Positions 1-64,000 of a stretch of DNA of 64,000 nt are shown here, in pieces. The stretch covers positions 62,001 through 126,000 of the forward strand of contig NZ_AUWQ01000012.1 of NCBI RefSeq assembly GCF_000455205.1, in the 5' to 3' direction. This stretch comes from Mycobacterium sp. UM_CSW (GTDB lineage Bacteria; Actinomycetota; Actinomycetes; Mycobacteriales; Mycobacteriaceae). The notes under the pieces were generated by a model that was given only the letters and a program-made list of their open reading frames with translations, searched no databases and was not told where the DNA came from. Every line of letters begins with the position of its first letter. Position 1 is the first letter of the stretch. A program made the translations under genes and the position numbers.

Positions 1-159
1 CTTGCCAACCCCGGAATCGTGTCGATCCCGCTGGCGTTCGTCCTCGGCATCGTGGGGACGCTGTCGTCGTCCGACCGCGGCGACCCGGTGCGCAACGCCG
101 AGATGGAGGTCCGCTCCCTTACCGGCATCGGCGCCGAGAAGGCCGTCGTCACGCACTAG
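1..159 (+). CDS. Sodium/solute symporter C-terminus (partial; ActP/SSS-like)
   Basis: Only the last 52 codons are in the window, read in frame 1 to a TAG at 157-159. The peptide begins LANPGIVSIPLAFVLGIVG, a hydrophobic final transmembrane helix, and ends in a short charged cytoplasmic tail. This matches the C-terminus of cation/acetate symporters of the sodium:solute symporter family, which import acetate or other small carboxylates across the plasma membrane. Assignment rests on this short tail, so the substrate is uncertain. The neighbour on the right is a convergent LuxR-type regulator. Confidence 0.6.
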   Translation, partial: LANPGIVSIPLAFVLGIVGTLSSSDRGDPVRNAEMEVRSLTGIGAEKAVVTH

Positions 160-191
160 TCGCCCATCAGCCGAGGCTGGGGGTCACACGA

Positions 192-2966
192 TCATGTCTT
201 GAGCTGGTCGATGCGGCGGGCCAATCCGGCGCGCGTGCGCACGTCCAGCTTGCGGTAGACCCGGGTGAGGTGGACTTCCACGGTCTTTGGGCTGATGAAT
301 AACGCGGCGGCCACCTCGCGGTTGGTCATTCCCGACGCCGCGAGCTCTGCCACTCGTCGTTCACCGGCGGTAAGCAGCTTGGCGGGACCCGTATCGACCT
401 CAGAACGGGCCAGCGCCGCGCGGGCTCGCGCCGCCCACAGGGGCGTGTCCAGTTCGTCGAAGACCGCCAGCGCCGCGCTCACATTGACCGTGGCATCGTC
501 GCGGTGGCGTCGCCGGCGCTGAAGTTGGCCGAGCAGCAGCTGGGTGCGGGCCCGCTCGAACGGCATCGGCAGCCTGTCATGTTCGACCATCGCAGCCTCG
601 GCCGCCGCGGTCGCTGCGGTCACGTCGCCCCCTGCGGCCAACAGCATTGCGCGGCAGCGCGCGCCGACTGACAGCATCCACGCACGATCCATCCGGCGAC
701 CGTTGCGCTCGAGCGCGTCGATCGGCGGCTCCGCTTCGTCGTAGCGTCCGAGAGCTATCAACGCCTCAAGAACGTCGGGCAAAAAGGGCGCCTGGACGAG
801 CTCGGTTGTCTGCTGATCCCAATTGACTTGCGACAGCATCGGTTCGGCCGTCCTCACCGCCGCGGCATAGTTGCCGAGGGATACCTCCAGAAAGATCAAC
901 GCAGTGAGCGGCCACAACGCAAGAATGTGCGCACCGCAGCGCCGGCTTGCCGATAGGGCCTCCTCGACGTCGGCACGGGCCTCGCCTTCACGGCCGGCAT
1001 GGGCAGCGAGAGTAGCGCGCATCGTCAGGGCGACGCCCTGCGCAAGGTCGGTGCCGAGCAGCACTGCCCGTGCTGCGGCGTCCTCGGCCAACAGACTGGC
1101 ATTGCCAACGTTTCCGCGCCACATTTCGATCTGAAACAGGTTGAAGGCCAGGTGGATCAGTTCGTTCTCTTCACCGCGCTCTATGCAGGCTTGTCGCAGG
1201 CCTACCATCGCCGCGTAGGCCGTATCCAGCTGTCCGCTCCAACCCAGCAGCAGGGCCTTTTGCATGCTTGGTCGCAGTGCCGCAGGCATGAACGCGTTGT
1301 CCTCCAACTCCAACGCGCGTTGCAGGCCGGCTTCGTCGATGCCGTCGCCGTGCCGAAATCGCAAATGTGCCCGCAGGCTCAGTGCCTGGCCGAGCAACTG
1401 CGGGTGACCTAGCCGCTCCGCGTTGGTGACGGCGTCATCGACGATGCGCAGGGCGGCGGCTGGATCACCGGTATTCAGCATCGCAAACGAGAGACTGACC
1501 AATATCTGCACGCGCAGCGGTAGCTGATCGCCGACCTCACTGAGGGCGCGCTCCAGCAACTCGGCGGCCTCAAGGAAGCTCTCGCCGTACAGGGCGACCA
1601 CCGCGTGCATGCTCAACGCTTCGGCTCGCTGAGTTCCGGGCGGCAACGCCCCGATGATGTCCTCGAGCAGGGCCCGTGCCCGCGCCGGGTCGCCGGCGTC
1701 GAGGTAGTTGCGTGCCAACCGGATTCGGCGCTTAGGGCTGTCTGCGCCGAGCCCGATCGCCAGCTCCAACATTTCGGCCGCGGCCATCGGCGCCCCATGC
1801 ACGCGGGCACTCCGGGCCGCCGCATCGAGGGCTTGCAGCGTGGCGGGATCGGCAGTCGGGGCGGACAACGCCAGGTGCCTGGCGCGTAACTCAGGTTCGG
1901 TGACCAAGGTGGCGAGGCGACGGTGCATGGCGCGGCGCTGCGCTGCGGTGGCGTCGTCGTAACAGCCCTGGGCCAGTAGGGGATGGGTGAACTGCACGCG
2001 GTTGCCGGCGATTTCGACGGTGCCCTGTACTTCGGCGGCGTCCAGTAGCGCAACGACGTCGTCCGCGTCGCGGCCGGTCGCGTGCGCGATGTCTTGGATG
2101 CTCGGTGCGCCAAGACAGGACACGGCGAGCAGCACCTCACGCACCGCGGGTTCGAGCATCCCGACGCGGTTGCGCACCAACTCCATCAGCGTGGCCGGCA
2201 TGGACACCCGCGCGCCTGGCGGCTGGTCGAGCACTGTGCGCGCCAGTTCGATGGCGTAGAAGGGGTTTCCGGCCGAGACCTCGTAAACGCGTGAGATCTG
2301 GGGGCGTGAGAGCGAGCGGCCTAGCCGCTGCGTCACCGCCGCGTGAAGCGCACCGATGCTCAAGGGGCCCAGCCGAGTCCTGGTCAATTGTGCGGGTGGC
2401 GGTGGGGCAAACCACGATGGCGCGCGGTCGCGGTGGCTGTTGGTCCGGAAGGTGGCCAGCATGCCAACTCGTTCGGTTAGCCGTCGTGCGACGAATCCGA
2501 TGGCTAGGGCGCTGGAGGGATCCAGCCATTGCAGATCGTCGATGGCCACCAGCACCGGTGACTTCTCAGCGAGGATCTGGACGACCGACAGCACCGCGGC
2601 GGCAACGGTGCGTTGGTCGGTGGGCTCGGCGTCAGTGCTGGCTCGCAACAAGATTCGATCGAGCGCGAGACGTTGCGGATCCGGCAGTTGCCTCCAGTCC
2701 GCCCCGGTGTGGGCCATCAGGTCGGCCAACGACGCGTAGGGCAGCACCGATTCGGTCGCCGCCGCTCGCGCGGCCAAGACCGCGAAGCCGCGTTCTCGGG
2801 CTGTGTGCAGCGCCGACAACCACAGGGTGGTCTTGCCGATACCCGCGTCGCCCTCGATCACCAACACAGACGGCCCCCCGCTCGCGGAACTGAGGAAGTC
2901 CTCGACTGCCCCGGCCTCAGTCGATCCGCTCTTCCCGCCCGTCACAGGCCGGCCCGCATCAGCCAC
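192..2966 (-). CDS. LuxR family transcriptional regulator with N-terminal ATPase (LAL type)
   Basis: A 924-residue cytoplasmic regulator. Near residue 37 there is a Walker A loop (GDAGIGKTT), followed by a Walker B-like stretch (LVAIDDLQWLD, about residue 140) typical of the AAA-like STAND ATPases of LAL regulators. The middle is helical and repeat-like (TPR type). The last 65 residues form a LuxR/GerE helix-turn-helix (LTAGERRVAELAASGMTNRE, then KTVEVHLTRVYRKL). Family members bind ATP and an inducer and then activate target promoters. It lies downstream of the acyl-CoA dehydrogenase operon on the same strand, separated by 261 bp that holds a dyad. Target genes are unknown; the adjacent catabolic operon or the symporter are the obvious candidates. 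Confidence 0.9.
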   Translation of the reverse strand: MADAGRPVTGGKSGSTEAGAVEDFLSSASGGPSVLVIEGDAGIGKTTLWLSALHTARERGFAVLAARAAATESVLPYASLADLMAHTGADWRQLPDPQRLALDRILLRASTDAEPTDQRTVAAAVLSVVQILAEKSPVLVAIDDLQWLDPSSALAIGFVARRLTERVGMLATFRTNSHRDRAPSWFAPPPPAQLTRTRLGPLSIGALHAAVTQRLGRSLSRPQISRVYEVSAGNPFYAIELARTVLDQPPGARVSMPATLMELVRNRVGMLEPAVREVLLAVSCLGAPSIQDIAHATGRDADDVVALLDAAEVQGTVEIAGNRVQFTHPLLAQGCYDDATAAQRRAMHRRLATLVTEPELRARHLALSAPTADPATLQALDAAARSARVHGAPMAAAEMLELAIGLGADSPKRRIRLARNYLDAGDPARARALLEDIIGALPPGTQRAEALSMHAVVALYGESFLEAAELLERALSEVGDQLPLRVQILVSLSFAMLNTGDPAAALRIVDDAVTNAERLGHPQLLGQALSLRAHLRFRHGDGIDEAGLQRALELEDNAFMPAALRPSMQKALLLGWSGQLDTAYAAMVGLRQACIERGEENELIHLAFNLFQIEMWRGNVGNASLLAEDAAARAVLLGTDLAQGVALTMRATLAAHAGREGEARADVEEALSASRRCGAHILALWPLTALIFLEVSLGNYAAAVRTAEPMLSQVNWDQQTTELVQAPFLPDVLEALIALGRYDEAEPPIDALERNGRRMDRAWMLSVGARCRAMLLAAGGDVTAATAAAEAAMVEHDRLPMPFERARTQLLLGQLQRRRRHRDDATVNVSAALAVFDELDTPLWAARARAALARSEVDTGPAKLLTAGERRVAELAASGMTNREVAAALFISPKTVEVHLTRVYRKLDVRTRAGLARRIDQLKT

Positions 2967-3025
2967 CGGCGGCGCAGAATGTGCATGACATTGGCGATTC
3001 CCGCGTTCCCCTTAGGCGGTCTCCA

Positions 3026-3056
3026 GCAAATACGTAGCCTAGGGGCTGGTATTTGC
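3026..3056. promoter_or_regulatory. Inverted repeat upstream of the LuxR-type regulator
   Basis: GCAAATAC at 3026-3033 is matched by GTATTTGC at 3049-3056, a perfect 8-bp dyad with a 15-bp spacer. It sits 60 bp upstream of the regulator start codon in an intergenic region of 261 bp (2967-3227). The location and symmetry suggest a regulator-binding site, perhaps autoregulatory. Nothing else recognisable was seen in this gap. Confidence 0.4.
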
Positions 3057-3227
3057 CGGCGCAACGAAATCACGCTGCCTGTGGATGTGCCGAATGTGGA
3101 CTGTGCAGCTACTGGACATCGACTGATAGTCGCGAAGGCTGCCGTCAAACAGCCAGGACGCGCCTACGTACAGATCGGGACTAAGGGAAATGCCGGATGA
3201 CGCCTTGCGCGTTGGGCGCGCTTTGGC

Positions 3228-4418
3228 TCAGGTTTTTTGAAGCGGCGGCGAATAATTCGGCTTGCCCAAGCCGAGCGTGTATTGGCCGACCATGTTGCGG
3301 AACACCTCGAGCGTGCCGCCGTAGATGCCCACCAAGGGGGCGAACCGGTAGGCGTATTCGGCGCTGCCGTCGTCGGCGGCGCCGTCAGTACCGAACGGCA
3401 GGGTCGACGCGGCCCCGAGGATGTCCATCAGGTCCGGCGAGATGTCGCGCATGGTCTGTGCGATCGCGACCCGCCCGTAGATGCTCGGCGACGACAGCGC
3501 GATTTCCAACCGGGCCGCGCACCGGCCAAGGCGGTATGCGACGGATTTGTCGTCGATCAGCCGGCGCCCGTCGGGGCCGGGTCGGGTCACGACGGCGGCG
3601 GCCTTGTCGACGGCCTCCGACATGAATCCCGCCTGGTGCATCATGATCGAGGTGTCCTGCAGCCCGTCCGGCGCCGCCGCAACGGCGCCGTGCTCGACGT
3701 TGAGTGGCTCGCGCAGCACCGTCCAGCCGGCGTTCACGTCACCCAGCCGGTACTTGTCGTCGACGCGGACGTCGCTGTAGTAGACGATGTTGGTGCGGTC
3801 GCCGTCCACCGTGCGGATGCCCTGGATGTCGATGCCCGGCGAGTCCAGCGGAACCAGAAACATGGTCAGGCTCTTGTGTTTCGGCGCCTCGGGGGCGGTG
3901 TTGGTGATCAGAAACACGTACTGGCAGTTGTGCGCGCCGGTGGTGAACATCTTGGAGCCGTTGATAATCCACGCATCCCCGTCGCGCACGGCGCGGGTCT
4001 TGCAGGTGGCGACGTCGGAGCCGCCCTCGGGCTCGGTGTAGCCGAGGCACAGCCGGACCTCGCCGCTGAAGACCTTCGGCAGCACCTCGTCACGAAGTTC
4101 GGCCCTACCGAACTTCGCCACCGAGCGCGCCACCATCGCGGTGGTGCCCCACGTCACCCACGGCACGTGCACCCGCCGCTTCTCCAGCTCCCAGATGCGC
4201 CGCCGCACCCGGCTGAACCCACCCTCGGATTCCGGCTTCCACTCGGCCTCCAAATAGCCTGCCGCGCCGAACTTCAGGTGCAGGCCCTCGTCGAAGTTGT
4301 CGCCAGTCTCGCGGTCGCGGCGCCGCACCTCTTCTGTCATGTGGGTGCTCAGGAAGTTCCGCGCTTCCTCACGGAAGGCCCGATCTTCCTCGGACAGCTC
4401 GACTCGGGAGAAGTCCAT
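3228..4418 (-). CDS. Acyl-CoA dehydrogenase (catalytic-type subunit of a pair)
   Basis: 396 residues, full length for an FAD-dependent acyl-CoA dehydrogenase, which forms the alpha,beta double bond in acyl-CoA thioesters. It has the N-terminal helical domain, the mid-domain FAD/substrate motif (LGYTEPEGGSDVA, about residue 133) and the C-terminal helical domain ending YGGTLEVFRNMVGQ. The last motif replaces the usual YEGTSEIQR, so the familiar active-site Glu is Gly here, as in several actinobacterial enzymes acting on bulky substrates. It is the last gene of the operon, 27 bp after a second, shorter dehydrogenase. The two probably form a heteromer like the paired FadE proteins of cholesterol side-chain degradation. 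Substrate unknown. Confidence 0.9.
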   Translation of the reverse strand: MDFSRVELSEEDRAFREEARNFLSTHMTEEVRRRDRETGDNFDEGLHLKFGAAGYLEAEWKPESEGGFSRVRRRIWELEKRRVHVPWVTWGTTAMVARSVAKFGRAELRDEVLPKVFSGEVRLCLGYTEPEGGSDVATCKTRAVRDGDAWIINGSKMFTTGAHNCQYVFLITNTAPEAPKHKSLTMFLVPLDSPGIDIQGIRTVDGDRTNIVYYSDVRVDDKYRLGDVNAGWTVLREPLNVEHGAVAAAPDGLQDTSIMMHQAGFMSEAVDKAAAVVTRPGPDGRRLIDDKSVAYRLGRCAARLEIALSSPSIYGRVAIAQTMRDISPDLMDILGAASTLPFGTDGAADDGSAEYAYRFAPLVGIYGGTLEVFRNMVGQYTLGLGKPNYSPPLQKT

Positions 4419-4445
4419 CGTTGTTCGCTCCTGTCTTGAGCCGAT

Positions 4446-5504
4446 CTAGGCGGGCTGTGGTGCGCTCTCGCGGGCCGTCACGATCTCGGCGACGCGCAGG
4501 GCGGTAGCGCCGGGATCGCCGCCGGCCAGCGGCCATCCCCGGGCGCGCACCAGATACGCCGTGGCCGCGGCTTCGGAGGAAACCCCAAGGCCGCCTTGGA
4601 TGTGCACCGCCATCGTCGCCGCCTTGGCGGCCTCCTCGGCCATGAAGACGAACGCCGACGGCGCCAGCTCGGGCCGCTCGTCGGGTTCGTTGTCCAGGAA
4701 CCAGGCGGCCCGGCGGGCGAGGTTGCGGCCACCCTGAACGGTGATGGCCATGTTCGCGAGCGGGTGCGAGATGGCTTGCAGCGTCGAGATCGGCACACCG
4801 AGCGTGTAACGGGTCTTGGCGAATTCCGCGGCGATGGTCATCGTCTCCTCGACGAGGCCCACCAACGCCGCCGCGGTCAACAGCCGCCATTCATCGAGGG
4901 CGCGTTGGTAATTCGCCACCGCGTCCGGGCCCTCGCCGATGACGGTGCGGGTGTCCGCGGCGGCCGGGTCCACCCAGGCCATCGGCAACCGGCCGATGTT
5001 GTCGACCTTGGTCGGCCGGGTGCCGAACGTCAGCCGCACCACCTGGTCGCCCTCACGCACGACGATGTGGTCGGCGATCGAGCCCGTCGGAATCAGCCGG
5101 GCGCCCGGCGGACCGTCGAGGCGGGCATCGAGCCCCGCGAGCTGTTCACCATCGGCCACTCCGGCGGTGTCGGAGTTCAGCCCGCCCAGCCGCCCGAGCA
5201 GTCGCGCCGCACACACGTGGTCGATCCACGGGACGGGCGCCAGCGAGCGGCCGATCTCCTCGGCGACCAGGGTGAGATCGACCAGCGTCGCACCGTCGCC
5301 ACCACAGGACTCCGGCAGTGCCATCGTGGTCGCGCCCATGGCGCACAGCCGTTCCCACAGGTTCTTGTCGAACCCGGACGGTTCCGCGGCGCGCACCGTT
5401 TCGATGGAGCACTGGGTCTTGAAGAACTGCTTGTACGCATTCTGCAGAGCCACGTGGTCCTCGGACAGGCTGTAATCGAGTCTGCGCAGTTCGAAGCGGT
5501 CCAT
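4446..5504 (-). CDS. Acyl-CoA dehydrogenase, partner subunit
   Basis: 352 residues with weak acyl-CoA dehydrogenase similarity (AANAYK-like N-terminal helix, PESCGGDGATLVDLTLVAEE, C-terminal HIQGGLGVSSEAAATAYL). The C-terminus lacks any YEGT/GGTLE motif, which is usual for the non-catalytic partner in alpha2beta2 FadE heteromers. The ATG at 5504 is chosen because it follows the amidohydrolase stop directly (TGACATG) and has GGAAGGA 8 nt upstream; an in-frame ATG at 5522 would overlap that gene and has no ribosome-binding site. Operon position next to the 396-residue dehydrogenase supports a two-subunit enzyme. Confidence 0.85.
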   Translation of the reverse strand: MDRFELRRLDYSLSEDHVALQNAYKQFFKTQCSIETVRAAEPSGFDKNLWERLCAMGATTMALPESCGGDGATLVDLTLVAEEIGRSLAPVPWIDHVCAARLLGRLGGLNSDTAGVADGEQLAGLDARLDGPPGARLIPTGSIADHIVVREGDQVVRLTFGTRPTKVDNIGRLPMAWVDPAAADTRTVIGEGPDAVANYQRALDEWRLLTAAALVGLVEETMTIAAEFAKTRYTLGVPISTLQAISHPLANMAITVQGGRNLARRAAWFLDNEPDERPELAPSAFVFMAEEAAKAATMAVHIQGGLGVSSEAAATAYLVRARGWPLAGGDPGATALRVAEIVTARESAPQPA

Positions 5505-5505
5505 G

Positions 5506-6336
5506 TCAACGTTCCTTCCCAAAGAAAAACTCCTGCGCGTTGTTGTAGAGGTAGTTGTCGAGCACCTCGGGGGGCAGGTCGAGCGCGCGGGCTTCCGGTA
5601 AAACCCGGCGCATGCGCAGCACCGGCCAGTCCGACGCGTAGATCACCTTGTTCGGGCCGCGGGTCCGCATGTAGTGCAGCAGCGATTCCGGCAGCCGCTT
5701 GGGAGACCACGCCGATGTCATCAGGCGCAGGTTGGCGTACTTGAGCAGCAACCGTATCGCGACGTCCCACCACGGGTCGGCGCCGTGGATCATGCACAGC
5801 TTCAGCTCGGGAAAACGCACGCACACCCGGTCCAGGTGCATGGGATGTTGGACCTCTCCCGGGATCGGTGGGCCCGGGATGCCGGTGTTGATGCACAGCG
5901 GGAGGTCCAGCTCCGCGCATTTCGCGTACAGCGGGTAGTAGACGGCGTCGCTGGGCGGATACTGCCCGTCGCCCCAAAAGCTCGGTCCTACAACCGCATA
6001 CGCCACCGGCAGATCGCTCACGACGGCGGTCAGCTCGCGCAGGGACCGGACCGGCCGCAGCAGGTTCGCCCCACCCATCGCCAGGGCGAACCGGTCTGGC
6101 TTGGCTTCGATGAACTTGCGCGCCGTGGTGGACGGGCTGGCCAGCGAATCCATCAGGATCGCCCGCTGCACTCCCTGTTCGTCCATCTCGTCGAGCAGCT
6201 CGGACAGGTCGACGGGCGCGAACATCGACTCCGGCCCCTTGAAGTAGTCGTCTCGGACCTTGAGCATCCAGGTGGGTTGGGAGTCCGCCTCACCAAAGTG
6301 CACGTTGACGAGGCAGTCAATCGCCTTGGTGTTCAT
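5506..6336 (-). CDS. Amidohydrolase family protein (ACMSD/LigI-like TIM barrel)
   Basis: 276 residues of the amidohydrolase-2 superfamily, whose members hydrolyse lactones, open rings or decarboxylate cyclic acids using a TIM-barrel metal site. Visible motifs are VNVHFGEAD near the N-terminus (in place of the DxHxH strand), MIHGADPWWD, and the C-terminal YASDWPVLRMRR with the conserved Asp of the metal site. The start ATG overlaps the synthetase stop (ATGA at 6333-6336), so translation is coupled. It is shorter than the second amidohydrolase in the operon and only distantly like it. A hydrolytic ring-opening or decarboxylation step is inferred. Confidence 0.85.
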   Translation of the reverse strand: MNTKAIDCLVNVHFGEADSQPTWMLKVRDDYFKGPESMFAPVDLSELLDEMDEQGVQRAILMDSLASPSTTARKFIEAKPDRFALAMGGANLLRPVRSLRELTAVVSDLPVAYAVVGPSFWGDGQYPPSDAVYYPLYAKCAELDLPLCINTGIPGPPIPGEVQHPMHLDRVCVRFPELKLCMIHGADPWWDVAIRLLLKYANLRLMTSAWSPKRLPESLLHYMRTRGPNKVIYASDWPVLRMRRVLPEARALDLPPEVLDNYLYNNAQEFFFGKER

Positions 6337-7952
6337 GACACCTTCTCTTCAGCTTGCTCTCGGGCCCACCGGTAGTTGGGCTTGCCATTGCCCAAACGCT
6401 GAATCTGCTCGACGAAGATGAACGCCTTGGGCGCCTTGAAATGTGCCAGTTGCGCCGTGCAGAAGGTATAGAGAGCACGCCCGTCGGCGCTCAGGTCGGC
6501 GCCCGGGTGTTGCGCGACGAGCGCGACGACTTCCTGGCCCCACCGCTCGCTGGGTCGTCCCACCACGAGGGCGTCGGCGATGCCCGGATGTGCGCGCAGC
6601 ACTTCCTCGACCTCTTCGACGAAGACCTTTTCGCCGCCGGTGTTGATCACCAGCGAGTCACGACCGAAAAGGCGTATGGTGCCGTCCTTTTCGATGGATG
6701 CGCGGTCGCCCGGTATCACCACCTGCCGGCCCTCGATCCGGGGGAAGGTGCGCCGGGTGGCCTCAGCGTCGTCGAAGTAGCCCAGCGGAATCCGCCCCGT
6801 CCTGGCGGCCCACCCGATCTCGTTGTCACCGGGACGCAGAAACCTGGTGCGATCGGCGGAGACGACGGTGGCGCCTTCCCGGGGTGCGAAGGTCTCGCTC
6901 GCGGTGCCGTTGTGGCTATGACCGAAGGCCATGTTGCCGCTCTCCGAGGATCCGTAGCCTTCGATGATGGTGATGTGCGGAATGCATTCCATCAGCGCGC
7001 GTTTGTATTTCGCGTTGGTGGCGGCCCCGCCGGTGCCGATGGCGTTCAGCGCGGACAAGTCGTAGCGGTGGGCGCGCAGTTCGGCGATCAGCGGCCCGGC
7101 GTACGCGTCGCCGACCATCGTCATCATGCCTACCTTTTCGCGCTCGGCGGTTTCCCACACGGACCGGACGTCGAGCTTATTGCGGTCGTCATAGAGCACG
7201 ACCGTCAGGCCCGCACACAGCGCGGCGAACGCGGTCCACATGCCGGCAGCGTGCATCAGCGGCGAGACGGCGAACCATGGCGGCCCGCCGCCGCGCACCT
7301 TGTCATGAATCTCGGTGACGCTCGCGTGGTCGGCCCCCACCATCGACGACACGTACATGTCGCTTTGGCGCCACAGGACGCCCTTGGGGCGTCCGGTCGT
7401 TCCGCCGGTACACATCATGATCAGGTCGTCGGGCGACCCAGCGGGGCGAAAGCCGGTGGCGCCGGCCGCCAGCGCGTCGTCCAGCGACACGGCACCCGGC
7501 AATTCCGGGGCGCCGCTGCCGTCGTCGATGGACACCAGCAGCTCCGTCCCCTCCGGGGGAAGCACGTCGGCGAACCGCGCGCCGAGGGCGCGGTGATAGA
7601 TGATCGCCCTGGGACGGACATAGGCCAGCAGGTCGGCGATTTCGCGCGGCGAGTAGTGGTGGTTCACGTTGACCGGGACGGTGCGCGCCTTGAGGCATCC
7701 GATCACCATGTCGGGGTACAGGTCGTTGTACATGATGAGCGCGACCCGGTCCTGGCCGCATTCCCACGGCTCGAGCGTCTCGCGCTCGGCGTAGGCCCCG
7801 AATCCCTTGCCGCTGAGGTAATTCGCCAGATCATCGGTGCGCCGGGCGGATTCGGCAAACGTGCTGCGGCGGTCTCCGCAGACGGTCATCAAACGGTCGG
7901 GGATGACGTCGGCGATGGCGTCAAGAACCGCGCCTACGGTCCATTCGCTCAC
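6333..7952 (-). CDS. Acyl-CoA synthetase (AMP-binding, FadD type)
   Basis: 539 residues of the ANL adenylating superfamily, which activates a carboxylic acid to its CoA thioester through an acyl-adenylate. Motifs in order: P-loop CTGGTTGRPKGVLW (about residue 180), EGYGSSESGN, GDRASIEKDGTIRLFGRD hinge, VINTGGEKVFVEEVE, and the C-terminal catalytic Lys in NGKPNYRW. The GTG start at 7952 gives the common mycobacterial N-terminus VSEWTVGAVLDAI and leaves 22 bp after the upstream gene; the frame stays open to an ATG at 8000, inside that gene. It is probably the entry step that loads the operon's substrate onto CoA. Confidence 0.9.
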   Translation of the reverse strand: MSEWTVGAVLDAIADVIPDRLMTVCGDRRSTFAESARRTDDLANYLSGKGFGAYAERETLEPWECGQDRVALIMYNDLYPDMVIGCLKARTVPVNVNHHYSPREIADLLAYVRPRAIIYHRALGARFADVLPPEGTELLVSIDDGSGAPELPGAVSLDDALAAGATGFRPAGSPDDLIMMCTGGTTGRPKGVLWRQSDMYVSSMVGADHASVTEIHDKVRGGGPPWFAVSPLMHAAGMWTAFAALCAGLTVVLYDDRNKLDVRSVWETAEREKVGMMTMVGDAYAGPLIAELRAHRYDLSALNAIGTGGAATNAKYKRALMECIPHITIIEGYGSSESGNMAFGHSHNGTASETFAPREGATVVSADRTRFLRPGDNEIGWAARTGRIPLGYFDDAEATRRTFPRIEGRQVVIPGDRASIEKDGTIRLFGRDSLVINTGGEKVFVEEVEEVLRAHPGIADALVVGRPSERWGQEVVALVAQHPGADLSADGRALYTFCTAQLAHFKAPKAFIFVEQIQRLGNGKPNYRWAREQAEEKVS

Positions 7953-7974
7953 TAGCGTAACCAGCCTCGAATAA

Positions 7975-9177
7975 TCAAGCGGGCGATCCGACCTGGACAC
8001 CGAGGAGATCTAGAGCGTTGTCCCGCATGATTTTCCGAATATCCGAGTCGCTGAATCCGACGAGCTCTTCGGCGAACGATAGCGGCGACTCGAGGCCTTC
8101 ACCGTGCGGCCAGTCGGAGCCGAACAGGATTTTGTCGACGCCGATGGCCTTGGCCAGCTCCGTCAGGTCGTCCTCGTAGTACGGCGCGATCCACACGTTG
8201 TTGCGCAGCTGCTCCACCGGATCCTCGGGAAAATGCCGCGGATAGTTGTTGGCCGCCTTCTTCAGGCGCTTGACCAGCCGGTGCACGAAGTAGGAGCCGT
8301 TCTCGATGCTGACCGCCCTGAGTTTGGGGTGTCGGGTGAACACGCCGTGCACGATCATCGACGCCATCGTGTCGTGGATGGCGCGGTCGTCCAGGAGCAC
8401 CGTGTCCAGTGGATCCTTTTCACCAAACCCCTCGAAGGTCGCCTTGCCTCCCCAAGCCGCCGCGATGTGCAGGTAACCGCTGTCGCTGAGGTGGAATCCG
8501 ACCGGAACCCCCGCCTCGGCCAGCCGGGCCCACACCGGGTCGTGGCTGCGATCGCCCAGCGACCTCGGCTTGACGACGCCGGGCACCGGCGCCGGCCGCA
8601 CCAGGACCAGCTTGGCGCCGCGCGCCAACACGAACTCCAGCTCGTCGACGGCGCCGGCCGGGTCGGCCAGCGAGATGATCGGCGCGGCGATGATGCGGTG
8701 GTCGGGCCGGTCGAAACCCCAATCCTCGTCGAGCCAGAGGTTGAACGCGTGCACCGACGCCATCGTCGCGTCGATGTCTCCCTTGAGCGCCTCTTCCACG
8801 CCGCAGCCGAACGTCGGCAGCATGAAAACCGTTTCGATGTCCTGGGTGTCCATCACGGCAACGCGCGCTTCGCGGTTCTGGTACTCGGGGTGTTCGGCGA
8901 GCCGCTCGACCTTCATCAGAGACGCCGGGTCGACGCCTTCCGGAATCTCACCACGGAACAACAGGTCGAGGCAGCCCGGCACGATGATCGGATCGAAGGT
9001 GGGATTGGGAACGAAATGGTTGACGCGGCCGCCGATTACGGCCAGAGTGCGCTTTCCCTGAGTGACCATCTGCACGCCGCGGGTCTTGAATGCCTTGTCC
9101 AAGTGACGGGTAAAGGCATCCAGCGGCTCGTAATAGTGATTGTCGACGTCGATCGCCTTGTAATCCAAGTGGGCCAT
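7975..9177 (-). CDS. Amidohydrolase family protein (metal-dependent, ACMSD-like)
   Basis: 400 residues of the amidohydrolase-2 family. The N-terminal metal motif appears as AIDVDNHYYEP, mid-protein strands carry GFHLSDSGY and SIENGSYF, and the C-terminus carries LFGSDWPHGEG with the conserved Asp and His. This pattern is common in actinobacterial degradation clusters. The start at 9177 is preferred over an ATG at 9183 because GAAAGGA lies at the right distance. The gene lies between the crotonase and the acyl-CoA synthetase in one operon. A decarboxylation or hydrolytic ring cleavage is the likely chemistry; the substrate is not known. Confidence 0.9.
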   Translation of the reverse strand: MAHLDYKAIDVDNHYYEPLDAFTRHLDKAFKTRGVQMVTQGKRTLAVIGGRVNHFVPNPTFDPIIVPGCLDLLFRGEIPEGVDPASLMKVERLAEHPEYQNREARVAVMDTQDIETVFMLPTFGCGVEEALKGDIDATMASVHAFNLWLDEDWGFDRPDHRIIAAPIISLADPAGAVDELEFVLARGAKLVLVRPAPVPGVVKPRSLGDRSHDPVWARLAEAGVPVGFHLSDSGYLHIAAAWGGKATFEGFGEKDPLDTVLLDDRAIHDTMASMIVHGVFTRHPKLRAVSIENGSYFVHRLVKRLKKAANNYPRHFPEDPVEQLRNNVWIAPYYEDDLTELAKAIGVDKILFGSDWPHGEGLESPLSFAEELVGFSDSDIRKIMRDNALDLLGVQVGSPA

Positions 9178-9208
9178 GATCATCCTTTCCCGGTACCACC
9201 GGCGAAAA

Positions 9209-10063
9209 TCAAGCGTCGGTTGAGGTGAGCTTCCCCAACAAGGGCGGGAATCGCGGCGACCGCTTCTCGAGGAAGCTGGTGATGCCCTCGATAACGTCCG
9301 GACGCGGCATCGCCTCGTGCAGCAGGACCTCGGCGCGCGACGTGGCGTCGACGACGTCGCGAGTGGCGTCGCCGTATACCTGCCGTTTGATCACCGCCAT
9401 CGAAGCCGGCGAGCAATTCCGTGCGATGTCCTCCGCGTATTCCAGGGCGCGGCTCAGCAGATGTTCGGGCGCGACGACTTCTTTGACGAGCCCGAGCGCG
9501 GCCGCCTCCTCGGCGAGGAAGGTGCGCCCGCTCAACAACAGGTCGAGGGCGACGCCCCAGGTCGTCAGGCGCGGAAGTATCCAGGAGATGCCGAATTCGG
9601 CGATCAGGCCGCGGCGCGCGAACACCGCACCGAACTTAGCGCCCGCGGCCGCGAACCGGACGTCGCACATGAGTGCCTGCGTCAGGCCGATGCCGACGCA
9701 GGCTCCGTTGACGGCCGCGATGACGGGCTTGCGCAGTGTGGTCACGAAATGGGGTGGGCGCTCGCCGACCAGCTCGGCCAGGTCGGTCTGAGCCGCCTTC
9801 TCCATCTTCTCGCCGTAGCTGGGCGCCGAACTCGGCGCGCCCAGATACGCGCCGGCGCAGAATCCCTTGCCCCGGCCGGTCACCACGATCACCCGGACGT
9901 CCGGATCCTGTTCGGCTCGGTCGATCCCGGCATAGAAGCCGGCGGCGATGTCCGGGCCCCAGGCGTTCAGGCGATCCGGGCGGTTGAAGGTCAGGATCGC
10001 GACGCCGCTCGCCGTCGCCTCGTAGAGCACCGCGTCTTCGGAGGCACCGTCGCTGCCGGACAT
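9209..10063 (-). CDS. Enoyl-CoA hydratase/isomerase family protein (crotonase 1)
   Basis: 284 residues with the crotonase fold: VAILTFNRPDRLNAW at the N-terminus, the oxyanion-hole segment GRGKGFCAGAYLG, and AAVNGACVGIGLTQ. The residues that align with the two catalytic glutamates of enoyl-CoA hydratase are Thr (in GIGLTQALMCD) and Phe (in FARRGLIAEFG), so simple hydration is doubtful. Start ATG 10063 has AGGAGGTG about 8 nt upstream; the frame is open further to 10150 but that segment covers the promoter. First gene of the six-gene minus-strand operon and preceded by the shared 19-bp motif at 10119-10137. Confidence 0.9.
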   Translation of the reverse strand: MSGSDGASEDAVLYEATASGVAILTFNRPDRLNAWGPDIAAGFYAGIDRAEQDPDVRVIVVTGRGKGFCAGAYLGAPSSAPSYGEKMEKAAQTDLAELVGERPPHFVTTLRKPVIAAVNGACVGIGLTQALMCDVRFAAAGAKFGAVFARRGLIAEFGISWILPRLTTWGVALDLLLSGRTFLAEEAAALGLVKEVVAPEHLLSRALEYAEDIARNCSPASMAVIKRQVYGDATRDVVDATSRAEVLLHEAMPRPDVIEGITSFLEKRSPRFPPLLGKLTSTDA

Positions 10064-10118
10064 CTGCCGCGGCACCTCCTCACGCTTGCCTACCGGATCC
10101 CCACCGACTTTGTACGCA

Positions 10119-10137
10119 TACTGTATACCTATCGGTA
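10119..10137. promoter_or_regulatory. Putative TetR operator, site A
   Basis: TACTGTATACCTATCGGTA lies 55 bp upstream of the first gene of the six-gene catabolic operon. It matches sites at 13124-13142 (on the other strand) and 15898-15916: all three read TACTGTA at one end and a GTA trinucleotide at the other over exactly 19 bp. The ends (TAC and GTA) are dyad-symmetric, as for TetR-family operators. A -10-like TATACAGT overlaps it on the minus strand, so binding would block the promoter. Confidence 0.55.
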
Positions 10138-10268
10138 GCGCATTCCACAACTGCCTCCCCGGCCGGCGGCAGCCCGGTCCAGCAGCGATTTTGCCGATGC
10201 TGAACCGCTAACCGCGCGATGGTCGAAGGTGCTTGGCGGTCTTCGGTTTCCGGTCATCCGGCTGTCGC

Positions 10269-10541
10269 CTAACGGGGCGCCCGTCGCCCGGTGATGAGCT
10301 TGACGATCGCCAGCAAGAGCACCGCGCCGAGCAGACACGTGAGGAACGAGAAGAACAGGCCTCCCCCGGCGACGTCCACGCCGAAGCCGCGCAGCAGGAA
10401 CCCCCCGATCAAGCCGCCCACGACGCCGACCACGATATTGAGGATCAGCCCCATCTGGGCGTCGGTCCCCATGATTTTGCTGCCGACCCAACCGGCCAGT
10501 CCCCCGATGACTATCCAGCCGACCACACCGAGAGTGAGCAT
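10269..10541 (-). CDS. GlsB/YeaQ/YmgE family stress-associated membrane protein
   Basis: 90 residues with three hydrophobic segments at about 5-24, 31-50 and 58-82 and a basic C-terminus. The glycine-rich pattern WIVIGGLAGWVGSKIMG and GLILNIVVGVVGGLIGG is the signature of the transglycosylase-associated (GlsB) family of small inner-membrane proteins, often linked to general stress response. No enzymatic residues are known for the family. It is separated from the catabolic operon by about 200 bp and is probably expressed independently. Confidence 0.85.
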   Translation of the reverse strand: MLTLGVVGWIVIGGLAGWVGSKIMGTDAQMGLILNIVVGVVGGLIGGFLLRGFGVDVAGGGLFFSFLTCLLGAVLLLAIVKLITGRRAPR

Positions 10542-10629
10542 TCCGCAATCCCTTCGGTAGGCGAGTAGCCATCACCCTATGCCGCTTGCGGGCGTTTGAA
10601 ACGGCGATCTGGCGGGTTATCGACGATTG

Positions 10630-10842
10630 GTGAAGACACTGTTGAGAGCGCTCGTTCATCGCCTCCGCCAAGCCCGCGGAGTTTTGCTGCGGGCCCAGTT
10701 GGCGCTGACGGGCGCCCAGATCCTGTTCTGGGTGGCGCTGATCGGCGCTCCGGTCGGTCTCGCGCTGCGGGCCCGACAGCGCCGGATGCGACGTGAGTTG
10801 CCGCGGACGGGCGATGCGGTCGTACCGCCGCCCGTCAACTGA
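10630..10842 (+). CDS. Small putative membrane protein
   Basis: A 70-residue open frame from GTG (an adjacent TTG at 10627 is an alternative). It has a basic amphipathic N-terminus, one hydrophobic segment (ALTGAQILFWVALIGAPVGL, about residues 25-45) and a very basic tail. The ribosome-binding site is weak and I recognise no family. It fills the gap between the GlsB-like gene and the CsbD-like gene. It could be a chance frame in GC-rich DNA. Confidence 0.3.
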   Translation: MKTLLRALVHRLRQARGVLLRAQLALTGAQILFWVALIGAPVGLALRARQRRMRRELPRTGDAVVPPPVN

Positions 10843-10936
10843 TGTTGTGGCGTGTGCCACGTTGCGATCACGTTTGCGCTGACGGGGCAACCGGGAAGGC
10901 TCCAGGTAAGCCATCCATCAACGGGAGGGATATGCA

Positions 10937-11176
10937 ATGGTCGACAGCAAGAGCGGTCCCATCGAGCTGGTCCGGGGCGTCATCGAGGACGTTTTCGGTA
11001 AGGCGAAGGAATTCATCGGCACGATCCTCGGCCGGGATGACCTGATCAACGAGGGTGAGGCCCAGCAGGACAAGGCCGAAGCGCAGCGCAACGCGGGGAA
11101 GAAGGAAGCCGCGGCCGAGAAGGCTCGCGCGAAGGCCAAGGCCGCCGAAGCGCGCGAGCGCGCTGAACAGAACTAA
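10937..11176 (+). CDS. CsbD family stress protein
   Basis: 79 residues, highly charged, starting MVDSKSGPIELVRGVIEDVF with a GGGAGGGA ribosome-binding site. The N-terminal half fits the CsbD pattern (KGKAKEFIGTILGRDDLINEGEAQQDKAEAQ-like); the second half is an Ala/Lys/Glu helix. CsbD-like proteins are small, abundant and controlled by stress sigma factors in other bacteria; their molecular function is unknown. A strong hairpin terminator follows, so this is a single-gene transcript. Confidence 0.85.
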   Translation: MVDSKSGPIELVRGVIEDVFGKAKEFIGTILGRDDLINEGEAQQDKAEAQRNAGKKEAAAEKARAKAKAAEARERAEQN

Positions 11177-11193
11177 ATAGCGCGTCGAGGGAG

Positions 11194-11225
11194 CGGGCCC
11201 GGTTACCGACCGGGCCCGTTTCTCG
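11194..11225 (+). terminator. Rho-independent-type terminator after the CsbD gene
   Basis: CGGGCCCGGT (11194-11203), a 5-nt loop, and ACCGGGCCCG (11209-11218) form a perfect 10-bp stem, followed by TTTCTCGT. It starts 17 nt after the CsbD stop codon. Short T-tracts are usual for mycobacterial terminators. Confidence 0.8.
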
Positions 11226-11257
11226 TCGTAACCGGTTGCGGCGTAATGGTGAGGCGG

Positions 11258-12265
11258 CTATGCCGCGATGAGCCCCAGCCGCCGGTAGGCGTTTTCGATC
11301 TGGGCCTTCGCCTCGCTCGGCAACTGCGCCTGTGGGGGACGGGAGTGGGGATAGTCGCCTATCGGTAGACCCAGCAGTGCGGCGGCGTACTTGAACGCAC
11401 CACCCCAGTGGGTGAAGTAATCCGACCGGCCCGGGTAGCAGGTCCACCACGAGCCCACGTCGAGGTCGAACTGGTCCATCCCGGACTCTCGCCCGTAGTC
11501 CATCGCCTCGAGGAGCTTGTCGCTGCACACCAGATCCCAATACTCGGAAAACAGTCGCCGCTGCGGGGTCTCGAACAGGTAACCGGCCGTGCCCAATTGC
11601 GCCGGACAGACGATGCCGGCCCGCAGCCACCCCGCGCGGTACACGGTCCGGTCGCATTCCCAGACCGTCAGGCCGGGCGCCAACTCGTGCAGCCGCCGGC
11701 TCGCCTCCGGCCGGAACGCGCCCTCCTTGGTGGCGCATACGGCGGGCACCTCGTCGTAGATGCGCGCGCTTTCGGCCGGAGTCAGCACGTAGCCGGAGGA
11801 CGGGGAGTTGAACATGCCCAACGCGATATCGGTGCGTGCGGCAACATACTTGAAGAACCTCAGTACGCCCTCGCCGCCGTGGGCCTCCATCATCGGCGTT
11901 TGGATGTAGGCGATGTCGGCACCCACCTCTTGAGCGTGCCGTGTCAGCTCCAGACAGTCCTTCGCCGACATCGCCGCGGTGCAGGCCTGGATGACGACGT
12001 GGGGGTTGAGGCCGCGCGCCTCCTCGATCGCCACCTCCAGCAATCGCTTGCGCTCATCGAGGGTCAGTGACCAAAACTCCGCGATCCCGCTGGTGCACCA
12101 CAACATCGGGTGCCCCAGGTCGCCGACGCAGTAGCGGACCAACGTCCGGTAGGCGTCCCAGTCGATGTCGTCACCGTCGGTGCCACAGAACGGCGTGTAG
12201 AGGGAGTCGCCGATTCCTCGCAACGCCCCTCGCGCCCAAACACGCGCCTCGCCAGCCGTCGCCAT
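11258..12265 (-). CDS. Dihydrodipicolinate synthase (DapA) family lyase/aldolase
   Basis: 335 residues of the class I aldolase DapA superfamily. The Schiff-base lysine is visible in VCATKEGAF and the carboxylate-binding loop in WCTSGIAEFWSLT. The catalytic tyrosine of DHDPS is absent: the usual TPYYNKP reads TPMMEAH. A lysine-biosynthetic role is therefore unlikely; catabolic members such as hydratase-aldolases of aromatic breakdown are a better analogy. Start ATG 12265 has AGAAGGAG upstream, 34 bp after the SDR stop; the frame is open to 12319 but would overlap the SDR. Downstream gene of a two-gene unit with that SDR. Confidence 0.85.
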   Translation of the reverse strand: MATAGEARVWARGALRGIGDSLYTPFCGTDGDDIDWDAYRTLVRYCVGDLGHPMLWCTSGIAEFWSLTLDERKRLLEVAIEEARGLNPHVVIQACTAAMSAKDCLELTRHAQEVGADIAYIQTPMMEAHGGEGVLRFFKYVAARTDIALGMFNSPSSGYVLTPAESARIYDEVPAVCATKEGAFRPEASRRLHELAPGLTVWECDRTVYRAGWLRAGIVCPAQLGTAGYLFETPQRRLFSEYWDLVCSDKLLEAMDYGRESGMDQFDLDVGSWWTCYPGRSDYFTHWGGAFKYAAALLGLPIGDYPHSRPPQAQLPSEAKAQIENAYRRLGLIAA

Positions 12266-12299
12266 CGTCCACTCCTTCTGTCGGCCAAACGATTTGGAG

Positions 12300-13097
12300 T
12301 CAGGTGAAGTCCGATCCACCGTCGACGTTGATGTTCGCTCCGGTCATGTACGAGTTGCGCCGCGACGCCAGGAACGCGGCGACGGGGCCGATCTCCTCCG
12401 GTAGGCCCGCCCGGGGCATTTGCGCCGGATGCCCGAAATGCTCGGCGATGGCGTCCATCAGCGCATAGGGGTCGGTGCCGTCGACGCCGACGGACTTCGC
12501 CCAGCCGACCAGCGACTCGGAGGCGATGCTGCCCGGCGACACCACATTGACCAGGATCTCGTCCTTGGCCAACAGCAGCGAGAGGTTCTTCGAGACGCTT
12601 GTCAACATCGACTTGGCCGCCGTGTAGGCCGGCAGCATGACGCTTTGCCGCTGGGTCGAGTGCGCCGAGAAGTTGACGATCCGCGCCCATTGGGCCTTGC
12701 GCAGCAGCGGAAGTGCCGAACGAACACAGCGCACCATGCCCATGACGCCCTCTTCGACGGCCTGGTGCCACTGCTCGTCGCTAAGAGCCTCGAAACTGCC
12801 TGGCGCGCCGGGCCCCACGGTGTTGATCAGCACGTTGAGCTCGCCGTCCCACCGCTCGGCGAGTTCGGCGAAGACCTTGTCGACGGCGCCGGCGTCAGTG
12901 ATGTCGGCGTCGAGCCCGAGCGCATCCGGGCTGCCGCGACCGGTCAAGTCCGTCACCGCGGAATCGAGAGCCGCACGGCTGCGGCCGACCAGCGCCACCC
13001 GGGCACCGTCGTCGGCCAGGCAACGAGCCGTGGCCAGACCCATGCCGCGACTGCCTCCGACCACCACCGCGGTGGCATTCGCCAGCCCTAGATCCAT
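12300..13097 (-). CDS. Short-chain dehydrogenase/reductase (SDR)
   Basis: 265 residues of a classical SDR, an NAD(P)-dependent alcohol/ketone oxidoreductase. The nucleotide motif is VVGGSRGMGLA near residue 13 and the active site is YTAAK (about residue 160) with an upstream Ser in NFSAHST. The usual NNAG is replaced by INTVG. The ATG at 13097 follows the 19-bp motif at 13124-13142 by 26 bp. It is cotranscribed with the DapA-like lyase and is divergent from the TetR regulator, so it is a prime target of that regulator. Confidence 0.9.
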   Translation of the reverse strand: MDLGLANATAVVVGGSRGMGLATARCLADDGARVALVGRSRAALDSAVTDLTGRGSPDALGLDADITDAGAVDKVFAELAERWDGELNVLINTVGPGAPGSFEALSDEQWHQAVEEGVMGMVRCVRSALPLLRKAQWARIVNFSAHSTQRQSVMLPAYTAAKSMLTSVSKNLSLLLAKDEILVNVVSPGSIASESLVGWAKSVGVDGTDPYALMDAIAEHFGHPAQMPRAGLPEEIGPVAAFLASRRNSYMTGANINVDGGSDFT

Positions 13098-13123
13098 GTG
13101 TCCAGCCGTTTTACCAAAAAGCC

Positions 13124-13142
13124 TACGATAGGTATTACAGTA
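13124..13142. promoter_or_regulatory. Putative TetR operator, site B
   Basis: TACGATAGGTATTACAGTA, whose complement TACTGTAATACCTATCGTA aligns with sites A and C. The flanking bases extend the dyad to CTAC...GTAG. It lies between the divergent SDR gene (start 13097) and the TetR gene (start 13252), the classical position for a TetR autoregulatory operator. Confidence 0.6.
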
Positions 13143-13251
13143 GCAGACGGAAAACTCGACGACACGCCCGCGTATACGCAGGTCAGAGAGGAACCGCCGG
13201 TAGATTCCACCTTACCGGTGGCACGGCTAGATCGTGATGGAGGTGCCCGTA

Positions 13252-14043
13252 GTGGCAAAGCAGGCAACCGCTGATAAGCGTCAACGGCGCGAGCGCGGGT
13301 CCATCAATCCCGACGACATCATCAGCGGCGCATTCGAACTCGCGGAGCAAGTGTCGATAGACAACCTGAGCATGCCACTGCTCGGCAAACATCTCGGCGT
13401 GGGCGTCACCAGCATCTACTGGTACTTCCGCAAGAAGGACGACCTGCTCAACGCGATGACCGACCGCGCGCTCAGCAAGTACGTGTTCGCCACCCCCTAC
13501 GTCGAGGCCAGCGACTGGCGCGAGACGCTGCGCAACCATGCCCGCCTGATGCGTAAGACGTTCATGGGCAATCCAATTCTGTGCGACCTGATTCTGATTC
13601 GCGCCGCCCTCAGTCCGAAGGCCGCGCGGTTGGGCGCCCAGGAGATGGAGCGCGCGATAGCCAACCTGGTCGAGGCCGGCCTGTCACCCGAGGATGCCTT
13701 CGACACCTACTCCGCCGTTTCGGTTCACGTCCGCGGTTCGGTGGTGCTGCATCGGCTGTACGAGAAGAACCAGACCCCGGACAGCGGGCCGCGCGCCATC
13801 GAGGACGCCGTGGCCATCGATCCCGCCACCACGCCGCTTATCGCACAGGTGACCGGGCAGGGACACCGCATCGGGGCGCCCGACGAAACGAATTTCGAAT
13901 TCGGCCTGGACTGCATCCTCGACCACGCGGCCAGCCTGATCGAAAAGGGCGGTAAAGGCGGCAAGTCCGCGCCGTCGGGGCAACGCAAGGCGACCAAGTC
14001 GCCCGCCCAGCGCGGGCGGAGCAAGGCGACCGCGACGCGGTAA
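13252..14043 (+). CDS. TetR/AcrR family transcriptional regulator
   Basis: 263 residues. The N-terminal helix-turn-helix spans about residues 20-65 (IISGAFELAEQVSIDNLSM, then LGVGVTSIYWYFRKKDDLL). The remainder is a helical ligand domain with a Lys/Arg/Ser-rich tail of about 35 residues that may add nonspecific DNA contact. The GTG at 13252 is preceded by GGAGG at 13239-13243; the upstream GTG at 13234 lacks one. Such proteins usually repress nearby operons until a pathway ligand, often an acyl-CoA, binds. The three 19-bp motifs suggest it controls the surrounding island. Confidence 0.9.
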   Translation: MAKQATADKRQRRERGSINPDDIISGAFELAEQVSIDNLSMPLLGKHLGVGVTSIYWYFRKKDDLLNAMTDRALSKYVFATPYVEASDWRETLRNHARLMRKTFMGNPILCDLILIRAALSPKAARLGAQEMERAIANLVEAGLSPEDAFDTYSAVSVHVRGSVVLHRLYEKNQTPDSGPRAIEDAVAIDPATTPLIAQVTGQGHRIGAPDETNFEFGLDCILDHAASLIEKGGKGGKSAPSGQRKATKSPAQRGRSKATATR

Positions 14044-14099
14044 CTGCCCGCCAAGTCACACCGGCCACACGCGTCGCCAGCGGAGGGGGAATGCCTTGT

Positions 14100-14166
14100 G
14101 CCCGCCTCATAGCGACAAGTCGATCAGCTGCAAACGATGCGCCCGCGTTGTCGCTCGGAGGCGGGC
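14100..14166. repeat. Palindromic repeat element, copy 1
   Basis: A 19-nt arm at 14100-14118 (GCCCGCCTCATAGCGACAA) is complementary, with two mismatches, to 14148-14166. The 21 bases at 14096-14116 are identical to 42215-42235 in copy 2. It lies in the 181-bp gap between the convergent TetR and crotonase genes. It could act as a bidirectional transcription stop or be a mobile palindromic repeat. Confidence 0.7.
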
Positions 14167-14224
14167 AAACTGTCGATCCCTCTTGTGCTGAATCTCTGGT
14201 GGCAGAAGCGAATTGACGCGGCGG

Positions 14225-15130
14225 CTACCCTTGTGTTTCCGGTGGCTCCGGCACGTGGAAATGCTCGTCACGTAGCCGGAAGGCTTCCTTCGCGCCGTGC
14301 TCTGCTCGCGTTTTGACGAAGTTGAACTCGCCCGGCGCGAATTGCAAGTTGGTGCCGTAGGCGTGAAACAGGTAGCTCGCGACTTCTTCGCCCTGGTACG
14401 CCTGGCTCTGCTCGACGAGGCGGAACGCCTCCTTGGCGATGACGACTCCGTCGGCGGGCATCTTCGCCGCCTTCTCTGCCCAGTAGCGAGCCCGCGCCGT
14501 CACCGCGCCGGGATCGCAAGTGTCGGTGAAGATTCCGAGGTGCTCGATCTCGGCGGCCTCGATGATGTCACCGGTCAGCAGCAGCCGTCTGGCCAGCACC
14601 GGCCCCAGCCGGTGGAAGAACATGTGCAGGCTGCCCAGGGCCGGGCCGAGGAAGCGGGTGGCCGGCATGCCGATCTTCGTGTCGCGCGCAATGACGGAGA
14701 TGTCGGTCATCAGCGCCATCTCGAAGCCGCCGCCGAGCGCGTAGCCGGCAATCTCCCCCACCGTCACCTTCGGGAAGCCCATGAAGTTGTGGTAGAAGCC
14801 AAAGGACTTGCGGTCCACGGTGAGTCGCCGACGCTGACTGGGACGACGCTTGGCCGCCGCGTCGTCGGACGCCTTGGCCTTGTCGCCGTACCAGCCGTAG
14901 GCGTTGTTCATGTCGGCCCCGGCGGAAAAGACTCCCTCGGCTCCGCGCAACAGCACCACGGTGAGGTCATCGTCCTCCGCCACTCGGTCCAGGCAGCGGG
15001 CGATGGCCTCACGCATCGTCGCGTCGTAGGAGTTGCGTTGCTTGGGGTTGTTCAGCGTGATCGTCGCGATGCGCCGCTCGGGGTCGACGTCGAAGAGCAC
15101 ACGATCGTCCGAAACGCTGGAGCCGCTCAT
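14225..15130 (-). CDS. Enoyl-CoA hydratase/isomerase family protein (crotonase 2)
   Basis: 301 residues with ATITLNNPKQRNSY, the oxyanion segment GVFSAGADMN, a 40-residue basic insertion, and GYALGGGFEMALMTD, which keeps the first catalytic-type Glu of the family. The second Glu position reads Ala (GMPATRFLG). It is the only one of the island's five crotonases retaining either glutamate. The ATG at 15130 overlaps the thioesterase stop (ATGA) and has AAAGGAG upstream; the frame is open further upstream only through that gene. Reaction unknown: hydration, isomerisation or C-C cleavage are all possible in this fold. Confidence 0.9.
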   Translation of the reverse strand: MSGSSVSDDRVLFDVDPERRIATITLNNPKQRNSYDATMREAIARCLDRVAEDDDLTVVLLRGAEGVFSAGADMNNAYGWYGDKAKASDDAAAKRRPSQRRRLTVDRKSFGFYHNFMGFPKVTVGEIAGYALGGGFEMALMTDISVIARDTKIGMPATRFLGPALGSLHMFFHRLGPVLARRLLLTGDIIEAAEIEHLGIFTDTCDPGAVTARARYWAEKAAKMPADGVVIAKEAFRLVEQSQAYQGEEVASYLFHAYGTNLQFAPGEFNFVKTRAEHGAKEAFRLRDEHFHVPEPPETQG

Positions 15131-15810
15131 CTGCCGGACTCCTTTCGCCGCCTGCCGAATTTGAATCCGGTCAGGTCCTCCGGCCGCGACGCCAACGTCT
15201 TGACCTCGCCCATACACAGCACTTCGTCGTCGAGCAGCAGCCGCGCCGTCGACTCGATGCCCCGTTCGACCTGTGAGCGAACGATGTCGAAGCGCAGGTC
15301 GGTCAGCACGGGCGTCGGCCGGCGGAAGGTGACGAGCAGCGACCGGGTCTTGCCGGAAAGGCCGGTGACGCAATTGTGGTGCTGGATCACGCTGTCGAAG
15401 AACACGCCGAGGAAGCCGCCGTGCACCAGCCCCGGCGGCCCTTCGTAGACGAGCGGGAAGGACACCATCCCGGCGGCTTTCTCGGCATCGAGCTCGTCGA
15501 ACCGGTATTCGGGAAAGCATGGGTTGTAGGCACCGATGTCGGTGGCATGGTTGAGGTATACGCGCCGGGGGTCATCGGCAATCTCGCCGATTCGCGGTGC
15601 GCTGTCCGTCGGGGCCGCGGCGGCCAACTCGCCTTCCCACTCGGCGAACTTCGCGAGCATCGCGTCGACGGTGGGGTGCGGGTGCTCCAGCGATAACAGC
15701 AGCGAGCTGAGGCGCCGCATGGCGCTGGCCGCCGCGACCGTTTGCGCCAGCGGCGCCTCGCCGAATTTGGCGTCGCCGGCGTATGGCGAAGCGGTTGTGC
15801 CGTCGGCCAT
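15127..15810 (-). CDS. PaaI/hotdog-fold thioesterase family protein
   Basis: About 227 residues. The C-terminal half carries the hotdog signature, with VYEGPPGLVHGGFLGVFFDSV and the helix residue pattern HGG...D typical of acyl-CoA thioesterases, followed by VTFRRPTPVLTDL. It likely hydrolyses an acyl-CoA to free acid, perhaps to release dead-end intermediates. ATG 15810 is chosen; a GTG at 15825 is equally open. Its stop overlaps the downstream crotonase start, and it diverges from the plus-strand operon across site C. Confidence 0.8.
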   Translation of the reverse strand: MADGTTASPYAGDAKFGEAPLAQTVAAASAMRRLSSLLLSLEHPHPTVDAMLAKFAEWEGELAAAAPTDSAPRIGEIADDPRRVYLNHATDIGAYNPCFPEYRFDELDAEKAAGMVSFPLVYEGPPGLVHGGFLGVFFDSVIQHHNCVTGLSGKTRSLLVTFRRPTPVLTDLRFDIVRSQVERGIESTARLLLDDEVLCMGEVKTLASRPEDLTGFKFGRRRKESGR

Positions 15811-15897
15811 GCTGCCCTTATCCACGGGGTTTCGCCCCGCTCTGTTCCGTCGTTAGGGTTTCCTTGCTAACTTATACCTCGTATCAATCGTATTGCC

Positions 15898-15916
15898 TAC
15901 TGTATGGGTAACCGTA
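15898..15916. promoter_or_regulatory. Putative TetR operator, site C
   Basis: TACTGTATGGGTAACCGTA, with the inner dyad TACNGT-N7-ACNGTA, lies 25 bp upstream of the first gene of the plus-strand operon and between it and the divergent thioesterase. A weaker related string (TACGATTGATACGAGGTAT on the minus strand, about 15876-15894) lies beside it and may serve the minus-strand promoter. Confidence 0.6.
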
Positions 15917-15941
15917 TCGGCGGAGAAAGGCCGGGTAGACG

Positions 15942-16763
15942 GTGAGTCATGGGGCCGACGCGGCCGAGGCCGAGGGATCGGTCAACGCGTGCCGGGATGG
16001 CGCGGTCCTGCGGGTCACCTTGAATCGCCCGGCGCAGCGTAACGCCTTGACCCACTTGATGATCGGTCAGTTCGTCGACGCGCTGACCGATGCGGCCGCC
16101 GACGATTCGTTGCGCGCGATCCACATCCGCGGCGCGGGAGAAGACTTCTGCGCCGGCGCCGACTGGGTGGCCGCCAATGAGCCCGGCGGCCAACGTCCCC
16201 GCGCGGGTGATCTGGTGCGGCGGATCCCGCACGCCGCCCACCGGGTCATCGAACTCGTCGCGAGCGTTCAGCTGCCGGTGGTCTGCAGCGTGCGGGGATG
16301 GGCGGTGGGGTTCGGCTGCAACCTCGCACTGGCCGCCGACTTCACCGTCGCCGCCACCGACGCGGTGTTGTGGGAACCGTTCGTGGACCGCGGTTTCAGC
16401 CCGGATTCGGGCTCCACCTGGCTGCTGCCCCGCCTGGTCGGGCTGGCACGGGCCAGGCAGATGCTGCTGCTGGGCGAGAAGGTCAACGCGACCGACGCGG
16501 CCGCCTGGGGGCTGATCCACCAGGCGGTGAGCGGACCCGAACTCGACGACACCGCCGGGAAACTGGTGGAGCGGCTGGCCTCGGGACCGACGGCCGCGAT
16601 CGGGCTGGCCAAGCAGGCCCTGAACTTCGGTCAGCACGCGACGTTGAGTCAATCGCTGACGCAGGAGCTGTTCAATCTGGAACTCTCCTGTCGGACAGGC
16701 GATTTCAAAGAGGGGCTGGAGGCGTTTCGGCAACGGCGGGCGCCAAAGTTCCAGGGCAGATGA
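15942..16763 (+). CDS. Enoyl-CoA hydratase/isomerase family protein (crotonase 3)
   Basis: 273 residues starting at GTG with GGAGAAAGG upstream. Motifs: LRVTLNRPAQRNALT, the oxyanion-hole segment AGEDFCAGADW, and RGWAVGFGCNLALAADF. The catalytic Glu positions align with Asn (GFGCN) and Phe (EPFVDRGFSPDSGSTW). It is the first gene of a six-gene plus-strand operon, 10 bp before the next crotonase. Likely acts on a CoA thioester made by one of the operon's ligases; the exact reaction cannot be read from the sequence. Confidence 0.9.
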   Translation: MSHGADAAEAEGSVNACRDGAVLRVTLNRPAQRNALTHLMIGQFVDALTDAAADDSLRAIHIRGAGEDFCAGADWVAANEPGGQRPRAGDLVRRIPHAAHRVIELVASVQLPVVCSVRGWAVGFGCNLALAADFTVAATDAVLWEPFVDRGFSPDSGSTWLLPRLVGLARARQMLLLGEKVNATDAAAWGLIHQAVSGPELDDTAGKLVERLASGPTAAIGLAKQALNFGQHATLSQSLTQELFNLELSCRTGDFKEGLEAFRQRRAPKFQGR

Positions 16764-16773
16764 GGGAGCGCGG

Positions 16774-17586
16774 ATGCCTACTGACTCGTTCGACACCATC
16801 AACTACCACGTCGACGGGCACACGGCCACCATCACACTGAACCGTCCGGAGGCGCTCAACGCGCTGAGCCCGCACATGATCACCGAACTCCGCGCCGCCT
16901 ACGACGAAGCCGAGAACGACGACAAGGTGTGGCTGCTCGTCGTAACCGGCACCGGCCGCGCGTTCTGCACGGGGGCCGACGTGAAGGCCATTCCCGAAGA
17001 CGGCAAGGTGATCTACGAGCGCCCGTACCTGTCGACATACGACCAGTGGGAGGCACCGCAGGAGGGCACTCCGCCGTTTCGCACCATGGCCAAGCCGGTG
17101 CTGACCGCGGTCAACGGGCTGTGCTGCGGTGCCGGCATGGACTGGGTCACTACGACGGACATCGTCATCGCGTCCGAGCAGGCGACCTTTTTCGATCCGC
17201 ACGTGAGCATCGGGCTGGTGGCCGGGCGCGAATTGGTGCGGGTGTCCAGAGTGTTGCCCCGCTCGATCGCGCTGCGGATGGCCCTGATGGGCAAGCACGA
17301 GCGGATGAGCGCGCAACGCGCCTACGAACTCGGATTGATCAGCGAAATCGTCGAGCACGACCGCCTGTTGGACCGGGCCTACGAGATCGCCGACATCGTC
17401 AACTCCAACGCGCCCCTGGCGGTGCGGGGGACCCGGCTGGCCATCCTCAAGGGCCTGAACGTGCCGCTGCACGAGGCCGAGATACTCGCCGAGACCTTCC
17501 GCGAGCGCGTGCTGCGAACCGAGGATGCGCAGGAAGGCCCCAAGGCCTTCGTCGAAAAGCGGAAGCCGAATTGGCAATGCAGATGA
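16774..17586 (+). CDS. Enoyl-CoA hydratase/isomerase family protein (crotonase 4)
   Basis: 270 residues, ATG preceded by GAGGGAG. Motifs: ATITLNRPEALNALS, GTGRAFCTGADVK, NGLCCGAGMDWVTTTD and TFFDPHVSIGLVAG. Asp replaces the first catalytic Glu and His sits at the second, a pattern also seen in crotonase 5, so the two are a related pair with perhaps different substrates. Its stop overlaps the next start (ATGA at 17583-17586). Confidence 0.9.
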   Translation: MPTDSFDTINYHVDGHTATITLNRPEALNALSPHMITELRAAYDEAENDDKVWLLVVTGTGRAFCTGADVKAIPEDGKVIYERPYLSTYDQWEAPQEGTPPFRTMAKPVLTAVNGLCCGAGMDWVTTTDIVIASEQATFFDPHVSIGLVAGRELVRVSRVLPRSIALRMALMGKHERMSAQRAYELGLISEIVEHDRLLDRAYEIADIVNSNAPLAVRGTRLAILKGLNVPLHEAEILAETFRERVLRTEDAQEGPKAFVEKRKPNWQCR

Positions 17587-18377
17587 GCTTTGAAACCATC
17601 CTGCTCGAGGTCGACGCCGACGACCACGTCGCCACCATTACGCTGAATCGGCCCGAGCAGCTAAACGCGTTCAACCGCACCATGTGTGAGGAGATGGCCC
17701 GGGCCTGGCGCGCGGTCAAGCTTGACGAGTCCGTGCACGCGGTGGTGCTGCGGGCGGCCGGCGACCGGGCGTTCAGCGCCGGTCTGGACGTCAAGACGCC
17801 GTACGGTCAACCCGAAAACGTGTGGAACCACGAGGATCCGGGCGAGGCGCTCAGTCCCAAGTGGCAGAAGATGTGGAAACCCGTGGTGTGCGCCGTCCAG
17901 GGCATGTGCACCGCGGGCGCGTTCTATTTCCTCAACGAATCCGACGTTGTCATCTGCTCGGACGACGCAACGTTTTTCGACTCGCACGTATCGGCGGGCC
18001 TGGTGTGCGCGCTGGAGCCGATCGGGCTGATGCGGCGCATCGGCCTGGGCGAGACCTTGCGGATGGCGCTGATGGGCAACGACGAGCGCGTCGGAGCCGA
18101 CACCGCCCTGCGCATCGGGTTGGTTTCGGAGGTCGTCGCCCGCGACCGACTGTGGGGGCGCGCCCACGAGATCGCCGCGACCATCGCCGCCAAGCCGCCG
18201 TCGGCGACCCAGGGCACGGTGAAGGCGATCTGGGAATCGCTGGACCGGCCCTACCGCGCCGCCCTGGAGCAGGGGCTCATCTATACGCGTCTGGGCAACC
18301 CGCTCGGCACCGCGGAATTGCGCGAATTGCGCGCCCAGCAAGGCGAGGTCGCTGCGCGCGAACCGAAGATCCGGTGA
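17583..18377 (+). CDS. Enoyl-CoA hydratase/isomerase family protein (crotonase 5)
   Basis: 264 residues from the ATG that overlaps the upstream stop. Motifs: VATITLNRPEQLNAFN, GDRAFSAGLDVKTPYG, QGMCTAGAFYFLNESD and TFFDSHVSAGLVC. Neither catalytic Glu of a standard hydratase is present (Tyr and His at those positions). The tail KIR is followed by a TGATG overlap with the ligase gene. Translational coupling implies equimolar need with crotonase 4, possibly as a hetero-oligomer. Confidence 0.9.
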   Translation: MSFETILLEVDADDHVATITLNRPEQLNAFNRTMCEEMARAWRAVKLDESVHAVVLRAAGDRAFSAGLDVKTPYGQPENVWNHEDPGEALSPKWQKMWKPVVCAVQGMCTAGAFYFLNESDVVICSDDATFFDSHVSAGLVCALEPIGLMRRIGLGETLRMALMGNDERVGADTALRIGLVSEVVARDRLWGRAHEIAATIAAKPPSATQGTVKAIWESLDRPYRAALEQGLIYTRLGNPLGTAELRELRAQQGEVAAREPKIR

Positions 18378-19837
18378 TGCACCCGCTCAGCCGACGCATC
18401 GCCGACGTGCTCGACCTGCAGCGCGACGCGCACGCGATCGAGTATGGGGGCCAATGGATCTCGTGGCGCCAAGTGGGCGACACCGCGCGGCGCGTCGAAT
18501 CCGTGGCCGCCGGGGCCTCCGGCGTCGGCATGCTGCTGCGCAACCGGCCCGGCCACGTCGCGGCCTTCCTCGGGGTGCTGCTCGGCGGCGGAACGGTGGT
18601 CACCATCAACCCCGGCCGCGGTGACGACCGCACCCGGGTCGACATCGCCGCCCTGCGGCTGCCGTTGATCATCGGCGAACCCGACGACCTGGCCACGCTG
18701 GTCCCGGCCGGCACCGCGACGGTGGCGATCATCGGTACCTCCGTCGACGCCCGGGGGCAGGCCTGCGACAGATCCGCCGCCCAGCGCGGCGTGGCGGTGC
18801 GGATGCTGACGAGCGGGACGACGGGGCCGCCCAAACGAATCGATCTCAGCTACGACATGCTGGCGCGCAGCGTGATGGGCCCCGACCCGGAAACCGCCCC
18901 GGCGCCAACGCAGCTGCGCCGCGGCGTCGCGATCGTCAACTCGCCGCTGGTGCACATCGGCGGGGTGTTCCGGGTTCTGCAGTGCGTCGCCGAGGCCAGG
19001 CCCTTTGTGCTGCTGGAGCGCTTCGAGCTGCAGGCATGGGCCGAGGCGGTGCGCACCCACCGGCCCCGCACGGTGTCGCTGGTGCCGGCCGCGCTGCGGA
19101 CGGTGCTGCACTCCGACCTGACCCGCGCCGACCTGGAGAGCATCCGCGCCGTCACCTGCGGCACCGCACCGCTGTCGGCCGACGACGCCGACGCCTTCAC
19201 CGAGAAGTACGGCATCCCGGTCCTCACCTCCTACGCGGCAACGGAATTCGGCGGCGGTGTCGCCGGCTGGACCCTCGCCGATTACCAAAAGCACTGGCAA
19301 GCCAAGCGCGGCAGCGTCGGACGGGCCAACCCGGGCGCACACCTGCGGGTGGTCGACGACGAAGGCGCGCCGCTCGGGCCCGACCGGGTCGGCCTGCTGG
19401 AGGTCAAGCCCGGGCAACTGGGCCCATCGGCGAAATGGATGCGAACCACCGACCTGGCCCGCATCGACGCGGACGGCTTCGTCTGGATCGTCGGGCGGGC
19501 CGACCAGGCGATCATCCGCGGCGGGTTCAAGGTGATGCCCGACGACGTACGCGTCGCGTTGGAAGACCATCCCGCGGTGGCGGGCGCCGCCGTGGTCGCG
19601 CGGTCCGACGAACGGCTCGGGGAGACGCCCGTCGCGATGGTGCAACTGCGCCAGCCCGCGTCCGCCGACTCCGACACGCTGGTGCAGTATCTGCGAACGC
19701 GGCTGGCGCGCTACGAAATCCCCACCGAGATCGCGATCGTCGATGCGATCCCGCGAACGCCCTCCGGTAAGGCCGACCTCAGCCAGGTCAGGCTGTACTT
19801 CAGCAAGTCCGCGGCCCATCGCGACCATGCCCGGTGA
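18377..19837 (+). CDS. AMP-binding acyl-CoA ligase 1 (class I adenylate-forming)
   Basis: 486 residues of the ANL superfamily. The P-loop reads LTSGTTGPPKRID (about residue 145), followed by SYAATEFGGGVAGW, DLARIDADGFVWIVGRAD, IIRGGFKVMPDDV and the C-terminal Lys motif RTPSGKADLSQ, so both half-reactions look intact. The N-terminal domain is short. It starts inside the TGATG overlap with crotonase 5 and overlaps the next ligase by 11 bp. It probably activates an intermediate or side chain acid of the pathway. Confidence 0.9.
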   Translation: MHPLSRRIADVLDLQRDAHAIEYGGQWISWRQVGDTARRVESVAAGASGVGMLLRNRPGHVAAFLGVLLGGGTVVTINPGRGDDRTRVDIAALRLPLIIGEPDDLATLVPAGTATVAIIGTSVDARGQACDRSAAQRGVAVRMLTSGTTGPPKRIDLSYDMLARSVMGPDPETAPAPTQLRRGVAIVNSPLVHIGGVFRVLQCVAEARPFVLLERFELQAWAEAVRTHRPRTVSLVPAALRTVLHSDLTRADLESIRAVTCGTAPLSADDADAFTEKYGIPVLTSYAATEFGGGVAGWTLADYQKHWQAKRGSVGRANPGAHLRVVDDEGAPLGPDRVGLLEVKPGQLGPSAKWMRTTDLARIDADGFVWIVGRADQAIIRGGFKVMPDDVRVALEDHPAVAGAAVVARSDERLGETPVAMVQLRQPASADSDTLVQYLRTRLARYEIPTEIAIVDAIPRTPSGKADLSQVRLYFSKSAAHRDHAR

Positions 19838-21368
19838 CTCCCCCACGGTCGCCGAGGTCCTGCGACGCCAGGCCCAGTCCCGCGCGGAGCACGCGCTTCT
19901 CGTGTGCGACGGCGAGCGCATCGGCTACGCGGAGGCCGAGCGGCGCTCGGCGGAGCTGGCCCGCGGGCTGATCGCGCTGGGGGCGGGCAAGGGCACCCAC
20001 GTGGGGCTGCTCTACCCGAATGGCATCGAATTCGTCGTCGGGATGCTCGCGGCCGCGCGAATCGGCGCGGTGGTGATCCCGTTCTCCACGTTCGCCACCG
20101 CTCGCGAGCTACGCGAGCAGCTCGTCGACAGCGACACCCAAATCCTGCTGTCCGCCCGCTCTTTTCGCTCCCACGATTACGCGCAACGGCTGGCCGAGGC
20201 GCTGTCGCGTCCCGAGCCGGTCACCGATGAGCGGCTGTTCGTGACCGCCGCGCCGCAATTGCGTCACGTCATCGTCAATTCCGGCCATCCGTACCGGATA
20301 GCCCGCACCGTCGCGCCCGGGTTGCTCGAGGCGATAGAGGACGACGTCGACGGCTGCGATCCGCTGGCCATCGTGTATACGTCGGGCTCCACCAGCGCCC
20401 CGAAGGGCGTGGTGCACACGCACGCCGGCCTGCTCGCCCACCAGCGGAACCTCAACGAGATCCGCGGGCTAACCGCGGCGGATCGGCTGTTTTGCAATTC
20501 GCCGTTCTTCTGGATCGGCGGGTTCGCATTCGGCCTGCTCGCCACCGTGGTCGCCGGGTCCGCCCTGGTGTGCTCGAATGCCACCGACCCGGGCGTGACC
20601 CTCGACCTGCTCGAGGCCGAAAGGCCCACCATCACCAATGGTTTCGTCGCAGGGATCGCGCACCTCGCGGATCACCCCAGCTTCCCAGGGCGCGACCTGT
20701 CGTCGATGCGCCGGGGCAATCTGTATCCGATCATGGCGCCCGACGCCCGACCGGCCGATCCGGAACTGCGGCACAACATGCTGGGCCTGACCGAGGCCGG
20801 CAGCGTGGTGTTGATCAGCGGCGACGAATCCGACCAACCCGAACACCGCCGCGGATCCTTCGGCAAGCCGGCCCCCGGATTCGACACCAGGATCGTCGAC
20901 CCGGATGCCTCCGGCATCGGGGAGCTGTGTATCCGCGGACCCTACGTGATGCAGGGGTATTACAAACGCAGCCGCGAGGAGTGCTTCGACGCCGACGGGT
21001 GGTTTCACACGGGCGATTTGGTGCGCGTCGACGCCGACGGGTTTTTCTATTTCGCCGGCCGGCTCGGCGCGATGATCAAGACGGCGGGGGCCAACGTCTC
21101 GGCGGCCGAGGTTGAGAACGCGATCGCCAAGGTCACCGGCGTCGAGGCTCACGTCGTGGGCATTCCGGACAAGCGACGGGGGGAACTCGTCGCCGCCGTC
21201 GTCGCCCGTCCGGGTCTCGACGAAGCCGCGCTGCGGGAGCGTCTCAAGACGGAATTGTCCGCGTACAAGATCCCGAAGCGGCTCATCGCCTTGCCGCGCA
21301 ACGAGATTCCGCGGCTGTCGAGCGGAAAGGTCGACACCCAACGGTTGCGGAAACTGTTCGATGCCTGA
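19827..21368 (+). CDS. AMP-binding acyl-CoA ligase 2
   Basis: 513 residues. Motifs: VYTSGSTSAPKGVVHTHAG, MLGLTEAGSVVL, GDLVRVDADGFFYFAGR, IKTAGANVSAAEVEN and PRLSSGKVDTQRL with the catalytic Lys. The ATG at 19827 overlaps the 3' end of ligase 1. This and ligase 3 are closely alike (same FCNSPFFWIGGFAFG-type insert reading MPFFWVGGFGSG in ligase 3), which points to duplication in place with later divergence of substrate. Confidence 0.9.
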   Translation: MPGDSPTVAEVLRRQAQSRAEHALLVCDGERIGYAEAERRSAELARGLIALGAGKGTHVGLLYPNGIEFVVGMLAAARIGAVVIPFSTFATARELREQLVDSDTQILLSARSFRSHDYAQRLAEALSRPEPVTDERLFVTAAPQLRHVIVNSGHPYRIARTVAPGLLEAIEDDVDGCDPLAIVYTSGSTSAPKGVVHTHAGLLAHQRNLNEIRGLTAADRLFCNSPFFWIGGFAFGLLATVVAGSALVCSNATDPGVTLDLLEAERPTITNGFVAGIAHLADHPSFPGRDLSSMRRGNLYPIMAPDARPADPELRHNMLGLTEAGSVVLISGDESDQPEHRRGSFGKPAPGFDTRIVDPDASGIGELCIRGPYVMQGYYKRSREECFDADGWFHTGDLVRVDADGFFYFAGRLGAMIKTAGANVSAAEVENAIAKVTGVEAHVVGIPDKRRGELVAAVVARPGLDEAALRERLKTELSAYKIPKRLIALPRNEIPRLSSGKVDTQRLRKLFDA

Positions 21369-22893
21369 GCGCACCATCGACCAACTGGTGCGGTCTCGCG
21401 CCGCACAACACGGCCCTAAGCCGGCGGTGATCGACCCGACGGCGCGGCTGAGCTACCGCGAACTCGACTCCACCACACGCGATCTGGCCGCGGTCTTCGT
21501 CGACGCCGGTGTCGGCAAGGGAACCCGCGTCGGGCTGATCATGCCGAACAGCGTCCGCTGGGTGCAGGTGGCGATCGCCCTGACACGCCTCGGCGCCGTG
21601 CTGGTTCCGCTCAGCACCCTGCTACGACCCGGCGAGCTGGTCGCGCAGCTGCGGGCCGCGTCGGTTCAATTCCTGGTGAGCGTGGAAGAGTTCCGTGGCC
21701 ACCGGTACCTGGAGGACATCGAGGCGGTGCCGCGACTGGAACTTCCCGCCCTGCGCCAGGTTTGGCCGATCGACCGGCTCGACAACGCCGTTTCGAGCGA
21801 GCCCGCCCGCCGGATCGTCGACGCTATGACCGAGACGGTCACGGCCGCCGATCCGATGGTCATCATGTTCACCTCGGGCAGCAGCGGAACACCCAAGGGC
21901 GTCATCCACTCCCACGGCAACGCGTTGGCCGCCGTGGGGTCGGGCTTGGCGGCGCGCTGCATCACGCCCGACTCCCGGCTGTATCTTCCGATGCCGTTCT
22001 TCTGGGTGGGCGGATTCGGCAGCGGCATCCTGTCCACGCTGCTGGCCGGCGCGACCCTGGTGACCGAGGAAATACCGCAGCCCGAAACCACCCTGCGGCT
22101 GCTGGAATCCGAGCGGGTCACGCTGTTTCGCGGATGGCCCGATCAGGCCGAGGCACTGGCACGGCACGCTGACACCGTCGGTGCCGACCTGTCGGCCCTG
22201 CGGCCGGGAAGCCTGGAAGCCCTACTGCCGCCCGACCGGCGGGCCCAACCCGGCGCGCGGGCCACGCTGTTCGGCATGACGGAGGCGTTCGGTCCCTATT
22301 GCGGCTACGCTGCCGACACCGACATGCCGCCTTCCGCCTGGGGCAGCTGCGGCAAGCCGTTCCCCGGCATGGAGGTCCGCATCGTCGACACCGACAGCGG
22401 CGAGCCGGTTTGGGCGGGATCCGTTGGGCAGATCCAAATCCGGGGGCCACACACGTTGCGCGGCATCTGCCGTCGCAGCCGAGAGGAGCTGTTCACCCCC
22501 GACGGCTACTACCCCACCGGTGACCTCGGTCGCCTCGACGAGGACGGATTCCTGTTCTACCACGGCCGGTCCGACGACATGTTCAAGGTCAGCGGCGCGA
22601 CCGTCTATCCCAGCGAGGTGGAACGGGCCCTGCGCGCGATCGACGGCGTCCAGAGCGCCTACGTGACCAACGTGGCCGGCGACACGGGCGAACGGGTCGG
22701 CGCCGCGGTCGTGTGCGCGCGCCCGCGGACCGCCGAGCAGCTGCACACATCGGCGCGAAAGCTGTTGAGCGCGTTCAAGGTCCCGACGGTGTGGCTGTTG
22801 CTGGAATCCGACGATGAGGTCCCGCGCGGGGGCACCGGCAAACTCGACATTCGCCGACTGCGGGAGATGTTGATCGAGGCGAATGTGCCCTAG
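21361..22893 (+). CDS. AMP-binding acyl-CoA ligase 3
   Basis: 510 residues. Motifs: MFTSGSSGTPKGVIHSHG, FGMTEAFGPYCGY, GDLGRLDEDGFLFYHGRSD, FKVSGATVYPSEVE and RGGTGKLDIRRL. The ATG at 21361 overlaps ligase 2 by 8 bp. It is the last gene of the operon; its TAG shares the CTAG at 22890-22893 with the stop of the convergent secreted-protein gene. Three successive ligases suggest several acid substrates or repeated re-activation after CoA loss. Confidence 0.9.
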   Translation: MPERTIDQLVRSRAAQHGPKPAVIDPTARLSYRELDSTTRDLAAVFVDAGVGKGTRVGLIMPNSVRWVQVAIALTRLGAVLVPLSTLLRPGELVAQLRAASVQFLVSVEEFRGHRYLEDIEAVPRLELPALRQVWPIDRLDNAVSSEPARRIVDAMTETVTAADPMVIMFTSGSSGTPKGVIHSHGNALAAVGSGLAARCITPDSRLYLPMPFFWVGGFGSGILSTLLAGATLVTEEIPQPETTLRLLESERVTLFRGWPDQAEALARHADTVGADLSALRPGSLEALLPPDRRAQPGARATLFGMTEAFGPYCGYAADTDMPPSAWGSCGKPFPGMEVRIVDTDSGEPVWAGSVGQIQIRGPHTLRGICRRSREELFTPDGYYPTGDLGRLDEDGFLFYHGRSDDMFKVSGATVYPSEVERALRAIDGVQSAYVTNVAGDTGERVGAAVVCARPRTAEQLHTSARKLLSAFKVPTVWLLLESDDEVPRGGTGKLDIRRLREMLIEANVP

Positions 22894-23252
22894 GGAACCC
22901 GCGTCCAGGGCTGGCAGTTCTGCGACTCGAAGGCCTTAACCGACGTGTTGATGTTCGCGAACATGGGGCCGATGGACATGTTCGTCTGGAGCACGTGGTC
23001 CTTGTTCGCATCGGGGGTGCTGTAGGTGAACCACGCGCACATCGAGTCCTGGGTCGGCACGTTGTTTATCCAGACGCCGAAGGCCGAGGCCGAACCGCCC
23101 GTTCGGTAAAGGCCGGGCGCGATGTCGGGCCCCACGACAAAGACACCGTTGCCGGGGATCGGATCCATCGGGTCGGCGACGGCGGGCGCCGCGAGCGGAA
23201 TCGCGGCCACACATGCGACGAATACGGCCGCTGGGCGAAGCGTTCGGGGCAT
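22890..23252 (-). CDS. Small secreted protein of unknown function
   Basis: 120 residues. A Sec signal peptide is clear (basic MPRTLRP, hydrophobic core, predicted cleavage after AVA before DPMDP). The mature domain of about 90 residues has the pattern GVFVVGPDIAPGLYRTGG seen in small exported actinobacterial proteins and two cysteines (SMCAWF and QNCQPW) that could form a disulphide. ATG 23252 has GAGGAAC upstream; the frame is open to 23357 without a better start. I do not recognise a function. It stands alone between two catabolic clusters. Confidence 0.85.
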   Translation of the reverse strand: MPRTLRPAAVFVACVAAIPLAAPAVADPMDPIPGNGVFVVGPDIAPGLYRTGGSASAFGVWINNVPTQDSMCAWFTYSTPDANKDHVLQTNMSIGPMFANINTSVKAFESQNCQPWTRVP

Positions 23253-23331
23253 TGTTCCTCGCTTTGTGTTGTTTGCCGCCTCCGATGGCAGCCTAAGCCC
23301 AGGGCGGGTCGGCAACAACAGCTGTCCCGGC

Positions 23332-24024
23332 TCACCCAGGTTCCGGGTGACTCCCATTCGCTACGACACCCCGCGCGGTGAGGTGATCGATGAGCGGGAC
23401 GGCGCCCGCGGCAAGATGTTGCGACATCGCCGCCCGCGCGAGCTCCTGGTCGTGCTTTTTCAGGGCGGACAGGATCCGCCGATGATCCTTGATCGACTGC
23501 TCCGGCCAACCTTCGATGGCGGGGAACACCGATTCCGGTGCGTAACGGGTGATCTGCGACATCAACTGAGCGAGCTTCGGCGAGTCCGCGGCGACGTTGA
23601 TGGCGCGGTGAAACTCGTGGTTGAGGCGCACGGTCCGCTCGGTGTCGTCACCGGCGTAGGCCTCTTCGAGCTCGGCCTGGATCTGCTTGAGTTCGCCCAG
23701 CTGCTCGTCGGTGATGTTGACCGCGGCCCGCGCGGCCAGCTCTCCTCCCACGTAGCCCTGCACGTTGGCGACATCGGTCACGTCGCGCCCGGTAACCGGT
23801 AACACCACAAAGCCGCGGTGCGGCTGCTGGGCGACCAACCCCTCCGCGCGCAGCGCGAACAGCGCCTCGCGCACCGGCGTGACGCTGATCCCGAGCTCGG
23901 CGGCCAATTGGTCCAGGCGCACATACGTTCCGCTCGCGTAGGTGCCGTCGAAGATCCTTCTGCGGACGAAGCGCGCGACGTCGTCGGAAAGTTGCGGCCG
24001 CGCAGCGAAATCCGGGGTGGTCAT
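23332..24024 (-). CDS. GntR family transcriptional regulator (FCD domain)
   Basis: 230 residues. The winged helix-turn-helix is at about residues 10-75 (LDQLAAELGISVTPVREAL, GLVAQQPHRGFVVLPVT). The C-terminal FCD domain carries the metal/ligand histidines in NHEFHRAI and DHRRILSALKKHD. Such FadR/VanR-type repressors sense pathway acids or acyl-CoAs. ATG 24024 comes 4 bp after the dehydrogenase stop with GTGAGGCG upstream; a start at 24048 would overlap. As the last gene of the fabG-like operon it probably regulates that divergon, with the AT-rich site at 28442-28460 as candidate operator. Confidence 0.9.
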   Translation of the reverse strand: MTTPDFAARPQLSDDVARFVRRRIFDGTYASGTYVRLDQLAAELGISVTPVREALFALRAEGLVAQQPHRGFVVLPVTGRDVTDVANVQGYVGGELAARAAVNITDEQLGELKQIQAELEEAYAGDDTERTVRLNHEFHRAINVAADSPKLAQLMSQITRYAPESVFPAIEGWPEQSIKDHRRILSALKKHDQELARAAMSQHLAAGAVPLIDHLTARGVVANGSHPEPG

Positions 24025-24028
24025 CGCC

Positions 24029-25222
24029 TCACACCTGATACTCGGCAAGTAGCCGCTTGCTGATGATGGACTTCTGGATCTCGCTGGTTCCCTCGCCGAT
24101 CAGCAGGAACGGGGCGTCGCGCATCAGCCGCTCGATCTCGTATTCCTTGGAATAACCGTAGCCACCGTGGATCCGGAAGCTCTGCTGGGTGACTTCCGAA
24201 CAGTATTCGCTGGCAAGGTATTTGGCCATGCCGGCGGCGACATCGTTGCGCTCGCCGGAATCCTTCAGCCGTGCCGCATTGACCATCATCAGGTGCGCGG
24301 CCTCCACTTTGGTGGCCATCTCGGCTAGCTGGAACGCGATGGCCTGGTGTTCCGCGATCGGCTTGCCGAAGGTCTGCCGCTGCTGGGCGTAGCGCACCGC
24401 GAGTTCGAAGGCGCGGATGCCGATGCCGCACGCGCGCGCCGACACGTTGACCCGGCCGACTTCGATGCCGTCCATCATCTGGAAGAAGCCCTGGCCGGGC
24501 GTGCCGCCGAGGATGTCGTCGGCGCTCGCCTGGTAACCGTCGAAGATCAGCTCGGTGGTGTCGATGCCCTTGTAGCCCAGCTTGTCGATCTTGCCGGGGA
24601 TCACCAGGCCGGGCATGATCTCGCCGAAGCCCGTTGGCTTTTCGACGAGGAAAGCGGTGAGGTTGCGGTGCGGCTTGTCCGCGCCCTCGTCGGTGCGCAC
24701 CAGCACCGCGATCAGGGTCGAGCTGCCCCCGTTGGTCAGCCACATCTTCTGGCCGTTGATGGTGTAGCCACCGCCCGCGTCGCGCTGGGCCCGGGTACGG
24801 ATCGCGGCGACGTCGGAGCCGAGCTCGGGCTCGGACATCGAAAACGCGCCGCGCGACTCGCCGGTCGCCATGCGCGGCAGGAACCGTTGCTTCTGGGCGT
24901 CGGTGCCGTGCTGGCGCAGCATGTAGGCCACGATGAAGTGGGTATTGAGCACCCCGGACACGCTCATCCAGCCGCGGGCCAACTCCTCGACGCACAGCGC
25001 GTAGGTCAGCAGCGACTCCCCCAGCCCGCCGTATTCCTCGGGAATCATCAGCCCGAACAGGCCCATCTCGCGCATCTGATCGACGATGGCCTGGGGATAG
25101 GCATCGTCGCGCTCGAGCTGCGGCGCGTTGGGAATGACTTCCTTCTCGACGAATTGGTGTACCGTAGCGACGATTTCGGTCTGGAACTCGGTGAGGCCGA
25201 GGGTTTGGGCGAGTCTGGTCAT
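24029..25222 (-). CDS. Acyl-CoA dehydrogenase
   Basis: 397 residues with the complete family signature: FAD loop FSMSEPELGSDVAAIRT, the second signature QRQTFGKPIAEHQAIAFQLAEM, and the C-terminal IHGGYGYSKEYEIERLMRDA followed by IGEGTSEIQK, in which the Glu of the EGT motif is the catalytic base expected for straight or short branched acyl-CoA. Its ATG overlaps the CoA-transferase stop (ATGA). It is cotranscribed with a CoA-transferase, thiolase and SDR, so a beta-oxidation-like sequence is encoded in one unit. Confidence 0.95.
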   Translation of the reverse strand: MTRLAQTLGLTEFQTEIVATVHQFVEKEVIPNAPQLERDDAYPQAIVDQMREMGLFGLMIPEEYGGLGESLLTYALCVEELARGWMSVSGVLNTHFIVAYMLRQHGTDAQKQRFLPRMATGESRGAFSMSEPELGSDVAAIRTRAQRDAGGGYTINGQKMWLTNGGSSTLIAVLVRTDEGADKPHRNLTAFLVEKPTGFGEIMPGLVIPGKIDKLGYKGIDTTELIFDGYQASADDILGGTPGQGFFQMMDGIEVGRVNVSARACGIGIRAFELAVRYAQQRQTFGKPIAEHQAIAFQLAEMATKVEAAHLMMVNAARLKDSGERNDVAAGMAKYLASEYCSEVTQQSFRIHGGYGYSKEYEIERLMRDAPFLLIGEGTSEIQKSIISKRLLAEYQV

Positions 25223-26417
25223 GCGCTTTCCGTCCCTATCGTTTTGGCGCTCGTCAGTCGCGCGATGTCCGCGGTCGTCAACCCCAAGCGCTCGGCGAGC
25301 ACGTCGGCGGTGTCTTGTCCCAGCGCGGGCGCCGGCGGGCTCGCGGCATGGGTGCCGTCGAACGCGGCCGGCAGGCCGGGAGCGAGGTACTCCCCGACGC
25401 CCGGTTGGTGCAGCCGGGAAAACAGCGGGTTGGCCGTCACCTTGGCGTCGGTGGCGGCCTCGGCGAAGGTGCGGTACCGCTCGAACAGCACCGTGGTCCC
25501 CGACAGCGCGGCGGTGACCTCATCGGCCGTGTGGTCGGCGAACCACGTGCCGAACAGCCCGGACAGGGCGTCGCGGTAGCGGTAGCGGTCGCCCTCCGAA
25601 CCGAAATCCACCGCCAGCGCCTCCTCGAGCGCCGACACCGCGGCAGCCGTGCCGGTCACCTCCACGAGGTCGCGAAAGTGCCTGCGCGTCAAGGCGACCA
25701 CCATGAAGCCGACCCCGTCGCTGCTGGTGAAGTCCTGCCCGTACTGGCCGTAGATGGCGTTGCCGAGCCGTTGGCGCTCTGTCCCGTTGACCTGTGGCTC
25801 GGTCAGCAGCCCGAGGTTCCCGGCCGTGGCCAGCGCGACGTCCTCCAGCGCGAGGCTGATGCGCGCGCCCGCCCCAATGTGGTCGCGGCGCCGAACGGCG
25901 CTGACAACGGCGAGGGCGGCGTACAGGCCGCAGCACACGTCCCAGGCCGGCAGCACGTGGTTGATCGGGCCGGCGTGCTCGGCCGGGCCCGTGACGAGCG
26001 GGTACCCGATGCCCGCGTTGACGGTGTAGTCCACCGCGGTGGACCCGTCGCCGCGTCCGAGCAGCTGGACGTGGATGACGTCGGAACGCTTGGCGGCCAA
26101 CACATCGTGGCCGAGCCAGGGTAGCCCGCCGGCGTTGGTGACGACGATGCCGTCGCCCTCGACGATCAGCCGCTGGACCAGCTCCTGGCCCTCGGCCGAG
26201 CGCAGATCGATGGCGGCCGAACGCTTTCCCTTGTTCAGTCCGGTCCAGTAGATCGACGTGCCGGCGGCGGACAGCGGCCAGCGCTCGACGTCGGAGGCGC
26301 CGCCGATCGGGTCGACGCGGATCACCTGCGCGCCAAGCTGACTCAGCGTCATCCCGCACAGCGGTGCGGCGACGAAGCTGGACACCTCCACGATGGCGAG
26401 GCCGCTCAACGGAGCGT

Positions 26418-26421
<4 letters not shown>
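25219..26421 (-). CDS. CaiB/BaiF (class III) CoA-transferase
   Basis: 400 residues. The N-terminus LSGLAIVEVSSFVAAPLCGMTLSQLGA, split here as LSGLAIVEVSS and GMTLSQLGAQVIRVD, is diagnostic of the family, as is GLNKGKRSAAIDL. The candidate catalytic Asp lies in TAVDYTVNAGIGYP. Class III enzymes move CoA between carboxylic acids via an aspartyl-CoA intermediate. The GTG start at 26421 overlaps the thiolase stop (GTGA). It likely activates the incoming acid without ATP for the neighbouring dehydrogenase. Confidence 0.9.
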
Positions 26422-27635
<1,214 letters not shown>

Positions 27636-27649
27636 ACTCGTTGCTCCGC

Positions 27650-28390
27650 TCAGATGTGCCGGCCGCCCGTGACTTCCATCACGGTGCCTGTCATGTACGA
27701 GGACAGATCGGAGGCGAGGAACAACGCGACGGTCGCGACCTCGCTGGGTTCGCCGGCGCGGCCCATCGGGATCTCGGCCACCTTCTCATCCCAAATGCGT
27801 TGCGGCATAGCCTCCGTCATGGCTGAGCGAATCAGGCCTGGAGCGATCGCGTTGACCCGCACCCCGAGGTAAGCAAGCTCCTTGGCCGCGGCCTTGGTCA
27901 TGCCGACGATGCCGGCCTTGGCTGCGGAATAGTTGGTCTGGCCGACCATGCCGACCTTGCCCGACACCGACGACATGTTCACGATGGCGCCGCGCTTGTT
28001 TTCCCGCATGATCGCCGCCGCCAGCCGGATGCCGTTCCACGTCCCCTTCAGGTGCACGTCGATGACCTGATCGAACTGCTCTTCGGTCATCTTGCGCATC
28101 GTGGCGTCGCGGGTGATGCCGGCGTTATTGACCATGATGTCCAGGCCGCCGAAGCGCTCGACGGCGGTCTGAATCAACGCCTCGACCTCGGCCGCCTGCG
28201 TCACGTCGCAGCGGACGGCCAGCGCTACCTGGTCGCCGCCCAGTTTGTCGGCCGCGGCCTGCGTCGCCTCGAGGTTGACGTCCCCGAGCACGACCCGCGC
28301 CCCCTCGGCGACGAATCTCTCCGCAATCGCGAAGCCCAGCCCTTGCGCGCCACCTGTGACGACTGCGGTCTGACCATCCAGCAACGACAC
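27650..28390 (-). CDS. FabG-like SDR (3-hydroxyacyl/3-oxoacyl reductase family)
   Basis: 246 residues, the normal length for FabG-type SDRs. Motifs: [12 protein letters not shown] (nucleotide binding), [14 protein letters not shown], active-site Ser in [10 protein letters not shown] and YSAAK, and a C-terminal [12 protein letters not shown]. It probably oxidises a 3-hydroxyacyl-CoA in the same pathway as the thiolase. GTG 28390 has GGGAGGCGGG upstream; open ATGs further upstream lie in the divergent promoter. First gene of the five-gene minus-strand operon. Confidence 0.9.
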
Positions 28391-28441
28391 GTTAATCCCG
28401 CCTCCCTCGCTTTGCTCCCGCCATGGGGTGCCCGTCGGTCG

Positions 28442-28460
28442 AATATCATATTTCATATAG
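28442..28460. promoter_or_regulatory. AT-rich divergent promoter/operator
   Basis: AATATCATATTTCATATAG contains two TCATAT direct repeats (28446-28451 and 28453-28458) and is markedly AT-rich for this genome. It lies in the 134-bp gap between the divergent fabG-like and dehydrogenase operons and provides -10-like hexamers on both strands (TATAGGAT and TATGATAT). It is the best candidate binding site for the GntR regulator of the cluster. Confidence 0.5.
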
Positions 28461-28524
28461 GATCGCGCTCGGCGCCGGGTGCGCCGCGGCCCAGCGACCA
28501 ACTTCGAAAGAGGAGCGCCCGCCT

Positions 28525-29693
<1,169 letters not shown>

Positions 29694-29697
<4 letters not shown>

Positions 29698-30515
29698 GCG
29701 GCAGGTTGGCGGGGCGGGTGGCCCTCATCACCGGGGCGGCGCGCGGCCAGGGCCGGGCCCATGCACTTCGGATGGCCCGGGAGGGCGCCGACATCATCGC
29801 CGTCGACATCGCCGGAGAGCTTCCCTCCTGCGTGCCCTACGATTCCGCCACTCCCGACGACCTCGCCGAAACCGTCCGCATCGTCGAACAGGAGGACCGT
29901 CGAATCTTGGCCACCCACACCGACGTTCGCGACTTCGGCGAACTCCGCCGGGTGGTTGAGGACGGCGTTGGCGCCTTCGGACGCCTTGACATCATCGTCG
30001 CGAACGCCGGCATCTCGGCCCCGCAGGCCTGGAACGACATCACCCCCGAATCGTTCCGAGACGTCATGGAGATCAACGTCACCGGCACCTGGAACACCGT
30101 GATGGCGGGCGCCGACAAGATCATCGAAGGTGGCCGCGGCGGCTCGATCATCCTGATCAGTTCCGCGGCCGGCATGAAGCTGCAGCCGTTCATGGTGCAC
30201 TACACCACCAGCAAGCACGCGGTCGCCGGGATGGCGCGCGCGTTCGCCGCCGAGTTGGGCAAGCATTCGATCCGGGTCAACAGCGTGCACCCGGGCCCGG
30301 TGAACACCCCGATGGGATCCGGCGACATGATCGCGGCGATGGCCAAGGCCATGGAAACCAACCCGCAGCTGACCAACATGCTCACGCCCTTCCTGCCCAC
30401 CTGGGCCGCCGAGCCCGAAGACGTCGCCGACGCCGTGTGCTGGCTGGCCAGCGACGAATCGCGCAACATCACCGCCGCGCAGATCCCGGTCGACCAGGGC
30501 TCGACGCAATACTGA
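29694..30515 (+). CDS. Mycofactocin-type SDR oxidoreductase
   Basis: 273 residues. The N-terminus GRVALITGAARGQGRAHA, the insertion between the VDI strand and the next helix (about residues 38-65), and YTTSKHAVAGMARAFA with the YxxxK active site match the SDR subfamily whose bound nicotinamide is recycled by mycofactocin rather than by free NAD. Such enzymes typically oxidise alcohols, aldehydes or sterol-like compounds in mycobacteria. Starts in an ATGA overlap with the dehydrogenase. Cofactor assignment is from sequence resemblance only. Confidence 0.85.
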
Positions 30516-30563
30516 TCGGCCCTCGCAGGGAATAGCCGACACGGATTGGCGTTGCTAGGCGGC

Positions 30564-30989
30564 ATGAAAGCCTTCAGCGAAACCGAACGCCAGGAGTTCC
30601 TCGCCGATACCCACGTTGGCGTCCTGTCCGTCGCCGCCGACGGCCGGCCGCCGGCCAGCGTCCCGATCTGGTACGACTACACGCCCGGGGGCGACATCCG
30701 GATCATGACGGGCGCGTCGAGCCGCAAGGCGCGGCTCATCGAGCGCGCGGGCGCGGTGACGCTCGTGGTTCAGCGCGAGGAGTTGCCGTACCAATATGTG
30801 GTGGTGGAGGGCACCGTCGTCGGGACCACCAAGCCGGCCCCGGCCGACGCGCAGGAGGCCATCGCCATCCGCTACCTCGGCGAGGAGGGCGCGCGCGCGT
30901 TCCTGCAGAGCATGGAGGGCGTCGAGGAGGTGCTGTACACCATCCGCCCGGACCGCTGGCTGTCCGCCGACTTCACCGGCGACCTCTAG
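30564..30989 (+). CDS. Pyridoxamine 5'-phosphate oxidase-like split-barrel protein
   Basis: 141 residues of the flavin/F420-binding split beta-barrel family: ETERQEFLADTHVGVLSVAADG, then VPIWYDYTPGGDIRI and SSRKARLIERAGAVTL, the strand and loop that hold FMN or F420. In mycobacteria many such proteins are F420H2-dependent reductases of uncertain substrate. ATG 30564 is favoured, although a TTG at 30546 in the same frame cannot be excluded. Its TAG overlaps the stop of the convergent phosphotransferase gene (CTAG at 30986-30989). Confidence 0.85.
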   Translation: MKAFSETERQEFLADTHVGVLSVAADGRPPASVPIWYDYTPGGDIRIMTGASSRKARLIERAGAVTLVVQREELPYQYVVVEGTVVGTTKPAPADAQEAIAIRYLGEEGARAFLQSMEGVEEVLYTIRPDRWLSADFTGDL

Positions 30990-32062
30990 CCGAGCAGCTC
31001 CAGCGTCCCCAGCTCGCGGATCGCCCGGCAGCCGCGGGTCAGCATCGCGAGCACCATGTCGTCGCCGCGCTCGGTGGCAGCGGCGAACGCGAATCCCAGC
31101 GCCGAGATCAGCGGTGCCTGCAGCACGCCGAGCCGGTAGTCGCGCCAGCACGTTTCGCGGTCGTAGCCGGTGACCCCGCAAGCCGTCAGCGCCCGGTGAT
31201 AGTCGGCGACGAGGCCTTCCTCGAGGCTGGCGCGCAGTTGCGGATTTAGGCTGGTCGCAGTGAAGTAGGCCAGATCTCTGGCCGGCAGGCCCACGCCGAG
31301 CGTTTGCCAGTCGACCACGCTCACCCGGGTCCGGTCGGGATCGAACAGCATGTTGTCCAGCCGATAATCGCCGTGCAGCAGCGCGAACCGGTCATACTCG
31401 GCCAAAAGCCACGGCGCCACCAAACCCATTGCCGCAGTGAAAGTATCGCGGTCTTCGGCGCTCATCCGACCGCCCAGCTTCTCGAGCGTGATGTCGGCAC
31501 TCATCTTGGCCACCTCACCCATGCCGTTGGCGCCCGCCTCGTCCGGCCGCCCGAACGCGATGCCTTCGAAATCCAGCCAGGCCCGATCGCACCAGGTCGG
31601 GGCGTGCAGGCCGGCCAGGGCGGTAACCGCGAGGCGCGCTTCGGCTTCGCCGCAGCCCGCGAGCTGGTCGCCCTGCACCGCCGGAGCCTGATCGGCGAGC
31701 AACAGCGCGAAATCCATTGCGTCCTCGGCGATCGCGCAATAGAAGCACTCCGGCGTCGGCACCTGCACCCGATCGGCAACGGATGAGTAAAACGCGCATT
31801 CGCTGCGATATCCGATGACGACCCGGTCGCGCACCGTGTCGTCCTGGGCGGGCAGCTTGATGACGAAGGTCTGCGGCAGGTCACCGGGATCCGTCGCGTA
31901 GCTGGCCGTGACCCGGTAGGTGGCGCCGGTCTGGCCGGTGCCGATGGCAACCACGTCGACGCCCGACACCGCGACGGGCGCGCGCCGTTCGCTGAGCACG
32001 CCTGACAGCCATTCCGGGGTCACGTCGCCGGGGTACCGGGGAATCGACACCACCGCATCCAT
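30986..32062 (-). CDS. Phosphotransferase-like protein (APH/ecdysteroid-kinase fold)
   Basis: 358 residues of the aminoglycoside-phosphotransferase-like kinase fold. The catalytic loop is HGDYRLDNMLFD (about residue 232) and the metal Asp lies in VSVVDWQTLGVG. The N-terminal lobe has FVIKLPAQDD with the ATP-binding Lys. Relatives phosphorylate small alcohols; none of the known substrates can be assigned. ATG 32062 has GGAGG 7 nt upstream; an open frame to 32161 runs into irtB. A perfect palindrome at 32085-32098 precedes it, so it may be separately controlled from irtB. Confidence 0.85.
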   Translation of the reverse strand: MDAVVSIPRYPGDVTPEWLSGVLSERRAPVAVSGVDVVAIGTGQTGATYRVTASYATDPGDLPQTFVIKLPAQDDTVRDRVVIGYRSECAFYSSVADRVQVPTPECFYCAIAEDAMDFALLLADQAPAVQGDQLAGCGEAEARLAVTALAGLHAPTWCDRAWLDFEGIAFGRPDEAGANGMGEVAKMSADITLEKLGGRMSAEDRDTFTAAMGLVAPWLLAEYDRFALLHGDYRLDNMLFDPDRTRVSVVDWQTLGVGLPARDLAYFTATSLNPQLRASLEEGLVADYHRALTACGVTGYDRETCWRDYRLGVLQAPLISALGFAFAAATERGDDMVLAMLTRGCRAIRELGTLELLG

Positions 32063-32084
32063 GAGCAGGCCTCCAGCGCTCCGA

Positions 32085-32098
32085 CGGTCAATTGACCG
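32085..32098. promoter_or_regulatory. Perfect 14-bp palindrome, candidate operator
   Basis: CGGTCAATTGACCG is fully self-complementary and is followed by GATCAA, which repeats the half-site spacing. It lies 22 bp upstream of the phosphotransferase start codon in the 68-bp gap after irtB. The form resembles TetR-family operators; no TetR gene is adjacent. Confidence 0.45.
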
Positions 32099-32130
32099 AT
32101 CAACTGTAAGGCATACGGCAAGAGCCGCGG

Positions 32131-33879
32131 TCAACCGCCGTGATCGACCGCGATGTGCCACTCCGCGGCCTCGCGCTGCTGGCGCCAGAATTCCTCGAAA
32201 CGTCCGCCCGCGGAAAGCAGTTCGTCGACCGTGCCCTCCTCGATGATGCGGCCGTCGTCCACGAAGAGCACCCGGTCGGCGTGGCGAATGCTCGCCAAGC
32301 GGTGCGCGACGATCACCCGCGTGCGCGCATGCCGATCGGCGCTGAGCGCGTCGACCACCGCGGCCTCGTTTTCGGTGTCCAGGGCGCTGGTCGCCTCGTC
32401 GACCAGCAGCATCGGCGCGTCCTTGAGCAGGGCACGCGCGATGCTCACACGTTGCCGCTCTCCGCCGGACAGCGCCGACCCGGCCTCGCCGACGACGGTG
32501 TCCGCTCCGTCGGGCAACCGGCCGGTGAGTTCGTCGACCCGCGCCAGGGCGACGGCGCGTGCGAACTGCTCGTCGCCGGCGGCCGGGTTTCCCGCGAGGA
32601 CGTTCTCGCGGATCGTGCCGTGGAACAGGTACGGATGCTGGAACACGACGCTGCTGGTCGCGCGCCGGGTCTCGGCGTCGAGGGTCGCCGCGTCGACACC
32701 GTCGATGAGCACGCGGCCCCGGGTCGGCTCGTGCAGGCCGGCGATCAGCGCCAGGATGGTGCTCTTGCCGGATCCGGACGGGCCGACGATCGCCGTCGTG
32801 GTGCCCGGCCGCAGCGAGAAGCTCAGCCCGTCGAGGGCCGGCGCGCTCGCCCCGTCATAGCCGAAGGTGACATCGTCGAACTCGATTTGCGGGGCCGCGG
32901 CGAGCCCGGGCAGCGTGGCGGCTCCGGCCTGCATGACGGGCGCGGTGAGCACGGACCGGATGCGGTCCAGGGTGGCGCGGGTGCTCTCCAGCGCGGGGGC
33001 CAGCTCGCTGAGGGTGGTGAACGGCTCGAGGTAGCGGGCGATCACGACGATCAGCGCGACGGCCTCCGGCACGCTCAGGGTCCCGCTCAGCGCCAGCGCC
33101 GTCGTCGTGCCCGCCAGCAGGATGAGGGCCAACTGGCTGGCAATGCTGAACAGCAGCTGGCCCGGAACCTGCATGGCCAGCAGCCGCATCGTCGTCCCGC
33201 GCTGTGCGGCCAGCGCCTCGCCCACCAGGCTGCGGGCGGGCTCGGCGCGCCGCGCGGCCCGCAACGCCTGCTGGGTTCGGGCGAACTCGATGATCCGTTC
33301 GGTGAGCGTGGTGTTGGCCGCGGCGGCCGCGGCGTCGGCGCGGCGTGCCAGCCGCGCGGAGCCCCACAACGCGCCCAGCAGCAACGGCACGCCGCCGAGC
33401 GCGGCCAGGCCCAGCTGCCAGGACACCGGCAGCAGCGCCAGCGCGATGCCCGCCGGCAGCAGGATCGCCGTGACGAGCGGCGTCAGCAGATTGACCACCA
33501 GGCCCACGAGTTCCGGACCCGTCGCCGCGATGGCCTGCCGTGCTGTCGCGGTGTTTTCGGCGCCGAACCAGTCCAGCCGGACGTCCGGAAGCCGGTCCGC
33601 CACGTCGTGCTGGCTGTGGTCGAGCACCGCGAAGCCAAGATCCAGGCCGATGCGCGCGGTCGCGGTGTCGATCGCCCAGCCGGCCACGGTCGCGGCGGTG
33701 AGCAAGCCCAGCCACACCAGCGCGCGGTGCGGTTCGCCGCCAAACAGCGCGCCCACCAGTGGGACCAGCAGCACCGTGGCCACCGCCCGCGCCACCACGG
33801 AGATCAGGGCGAGCGCGGCGTACGAAAACACCTTGGCGCGGCGCTCTTTCGGAACCAGGCCGATCCAGGTGCGGATCAT
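32131..33879 (-). CDS. irtB: Iron-siderophore ABC transporter subunit IrtB
   Basis: 582 residues: an ABC exporter-fold half transporter with six membrane helices (about 20-300) and a C-terminal ATPase domain. Walker [10 protein letters not shown], signature [10 protein letters not shown], Walker [13 protein letters not shown] and the H-loop IVAHRLASI are intact. With IrtA it forms the heterodimer that imports ferri-carboxymycobactin/mycobactin across the inner membrane. The ATG at 33879 overlaps the irtA stop (ATGA). Close similarity to and gene order with M. tuberculosis Rv1349 support the name. Confidence 0.95.
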
Positions 33880-36446
33880 CGCGCCGCCTCCCCCGCCGCG
33901 GCCGCCGGGACCGCGCTGCCGTGGCCCGTGTCCCACAGCCGGCGATAGCGTCCGTCCGCGGCGAGCAGCTCCTCATGGGTGCCGCGTTCGGCGATCCGGC
34001 CCTCATCGAGGACGACGATCTGGTCGGCGCGGGTGATGGTGTGCAACCGGTGGGCGATCACCAGGACCGTCCGCTCCCGGGTGAGCCGGTTGAGCGCTTG
34101 CTGCACAAGGTATTCCGATTCCGGGTCGGCGAAGGCCGTGGCCTCGTCGAGGATCAGGACCGGGGTGTCGGCGAGGATGGCGCGGGCGATGGTGAGCCGT
34201 TGACGTTCGCCGCCCGACAACCCGCTGCCCGCACCCAGCATCGTGTCGTAGCCCTGCGGCAGTCGCACGATGCGGTCGTGGATTTGGGCCTCGCGCGCCG
34301 CGGCCTCGATCTGCGCGGCGGTGGCATCGGGGACGGCCAGCGCGATGTTCTGCGCGACCGTGCCGTGCACCTGCTGGGTTTCCTGCAGCACAAAGCCGAC
34401 GCGGGTGTAGAGTTCGTCGGCGCTCAGGGACCGAATGTCCTGTCCCCCAACCCGTATCGCGCCCTGCTCGACATCGTGGAATCGGGCCAGCAGCGCGGCC
34501 AGCGTCGACTTCCCCGAGCCGGAGGGGCCGACCAGCGCGGTCACGGTGCCGGGCCGCAGCGTCAGCGACACGTCCCGGATCACCGGAACGCCGGGGCGAT
34601 AGCCGAAGCCGACGCGATCGAACACCACGGTCGCCGGCGCGTCGCCTCGGGGCGCTTCCTGCCGTCGCACCTCGAGTTCGGGCTCGTCGAGCGCGTTCTG
34701 CAGCCGCCGGGCGGCCAGCATCCCGGCGCGGATGCCACCGAGCCCGTAAGCGATGCCGAGCAGGCGCGCACCAAACGTGGTGCCCAGCAACAGGAACGGC
34801 AGCAGGTCGACCGGATCCATCCGTCCGCCCGCGATAAGCAGGGTGCCGGCCGCCGTGATGAGCCACAGGAACGTCGAGGGACGGGTGGCCAGATCCATCA
34901 GCGTCTTCTTGCCGGCGAGGGGACGCTGCCAGGCCACCAGGAACCCGACGTACTCGTCGAGGCGGCGCCGGAAGTTGGAGGCCGCGGCGCCGCCGAAGAC
35001 GCGAATCACCGGTTGCCCTTCGAGATACGCGCCGGCCTCCCCGCTCATCCGCTCCGCCCAGCGCTGCGATTGCGGGATGCGTGGGCCGGACTGAATCGTG
35101 ATCGACGACGTCAGTACCAGATAGACCAGGACAGGAACGAACAGCACCAGCGCCACCCGCCAGTCGACGGCGAAGAGGTAGATCAGCACCGCCACCGGCG
35201 CGACGACGGCGGCGACCGCGTCCGGGATGGCGTGGGTGACCAGATAGTGCAGCGCCAGTGTGTCGTCCTGCACCAGCTGCTTGATCGACCCCGATCCGCG
35301 GGCGGTGAACCAGCCCAGCGGCAACCGGGACAGCTTGGTCAACAGCCGCGAACGCAAGTCACCGGCGAAGCGCGCGTCGAGGACATGCAGCCACAGCGTG
35401 AGCGCGGCGCCGAGCAAAGTGCCGAGCCCCAGCAGCGAAACCGCCGCGATGCCCAGGGTCCACAGCCGCTGCTCGCCGGCGCCGGATACCAGCAGCCGGG
35501 CCAACTCGACCAGGAGCACGAACGGCGCCAGTTGCACCAGTGTGATCACCGCCTGCAGCACGCCGGAGAGGATGAGCGCGGGGCGCAGCGGGGCGAGCAG
35601 CCGGCCCGCGCCCTGGGCGCGCCAGCTGCCGCGGGGCGGCGGCGACGGTGTCGACGGTTCGGGTTGTGGCACTGGGGTTTCTGAGGTCTCCGCTTCGTCG
35701 CCCCGGCTGGTGCCCATGGCCCGCCCGGCGCTCCAATAGGCCTGGGCGTGAATCTCGGACTTGGGAAACCCGAACTCGTCGCGCAGCCGCGTGCGGACGT
35801 GCTTGAGCGTCGTCGCCTCGGGCGTGGCCCACGCGTACCAGTTCGACCAGTCCCTGCTTTCGATCGCCGCGGCCAGCGACTTCTCCTCGCGGCGCGGGAC
35901 CCAATGCACCCGCAGCCGTGGGTGTTTCGCGAGTGGGATCAGCGTGTCGTTGTCGTCGTGCTGCTCGAGGTACACCTCGATCGGGACATCGTCGGGGACG
36001 GTTCCCACGATTCCGTTGATCCCGGGGATCGACGCCGAGTCGCCGATCAGCAGGTACCCGGCCGGCTGCTCGTCGGGCGCGTCGAAGCGCGACGAGCCCA
36101 TCAGCGACATGACCGCGATCGTCGCGCCGGGTTGCACCGTTCGTGCCCACAACGAGGCCGGGCCCGCCGGCTCGTGCAGGACGACGTCGACGGCGAAGCG
36201 GCCGGCGGCGACGTCCGCCTCCGAGATCGTGTACGCGCGCTGGAACTCGGTGCTCGATCCGTCGGGGTCCGGGAACCAGAACCGCAGCCAGGCCGCGGGT
36301 TCGGCCTCCACCTCGTCGAACAGCGTGGGCGACTGCATCCGCACCCGCACGAAATGCGGCGCGATGCGGACGGTTTCGATGACAGTCGCGGTGTGGTCGC
36401 GGGCGCCGAAGCTGCGCAGCATCACCCCCTGGAATCCGCGCGCCAT
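33876..36446 (-). CDS. irtA: Iron-siderophore ABC transporter and siderophore reductase IrtA
   Basis: 856 residues. The N-terminal about 270 residues form the siderophore-interacting (FAD-binding) reductase domain, with [19 protein letters not shown]-type FAD motif and [13 protein letters not shown]; a Pro/Glu-rich linker follows, then a six-helix membrane domain and an ABC ATPase ([42 protein letters not shown]). It imports ferri-siderophore and reduces Fe(III) on the cytoplasmic side. The N-terminus [20 protein letters not shown] matches Rv1348 almost residue for residue. An IdeR-like box lies about 115 bp upstream. Confidence 0.96.
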
Positions 36447-36542
36447 TCAGCGATCCGCCCCGACGACCTCTGTCTCAGCGATCAGCGGCGGCCGGCCGCC
36501 CCGACAAGACGCAACCGACTGCATTCAGCGACCCTCCGAGTA

Positions 36543-36579
36543 GGTAAGTTACCCACAAACTAAGGGTTGCCTTACCAAA
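36543..36579. promoter_or_regulatory. IdeR-like iron box region upstream of irtA
   Basis: TAAGGGTTGCCTTACCAAA (36561-36579) matches the IdeR consensus TTAGGTTAGGCTAACCTAA at 13 of 19 positions by my count. Just beside it GGTAAGTTACC (36543-36553) is a perfect 5-1-5 palindrome of similar half-sites. In M. tuberculosis irtA is repressed by iron-loaded IdeR, so these are likely the equivalent operators. The rest of the 260-bp gap (36447-36706) shows nothing recognisable. Confidence 0.6.
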
Positions 36580-36706
36580 GGTCAACCCGGGAGGTGTCGA
36601 CTACGTTCCGGGCCCCGTTTGCGCGTCGAGGTCGACGAAACCGTGAGCTCTACTCGAACTTTTTCGCGGTGGCGTAGATCTGGACGAGCCTGGGTCGAGG
36701 TGCCGG

Positions 36707-37939
36707 CTACGCCGCCTGCCCCGACCCCCGCAACTCGCGCAGGGCGGTGCGCAGGCCGCGCCGTTTGCCGGTCTGGGGATCGACGAAGCTTTCCCGCAGC
36801 CCCTCGCGGACGCGGAACTTCAGCTCCGAGCGCGTCTCCCGTGCGTCGTCGGGCGTCGCCTGCAGAAGTTTGTCGGGCAGGGCGAGCTTGAGGATCGTCC
36901 AGAACGTCTGCAGGTATTGGCGGCCAAGGGATCCCGTGGTGTAGGGCAGGTCGTATTTGTCGCACAACTCGCGCACCCGCACGGCGATCTCCGCGTAGCG
37001 GTTGCTGGGCAGATCCGGAAACAGATGGTGCTCGATCTGATAGCACAGGTTGCCACTAATGAAGGCCATCAGCGGGCCGGCGTTGAAGTTCGCCGATCCC
37101 AGCATCTGGCGCAGGTACCACTCGCCCTGGGTTTCGTTCTCGAACTCATCGACGGTGAATTTCTCCGCGCCGTCGGGGAAGTGCCCACAGAAGATGACCA
37201 TGTAGGCCCAGATATTGCGGATCAGGTTGGCGGTCATGTTGGCCTTGATGGTGCGCTTCCAGTTGCGCCCGGTCAGCGCGGGAAAGATCAGGTAGTCCTT
37301 GCCCTCCTGCCGGACCAGTTTCTTCATGATCACCCGCAGATCCTTGGCCGCCTCGGCGTAGCTCTTCTCCTTTTTGCGCAGCTTCGCGGTCTCGATGTGG
37401 TGCAACGCGACGCCGTACTGGAAGAACGTGCCCAGCAGCATGTTGTAGATCGGGTTGCCGAGCATCCAGGGTTCCCACGGCTCGTCGCGGGTGACGCGCA
37501 TGATGCCGTAGCCGACATCGGCGTCGAGGCCGACAACGTTCGTGTACTTGTGGTGGACGAAGTTGTGGGAGCGCTTCCACTGGACGCTCGGGCAGGTGGT
37601 GTCCCACTCCCACTCCGTCGAGTGGATTTCCGGATCGTTCATCCAGTCCCACTGGCCGTGGATGATGTTGTGGCCCAACTCCATGTTCTCGATGATCTTG
37701 GCCATGGCGAGCATGGCGGTACCGCTGAGCCAGGCGAGCTTGTTGTGGCTGGCGAACAACACGATTCGACCGCCGGCGGCCAAGACCCGCTGCAACTGAA
37801 TTGACCGGCGAATGTAGCGGGCGTCGCGCTCACCGCGGGACTCCTCGATGTCGGCGCGGATGGCGTCCAGTTCCTGCGCGAGCTGGTCGACGTCCTCGGT
37901 GGTCAGGTGCGCGTATTCCTTGATGTCAGTGATTGCCAT
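36707..37939 (-). CDS. Membrane fatty acid desaturase (DesA3-like)
   Basis: 410 residues of the membrane-bound acyl-CoA desaturase family. Three histidine clusters bind the di-iron centre: GHNIIHGQWDW, SHNFVHHKYTN and YQIEHHLFPDL. The last reads Tyr where M. tuberculosis DesA3 has His just before QIEHH. Strings such as MNDPEIHS, VIFCGHFPDGAEKFT and WYLRQMLGSANFNAGP are close to DesA3 (Rv3229c), the stearoyl-CoA delta-9 desaturase, but the rest diverges, so it may be a paralogue with another chain specificity. ATG 37939 has AGGGGGA upstream; it follows its reductase gene by 8 bp. Confidence 0.9.
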   Translation of the reverse strand: MAITDIKEYAHLTTEDVDQLAQELDAIRADIEESRGERDARYIRRSIQLQRVLAAGGRIVLFASHNKLAWLSGTAMLAMAKIIENMELGHNIIHGQWDWMNDPEIHSTEWEWDTTCPSVQWKRSHNFVHHKYTNVVGLDADVGYGIMRVTRDEPWEPWMLGNPIYNMLLGTFFQYGVALHHIETAKLRKKEKSYAEAAKDLRVIMKKLVRQEGKDYLIFPALTGRNWKRTIKANMTANLIRNIWAYMVIFCGHFPDGAEKFTVDEFENETQGEWYLRQMLGSANFNAGPLMAFISGNLCYQIEHHLFPDLPSNRYAEIAVRVRELCDKYDLPYTTGSLGRQYLQTFWTILKLALPDKLLQATPDDARETRSELKFRVREGLRESFVDPQTGKRRGLRTALRELRGSGQAA

Positions 37940-37947
37940 GAGTCCCC

Positions 37948-39075
37948 CTAGATCTTGATGGTGCAGTCTCCGGATGCCGTGGAGATGCAGGTTTGAATGC
38001 GGTCGCCGGCGCCGTGCTCGGTCCCCGACCGGAAGTCGCGCACGTGCCCGGCCTCCAGCGGCAACACACACGTCTGGCAGATGCCCATCCGGCACCCGAA
38101 CGGCATTTGGATGCCCACCTGTTCGCCGGCCTCCATAATCGATGTGGCGCCGTCGATTTCGACCGTCTTGTCGGAGGTGGCGAAGGTGACCGTTCCGCCT
38201 TCCCCGCCCTTGTCCGTGGCGGCGATGGTGAATCGCTCCATGTGCAGCTGGTCGCTGCAGTCGGCGCCTTTCCACGTCTCTTCGGCGGCGTCCAACAAGG
38301 AGTTCGGACCGCACACCCAGGCTGGGCGGTCCTGCCAGTCGGGCACGATGTCGGCGAGGTCGTCGAATTCGAAGTGACCCTGAGTTTTGGTGAGCTGCAG
38401 GTGAAGTCGATATGCCGGCTGGGCCTTTTCCAGCTCGCGCAGCTCGTCGTGGAAGATCACGTCGTCGGCGCTCGGCGCCGAGTGGATGTGCACGATGTCC
38501 GCCTGCTGTCCGCGCGACTTGAGCGTGCGCAGCATGGCCATCACCGGGGTGATGCCACTGCCGGCGGTGATGAACAGGATCTTGGCCGGCGCCGGGTCGG
38601 GCAGCGCGAAGTCTCCCTTGGGTGAGGCCAGGCGCACGATGGTGCCCGGCTTGACGCCATTGACCAGGTGCGTCGAGAGAAAGCCCTCGGGGGTGGCCTT
38701 GACGGTGATGGTGATGTTCTTGTTGTCGCGGCGCGGGATCGACGTCAACGAATAGGAGCGCCAGTGCCACCGGCCGTCGATCCGCAGGCCGATGCCGACA
38801 TACTGGCCCGGCTTGTACCGCCCCGAGAATCCCCAGCCGGGCTTGATCGTGACGGTCGCCGAGTCGGCGGTTTCCGGTCGAACGTCGACGATGAGGCCGC
38901 GCAACTCGCGCGCCGACCATAGCGGGTTGAGCAGCTTGAGGTAATCGTCGGGCAGTAGCGGGGTGGTCGCCCGGGCGGCCAGCCCCCGCGGCACGTTGAC
39001 CCAGGATTTGGCGGTCTGCACGCCCTTCGCGGGCGCCGTGCTCCATCGAGTGAGGCTGCGAAGCGGAGAAACCAT
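37948..39075 (-). CDS. Ferredoxin-NADP reductase-type electron donor for desaturase (Rv3230c-like)
   Basis: 375 residues. An FAD/NADPH reductase module ([11 protein letters not shown] for [18 protein letters not shown] for NADPH) is followed by a C-terminal plant-type 2Fe-2S ferredoxin domain with cysteines in [14 protein letters not shown]. It passes electrons from NADPH to the adjacent DesA3-like desaturase, as Rv3230c does for DesA3. ATG 39075 is the natural start ([11 protein letters not shown]). The two genes form an operon; a perfect AACACGTGTT palindrome lies 86 bp upstream. Confidence 0.93.
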
Positions 39076-39161
39076 AAGTCATCCCAGCGGTCTGATCGGG
39101 GTTTTACGTGGGCCGGTCGGCTCACGCTTCCCTATCGGCTTCCCGGCCGCCGCGTTCGATA

Positions 39162-39171
39162 AACACGTGTT
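39162..39171. promoter_or_regulatory. Perfect palindrome upstream of the desaturase operon
   Basis: AACACGTGTT is self-complementary and lies within the 274-bp divergent gap (39076-39349) between the reductase and the NmrA-like gene. It may be an operator for either side. No other clear feature is visible in the gap apart from a scattered GAACAC repeat near 39264 and 39283. Confidence 0.3.
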
Positions 39172-39349
39172 CGCTGACCCGATTTGCGGCCGCCACCCGA
39201 TGTACCTTGAAAATGGCGTTCTAGCTGCGCATTCAAGATATCGCGCATGGATCTGCGCGCCATTGAACACAGGGTCAATTTGTGAACACGCGTAAGTCCC
39301 GTCACGGGGTTACGATCAGCTCCAAATCCGTTGGAACAAAGGTGTTTTC

Positions 39350-40261
39350 ATGGCAGAGCCGCCGACCTACCTGATCACGGGCGCCGGCGGCGGGGTGGCG
39401 GGCATCAGCCCGCAGGTCGTGACTCGGCTGCTCAGCCTGGGCGCTGCCGTCCGCGCGATGGTGCACCGCGACGACGCCCGCGCCGACGCGCTCCGCGCGC
39501 AGGGCGCCGAGGTGATCGCCGGGGACCTGACCAATCCGGTCGACGTCTTCGCGGCGATGTCGGGCGTCACCCGGATGTTCTTCAACATGAGCGTCTCCCT
39601 GGATTATCTGCAGGCCACCACGGTGGTGTGCGTGGCGGCGGAGGAACTCGGCGGCCTGGAAGTGTTGGTCAACATGTCGCAGATGACGGTCTCCCAGATG
39701 ACCGCCACCAGCACGGCGGAATCCAAGCACCAACGCCTACATTGGCTCGCCGAGCGCGTCATCAATTGGTCGGGCGTCCCGGCGGTGCACGTCCGGCCGA
39801 CCGTCCTGCTGGAAAACCCGCTCTTCGGGATGTTGGCGGCCCGCTCGATCCGCGAGACGGGACAACTGTCGCTGCCGTTCGGAAACGGGCGCACCTCCCC
39901 CGTCGCCTCGGCCGACGTCGCCGACGTCATCACCGCCATACTTGTAGAACCACGGGTCCATCTTGGCGCAGTCTACGAATTGACCGGTCCCGCAACGCTT
40001 TCCGTCGACGAACTCGCCGAGGAATACTCGCGGGCCCTGAGCCGAACCGTCAGCGCCGTCCGGCCGTCCGACGACGAGTGGCTGCGCGAGCTCGGCGAAC
40101 TGGGGATGCCGCCGCACGTGGAGCAACACATCGCCACCATGGCGCGACTGCACCGCGAGGACCGCTACAACCGGTCGACCGACGATGTCGAACGCCTCAT
40201 CGGCCGTCCCGCGGAGACGGTGCGGCACTACGTCGAACGGCACCGCGAACTGTTCGGGTGA
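39350..40261 (+). CDS. NmrA/SDR-atypical NAD(P)-binding protein
   Basis: 303 residues with an N-terminal Rossmann motif YLITGAGGGVAGIS and an NmrA-like domain (GAEVIAGDLTNPVDVFAAMSG, HVRPTVLLENPLFG). There is no classical YxxxK active site, which fits the NmrA-like group that senses NAD(P) or reduces quinones. ATG 39350 starts the frame; the stop at 40261 abuts the stop of the convergent gene. No operon partner. Confidence 0.85.
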   Translation: MAEPPTYLITGAGGGVAGISPQVVTRLLSLGAAVRAMVHRDDARADALRAQGAEVIAGDLTNPVDVFAAMSGVTRMFFNMSVSLDYLQATTVVCVAAEELGGLEVLVNMSQMTVSQMTATSTAESKHQRLHWLAERVINWSGVPAVHVRPTVLLENPLFGMLAARSIRETGQLSLPFGNGRTSPVASADVADVITAILVEPRVHLGAVYELTGPATLSVDELAEEYSRALSRTVSAVRPSDDEWLRELGELGMPPHVEQHIATMARLHREDRYNRSTDDVERLIGRPAETVRHYVERHRELFG

Positions 40262-40561
40262 TCAATCGCCGTCTACGGCCAGGTCGGCTTCGGACTCTTT
40301 TCGCTTCAGCTGGGCCAGCTTTCGATCCTCGGCTGCCGCCTGGCGATGGCGGGACGCGGATTTGCGGTGCACCTCCGAGTCGGACACGCCTTGTGCGACG
40401 GTCACGTCTTGCACCTGCGCGACTCGCTCGTGCTGGCGCGCGGACTCCTCGAAGCTGCGGGCCGCCGACAGGCCTGCCAGGGCGGCCCGTTCGCGAGCCG
40501 CGGCGGCCCGGGTTTCCGCGCGGTCGATGGCTTGGTCGAATGGGTCCTGTCCGGTGGCCAT
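40262..40561 (-). CDS. Conserved hypothetical, highly charged helical protein
   Basis: 99 residues, almost wholly predicted alpha-helix with Arg/Ala/Glu/Gln-rich heptads (ARQHERVAQVQDV, HRKSASRHRQAAAEDRKLA), so a coiled coil is likely. No signal peptide or membrane segment. I do not recognise the family. Its stop directly abuts the convergent NmrA-like gene with no spacer. Confidence 0.7.
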   Translation of the reverse strand: MATGQDPFDQAIDRAETRAAAARERAALAGLSAARSFEESARQHERVAQVQDVTVAQGVSDSEVHRKSASRHRQAAAEDRKLAQLKRKESEADLAVDGD

Positions 40562-40661
40562 GACGCGCCTTCCTAATTGCGGTTCAACGCGGTTACCCGC
40601 GGAGTGGGCAACGAAACGCGGGGCGTTTGGCGCCGGCGACTATCGACATCGCCCGTCCGAC

Positions 40662-41090
40662 TTATCCGGTCAGGAAGACAAGCCGGAACTTACCGATCTG
40701 CACTTGATCGTTGTTGGCCAGCACCGCGGAGTCCACCGGCTGACGGTTGACGTATGTGCCATTGAGGCTCCCGACGTCGGCGACGGTCCAGCTACCGTCC
40801 TCTGCCAGGCGAAACTCGGCATGACGACGGCTCACCGTGATGTCGTCCAGCAGAATCTCGCTGTCGGGATGGCGTCCCGCCGAGGTGACTGGCTGATCGA
40901 GCAAGAACCGAGAACCGGCATTCGGGCCGCGCTTCACGACCAGCAGTGCCGATCCGCTCGGCAACGCTTCGACGGTTTCCGCCACCGTAGCGGTCGAACC
41001 GTCATCAGATTCATCGAGGAAGTCGTCGCCAAAGTCGGCAGTGGTCTCGCCAGCTGCTTCAGTGAGGTTCCGGTCGTCGTCGCGGTTCAC
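40662..41090 (-). CDS. GarA-like FHA domain protein (second copy type)
   Basis: About 142 residues from GTG 41090; the frame stays open to an ATG at 41198 but that part looks non-coding. From ALPSGSALLVVKRGPNAGSR to the end (FLLDQPVTSAGRHPDSE, TVSRRHAEF, VGSLNGTYVNR, KFRLVFLTG) it is nearly the FHA domain of GarA (Rv1827), with the phosphothreonine-binding Arg, Ser, His and Asn present. The N-terminus keeps an ETT motif (T16/T17) like the PknB/PknG target site of GarA. Unlike GarA it stops right after the FHA domain. GarA controls 2-oxoglutarate metabolism; a paralogue could share or compete in that role. Confidence 0.8.
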   Translation of the reverse strand: MNRDDDRNLTEAAGETTADFGDDFLDESDDGSTATVAETVEALPSGSALLVVKRGPNAGSRFLLDQPVTSAGRHPDSEILLDDITVSRRHAEFRLAEDGSWTVADVGSLNGTYVNRQPVDSAVLANNDQVQIGKFRLVFLTG

Positions 41091-41299
41091 CTGCCGGTTC
41101 CACCGCCCGGCACTCTGGCCTGATTTGCACGATGCCAGCCCACCTGGGCGGCTCCTTTTACCTAAATGCTCGGGCACGCTCACGTGCCCAACAGTCAAGA
41201 AGAAGTACCCAGATTGGGATGGTCTTATGCCCTGGGGCAGCCAAGGGAGTTAAGCCAACCCGTCTAGCCAGTAACCGTTATTTGGCGCGTGAACATCGG

Positions 41300-41383
41300 T
41301 GCGGGCGGAGGGACTCGAACCCTCAAGCTCTTTCGAGCAATGGCACCTAAAACCATCGCGTCTGCCAATTTCGCCACGCCCGC
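41300..41383 (-). tRNA. tRNA-Leu (anticodon UAG)
   Basis: On the minus strand the acceptor GCGGGCG at 41383-41377 pairs with CGCCCGC at 41307-41301. The anticodon stem ATGGT/GCCAT encloses the loop TTTAGGT, giving UAG, which reads CUA and other CUN codons. A long variable arm (GCTCGAAAGAGC) identifies a class II tRNA and GGTTCGAGTCC is the T-loop. The 3' CCA is not encoded. Confidence 0.95.
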
Positions 41384-41454
41384 AGCGGAGCCGATCGTAC
41401 CGCGCGGCTTCGATGAATTCGTCGGGCCCAAATCGTGAGCGGTACGTTCAAGGG

Positions 41455-41835
41455 GTGCCGACTACCCGCCGTCGCAGGCCCGCGCTGATCGCTTTGGTGA
41501 TCGTCGCGGCGTGTGGCTGCCTGGCCCTGGGCTGGTGGCAGTGGACGAGATTCCAGTCGGTCTCTGGCACCTACCAGAACCTGGGCTACGCGCTGCAGTG
41601 GCCGCTGTTCGCCTGGTTCTGCGTCTACGCCTACCGCAAATTCGTGCGCTACGAGGAGGAGCCGCCGCAAGCGCACAACAGCGCCGAGATGACCGAGATC
41701 CCCGCGGGCCTGCTGCCCGAGCGGCCCAAGCCGGCGCCGCCACCGACCGACGATCCCGCGCTGCGGGAGTACAACGCCTACCTCGCCGAGCTCGCCCAGA
41801 AAGACGCCCAGAAGGAGAACAGGACCACCGCATGA
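41455..41835 (+). CDS. lprD: LprD-like membrane/lipoprotein (Rv1343c homologue)
   Basis: 126 residues starting at GTG with AGGGG upstream, the same length as Rv1343c. A basic start (PTTRRRRPAL) leads into a hydrophobic segment with a possible lipobox-like Cys (IVAACGCLALG), then a second hydrophobic stretch (LQWPLFAWFCVYAY) and a Pro-rich charged tail. Function unknown; orthologues are always paired with the DUF3817 gene. Stop overlaps the next start (ATGA). Confidence 0.85.
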   Translation: MPTTRRRRPALIALVIVAACGCLALGWWQWTRFQSVSGTYQNLGYALQWPLFAWFCVYAYRKFVRYEEEPPQAHNSAEMTEIPAGLLPERPKPAPPPTDDPALREYNAYLAELAQKDAQKENRTTA

Positions 41836-42173
41836 GCACGCCCGAGACACCCGCGCCCGCCTTCCCCGTCGAGAAGATCCGCACCGCGTTGCTCGCGTAC
41901 CGGGTGATGGCCTGGACGACGGGTCTCTGGCTCATCGCGCTGTGCTATGAGATCGTCTCGCACCTGGCGTTCCACCACGAGATCCGCTGGATCGAAGTGG
42001 TACACGGCTGGGTGTATTTCGCCTACGTGTTGGCGGCGTTCAACCTCGCGATCAAGGTGCGCTGGCCGATCGGCAAGACCATCGGCGTGCTGCTGTCCGG
42101 CACCATCCCACTGCTCGGCATCATCGTCGAGCACTTCCAAACGAAGGACGTCAAAGCGCGCTTCGGGCTTTGA
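41832..42173 (+). CDS. DUF3817 integral membrane protein (Rv1342c homologue)
   Basis: 113 residues with about three transmembrane segments and the family pattern FPVEKIRTALLAYRVMAW, EVVHGWVYFAYVLAA and IPLLGIIVEHF. Conserved in mycobacteria and many actinobacteria with no known function; coupled to lprD, so the pair may form a membrane complex. Confidence 0.88.
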   Translation: MSTPETPAPAFPVEKIRTALLAYRVMAWTTGLWLIALCYEIVSHLAFHHEIRWIEVVHGWVYFAYVLAAFNLAIKVRWPIGKTIGVLLSGTIPLLGIIVEHFQTKDVKARFGL

Positions 42174-42211
42174 GTCACATCTGCCTTTTTCATCTCTTCC
42201 GGCGGCGACAC

Positions 42212-42274
42212 ACTTTGTGCCCGCCTCATAGCGACTCCGGTTGACGGCCTGTCGCTATGAGGCGGGCAGAAAGT
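42212..42274. repeat. Palindromic repeat element, copy 2
   Basis: 24-nt arms at 42212-42235 and 42251-42274 are complementary with one mismatch around a 15-nt loop; the core arm is GCCCGCCTCATAGCGAC. Shares 21 identical bases with copy 1 at 14096-14116. It lies between two convergent genes, as does copy 1, which suggests a role in ending transcription from both sides. Confidence 0.75.
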
Positions 42275-42325
42275 CAACCGCCCCGTTGCGGAGGCTGATG
42301 TGACCTATGTGATTACCGGCGCCGC

Positions 42326-42931
42326 TCAGGCGAGCGCCCCAAGCGCCGGCACCAGCAGCGCGAGCGCGCGACCGCGATGTGACACCGCATCCTTCTCCGC
42401 CGGGCTCAACTGCGCCGCGGTGCGGTCGCTGCCGTCGGGAACGAACACCGGATCGTAGCCGAACCCGCCGTCGCCGCGCGCCTCCCGCGCGATCGAGCCG
42501 GGCCACTCGCCGCGGACGACGACCTCCCCGGACGCGGAGACCAGCGCGCAGGCCGACACGAACGCCGCGCCGCGCCGGTCGTCGGGAACGTCACGCAACT
42601 GCGCCAGCAGCAGCGCGGTGTTGGCCGCGTCGTCGCCGTGGGTGCCAGACCAGCGCGCCGACAGCACGCCGGGCATCCCGTTCAACGCGGCCACCTCCAA
42701 GCCCGAGTCGTCGGCCACGCACGCCAGGCCCGTCGCGGCGAACCCGTCACGCGCCTTGGCCAGCGCGTTGTCCTCGAACGTCGCACCGGTTTCGGGGGCC
42801 TCCTCGAACGGCGCGACGTCGTCCAGCGAAACCAACGTCAAACGCGACAGACCCGCGCCGTCGAGCACGCGGCGCAGTTCCGCCAGCTTCTTGGGGTTGC
42901 GGCTGGCGACCAGCAGTCGGGTCATCACCAT
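42326..42931 (-). CDS. rdgB: Non-canonical purine NTP pyrophosphatase (RdgB/HAM1; Rv1341 homologue)
   Basis: 201 residues. The N-terminal LLVASRNPKKLAELRRVL, the metal motif TFEDNALAKARDGFAATGLACVADDSGLEV (split here as FEDNALAKA and VADDSGLEV) and C-terminal LSPAEKDAVSHRGRAL are diagnostic. It hydrolyses dITP, XTP and ITP to monophosphates, keeping deaminated purines out of nucleic acids. It follows rph by 9 bp. An internal ATG at 42925 is an equally good start. Confidence 0.95.
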   Translation of the reverse strand: MVMTRLLVASRNPKKLAELRRVLDGAGLSRLTLVSLDDVAPFEEAPETGATFEDNALAKARDGFAATGLACVADDSGLEVAALNGMPGVLSARWSGTHGDDAANTALLLAQLRDVPDDRRGAAFVSACALVSASGEVVVRGEWPGSIAREARGDGGFGYDPVFVPDGSDRTAAQLSPAEKDAVSHRGRALALLVPALGALA

Positions 42932-42940
42932 CTGACACGG

Positions 42941-43720
42941 TCAGCTGCCGAACGCCTTCGACGGGGTCGGTCCCTCGGGCAGCACCCCGGGGTACGGCAA
43001 CGCCAGAGCCTCAATCTGGGCGGCGAACAACTTGTCGCATGCGGCCAGCGCCACGTCCAGCAGCTTGTCAAGCGTCGAGCGTGGGAACGTCGCCCCCTCG
43101 CCGGTCCCCTGGACCTCCACCAGGGTTCCGGTGTCGGTGGCCACGACGTTCATGTCCACCTCGGCGCGGGAGTCCTCGTCGTAGGGCAGGTCGACCCGAA
43201 TCCGGCCGTCGACGACGCCTACGCTGACGGCCGCGATGGCACACGACAGCGGGCGCGGGTCCGAAAGCTTGCCCGCCGCCGACAGGTAGGTCACCGCGTC
43301 GGCCAGGGCAACGTAGGCGCCGGTGATGGCCGCGGTGCGGGTGCCGCCGTCGGCCTGCAACACGTCGCAGTCGACGGCAATCGTGTTCTCCCCCAATGCC
43401 CGCAGGTCGATGCACGCCCGCAGCGACCGGCCGATCAGCCGGCTGATCTCCTGAGTTCGCCCGGAAAGCCGGCCCTTGACCGATTCGCGGTCGGAGCGCG
43501 TGTGGGTGGCCGACGGCAGCATCGCGTACTCGGCGGTCAGCCAGCCCAGCCCCGATCCCTTGCGCCAGCGCGGCACCCCTTCGGTCACGCTGGCCGTGCA
43601 CATGACCTTGGTGTGGCCGAATTCGATCAGTACCGAACCCGCCGGGTGGTCGGTGAATCCGCGGGTGATGACGACGGGGCGAAGCTCGTCGTCGAGGCGG
43701 CCGTCTTCTCGTTTGGACAC
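42941..43720 (-). CDS. rph: Ribonuclease PH
   Basis: 259 residues. A phosphorolytic 3'-5' exoribonuclease that trims tRNA 3' ends and degrades structured RNA. The family pattern is complete: [64 protein letters not shown] and [16 protein letters not shown] with the metal aspartates. First of the rph-rdgB pair; order matches Rv1340-Rv1341. Confidence 0.97.
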
Positions 43721-43747
43721 CCAGTAACCCTAGCCAACGCCGGGTGG

Positions 43748-44530
43748 TCAGACCCTTTCGGAGCGGCGGACATCGAACGTCTCACCGCAGACCACCGCGT
43801 GTACGGGACCGTCGAACTCGGCCTTGGCCTCGGTGATCACGTCCTCGCGCGATGTCCACGGTGGGATGTGCGTCAGCAGCAGCTCGTGCACGCCGGCCTG
43901 CCGGGCAACCCGGCCGGCCTCCGTGCCGGACATGTGCAGCGCGGGCGGCCGATCCGCGGCGTGCGTCCAGGAGGCCTCGCAGAGGAAGACGTCCGCGCCG
44001 CGGGCCAGCTCGACCAGCTGATCGCAGAGGCCGGTGTCGCCGCTGTAGACGAACGACGCACCACTGGGGTCGGTGATCCGCAAGCCGTACGACTCGGTGG
44101 GGTGTGCCACCACACGCGGTGTCACCGTAACCGCGCCGAACGTCACCGGCTCGCCGTCGACCCAGTGACGTACGTCGAAAATGTCGGAGCAGTCGTCGAT
44201 CTCGCCGCCGTATGGCGATGAGGCGGCGCCCAGCCGGGACCAGGTGTCGCCGGGGCCGTACAGCAGCGCCTTGCCGAGCGGCTTCGACGGATGGTAGCGG
44301 CGCCACACGAACAGGCCCGGCACGTCCAGGCAGTGATCGGCGTGCAGGTGTGACAACAACACGTGCACCGAACCGGGATCGGCGTAGCGCTGCAGCGCGC
44401 CCAAAACACCGCCGCCGAAGTCGAGTACCAGCGGCGGGGTATCCGGTGCCCGAAGCAGATAACCCGATGCAGGCGAATCCGGACCGGTCACGCTGCCCGA
44501 GCAGCCGAGCACGGTTATTCGCACGGACAC
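43748..44530 (-). CDS. Metallo-beta-lactamase-fold cyclic nucleotide phosphodiesterase (Rv1339 homologue)
   Basis: 260 residues. The metal motif LSHLHADHCLDV (HxHxDH, about residues 60-70), VAHPTESYG, VYSGDTG and LLTHIPPW give the two-metal site of the RNase Z-like metallo-beta-lactamase fold. The M. tuberculosis orthologue is reported as an atypical cAMP phosphodiesterase. The presence of an adenylate cyclase at the right end of this window is consistent with active cAMP signalling but is not an operon link. It lies 27 bp upstream of rph. Confidence 0.92.
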   Translation of the reverse strand: MSVRITVLGCSGSVTGPDSPASGYLLRAPDTPPLVLDFGGGVLGALQRYADPGSVHVLLSHLHADHCLDVPGLFVWRRYHPSKPLGKALLYGPGDTWSRLGAASSPYGGEIDDCSDIFDVRHWVDGEPVTFGAVTVTPRVVAHPTESYGLRITDPSGASFVYSGDTGLCDQLVELARGADVFLCEASWTHAADRPPALHMSGTEAGRVARQAGVHELLLTHIPPWTSREDVITEAKAEFDGPVHAVVCGETFDVRRSERV

Positions 44531-44601
44531 TACTGTGCCATGCCCGATGGGGCGATGGAGAAAACATGGCCGCTTTGGTGTGACCAGAATCTCCCGGCGC
44601 G

Positions 44602-45417
44602 CTAGCGGGCGCGGGTTTGATGCACCGGTTGCACGCCGGTCACGGCGGGACCCAGAAACCGCGCGGCCAGTTTGGTGAAGGCCTCGGGGTCGCCGGTGGC
44701 CTCGAAGACCCTCGTGGCGGGCGGCGCGTCATGGGGGCGCAGCAGGTCCGTTTCGGTGAGCACCCGCAGCACCTCCTTGGCGGTTTCCTCGGCGCTGGAC
44801 ACCAGCGTGACGTTCTCGCCCATCGCCAGTTGGATCAGCCCGGACAGCAGCGGGTAGTGGGTGCATCCGAGCACGAGGGTGTCCACCTGCGCGCGCTGCA
44901 GCGGCTCCAGGTAGCCCTCGGCGAGCCCGAGCACCTGGCGCCCGCTGGTCACCCCGCGCTCGACGAAGTCGACGAACCGCGGGCAGGCCACCGCGGTGAT
45001 CTCTGTGTCCCGGGCGGCGGCGAACGCGTCCTGGTAGGCGTGCGAGTTGATGGTCGCCCGGGTGCCGATGACGCCGATGCGCCCGTTGCGGGTGGTGGCG
45101 ACCGCGCGCCGCACCGCCGGCAGGATCACCTCGACGACGGGCACGTCGTAGCGCTCCCGGGCGTCGCGCAGGCAGGCCGCCGACGCCGTGTTGCAGGCGA
45201 TCACCAGCGCCTTGACGCCGCGGTCGACCAGGTCGTCACCGATGGCCAGCGCGTGCGCGCGCACCTCCGAAATGGAGAGCGGGCCGTACGGACCGTTGGC
45301 CGTGTCGCCGACGTAGATCATGTCCTCGTCGGGCAGCTGGTCGATGATGGCCCGCGCGACGGTCAGTCCCCCGACGCCGGAGTCGAAGACCCCGACGGGC
45401 GCCAACGGCGAACTCAT
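44602..45417 (-). CDS. murI: Glutamate racemase
   Basis: 271 residues, the same length as the M. tuberculosis enzyme. [16 protein letters not shown], the catalytic Cys in [10 protein letters not shown] and the second Cys in [11 protein letters not shown] are all present. It makes D-glutamate for peptidoglycan. ATG 45417 overlaps the rhomboid stop (ATGA); the frame is open upstream only through that gene. Confidence 0.97.
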
Positions 45418-46076
45418 GTCTTGGTCCGCCGCGCGCCGGCTTTCTTTTCGCGGGCCTTGCGCTCCGGGGCGGAGAGCAGATAGGCCGCCACCACGCCGGC
45501 GACCGCACCGCTCAGATGGCCCTGCCAGGACACCCCGCCGCACTGGTGGAGCACGGGCATCGCGCCGAGCAGCACGCCGCCGTAGGCGAACAACACCACC
45601 AACCCGATGACGATGTCGGTGAACTTGCGCACGAATATCCCGAAGACCAGCAAAAACGTCAGCCAGCCGAAGATGAGGCCGGACGCCCCGATGTGATCCG
45701 TCGGCCCGCAAGCGCTCCCCACGTTGCCGATCAGCCAGGTGCCGAAGCCGCCCAAAACCCAGACGATCACCGTGGCCCAGACGAAGCGCGACAATCCCGC
45801 CAGCGTCATCAGGAAGCCGAGCACCAGCAGCGGCACCGTGTTGGCCATCAGGTGCTGCCAGTTGGCGTGCAGAACAGGCGCGAAGATGATGCCCCAGAGG
45901 CCGTCGGTGGTCAGCGGCCTGATGCCGTTGGAATCCAGCCGGCCGCCCATCAGCTGGTCGATCAGCTCGACCAGATACAGCAGCGCCACGAAGGTGAGGA
46001 TGGTGGCCCCGCCGACGACCCACTGGGGTCGTTTTTTCGACTTGGTTGCTGGTGTGCGCGGATGTCCCTGAGTCAT
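45414..46076 (-). CDS. Rhomboid family intramembrane serine protease (Rv1337 homologue)
   Basis: 220 residues with about six membrane helices. The catalytic Ser is in [10 protein letters not shown], the His in [11 protein letters not shown], and [15 protein letters not shown] carries the conserved family motif. It cleaves membrane proteins within the bilayer; mycobacterial substrates are unknown. ATG 46076 is preferred over 46097 as GGGGGAGAG precedes it. Coupled to murI. Confidence 0.93.
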
Positions 46077-46086
46077 GCGCGCCGCT

Positions 46087-46117
46087 CTCCCCCGCAAGCG
46101 GGAGGTGCCCCCACCTC
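46087..46117. repeat. Two overlapping hairpins upstream of the rhomboid gene
   Basis: CTCC-CC-CGC-AA-GCG-GGAG (46087-46104) and GAGGTG-CCCC-CACCTC (46102-46117) share the GGAG strand, so the two hairpins exclude each other. They lie in the leader of the rhomboid-murI transcript, at the place where mec-cysO-cysM would be in M. tuberculosis. Similar GC-rich strings recur in mycobacterial intergenic DNA. Confidence 0.45.
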
Positions 46118-46248
46118 ATCGCCTCTTATATCGTCGCGGCGCGGGATCATGCCCATAGCTGCCCTTCTAGAGCGTTCTCGGCATGGTCCAGGCTACCGGC
46201 ATGGGCACCGGTTGATGTCGGTGCGGCTCGGGTAGGTCACGGTTTCCT

Positions 46249-47289
46249 TCAGGCGAATGCGCCGGGCAACACGTCGCGGTAGGTCGGTATTCCGGCGACC
46301 GACTCGGCGGCAAACACCCCGGCCAGCACCGCGCGGGCCAGGCAGTCGGCCGCGGCCGCACCGACCTCGGTGACCAGCCCCGTCTCGGGCAGGAAAGAGG
46401 CGGGCGGCGGCTTCGAAGCGACGGCCGGGGCCACCTCGACCGCCCCCGTCGCGAGCGCAAAAACCGTATCGCCGTCCACCGGGGTGTGCGCCGGGCGGAT
46501 GGTCCGGGCCAGGCCGTCCTGGGCGGCGATCGCGACGCGCCGGCACGCGGCCGGGCTCAACGCGGCGTCGGTCGCGACTACGGCGACGGTGGTGTTCAGC
46601 GGGTGCTCGGGGCTCAGCGGCGACGGCAACTGCGCGAACGCGTCGATCTGCTCGGCCGGCGGTGGCGTCAGCGCGAACTCCCGTATCAGGTCCGCCATCC
46701 ACGGCAGGCCGGTCGCCCGGTCCGCGACCTCGCCGGCGCAGTTCACCACGACCACGGCGCCGACGGTGACCCCGGACGGTAACGTCGCCGAGGCCGACCC
46801 CACGCCGCCCTTGAGCACCCCGGCCCGCGCGCCGACCCCCGCGCCGACGGTCCCGACGGCCACCTCGCCGACCCCGGCGGCCGCGCAGGCCGCATACCCG
46901 AAGTCGGCCGTCGGCCGGCGGTCCCAGCCGCCGACTGGCAGGTCGAAGATCACCGCTCCCGGCACGATGGGGACGACGCCGCCGTCCATGGCCACGCCGC
47001 GCTCGTTCTCCTCGAGCCAGCGCATGACGCCATCGGCGGCGGCCAGGCCGTAGGCGCTGCCGCCGGCGAGCAACACCGCGTCGACGAACCGCACGGTGTT
47101 GGCCGGATCCAGCAGATCGGTCTCCCGGGTCCCGGGCGCGCCCCCGCGGCAATCGACGCCGCAGACCGTCCCGGGCGGCGTCAGCACGACCGTCACGCCG
47201 CAGGCCCACCCGGCGCCCAGCGACGCGTCGGGGTCGAGTCGCTGGTAGTGGCCGACACGGATGCCCGCGACGTCGGTGATGCCGTTCAT
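46249..47289 (-). CDS. P1/S58 family peptidase (DmpA-like; Rv1333 homologue)
   Basis: 346 residues of the Ntn-hydrolase-like DmpA/BapA family, which self-cleaves to expose a nucleophile and hydrolyses N-terminal residues or beta-peptides. The processing region reads GARAGVLKGGVGSASATL, the Ser after GVG being the likely nucleophile (Thr in M. tuberculosis). GGSAYGLAAADGVMRWLEE and DLPVGGW are the other family blocks. ATG 47289 matches the orthologue start (MNGITDVAGIRVGHYQ). Downstream of the aosR homologue. Confidence 0.92.
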   Translation of the reverse strand: MNGITDVAGIRVGHYQRLDPDASLGAGWACGVTVVLTPPGTVCGVDCRGGAPGTRETDLLDPANTVRFVDAVLLAGGSAYGLAAADGVMRWLEENERGVAMDGGVVPIVPGAVIFDLPVGGWDRRPTADFGYAACAAAGVGEVAVGTVGAGVGARAGVLKGGVGSASATLPSGVTVGAVVVVNCAGEVADRATGLPWMADLIREFALTPPPAEQIDAFAQLPSPLSPEHPLNTTVAVVATDAALSPAACRRVAIAAQDGLARTIRPAHTPVDGDTVFALATGAVEVAPAVASKPPPASFLPETGLVTEVGAAAADCLARAVLAGVFAAESVAGIPTYRDVLPGAFA

Positions 47290-47305
47290 CCGGCCGTCAT
47301 CCACA

Positions 47306-47890
47306 TCATCGGCGCCCCATCAAGGCCAAAACCAGATACTCCTGCAGGACGGTCAGCCACTGATAGACGTCGAAGTGCACGGCCAGCGGATGGTCGGCCG
47401 GCAGGCGCTCCGGGCCCTCCGGCCCGATCTCGAGCATGACCCCCAACGTCAGCCGGAGGTCGTTGACCGCCGCGATCCAGGCGTTCGCGTCGTCCTCGGT
47501 CAGCTCGAAGCGGCCGCCATCGCCCGGAATGGTGTCCAGGACCCGTTGCGCCGCAGCGCGTTTGGCCGCGATGATCTCCGGCTCGTGCAGACTGCGCAGC
47601 GCGGCGTTGAGGCCATCGGGCGTTTGATCGGCCGCTTGGTCGCCGAGTTCGTCGGGATTGTGGAAATCCGGCAGCAGCCGACGCAGCGTCGGGTCACGTG
47701 GCGGTTCGGCATGGCCGGTCTTGATTCCGGTGATCTCCTCGAGTTCGTCTGTGGGCGAGGAAGATTCGCGCTCGTCGAGCAGGCCGATCATCGCGCTCAT
47801 CAGGTTGTTGAGCAGGGCGGCCTCATGAGCGGCCAAGGCGGACCGAAAACGGGGACCGTTGGCGGTCTCGACGCGCTTCCATTTGCGCAC
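47306..47890 (-). CDS. aosR: DUF2017 protein, AosR homologue (Rv1332)
   Basis: 194 residues, helical, with the conserved MRKWKRVET start and C-terminal VYQWLTVLQEYLVLALMG. The M. tuberculosis protein is reported as an oxidation-sensing partner of SigH that forms an intrasubunit disulphide and raises expression of the mec-cysO-cysM cysteine route. The translated sequence here has no cysteine at all, and that operon is absent from its usual place 1.2 kb downstream, so the redox switch cannot work as described. Located between clpS and the P1 peptidase. Confidence 0.9.
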   Translation of the reverse strand: MRKWKRVETANGPRFRSALAAHEAALLNNLMSAMIGLLDERESSSPTDELEEITGIKTGHAEPPRDPTLRRLLPDFHNPDELGDQAADQTPDGLNAALRSLHEPEIIAAKRAAAQRVLDTIPGDGGRFELTEDDANAWIAAVNDLRLTLGVMLEIGPEGPERLPADHPLAVHFDVYQWLTVLQEYLVLALMGRR

Positions 47891-47915
47891 AAGGAGTCCC
47901 GGACTACCTGGAACC

Positions 47916-48221
47916 TCACCGGTCCTGCTGCAACGTCGCCCACAAACCGGCGGCGTGCAGCTTGGACACGTCGACTTCCATGGATTCTCGGCTGCCCGCC
48001 GACACCACCGCCTTGCCCTCGTTGTGCACCTGCAGCATCAGCTTGGTGGCGTGCGGCTCGCTGTAGCCGAACAACTTTTGGAAGACGTACGTCACATAGG
48101 TCATCAGGTTGACCGGGTCATCCCACACGATGGTGACCCACGGGCTGGCCGTGACGTCCACCGGAGCCGACTCGCGTTGCCCGGTAGTGCCCGGTTTCGT
48201 GGGCGCTGACGCAACAACCAT
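47916..48221 (-). CDS. clpS: ATP-dependent Clp protease adaptor ClpS
   Basis: 101 residues, identical in length to M. tuberculosis Clp[20 protein letters not shown] and [15 protein letters not shown] are the N-degron pocket and ClpC-binding parts of the fold. It delivers N-end-rule substrates to ClpC1P. ATG 48221 chosen by comparison with the orthologue; 48245 is an open alternative. Divergent from pncB by 55 bp. Confidence 0.96.
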
Positions 48222-48276
48222 GGCCCCTACGATACCGAGACACACCCCCGTCGCCGCCAGCCGTTACCGTTGCGGA

Positions 48277-49575
48277 ATGAACCAGCCGGTCCTAGCCGGG
48301 CTACTGACCGACAAGTACGAGTTGACCATGCTGGCGGCGGCGCTGCGCGACGGCACCGCCCACCGCCGGACCACGTTCGAACTGTTTGCCCGCCGGCTCC
48401 CCGACGGGCGCCGCTACGGCGTGGTCGCCGGGACCGGCCGGCTCCTGGAAGCGTTGCCGCAGTTCAGGTTCGACGACGACGCCTGCGAATTGCTGGCCCG
48501 ATTCCTCGACCCGGACACCGTGGCTTACCTGCGCGATTTCCGGTTCGGCGGCGATATCGACGGTTACGCCGAAGGCGAGCTGTACTTCCCCGGATCGCCG
48601 GTGCTTTCGGTGCACGGCAGCTTCGCCGAATGCGTCGTTCTCGAGACGTTGGCGCTGTCGATCTTTAACCACGACACGGCGATCGCCTCGGCGGCGGCGC
48701 GCATGGTCAGCGCTGCCGGGGATCGCCCGCTGGTCGAGATGGGGTCGCGCCGAACCCACGAACACGCGGCGGTCGCCGCGGCCCGCGCCGCCTACATCGC
48801 CGGCTTCGCCGCGTCCTCCAACCTGGAGGCGCAGCGCCGATACGGCATTCCCGCCGAGGGCACCTCCGCGCACGCGTTCACCATGCTGCACACGCATCGC
48901 GACGGCCCGGACGAGGTCGCGGCTTTTCGCGCCCAGGTCGACGCGCTGGGCGCCGGCACCACGCTGCTGGTGGACACCTACGACGTGACGACCGGCGTGG
49001 CCAACGCGGTGGCCGCCGCCGGCACCGGGCTCGGCGCCGTCCGCATCGACTCCGGTGAGCTCGGGGTGCTCGCCCGGCAGGTGCGCGACCAGCTCGACGG
49101 GCTGGGAGCCACCCAAACCCGCATCGTGGTGTCCGGCGATCTCGACGAGTTCAGCATCGCCGCGCTGCGCGCCGAGCCGGTCGACAGCTATGGCGTCGGC
49201 ACGTCGCTGGTCACCGGCTCGGGCGCGCCGACCGCGAGCATGGTCTACAAGCTGGTCGAGGTGGACGGCATGCCCGTGCAAAAGCGAAGCAGCCACAAGG
49301 AATCCCACGGCGGCCGCAAACAGGCGCTGCGCCTGGCACGTCCAACCGGCACGATCACCGAGGAGGTGGTCTATCCGGCGGGCCGCCCCCCGGAGACCAC
49401 CGAGCCGTGTCGGGCGGTGACGACGCCGCTCGTCCGCGGCGGCGAGGCGGTGTTCGACGCGGACCTGGCGGCGGCGCGGCAGCTGGTGGCCTCGGGCCTG
49501 CGCAGCCTGCCGTGGGAGGGGTTGAACCTCTCGCACGGCGAGCCCGCGATCCCGACGACGCAGATCCGGGCCTGA
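48277..49575 (+). CDS. pncB: Nicotinate phosphoribosyltransferase
   Basis: 432 residues. It forms nicotinate mononucleotide from nicotinate and PRPP in NAD salvage. LTDKYELTMLAAALRDG, FELFARRLPDGRRYGV, EMGSRRTHEHAAVAAARA, GTSAHAFTMLH and VRIDSGELGVLARQVR are the family blocks. The gene order with dinG matches Rv1330c (pncB1). ATG 48277 has TGCGGA upstream. Confidence 0.95.
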   Translation: MNQPVLAGLLTDKYELTMLAAALRDGTAHRRTTFELFARRLPDGRRYGVVAGTGRLLEALPQFRFDDDACELLARFLDPDTVAYLRDFRFGGDIDGYAEGELYFPGSPVLSVHGSFAECVVLETLALSIFNHDTAIASAAARMVSAAGDRPLVEMGSRRTHEHAAVAAARAAYIAGFAASSNLEAQRRYGIPAEGTSAHAFTMLHTHRDGPDEVAAFRAQVDALGAGTTLLVDTYDVTTGVANAVAAAGTGLGAVRIDSGELGVLARQVRDQLDGLGATQTRIVVSGDLDEFSIAALRAEPVDSYGVGTSLVTGSGAPTASMVYKLVEVDGMPVQKRSSHKESHGGRKQALRLARPTGTITEEVVYPAGRPPETTEPCRAVTTPLVRGGEAVFDADLAAARQLVASGLRSLPWEGLNLSHGEPAIPTTQIRA

Positions 49576-49586
49576 GAGCGAAGGCG

Positions 49587-51590
49587 ATGACCACGCCTGA
49601 GGTGTCCGTGTCCGGGTTGCTCGCCGTGGCCGTGGCCGCGCTCGGCGGCAGCGAGCGCCCCGGGCAGGTCGAGATGGCCGGCGCGGTCGAGCGGGCCTTC
49701 GAGACCGGCGAGCACCTGGTCGTGCAGGCCGGCACGGGCACCGGCAAGTCGCTGGCCTACCTGGTTCCCGCGATCGTCCGCGCGGTCACTGACGAGGCGC
49801 CGGTCGTCGTGTCGACCGCGACGATTGCGCTGCAGCGTCAGCTCGTCGACCGTGACCTGCCCCGGCTGGCCGACTCGCTCGCCGATGCGCTGCCGCGCCG
49901 GCCCCGCTTCGCGCTGTTGAAGGGCCGGCGAAACTACTTGTGCCTGAACAAGATCCATAACGGCGCAGCGACCGGCGAGTCGGACGACGAGCGGCCCCAG
50001 GAAGAGCTCTTCGATCCCGTGGCGGTCAGCGCGCTGGGCCGCGACGTGCAACGCCTCACCGCCTGGGCGTCGGCGACCGATTCGGGTGACCGCGACGACC
50101 TGAAGCCCGGCGTGCCGGACCGATCCTGGTCTCAGGTCAGCGTCTCGGCGCGGGAATGCCTGGGCGTGGCGCGCTGCCCCTTCGGCGCCGAGTGCTTCTC
50201 CGAGCGGGCACGCGCGGAGGCCGGCCGGGCCGATGTCGTCGTCACCAATCACGCCCTGCTGGCCATCGACGCCGTCGCGGAATCGGCGGTGCTGCCGGAG
50301 CACGCGTTGCTGGTGGTCGACGAGGCGCACGAACTCGTCGATCGGGTGACGTCCGTGGCCACCGCCGAGCTGACGTCGGCCGGCCTCGGCGTCGCCGCGC
50401 GCCGGATCACCCGGCTGGTGGAACCCGAACTGGTGCAACGGCTGGAGGCGACGACCGCCAGCTTCGCGGCGGCCATCCACGAGGGCACGCCGGGCCGCAT
50501 CGACCGCCTCGACGACGAGATGGCGACCTACCTGACGGCGCTGCGCGACGTGGCCACCGCGGCGCGCTCGGCGATCGACACCACCAGCGACAGCAAGGCG
50601 GCGTCGGCGCGCGCCGAAGCCGTTGCGGCACTGAGCGAAATCTCCGACACCGCGTCGCGGATCCTCACGTCGTTCACCCCGCCGATCCCGGATCGCAGCG
50701 ACGTGGTCTGGCTCGACCACGAGGACAACCGGGGCTCGGTGCGGCCGGTGCTGCGGGTGGCGCCGCTGTCGGTCGCCGGCTTGCTGCGCACCGAGGTGTT
50801 CTCGCGCTCGACGACGGTGTTGACGTCGGCGACGCTGGCAATCGGCGGGTCCTTCGATGCGATGGCCGCCGCCTGGGGCCTGGCCGGCGGGGAGGGCGAC
50901 GCCCCTTGGCGCGGCCTGGATGTCGGGTCTCCGTTCGACCACGCCAAGGCCGGAATACTCTACGTGGCCGCCCATCTGCCGCCGCCGGGCCGGGACGGCA
51001 CCGGCTCGGCAGAGCAGCTGAACGAGATCGCGGAGCTGATCACCGCCGCGGGCGGGCGCACCCTGGGCCTGTTCTCGTCGATGCGGGCCGCCCGGGCCGC
51101 CGCCGAGGCCATGCGCGGGCGGCTGTCGACGCCGGTGTTGTGCCAGGGCGACGACAGCACCTCGGCGCTGGTCGAGCAGTTCAGCGCCGACGAGGAGACC
51201 TCCCTGTTCGGCACGCTGTCGCTATGGCAGGGCGTCGACGTGCCGGGGCCGTCGCTGTCGCTGGTACTGATCGACCGCATCCCGTTCCCGCGGCCCGACG
51301 ACCCGCTGCTGGGCGCGCGGCAGCGCGCGGTGGCCGCGCGCGGCGGCAACGGCTTCATGGCCGTCGCCGCCAACCATGCCGCGCTGCTGCTGGCCCAGGG
51401 GTCGGGCCGGCTGCTGCGTCGCGTCACCGACCGCGGCGTGGTCGCGGTCCTCGACTCGCGGATGGTTACCGCCGGCTACGGCGGCTACCTGCGGGCGTCG
51501 CTGCCGCCGTTCTGGCAGACCACCAATCCGGCGCAGGTCCGCGCCGCGCTGGAGCGGCTGCGCGCACCCGCGGCTAGCGGGCCAGGGTGA
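49587..51590 (+). CDS. dinG: DinG family ATP-dependent helicase
   Basis: 667 residues of the XPD-like superfamily 2 helicases. Walker A is AGTGTGKSLAYLVP (about residue 48), the four iron-sulphur cysteines are in LKGRRNYLCLNK and ECLGVARCPFGAECF, the DEAH box in VVDEAHELVD, and motif VI in QGSGRLLRRVTDRG. It unwinds DNA 5'-3' and resolves D-loops, R-loops or G-quadruplexes. It follows pncB by 11 bp and overlaps the convergent glgP by 17 bp. Confidence 0.95.
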   Translation: MTTPEVSVSGLLAVAVAALGGSERPGQVEMAGAVERAFETGEHLVVQAGTGTGKSLAYLVPAIVRAVTDEAPVVVSTATIALQRQLVDRDLPRLADSLADALPRRPRFALLKGRRNYLCLNKIHNGAATGESDDERPQEELFDPVAVSALGRDVQRLTAWASATDSGDRDDLKPGVPDRSWSQVSVSARECLGVARCPFGAECFSERARAEAGRADVVVTNHALLAIDAVAESAVLPEHALLVVDEAHELVDRVTSVATAELTSAGLGVAARRITRLVEPELVQRLEATTASFAAAIHEGTPGRIDRLDDEMATYLTALRDVATAARSAIDTTSDSKAASARAEAVAALSEISDTASRILTSFTPPIPDRSDVVWLDHEDNRGSVRPVLRVAPLSVAGLLRTEVFSRSTTVLTSATLAIGGSFDAMAAAWGLAGGEGDAPWRGLDVGSPFDHAKAGILYVAAHLPPPGRDGTGSAEQLNEIAELITAAGGRTLGLFSSMRAARAAAEAMRGRLSTPVLCQGDDSTSALVEQFSADEETSLFGTLSLWQGVDVPGPSLSLVLIDRIPFPRPDDPLLGARQRAVAARGGNGFMAVAANHAALLLAQGSGRLLRRVTDRGVVAVLDSRMVTAGYGGYLRASLPPFWQTTNPAQVRAALERLRAPAASGPG

Positions 51591-54201
51591 CGAGACCGAG
51601 CTCGTTGCTGGCCGCGAGCATGGGGTTGTTGGGCAGCACCCGCACCGTGTATCCGACCGCTCCGGCGAGCGGCAGCGGCGTTGTCGTCGAGAAGACCTGG
51701 TTGCCGCCCTCGGCGGTGCCGGTGTAGGACATCTCGACGGTGACCGGGTCCAGCAGCGCGTCGCCGGTGTCCACCCTGCCCACCAGCGCCTGGACCGTTA
51801 CCTCGTCGGGCGCCAGCCCGTCCAGCTGCACGGTCGCAGTCAGCGTCAGCTTGGAGCCGAGCACCGGGGTGTCCGGCAGGCCGGTGCTGTCGACGTCGGT
51901 GATCGTGATCTTGGGCCATGCCTCGTGGGCGCGCCGGCGATAGACGGCCAGCTCGCGCGCCGCGTCGAATTCCGCGCCGCCGTCTTCGGCCGCCGTGGTT
52001 CTGCGCAGCGATTCCGCCGCGGGCGTGTAGTACTGCTCGACGTAGTCGCGGACCATGCGGGAAGCCAACACCTTCGGGCCGAGGGTCTGCAGGGTGTGGC
52101 GCACCATCTCGATCCACCGCGGCGGGACCCCGTGTTCGTCGCGCTCGTAGAACTTCGGCGCGACCGACTGCTCCAGCAGGTTGTACAGCGCGGTGGATTC
52201 CAGGTCGTCGCGGCGGGACTCGTCGGCCACGCCGTCGGCGGTCGGTATCTCCCAACCGTTTTCGCCGTCGTACCACTCGTCCCACCAGCCGTCGCGGATG
52301 GACAGGTTCAGCCCGCCGTTGAGCGCGCTCTTCATTCCCGAAGTGCCGCAAGCCTCCAGGGGGCGCAACGGGTTGTTCAGCCAGACGTCGCAACCCCAAT
52401 ACAGCAGTCTGGCCATCGACATGTCGTAGTCCGGCAGAAACGCGATGCGGTGCCGCACCTCCGGCCGGTCGGCGAAGCGCACCACCTGCTGGATCAGCGC
52501 CTTGCCGCCGTCGTCGGCCGGGTGCGATTTGCCGGCAACGATCAGCTGGATCGGCCTTTCCTTGTCGAGCAGCAGTTGTTCCAGCCGATCCGGATCGCGC
52601 AGCATCAGCGTCAGCCGCTTGTAGGTCGGCACCCGCCGGGCAAACCCGACGGTGAGCACGTCGGGGTCGAAAGCCTTTGCAATCCAACCCAATTCGGCAT
52701 CCGGGGCGCCCCGTTCCTGCCACGAGCGGCGCAACCGCCGCCGGACATCCTCGACCAGCAGCGACCGCAGTTGCGAGCGAATCCACCACAGGTGACCGGG
52801 GTCGACCTCCTGGAGTCGCAGCCACACGCCCGGATCGCCGAACGAATCCGACCCGGCCAGCTCGCGCCCCAGCTGCAACCATTGCGGCGCCGCCCAGGTA
52901 CGGGCGTGAACGCCGTTGGTGATCGAGCCGATCGGCACCTCGGCCGAATCGAATCCCGGCCACAGCTCGTTGAACATCGCCCGGCTGACCCGCCCGTGCA
53001 ACAACGAGACACCGTTGGCTCGTTGCGCCAGCCGCAGTCCCATGTGGGCCATGTTGAACTTGGTGGGATCGTCCTCGGCGCCGAGCTCGAGGATCCGGGC
53101 AGTCGGCACGCCCGGCAGCAGGGTGGGCGCGCCTTTGGCCTTACCGTCCCCGTCCGGGCCGTCGCCCAGGCCGTCGTCGAAATACAGCCGCACCATGTCG
53201 ACCGGGAATCGGTCGATGCCGGCGGGTACCGGCGTGTGGGTGGTGAACACCGTGGCCGACCGGACGACGGTCAGCGCGGTGTCGAAGTCCAGTCCCGAAT
53301 CGGTGATCAGCTCGCGGATGCGTTCGGTCCCGAGGAAGCCGGCGTGCCCCTCGTTCATGTGCCACACCTCGGGGGCGGGCAGCCCCTCGATCGCGGTGAA
53401 CGCACGGATCGCCCGCACCCCGCCGATGCCGGCCAGGATCTCTTGGCGCATCCGGTGCTCCTGGTCGCCGCCGTAGAGCCGATCGGTCACGCCGCGCAGT
53501 TCGTGCTCGTTCTCGGGGACGTCGGAGTCCAGCAGCAGCAGCGGAACCCTTCCCACCTGCGCGACCCAGACCCGCGCCCGCAGCTGCGCCGAGTCGGGCA
53601 GCGTCAGCTCCACCAGCACCGGATTGCGCGCGGAGTCGGTGAGCAGCCGCAGCGGCAGCCCCTGCGGGTCCAGCGCCGGATAGGTCTCGTGCTGCCAGCC
53701 GTCCGCGGTGAGCGACTGCCGGAAGTAGCCGGAGCGGTAGTAGAGGCCCACCGCGATCAACGGGACGCCCAGATCGGACGCGGACTTCAGGTGGTCTCCG
53801 GCGAGGATCCCCAGGCCGCCCGAATAGTTGGGTAGCACCTCGGCGACGCCGAACTCCATCGAGAAGTAGGCGATCGCGGCCGGCATTGCGGCACCGGCAT
53901 GCTGGCGCTGCTGATACCAGAGCGGGCGGCTCAAGTAATCGTTCAGGTCGGCGGAAAGCGCGTCGAGCCGGCCCAGGAATCCTTCGTCGAGCGCCAACTC
54001 GTCCAACCGCGACGGGCTCACCGCACCGAGCAGCGCCACCGGATCGCAGCCGCAGCGCGCCCACAGCTCCGCGTCGATGGTCGCGAACAGATCCTGGGTG
54101 GGCTTGTTCCACGACCACCGCAGGTTGGTCGAAAGCTGATCCAGCGCGGCGAGACGCTCGGGCAAATGAGCACGGACCGTAAAGCGGCGAAGGGCTTTCA
54201 C
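51574..54201 (-). CDS. glgP: Alpha-glucan (glycogen) phosphorylase
   Basis: 875 residues of the GT35 family (short-form, archaeal/actinobacterial type). The N-terminal domain starts MKALRRFTVRAHLPERLAA; the active-site region has WHMNEGHAGFL, SITNGVHARTW and the PLP-lysine motif ACGTSGMKSALNGGLNLS. It releases glucose-1-phosphate from cytosolic alpha-glucan. Divergent from glgE-glgB, forming the alpha-glucan metabolism locus as in Rv1326c-Rv1328. Confidence 0.95.
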   Translation of the reverse strand: MKALRRFTVRAHLPERLAALDQLSTNLRWSWNKPTQDLFATIDAELWARCGCDPVALLGAVSPSRLDELALDEGFLGRLDALSADLNDYLSRPLWYQQRQHAGAAMPAAIAYFSMEFGVAEVLPNYSGGLGILAGDHLKSASDLGVPLIAVGLYYRSGYFRQSLTADGWQHETYPALDPQGLPLRLLTDSARNPVLVELTLPDSAQLRARVWVAQVGRVPLLLLDSDVPENEHELRGVTDRLYGGDQEHRMRQEILAGIGGVRAIRAFTAIEGLPAPEVWHMNEGHAGFLGTERIRELITDSGLDFDTALTVVRSATVFTTHTPVPAGIDRFPVDMVRLYFDDGLGDGPDGDGKAKGAPTLLPGVPTARILELGAEDDPTKFNMAHMGLRLAQRANGVSLLHGRVSRAMFNELWPGFDSAEVPIGSITNGVHARTWAAPQWLQLGRELAGSDSFGDPGVWLRLQEVDPGHLWWIRSQLRSLLVEDVRRRLRRSWQERGAPDAELGWIAKAFDPDVLTVGFARRVPTYKRLTLMLRDPDRLEQLLLDKERPIQLIVAGKSHPADDGGKALIQQVVRFADRPEVRHRIAFLPDYDMSMARLLYWGCDVWLNNPLRPLEACGTSGMKSALNGGLNLSIRDGWWDEWYDGENGWEIPTADGVADESRRDDLESTALYNLLEQSVAPKFYERDEHGVPPRWIEMVRHTLQTLGPKVLASRMVRDYVEQYYTPAAESLRRTTAAEDGGAEFDAARELAVYRRRAHEAWPKITITDVDSTGLPDTPVLGSKLTLTATVQLDGLAPDEVTVQALVGRVDTGDALLDPVTVEMSYTGTAEGGNQVFSTTTPLPLAGAVGYTVRVLPNNPMLAASNELGLVTLAR

Positions 54202-54423
54202 ACGTCATTACCTTACTGAGGATTTCGCCGCTCGCAGGTCCAGCGAGTGCTCGTTCGTATTCGCCGGTGTGTGATCGCCCACTAGGCTGGGTATCGGTTA
54301 GTGATGGGGCCGCAACGATGCGGTTCCGTTAGATGAAGTCCCACGGCAGGAAGTCTCTGAGAGGCGAGGCATTCCGCGGCGAAGCACAGCGCGGTCTCGC
54401 CACACAATCGAAACGGAGTGGTT

Positions 54424-56517
54424 GTGCCCGGTCGTGTCGAGATCGACAACGTCCAGCCCGTCGTCTCCTGCGGCGCGTACCCCGCCAAGGCGGTGGTCGG
54501 CGAGATGGTCCCGGTCAGCGCCGCGGTCTGGAGAGAAGGCCACGAGGCGGTCGCGGCGACCCTGGTCGTGCGCTATCACGGCCAGCGCTATCCGCAGGTA
54601 ACCGAAACGCGCCGAATAAAGGCCGTCCAGGCCCCCGAACGGACCGCACCGGCGCTCGACGGCAAGGCCGCCGAGCAGCGCATCAAGCCGCTGCTGCTGC
54701 CGATGACCGAGGGCCAGGAACCCTACGTTTTCCACGGGGTGTTCACCCCCGACCGGGTCGGGCTGTGGACCTTCCGCGTCGACGGGTGGGGTGACCCCAT
54801 TCACTCGTGGCGGCACGGGCTGGTCGCCAAGCTCGACGCCGGACAGGGCGCGACCGAGCTGTCCAACGATCTACTGGTGGGAGCCGCGCTGTTCGAGCGT
54901 GCCGCGACCGGTGTGCCGCGCGCGCATCGCGACCCGCTACTCGCGGCGGCCAAGGCGCTGCGGACGCCCGGGGACCCGGTCACCCGCACCGCGCTGGCGC
55001 TGGCCCCCGAAATCGAGGAACTCCTGGCGGAGTATCCGTTGCGCGACCTGGTCACCCGCGGCGAGCAGTTCGGGGTGTGGGTGGACCGGCCGCTGGCCCG
55101 GTTCGGCGCGTGGTACGAGATGTTCCCGCGCTCGACGGGCGGCTGGGATAAGAACGGCAAGCCCGTGCACGGCACGTTCGCCACCGCCGCCGCCCAGCTC
55201 CCGCGGATCGCGGACATGGGCTTCGACGTCGTCTACCTCCCGCCGATCCATCCGATCGGCAAGGTACATCGCAAGGGCCGCAACAACTCCCCGACGGCCG
55301 CGCCCGGCGACGTGGGATCTCCGTGGGCGATCGGCAGCGACGAGGGCGGCCACGACGCGATACACCCGGACCTGGGCACGATCGACGACTTCGACGACTT
55401 CGTCTCCGCCGCACGTGATCTGGGCATGGAGGTGGCGCTGGACCTGGCGTTGCAGTGCGCGCCCGATCATCCGTGGGCCCGCGAACACCGGCAGTGGTTC
55501 ACCGAACTGCCCGACGGCACCATCGCCTACGCGGAGAACCCGCCGAAGAAGTACCAGGACATCTATCCGATCAACTTCGACAACGACCCGGCGGGTCTCT
55601 ACGACGAAGTGCTGCGCGTGGTCCGGCACTGGATTGACCACGGCATCAAGTTCTTTCGGGTCGACAATCCGCACACCAAGCCGCCCGATTTCTGGGCCTG
55701 GCTGATCGGTCAGGTCAAGGACGCCGACCCCGACGTGCTCTTCCTCTCGGAGGCCTTCACACCGCCGGTCCGGCAATATGGCCTGGCCAAGCTCGGCTTC
55801 ACGCAGTCTTACAGCTACTTCACCTGGCGCACGTCCAAATGGGAGCTCACCGAATTCGGCAACGACATCGCCGCCCTCGCCGACTTTCGCCGGCCGAACC
55901 TGTTCGTCAACACCCCCGACATCCTGCATGCGACGCTGCAGCACAACGGCCCGGGCATGTTCGCCATCCGCGCGGTGCTGGCCGCGACCATGGGACCCGC
56001 CTGGGGCGTGTACTCCGGTTACGAGCTGTTCGAACACCGCGCGGTGCGCGAGGGCAGCGAGGAGTACCTGGACTCCGAGAAGTACGAATTGCGCCCCCGC
56101 GACTTCGCGGGTGCGCTGGCCGAAGGCCGATCACTCGAACCCTTCATCAAGCGGCTCAACATGATTCGGCGCCTGCACCCGGCGCTTCAGCAGCTGCGTA
56201 CGATCCATTTCCATGGCGTGGACAACGACGCGGTGCTTGCCTACAGCAAGTTCGACCCGGCCACCGGCGACTGCGTGCTGGTGGTGGTGACCCTCAACGC
56301 GTTCGGGCCCGAGGAAGCGACGCTGTGGTTGGACATGGCCGCATTGGGTATGGAACCCTATGAGCGTTTTTGGGTGCGTGACGAGATCAGCGGTCAGGAA
56401 TTTCAATGGGGGCAATCCAATTACATTCGCCTCGATCCCGGGCAGGCGGTCGCACACATCATCAACATGCCGCTCATACCTTACGAATCGCGAATCACGC
56501 TGCTGCGTAGGAGGTGA
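54424..56517 (+). CDS. glgE: Alpha-1,4-glucan:maltose-1-phosphate maltosyltransferase
   Basis: 697 residues of GH13_3. It transfers maltose from maltose-1-phosphate onto alpha-1,4-glucan. [29 protein letters not shown], the nucleophile Asp in [12 protein letters not shown], the acid Glu in [10 protein letters not shown] and NTPDILHA are all intact. GTG 54424 has GGAG 5 nt upstream; its N-terminus is slightly shorter than that of Rv1327c. In M. tuberculosis this enzyme makes intracellular and capsular glucan. Six bp separate it from glgB. Confidence 0.97.
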
Positions 56518-56523
56518 CGGGCT

Positions 56524-58719
56524 GTGAGCCGAACCGACGAACTGGCCGGACTGGATCTGGCGCCCGATCCGGCCGACTTGGCGCGCCTGGTGGCCGGCGC
56601 GCACTACAACCCGCACGGCATCCTCGGTGCCCATGAGTACGGCGATCACACGGTGATCCGCGCGTTTCGCCCGCACGCGCGGGAAGTCGTCGCGCTGGTC
56701 GGCGAGGACCGGTTCCCGCTGCAGCACGTCGAAGCCGGCCTGTTCGCCGTTGCCCTGCCGTTCACCAACCTGATCGACTACCGCCTCGAGGTGACCTACG
56801 AGGGTTCCGACCCGTACGTCGTCGCCGACGCCTACCGCTTCCTGCCCACCCTGGGCGAAGTCGACCTGCATCTGTTCAACGAGGGCCGCCACGAGCGGCT
56901 CTGGGAAGTCCTGGGCGCCCATCCCCGCTCGTTCACCACGGCCGACGGCGTCGTGACCGGGGTCTCGTTCGCCGTGTGGGCTCCGAACGCCAAGGGCGTC
57001 AACTTGATCGGGGAGTTCAACGGCTGGACCGGCAACGACGCGCCGATGCGGGTGCTCGGCTCCTCCGGGGTATGGGAGTTGTTCTGGCCCGGCTTTCCGG
57101 TGGAGGGCCTGTACAAGTTCCGGGTGCACGGCGCCGACGGCGTGGTGACCGAGCGGGCCGATCCCATGGCATTCGCCACCGAGGTTCCGCCGCACACCGC
57201 GTCCCGCGTCACGCGCAGCACCTACACCTGGGAGGACGCGGACTGGATGGCGCGGCGCGCGCAGCGCAATCCGGTGTTCGAGCCGATGAGCACCTACGAG
57301 GTGCACCTCGGTTCCTGGCGTCCGGGGCTGAGCTACCGCCAGCTCGCCCGCGAGCTGACGGATTACGTTGTGGAGCACGGGTTCACACATGTGGAACTGC
57401 TGCCCGTCGCCGAACACCCGTTCGCGGGGTCGTGGGGATACCAGGTCACCTCGTACTACGCCCCGACGTCTCGATTCGGCGCGCCCGACGACTTCCGGGC
57501 GCTGGTCGACGCCCTGCACCAGGCTGGCATCGGCGTGATCGTGGACTGGGTGCCGGCGCACTTCCCGAAGGACGCGTGGGCGTTGGGCCGATTCGACGGC
57601 ACCCCGCTCTACGAGCATGCCGACCCCAAGCGCGGCGAGCAACTCGACTGGGGCACTTACGTCTTCGACTTCGGCCGCGCGGAGGTGCGCAACTTCCTGG
57701 TCGCCAACGCGCTGTACTGGCTCGAGGAGTACCACGTGGACGGCCTACGGGTGGACGCGGTCGCATCGATGCTGTACCTGGACTACTCGCGCCCCGAGGG
57801 CGGCTGGACCCCGAACATCTACGGCGGGCGGGAAAACCTGGAGGCCGTGCAGTTCCTGCAGGAGATGAACGCCACCGCGCACAAGGCTGCGCCCGGCATC
57901 GTCACCATCGCCGAGGAGTCGACATCGTGGCCGGGCGTCACGCGGCCCACCAACCTTGGCGGCCTTGGCTTTTCGATGAAGTGGAATATGGGCTGGATGC
58001 ACGACACGCTCGACTACATCAGCCGCGATCCGATCTACCGCAGCTACCACCACCACGAGATGACGTTCTCGATGCTGTACGCGTTCAGCGAGAACTATGT
58101 GCTGCCGATCAGTCACGACGAAGTGGTGCACGGCAAGGGGACCCTGTGGGGTCGCATGCCGGGCAACAACCACGTCAAGGCCGCGGGGCTGCGCAGCCTG
58201 CTCGCCTACCAGTGGGCGCACCCGGGCAAGCAATTGTTGTTCATGGGCCAGGAATTCGCCCAGCGTGCCGAGTGGTCGGAGCAGAACGGTTTGGATTGGT
58301 GGCAGCTCGATGAGCAGGGCTTCTCCAACGGCGTCTTGCGCTTCGTGCGCGACATCAACGAGATCTATCGCAGCCGCCCGGCCCTCTGGAGCCAGGACAC
58401 CGTTCCCGAGGGCTATTCCTGGATCGACGCCAACGACTCGGCCAACAACGTGCTGAGTTTCCTGCGATACGGCAAAGACGGCTCGGTAATGGCCTGCGTC
58501 TTCAATTTCGCCGGTTCGGAGCACAGCGGCTATCGCCTCGGGCTGCCGTACGCCGGCCGCTGGCGCGAGGTGCTCAACACCGACGCGACCATCTACAACG
58601 GGTCGGGAATCGGCAACATGGGCGGCGTCGACGCCACCGAAGACCCATGGCATGGCCGCCCCGCCTCCGCGGTGATGGTGCTGCCTCCCACGTCGGCGCT
58701 GTGGCTGGAACCCGAATAG
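56524..58719 (+). CDS. glgB: 1,4-alpha-glucan branching enzyme
   Basis: 731 residues, the same length as Rv1326c. An N-terminal carbohydrate-binding domain ([19 protein letters not shown]) precedes the GH13_9 catalytic barrel with VDWVPAHFP, nucleophile Asp in [17 protein letters not shown], acid Glu in [10 protein letters not shown] and [11 protein letters not shown]. It introduces alpha-1,6 branches into the glucan elongated by GlgE. GTG start with GGAGGTG upstream overlapping the glgE end. Confidence 0.97.
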
Positions 58720-58746
58720 GGACCGGTCGCGGCGCGAGCCGGAAAC

Positions 58747-59649
58747 TCAGTAGAGCGCGTTGGCGAGGTTGCGCCGACCGGCGACGACCTCGGGGTCGGC
58801 GGGGTCGAACAGTTCGAACAACTCGATCAGGCGGGTGCGCACCCGGGTGCGTTCGTCGCCGGATGTGCTGCGCACCAACGCGATTAGGCGCTCGAACGCC
58901 GCTCCGACATCCTGGTTGAGGATCTCTACGTCGGCGGCCGCGAACGCGGCGTCGATGTCGCCGGGAGCGGCGGCGGCCACCGCGACCGCGTCGGGGCGCT
59001 GCGCCGTTGCGCGCGTGAGGAAGTCGATCTGGCGGATCGCGCCCTTGGCTTCGGCGCTCGCCGGATTCGCGTCCAGGATCGCCTGATACGACTCCTTGGC
59101 GCCGGCGAAGTCGCCGTCCTCGAGCTGCTGGCGGGCGTGGGCCAACTCCGGGTCCACTTCCACCTGCTCGGAACCGCTTGGGCCCCTTAGTTTCCCGGCC
59201 GTCGCCTGCAACAGCGAGTCCACCCAGCGTCGCAGCTGGTCGGGCGGCTGTACACCCTGAAAACTGGACAGCGGCTGCCCGGCGGCCAACGCGACCACGG
59301 TCGGCACCGCGTCGACGCCGAATATCTGGGCCACCCTGGGGGCCACGTCGACGTTGACGGTCGCCAGCGACCACTTGCCGTCGTCCTCGGCCGCCAGGCC
59401 GGCCAGCGTCTCGACGAGCTGGACACACGCGTCACTGCGCGGCGACCACAACGCGACCACCACCGGGACCTCGTCGGAGCGGAGCAGCACTTCCTGTTCG
59501 AAATTGGCCTCGGTGACCTCGGTTGCCCCGGGGGCCGCCGGCCCGCCCGCGTCGGGCGACGAAGCACTCTGCTGGGCTCGCTGCTTGAGACCGGAAAGAT
59601 CGACCGCACCGGCAAGTGCGGGCCCGATAGAGGGTCGCGGACGCGTCAC
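58747..59649 (-). CDS. Thioredoxin-like co-chaperone (CnoX/YbbN type; Rv1324 homologue)
   Basis: 300 residues. Residues about 45-150 are a thioredoxin fold (VVVALWSPRSDACVQLVETL) whose redox motif is SDAC (SxxC) rather than CxxC, as in E. coli CnoX. The C-terminal half is TPR-like (ARQQLEDGDFAGAKESYQAIL), the form expected to bind clients and the chaperonin. A disulphide-reductase role is therefore unlikely; holdase or proteasome/chaperonin hand-over is more likely. Convergent with glgB. Confidence 0.88.
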   Translation of the reverse strand: MTRPRPSIGPALAGAVDLSGLKQRAQQSASSPDAGGPAAPGATEVTEANFEQEVLLRSDEVPVVVALWSPRSDACVQLVETLAGLAAEDDGKWSLATVNVDVAPRVAQIFGVDAVPTVVALAAGQPLSSFQGVQPPDQLRRWVDSLLQATAGKLRGPSGSEQVEVDPELAHARQQLEDGDFAGAKESYQAILDANPASAEAKGAIRQIDFLTRATAQRPDAVAVAAAAPGDIDAAFAAADVEILNQDVGAAFERLIALVRSTSGDERTRVRTRLIELFELFDPADPEVVAGRRNLANALY

Positions 59650-59784
59650 GCCGTCAAGTTTGTCATGCGCTTCGGATACCGAGCCACCCGGTCGCTGAGA
59701 CGCTCGAGCGGATGTGATCAGCCGTTATGACCAAGATCACAAACTTTCCCGACGGGCCCGCACCAGCAACTTTAAGCAGATCGC

Positions 59785-60966
59785 CTAACCGGCCCGCAGG
59801 ATCAGCGCGTCACCCTGGCCGCCCGCCCCGCATAGGGCCGCAACGCCATAGCCGGAGCCGCGGCGGGCCAACTCCAGAGCCACATGCAGCGTGATCCTGG
59901 CGCCCGACATGCCGATCGGGTGCCCGACCGCGATCGCACCGCCGTTGACGTTGACGAGCTCGGGGTCGACGCCCAGTTCGCGGGTCGAGGCCAGCGCCAC
60001 CGCAGCGAACGCCTCGTTAATCTCGACGACGTCGAGCTGGTCGACCGAAATCCCCTCGCGGCCGAGCGCTTTCTTGATCGCGTTGGCGGGCTGGGACTGC
60101 AGCGTCGAATCCGGTCCGGCCACGACGCCGTGCGCGCCGATCTCGGCCAGCCACGAAAGCCCCAGCTCCTGCGCTTTTGCCTTGTTCATCACCACGACCG
60201 CGGCCGCGCCGTCGGAGATCTGGGACGCCGAACCGGCCGTGATGGTGCCATCACGGCGAAACGCCGGCTTGAGCCCGGCCAGGGACTCCGCGGTGGTGTT
60301 GGCCCGGATGCCCTCGTCCGCGGTGAATTGCAGCGGATCACCCTTGCGCTGCGGGATATTGACCGGCACGACTTCGTCGGTGAAGACGCCGTCCTTCCAG
60401 GCCGCGGCCGCCTTTTGGTGCGAGCGCGCGGCGTACTCGTCCTGCTCGGCGCGGGTGAACTTGTCGAGGTCGTTGCGCTGCTCGGTGAGCGCGCCCATCG
60501 GCTGGTCGGTGAACACGTCGTGCAGGCCGTCGTAGGCCATGTGGTCCAGGACCGTGACGTCGCCGTACTTGTAGCCCGCCCGGCTGTCCATCAGCAAATG
60601 CGGCGCCTTAGTCATCGACTCCTGGCCGCCGGCCACCACGACGTCAAACTCGCCGGCACGAATGAGCTGGTCGGCGAGCGCGATGGCGTCGATGCCGGAC
60701 AGGCACATCTTGTTGATCGTCAGCGCCGGAACGTCCCAGCCGATGCCCGCAGCGACCGCCGCCTGCCGGGCCGGCATCTGTCCGGCCCCGGCCGTCAGCA
60801 CCTGGCCCATGATCACGTACTCGGCCGCACTCGCCGGCAACTTAGCCTTTTCCAGCGCCCCCGCGATCGCGATGGCGCCCAGGTCGCTGGCCGAGAAATC
60901 CTTCAGCGATCCCATCAACTTGCCGATGGGCGTCCGCGCCCCAGCAACTATCACCGACGTCGTCAC
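59785..60966 (-). CDS. fadA4: Acetyl-CoA acetyltransferase FadA4
   Basis: 393 residues. Thiolase motifs are complete: Cys in [37 protein letters not shown] and CGAGGQGDA. Closely matches Rv1323 and sits beside the epimerase as there. It interconverts two acetyl-CoA and acetoacetyl-CoA. GTG 60966 has AGGAGGAAC upstream; the frame is open to 60990 without signal. Divergent from the epimerase gene by 81 bp. Confidence 0.95.
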
Positions 60967-61047
60967 GAGTTCCTCCTGAGCCTGCACCAACGACCGTTTC
61001 CGCTACCTGGAGAAGCGGAATCTTTGCTGCCACGTTACCGTGGTGTG

Positions 61048-61503
61048 ATGACGACCGACCAAGTTGATGCACGTCACCTCCTGGCAACCTCCTTGGTGAC
61101 CGGCCTGGATCACGTCGGCATTGCGGTCGCCGACCTCGACGCCGCAATCACCTGGTATCACGACCACCTCGGCATGATCCTTGTGCATGAGGAAGTCAAC
61201 GATGACCAGGGCATCCGCGAGGCGATGCTGGCCGTCCCCGGCACCACCGCGCAGCTCCAGTTGATGGCCCCGCTCGACGACTCGTCGACGATCGCGAAGT
61301 TCATGGAGAAGCGCGGCCCGGGCATCCAGCAGATGGCCGTTCGGGTCAGCGATCTGGACACCATCTGCGACCAGCTGCGCGAGCAGGGCGTCCGCCTGGT
61401 CTACGACGCGGCGCGACGCGGCACAGCAAACTCGCGGATCAACTTCATCCACCCCAAGGACGCCGGCGGTGTCCTGATCGAGTTGGTCGAGCCGGCCTCT
61501 TAA
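61048..61503 (+). CDS. mce: Methylmalonyl-CoA epimerase
   Basis: 151 residues of the vicinal oxygen chelate fold: GLDHVGIAVADLDAAITWYHDHLGM at the N-terminus (split GLDHVGIAVADLD), QQMAVRVSDLD and VLIELVEP with the metal ligands His and Glu. It epimerises S- and R-methylmalonyl-CoA for propionate/odd-chain and cholesterol catabolism. Orthologue of Rv1322A. Confidence 0.93.
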   Translation: MTTDQVDARHLLATSLVTGLDHVGIAVADLDAAITWYHDHLGMILVHEEVNDDQGIREAMLAVPGTTAQLQLMAPLDDSSTIAKFMEKRGPGIQQMAVRVSDLDTICDQLREQGVRLVYDAARRGTANSRINFIHPKDAGGVLIELVEPAS

Positions 61504-61515
61504 AGCCAGGCTTGC

Positions 61516-61575
61516 GCCGAGTGTGCGGCCAGCCGCACGTTCGGTGCCGAGTGTGCGGCCAGCCGCACATTCGCG
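61516..61575. repeat. Tandem 30-bp repeat with internal palindrome
   Basis: Two units (61516-61545 and 61546-61575) agree at 27 of 30 positions. Each contains GTGCGGCCAGCCGCAC, a near-perfect inverted repeat. They fill most of the gap between the convergent epimerase and Rv1322-like genes. Confidence 0.8.
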
Positions 61576-61590
61576 ATTCATCCCAGAGCT

Positions 61591-61884
61591 TCAAGACCAC
61601 TTCCGGGTCGGGCCGCGGGTAGCGCGGTTGGTCCAGCACGGCGTGTGCCAGTGCCGCCGATCCTCCAGCCCAGCGTGTGGTGAATCGGTCGGCCACACCA
61701 CCAGATGCGATGTGCCGGAACGTATTTCGTGGTCACAACCCGGACACCGGTAGGTTTTGAGCGCGCGGGCCGCCGCGATCGGCCGCACCTCGTACTCGTG
61801 ACCGTCCGGGCCGATTTCCACGCGGCTCGGCACCGGTGGCGGGATCGCCCGTTGGCCACGTGGCGGTTTGCGGCGCGGACACAT
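61591..61884 (-). CDS. Conserved zinc-site-like hypothetical (Rv1322 homologue)
   Basis: 97 residues. YRCPGCDHEI supplies a CxxC pair and DRRHWHTPCW a His/Cys pair, which together suggest a small zinc-binding fold; GTSHLVVWP is conserved in between. The basic N-terminus may contact nucleic acid. Its ATG overlaps the nucS stop (TGATG), so it is always made with NucS; a role in the same repair process is possible but unproven. Confidence 0.85.
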   Translation of the reverse strand: MCPRRKPPRGQRAIPPPVPSRVEIGPDGHEYEVRPIAAARALKTYRCPGCDHEIRSGTSHLVVWPTDSPHAGLEDRRHWHTPCWTNRATRGPTRKWS

Positions 61885-62564
61885 CAGAACAGCCGGTACT
61901 CGTCGCTATCCATGCCGCGCATCTTGTCGTAATCGAGTGTGATGCAACGGATTCCGCGATCGGTCGCGAGGGTGCGCGCCTGCGGCTTGATCTGCTGAGC
62001 AGCGAAGACGCCTTTGACCGGTGCCAGAACGCTGTCCCGGTTGAGCAACTCGAGATACCGGGTGAGCTGTTCCACGCCGTCGATCTCGCCGCGCCGCTTG
62101 ATTTCCACCGCGACCGAGCCGCCCCGTTCGTCGCGACACAGCAGATCGACGGGGCCAATCGCGGTCATGTACTCGCGGCGCACCAGCGTGTAACCCTCCC
62201 CAAGCAGTTGCACATGCTCGGCGAGCAGCGCCTGCAGGTGGGCCTCGACGCCGTCCTTGACCAATCCGGGGTCGACGCCCAGGTCGTGGCTCGAGTCGTG
62301 CTCGATGTCCTCCACCGTGATCCGCAGCTGCTCGCCAGCCTTGTTCTCGACCACCCACACCGGCGTCTGACCGCCGAGCTCCTCGGTCAACCAGCAGGGC
62401 GGGCTCATCCAGTTCAACGGCTTGTAGGCGCGGTCGTCGGCGTGCACGCTCACCGAGCCGTCGGCCTTGAACAGCAGCAACCGTCGCGCCGACGGCAGGT
62501 GTGCGGTGAGCCGGCCGACGTAGTCGACGGTGCATTGGGCGATGACAAGGCGCACCCGACTCAC
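61884..62564 (-). CDS. nucS: Mismatch-specific endonuclease NucS/EndoMS
   Basis: 226 residues, same length as Rv1321. It carries out the MutS/MutL-independent mismatch repair of actinobacteria. N-terminal DNA-binding domain ([20 protein letters not shown]) and C-terminal RecB-like nuclease with [30 protein letters not shown] (Asp, Glu, Lys catalytic triad) are intact. GTG 62564 fits the orthologue; the frame runs open further upstream. The C-terminal EYRLF resembles a beta-clamp binding tail. Confidence 0.96.
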
Positions 62565-62600
62565 CTTAGAGCGTGGGCGACAAATTAGGCTGGCGCCACG

Positions 62601-64000
62601 ATGTCGGCCAAAATGAGCGTGGCCCAACGTATCGGCCGGGTGCTCGAGCGGATCACCCGCCAGAGCGGCCGCCTGCCGGATACCCCTGCGTACGGCTCAT
62701 TGATCCTCGGGCGGGTGGCGGAAAGCCAACGACGCCGCCGCATCCGCATCCAGATCATCATGACGGTGCTGGTTCTGGGGGCGAACCTGATCGGCATCGG
62801 CGTGGCACTGCTGTTGGTGATAGTCGCCATTCCCGCGCCGAGCATCTTTCACGACGCGCCGGCCTGGCTGACGTTCGGTGTCTCCCCGGCCTACATCGCC
62901 ATCGCCCTGGCGGTGGGCACGTATTGGATCACCCGCCGGACCGTGCTCTCCTTGCGTTGGGCGATCGAGGAGCGCGCGCCCACCGCCGAGGACGAGCGCA
63001 ACACCTTCCTGGCACCGTGGCGACTCGCCATGTACGACCTCGTTCTGTGGGGCATCGGGACGGTGGTGTACACGACGCTCTACGGCCTGGTCAACACGTT
63101 GTTCATCCCGCGGTTCCTCCTCGTCGTCAGCTTCTGCGGCGTTCTGGTGGCCACGTTCAGTTACCTGCTCGCCGAGTTCGCGCTTCGCCCGATTGCCGCC
63201 CAGGCGCTCGAGGCGGGACCACCGCCCCGGCGGTTGTCGGCGGGCATCATGGGGCGAACCATGGTGGTCTGGTTCCTGGGGTCCGGCGTGCCCGTCATCG
63301 GCATCGGCCTGCTGGCAATTTTCCAGATCCTGCTGCGCAACCTGACCGAGACCGAGTTCGCGGTCGGCGTGCTGATCATTTCAGTCGCCACGCTCATCTT
63401 CGGGTGCGCCCTGATGTGGATTCTCGCCTGGCTGACCGCGACCCCGGTGCGCGTGGTGCGCGCGGCGCTGCGCCGCGTCGAGCAGGGCAACCTGCGCGGC
63501 AACCTGGTGGTCTTCGACGGCACCGAGCTCGGCGAGCTGCAGCGCGGATTCAACACGATGGTCGACGGCCTGCGCGAACGCGAACGCGTGCGCGACCTTT
63601 TCGGCCGGCACGTCGGCCGCGAGGTCGCCCTGGCGGCCGAGCGCGAGCGACCGAAACTGGGCGGCGAGGAACGACACGTCGCCGTCGTCTTCATCGACAT
63701 CGTCGGCTCCACCCAACTGGTAACCACCCAGCCCCCTACCGAAGTCGTCGAAGTGCTCAACCGATTTTTCGCGATCGTCGTCGACGAAGTGGACCGCCAT
63801 CGCGGCCTGGTCAACAAGTTCGAAGGCGATGCGTCGCTTGCCATTTTCGGAGCACCGAACCATCTCGACTCGCCCGAGGACGAGGCACTCGCCGCGGCGC
63901 GGTGCATCGCGAAACGGCTCGCCGCCGAGATGTGCGAGCTCGAGGCGGGCATCGGCGTGGCGGCGGGCCAGGTCGTCGCCGGCAACGTGGGCGCCAAGGA
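62601..64000 (+). CDS. Membrane adenylate cyclase with HAMP domain (Rv1318c-Rv1320c type; partial)
   Basis: 466 codons are present; the 3' end is outside the window. About six N-terminal membrane helices (residues 50-285) lead to a HAMP linker ([22 protein letters not shown], split [14 protein letters not shown]) and a class III cyclase domain with [16 protein letters not shown] (metal Asp) and [16 protein letters not shown] (second metal Asp). It makes cAMP in response to an unknown membrane signal. ATG 62601 follows nucS divergently by 36 bp. M. tuberculosis has three tandem copies at this place; further copies may lie beyond the window. Confidence 0.92.

Follow-up and report, generated by a model that had tools for sequence, protein, structure and literature searches.

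Three copies of a 19-bp palindrome, in its best form TACTGTAANNNTTACAGTA, stand before catabolic operons of Mycobacterium sp. UM_CSW, and one of them lies in the divergent promoter region of a TetR-type regulator gene. We suggest that these sites are very probably the operators of this regulator (13234-14043), which would block its own promoter and the catabolic operons until an inducer appears. Across the genomes compared, the sites are palindromic, stand at operon heads, are conserved and cluster with the TetR gene. In this way about 35 genes would belong to one predicted pathway under a defined operator, which makes the pathway testable. The window is the whole stretch of 64,000 nucleotides that was analysed; its position 1 is position 62001 of contig C12 (C12:62001).

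Results and discussion

A palindromic motif at three operon heads

The sites, two nearby half-site-like words and the regulator gene are as follows.

10119-10137, plus strand: operator 1, TACTGTATACCTATCGGTA, 55 bp upstream of the leftward enoyl-CoA hydratase (ECH) operon (start 10063, minus strand)
13112-13118, plus strand: half-site-like word TACCAAA, spaced 12 bp from operator 2 and giving a weaker palindrome that overlaps it; alignment columns conserved
13124-13142, minus strand: operator 2, TACTGTAATACCTATCGTA (TACGATAGGTATTACAGTA on the plus strand), in the divergent gap between the SDR (short-chain dehydrogenase/reductase) and TetR genes, 26 bp from the start at 13097 (minus strand)
13234-14043, plus strand: TetR-type regulator (PF00440 and PF02909); the start may be the GTG at 13252
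15886-15892, plus strand: half-site-like word AATCGTA, 12 bp from operator 3 and conserved there
15898-15916, plus strand: operator 3, TACTGTATGGGTAACCGTA, in a divergent gap, 25 bp from the ECH start at 15942 (plus strand)

The three sites had been picked out in a first-pass annotation of the window. Their sequences and coordinates, read back from the DNA, were exact, and the three distances to gene starts came out the same when recomputed. The likeness that it described as TACTGTA with a terminal GTA is real; the palindrome TACNGTA-N5-TACNGTA describes the motif better. From its position, operator 3 may also serve the leftward pair of open reading frames on the other side of its gap (15127-15810 and 14225-15130).

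Rarity and clustering in the genome

A scan of the whole 6.39-Mb genome, which the annotation had proposed as a check, found the exact motif to be rare away from the island. TACTGTA-N9-GTA occurs without mismatch at six places (seven strand hits), five of which fall within 28 kb (C12:49747-77916); the three exact matches in the window are operators 1-3. From the base composition of the window, one would expect 1.4 exact matches in the whole genome and 0.006 in 28 kb. For five of six to fall in one named 28-kb stretch the binomial probability is 1e-11, an optimistic figure since the stretch was picked afterwards. With up to two mismatches the window holds 16 matches against 3.7 expected, a number reached by none of 100 shuffles, and the palindromic pattern with at most one mismatch is found at nine places in the genome, six of them at C12:29465-77916. 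A matrix whose training omitted six own-genome sites (site 3 was retained, its sequence being supplied by relatives as well) recovered eight sites with the TAC/GTA core in C12:1-126000, scoring 16.6-32.5 bits, whereas 20 simulated sequences peaked at 13.5; the weaker island sites are those at 34993 and 49747.

That three AT-rich words in a GC-rich genome merely resemble each other by chance is hardly credible. The motif is short and was picked by eye, and its looser forms are no commoner than a reversed-pattern control: genome-wide, the control outnumbers the one-mismatch pattern (85/97 against 16/14) and is level with the palindromic one (9/8 against 7/9), with a similar outcome in a further scan. 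Among 158 genomes the control was non-zero in 42 and the palindromic pattern in 122. The reversed control is built from ATG/CAT words; these are common, and we therefore do not read it as the level expected by chance. As the looser patterns do not rise above it, the case rests on the exact matches, their clustering and their conservation, and it is the last of these that refutes chance similarity.

Conservation in orthologous promoters

Conservation at orthologous promoters, on which the proposed motif had been staked, is strong at all three sites while the flanks have diverged. A counterpart of operator 2 was found in the SDR/TetR gap at 78 of 80 named loci and in 26 of 27 other genomes, one of operator 1 (at least 11.7 bits, at most 150 bp upstream of the orthologous ECH gene) at 65 of 72 readable loci, and one of operator 3 at all 69 loci having the orthologous ECH gene. 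Columns of the gap site are 99.6% identical, against 44-72% in the flanks. In the 80 named loci a palindromic half-site score of at least 12 was reached at 80 positions, and 78 of these belong to the 250-bp bin that holds the SDR/TetR gap; for each of 20 permuted control patterns there was none. The gap palindrome is missing at one TetR orthologue (G026/L018) and in M. lepraemurium (L065). Seven relatives, chosen for having sites already found there by pattern scan, carry them at orthologous operon heads also where the gene order has changed.

The palindrome also follows the regulator. Close TetR orthologues are carried by 120 of 158 genomes of the genus, about three quarters, and the palindrome is present in 116 of these 120 as against six of the 38 others, a co-occurrence that partly reflects shared inheritance because the sites travel with the island. 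Among the 98 palindrome places listed, 82 are no more than 60 kb from the TetR gene. As a separate observation, TACCATACCCCCTACGGTA recurs in five genomes (G006, G112, G115, G116, G144), matching the pattern at a distance from the TetR gene.

Could the motif instead be a core-promoter element, the recognition sequence of an alternative sigma factor common to these genes? Candidate sites lie 25-110 bp ahead of gene starts, and the conserved block around sites 2 and 3 extends over about 35-50 bp; both suggest that promoter elements probably overlap the sites. No sigma-70-type promoter was recognised anywhere in 9900-16100. Against a promoter element, the sites are inverted repeats that stand in either orientation to the genes and between divergent genes, and palindromes without a mismatch gather near the TetR gene and go with its presence. 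We consider this explanation very improbable, and operators of the TetR protein the far better reading.

The TetR regulator and its homologues

The predicted protein has an N-terminal TetR helix-turn-helix domain (PF00440, 46.2 bits against a cut-off of 24) and a ligand-binding domain (PF02909, 44 bits against 21), and its gene has, judged from the DNA, a palindromic operator in its own promoter region, as a member of the TetR family would. It falls short of the NCBIfam equivalog cut-offs for tetracycline TetR (75 against 265 bits) and MftR2 (39 against 285 bits). Its predicted structure has a mean pLDDT of 53.2, with low confidence outside the DNA-binding part. The recognition-helix segment is identical at 11 of 11 positions across the orthologues, paralogues and distant TetRs compared.

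We tie the sites to this protein because one lies in its own divergent gap, because the two co-occur across genomes, and because of a Rhodococcus plasmid that encodes a 45%-identical TetR and some of the enzymes of the island. On this plasmid the five best places with related sites are in five intergenic gaps, including those before the TetR, thiolase and acyl-CoA dehydrogenase genes. This tie is one of association, and the sites might instead belong to another regulator of the island, with the TetR gene merely residing there. Several relatives (G034, G021, G020, G011) encode a second TetR, 52-59% identical, 17-21 kb away, and in three genomes (G112, G116, G074) whose TetR homologue is 44-46% identical and has the same recognition helix, no site within the 20 kb examined scores above 9.5 bits. 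Yet the UM_CSW genome has the sites while no second TetR was found in it at E <= 1e-40. The second TetR of the relatives carries an identical recognition helix and would thus probably share the operator, and the plasmid, with its site before the TetR gene, also speaks for the protein encoded at 13234-14043. Another regulator is therefore an unlikely owner of the sites.

Extent of the predicted regulon

The genes of the window operons are listed here.

3228-4418, minus strand: acyl-CoA dehydrogenase; best PDB matches 6wy9/6wy8, then 4x28 chain A
4446-5522, minus strand: acyl-CoA dehydrogenase; best PDB match 4x28 chain D
5506-6336, minus strand: amidohydrolase family 2 protein
6333-8000, minus strand: acyl-CoA synthetase; passes NCBIfam NF005863, PRK07798
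7975-9183, minus strand: amidohydrolase family 2 protein
9209-10063, minus strand: enoyl-CoA hydratase, head of operon 1; passes NCBIfam NF004857
11258-12265, minus strand: DHDPS-superfamily aldolase/lyase-like protein
12300-13097, minus strand: SDR, head of operon 2
14225-15130, minus strand: enoyl-CoA hydratase/isomerase-family protein, second of the leftward pair
15127-15810, minus strand: open reading frame without a family, first of the leftward pair; conserved beside operator 3
15942-16763, plus strand: enoyl-CoA hydratase, head of rightward operon 3
16774-17586, plus strand: enoyl-CoA hydratase
17822-19837, plus strand: AMP-binding CoA ligase; true start probably later

For the product of 15127-15810 there was no Pfam match even at E 10 and no NCBIfam match; PaaI, a guess by eye, found no support in the family search and was dropped.

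The earlier proposal of up to 14 genes under one repressor agrees with the count for the window, but the three-site set is incomplete and the predicted regulon larger. Upstream of the window the contig carries five more sites, at the heads of P450, Rieske, carboxyltransferase, amidohydrolase and acyl-CoA dehydrogenase operons, the P450 palindrome being at C12:54770, and a further one heads an unlinked thiolase gene. Counted by adjacency, the predicted regulon would comprise some 35 genes, namely 14 window genes, about 20 further up the contig and the thiolase; the co-transcribed sets among them are predicted. In 11 relatives no more than about 1 kb separates the thiolase and TetR genes; where unlinked, as here, the thiolase gene has its own site. 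Thirteen of the 25 thiolase orthologues assessed, a count that leaves out locus L145, have no clear site directly upstream; in three islands read without one (G028, G020, G004) the gene follows the ECH gene of operon 3.

Some matches were left out of the regulon. Those at C38:95261, C70:21181 and C17:12083 score 18-21 bits, the first two heading an acyltransferase and an aminotransferase gene of no clear relation, and an AT-rich 19-bit match at C12:15356 lacks the TAC/GTA core.

Proposed mechanism and known regulators

In the model that we propose, the TetR protein would occupy both its own promoter and the catabolic operon heads and block these transcription units. An inducer would release it, for which a CoA thioester or an acid of the pathway is the most likely candidate. 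Binding, repression rather than activation, and the nature of the ligand are what we infer here. The regulator would thus be autoregulatory, and the CoA-dependent catabolism that it represses would probably serve a ring-containing lipid. Judging by the enzymes, a bulky ring compound may be broken down through oxygenation by P450 or Rieske proteins, activation with CoA and beta-oxidation; the P450s, Rieske and DHDPS-like proteins match solved structures only as family relatives.

A close parallel is KstR (Rv3574) of the cholesterol regulon, described as a mycobacterial TetR repressor that controls its own gene and has many palindromic sites ahead of operons for lipid degradation (PMC1995591), an arrangement predicted here as well. 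According to the same source its motif is TnnAACnnGTTnnA, of 14 bp, whereas the present one, TACTGTAANNNTTACAGTA, has 19 bp. KstR2 is likewise reported to have a palindromic motif, which mycobacteria share with Rhodococcus and which marks three promoter regions of its catabolic regulon, but the motif is AnCAAGnnCTTGnT (PMC3068626). BkaR (Rv2506) is described as a TetR repressor of CoA-pathway genes with operators in its own divergent promoter region, the motif there being GTTA-N-T-N4-A-N-TAAC instead (PMC3920632). In C12:25001-90000 the KstR2 and BkaR motifs have no match and the KstR motif has one, inside the open reading frame at window positions 192-2966; none of the three is found at the window operon promoters. 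No described counterpart was found among the open-access papers searched, as covered by titles and abstract openings of the matches listed; motif logos are mostly figures, invisible to text search.

The half-site-like words recall DarR, a TetR-family protein reported to place two dimers on overlapping palindromes, one of them imperfect (PMC10636190). The candidate overlapping palindromes here differ from those of DarR in DNA sequence, and the DarR ligand is given as c-di-AMP in that report. An extra half-site matching at four or more of six positions stands at -12 in four of nine own-genome sites, weak by numbers, offset 12 being the best of 33 tried; it is conserved at sites 2 and 3. A bolder and tentative reading, which we hold to be rather less probable than its opposite, is that of a third large KstR-like mycobacterial regulon for a polycyclic (steroid- or terpenoid-like) substrate, with three-half-site operators that could take two dimers over overlapping palindromes, and with unlinked genes such as the thiolase collected by operator gain.

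A rare motif clustered on the catabolic island

The three sequences that the first-pass annotation placed at promoters of a catabolic gene cluster (the island) on contig C12 were all found exactly as it gave them, and the distances it claimed, 55, 26 and 25 bp ahead of the genes at 10063 (-), 13097 (-) and 15942 (+), are confirmed. They are candidate operators of the TetR-family regulator encoded beside them (TetR). The window spans C12:62001-126000.

10119-10137 (+): site 1 (C12:72119), before the enoyl-CoA hydratase (ECH) gene 9209-10063 (-) heading operon 1
13124-13142 (-): site 2 (C12:75124), in the divergent gap between the SDR gene 12300-13097 (-) and the TetR gene 13234-14043 (+)
15898-15916 (+): site 3 (C12:77898), before the ECH gene starting at 15942 (+) and heading operon 3

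The motif is also rare genome-wide, a point the annotation had left for checking: in the 6.39-Mb draft genome, exact TACTGTA-N9-GTA occurs at only six places, five on C12 (49747, 54770, and sites 1-3 at 72119, 75124 and 77898) and one on another contig (C28:27871). The palindromic form TACNRTA-N5-TACNGTA, with at most one mismatch, has nine genome places, six of them within C12:29465-77916. A matrix scan of C12:1-126000 gave eight sites with a TAC/GTA core above 16.5 bits (29465, 34993, 43395, 49747, 54770, 72119, 75124 and 77898), the maximum in 20 simulated sequences being 13.5 bits. An AT-rich match at C12:15356 (19.3 bits) lacks this core and was excluded. Weaker site-like words of 14-16 bits lie at window 28444-28462 (C12:90444, 14.4 bits) and 32102-32120 (C12:94102, 15.8 bits), off the operon heads studied.

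If as many as two mismatches are allowed, the window holds 16 matches against 3.7 expected. Across the whole genome, a backwards-pattern control gave 85/97 matches against 16/14 for TACTGTA-N9-GTA, and 9/8 against 7/9 for the palindromic pattern, with similar numbers in the search of relatives' genomes; this control is an unfair chance level because it is composed of ATG/CAT words. Raw counts of loose matches carry no weight, and the case is one of exact matches, clustering and conservation. In 80 named loci (the best 80 of 303, overlapping with the genus genomes also read), the true pattern gave 80 matches at the threshold used, 78 of them in the SDR/TetR gap, and 20 permuted patterns gave none.

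Conservation in orthologous promoters

Conservation in orthologous promoters, the comparison that the annotation had proposed, is borne out for all three sites, which are kept in most or all of the loci compared. A counterpart of site 2 is present in 26 of the 27 other genus genomes read (the exception is L018) and in 78 of the 80 named loci. The record of one exception, L064, starts at the gene itself; the other, L065, is M. lepraemurium, where the gap operator is gone and the counterpart of operator 3 is retained. The 19 gap-site columns are 99.6% identical and the flanks drop to 44-72%; despite these near-invariant columns, the distance from site 2 to the TetR start varies from 58 to 231 bp. 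Site 3 is found in all 69 loci having the orthologous ECH.

For site 1, 65 of 72 readable loci (L065 skipped) have a counterpart of at least 11.7 bits, at most 150 bp from the orthologous ECH. In six of the seven loci lacking it (L100, L105-L108 and L120) a DHDPS-like gene (11258-12265 (-) in the window) ends directly upstream of ECH, and site 2 could therefore serve these loci; in L111 site 1 is missing without this explanation. The window carries two small ORFs in the interval from operon 1 to the DHDPS-like gene (10269-11174), at about 10269-10541 (-) and 10938-11174 (+); in L105-L108 and others, ECH directly behind the DHDPS-like gene takes their place.

Extent of the predicted regulon

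The annotation proposed a regulon of up to 14 genes. Its shared motif stands; the extent is probably larger, as five island sites lie beyond the window and the genes behind all sites sum to about 35, with operon structure read from adjacency.

Island sites beyond the window
C12:29465: an acyl-CoA-dehydrogenase pair on one side, an acidic ORF without clear family on the other
C12:34993: between P450 + alcohol dehydrogenase and, if the gene begins at one of its later start codons, a Rieske ferredoxin/amidohydrolase operon
C12:43395: between a luciferase-like monooxygenase/P450 pair and a carboxyltransferase
C12:49747: ahead of a KshA-like Rieske oxygenase, with a CoA ligase further on
C12:54770: perfect-arm palindrome ahead of P450 + family III CoA transferase

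Sites above 13 bits occur at orthologous operon heads in seven relatives (G062, G017, G029, G020, G004, G028 and G006), picked since an earlier genome search showed sites there, and persist even where genes have moved. All eight counterparts are present in G062 with their order unchanged, the Rieske-oxygenase one only via its weaker overlapping word. Several more sites in these relatives are near none of the genes compared. A possible outlying member in UM_CSW is a 21-bit site-like palindrome at C38:95261 (L171:3261), with an acyltransferase/CoA ligase pair starting about 97 bp further on.

The C28:27871 site precedes a thiolase gene, and no thiolase was found among the scanned island proteins. 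In 11 relatives (G028, G014, G033, G018, G022, G027, G005, G016, G004, G024 and G034) a close orthologue is found about 1 kb or less from the TetR gene, and in G028, G020 and G004 the thiolase comes after the operon 3 ECH. Among 25 orthologues with readable upstream sequence, the score directly upstream exceeds 21 bits in seven, is 11.7-14.6 bits in five and is lower in 13; the seven are not beside TetR, in G013 as far as its contigs show. The simplest reading is that in this group the thiolase moved away and holds an operator of its own.

The candidate regulator and its relatives

TetR carries PF00440 and PF02909, and its best NCBIfam TetR scores are far under cut-off; the nearest named records, from Mycobacterium sp. 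E796 and 1245805.9, are 99% identical to it. Of 158 genus genomes, 120 have a close orthologue of TetR (E <= 1e-85), and 116 of these contain a mismatch-free palindrome; of the other 38, in which a homologue is distant or absent (13 assigned by elimination), 6 do. Among those six, the recurrent TACCATACCCCCTACGGTA is the only palindrome in G112 and G116; G099, G130, G139 and G171, with hits beyond the matches listed, make up the rest. The matches listed comprise 98 distinct palindrome places in 43 genomes: the TetR gap holds 37, a further 45 are no more than 60 kb away, 2 are far off, 11 sit on a different contig and 3 belong to genomes lacking a close orthologue. Since sites and island are inherited together, co-occurrence speaks for linkage, not binding. 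Identical TACCATACCCCCTACGGTA lies away from the TetR gene in five genomes (G006, G112, G115, G116 and G144) and may belong to a repeated element.

Some relatives (L178, L180-L183) have a second TetR, 52-59% identical, whose recognition helix is the same. In G034, G021, G020 and G011 the two TetR genes are 17-21 kb apart, and the second is about 1.3 kb away from the P450 palindrome; in G030 the second adjoins the thiolase on a different contig.

On plasmid pYLL1 of Rhodococcus sp. YL-1, a TetR 45% identical has neighbours annotated as ECH, SDR, thiolase (69% to that of UM_CSW), PaaI-family thioesterase and carboxyltransferase, and an acyl-CoA-dehydrogenase pair 57-58% identical to that at C12:26983-29366. 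Scanned with the matrix from mycobacteria only, its 40.6 kb gave as the five best places (13.0-24.0 bits; next 10.9) five intergenic gaps, preceding TetR, ECH, thiolase, hydroxyacyl-CoA dehydrogenase and acyl-CoA dehydrogenase. A related three-part sequence (12.5-14.3 bits) precedes the thiolase in G047 and G060, two genomes of one other family.

The recognition-helix segment VGVTSIYWYFR is identical in TetR, its distant homologues and the five paralogues compared, and two other UM_CSW TetRs match it at 6/11 and 3/11; the ligand-binding parts are only 27-34% identical in the distant three. Counting against the proposed link, we found no place above 9.5 bits, nor any other gene of the island, within the 20 kb fetched around the 44-46% homologue with the same helix in G112, G116 and G074; either this branch acts on different targets or the operator is not determined by the helix alone. 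A distinct inverted repeat, TAAGTGTACG ... CGTACACTTA, lies 8-10 kb from that homologue in the three genomes (L187:1174-1215, L188:519-571 and L189:1966-1996).

Operator form, known systems and gene functions

The half-site TACNGTA is itself a palindrome. An extra half-site-like word lies 12 bp off at C12:75112/75124, 77886/77898 and 49735/49747 and at C28:27859/27871; 12 is the best of 33 offsets over nine sites, with at least 4/6 positions matched in only 4/9. The extra word is conserved at sites 2 and 3 and clear at two pYLL1 sites. For DarR, PMC10636190 describes a dimer of dimers on overlapping palindromes, one of which is imperfect; this is a precedent for a possible double site here and no proof of it.

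The closest kind are KstR, KstR2 and BkaR, TetR repressors with palindromes ahead of lipid or CoA operons (PMC1995591, PMC3068626, PMC3920632); their motifs were not found at these promoters. PMC4482099 reports motif searches for 30 mycobacterial TetRs, with logos given as figures. Open-access searches with motif words and regulator terms returned no description of this motif or regulator among the matches listed. This is a predicted regulon of a known TetR kind, and its reach is wide and well conserved.

The two acyl-CoA dehydrogenases of operon 1 match different chains of 4x28, which we take to be the steroid side-chain enzyme ChsE4-ChsE5, and of 6wy8/6wy9. The CoA ligase (6333-8000) scores above the NF005863 cut-off, and the nearest solved relatives of the Rieske protein are 3-ketosteroid 9-alpha-hydroxylases. 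Together these matches suggest a ring-containing lipid as the probable substrate of the pathway.
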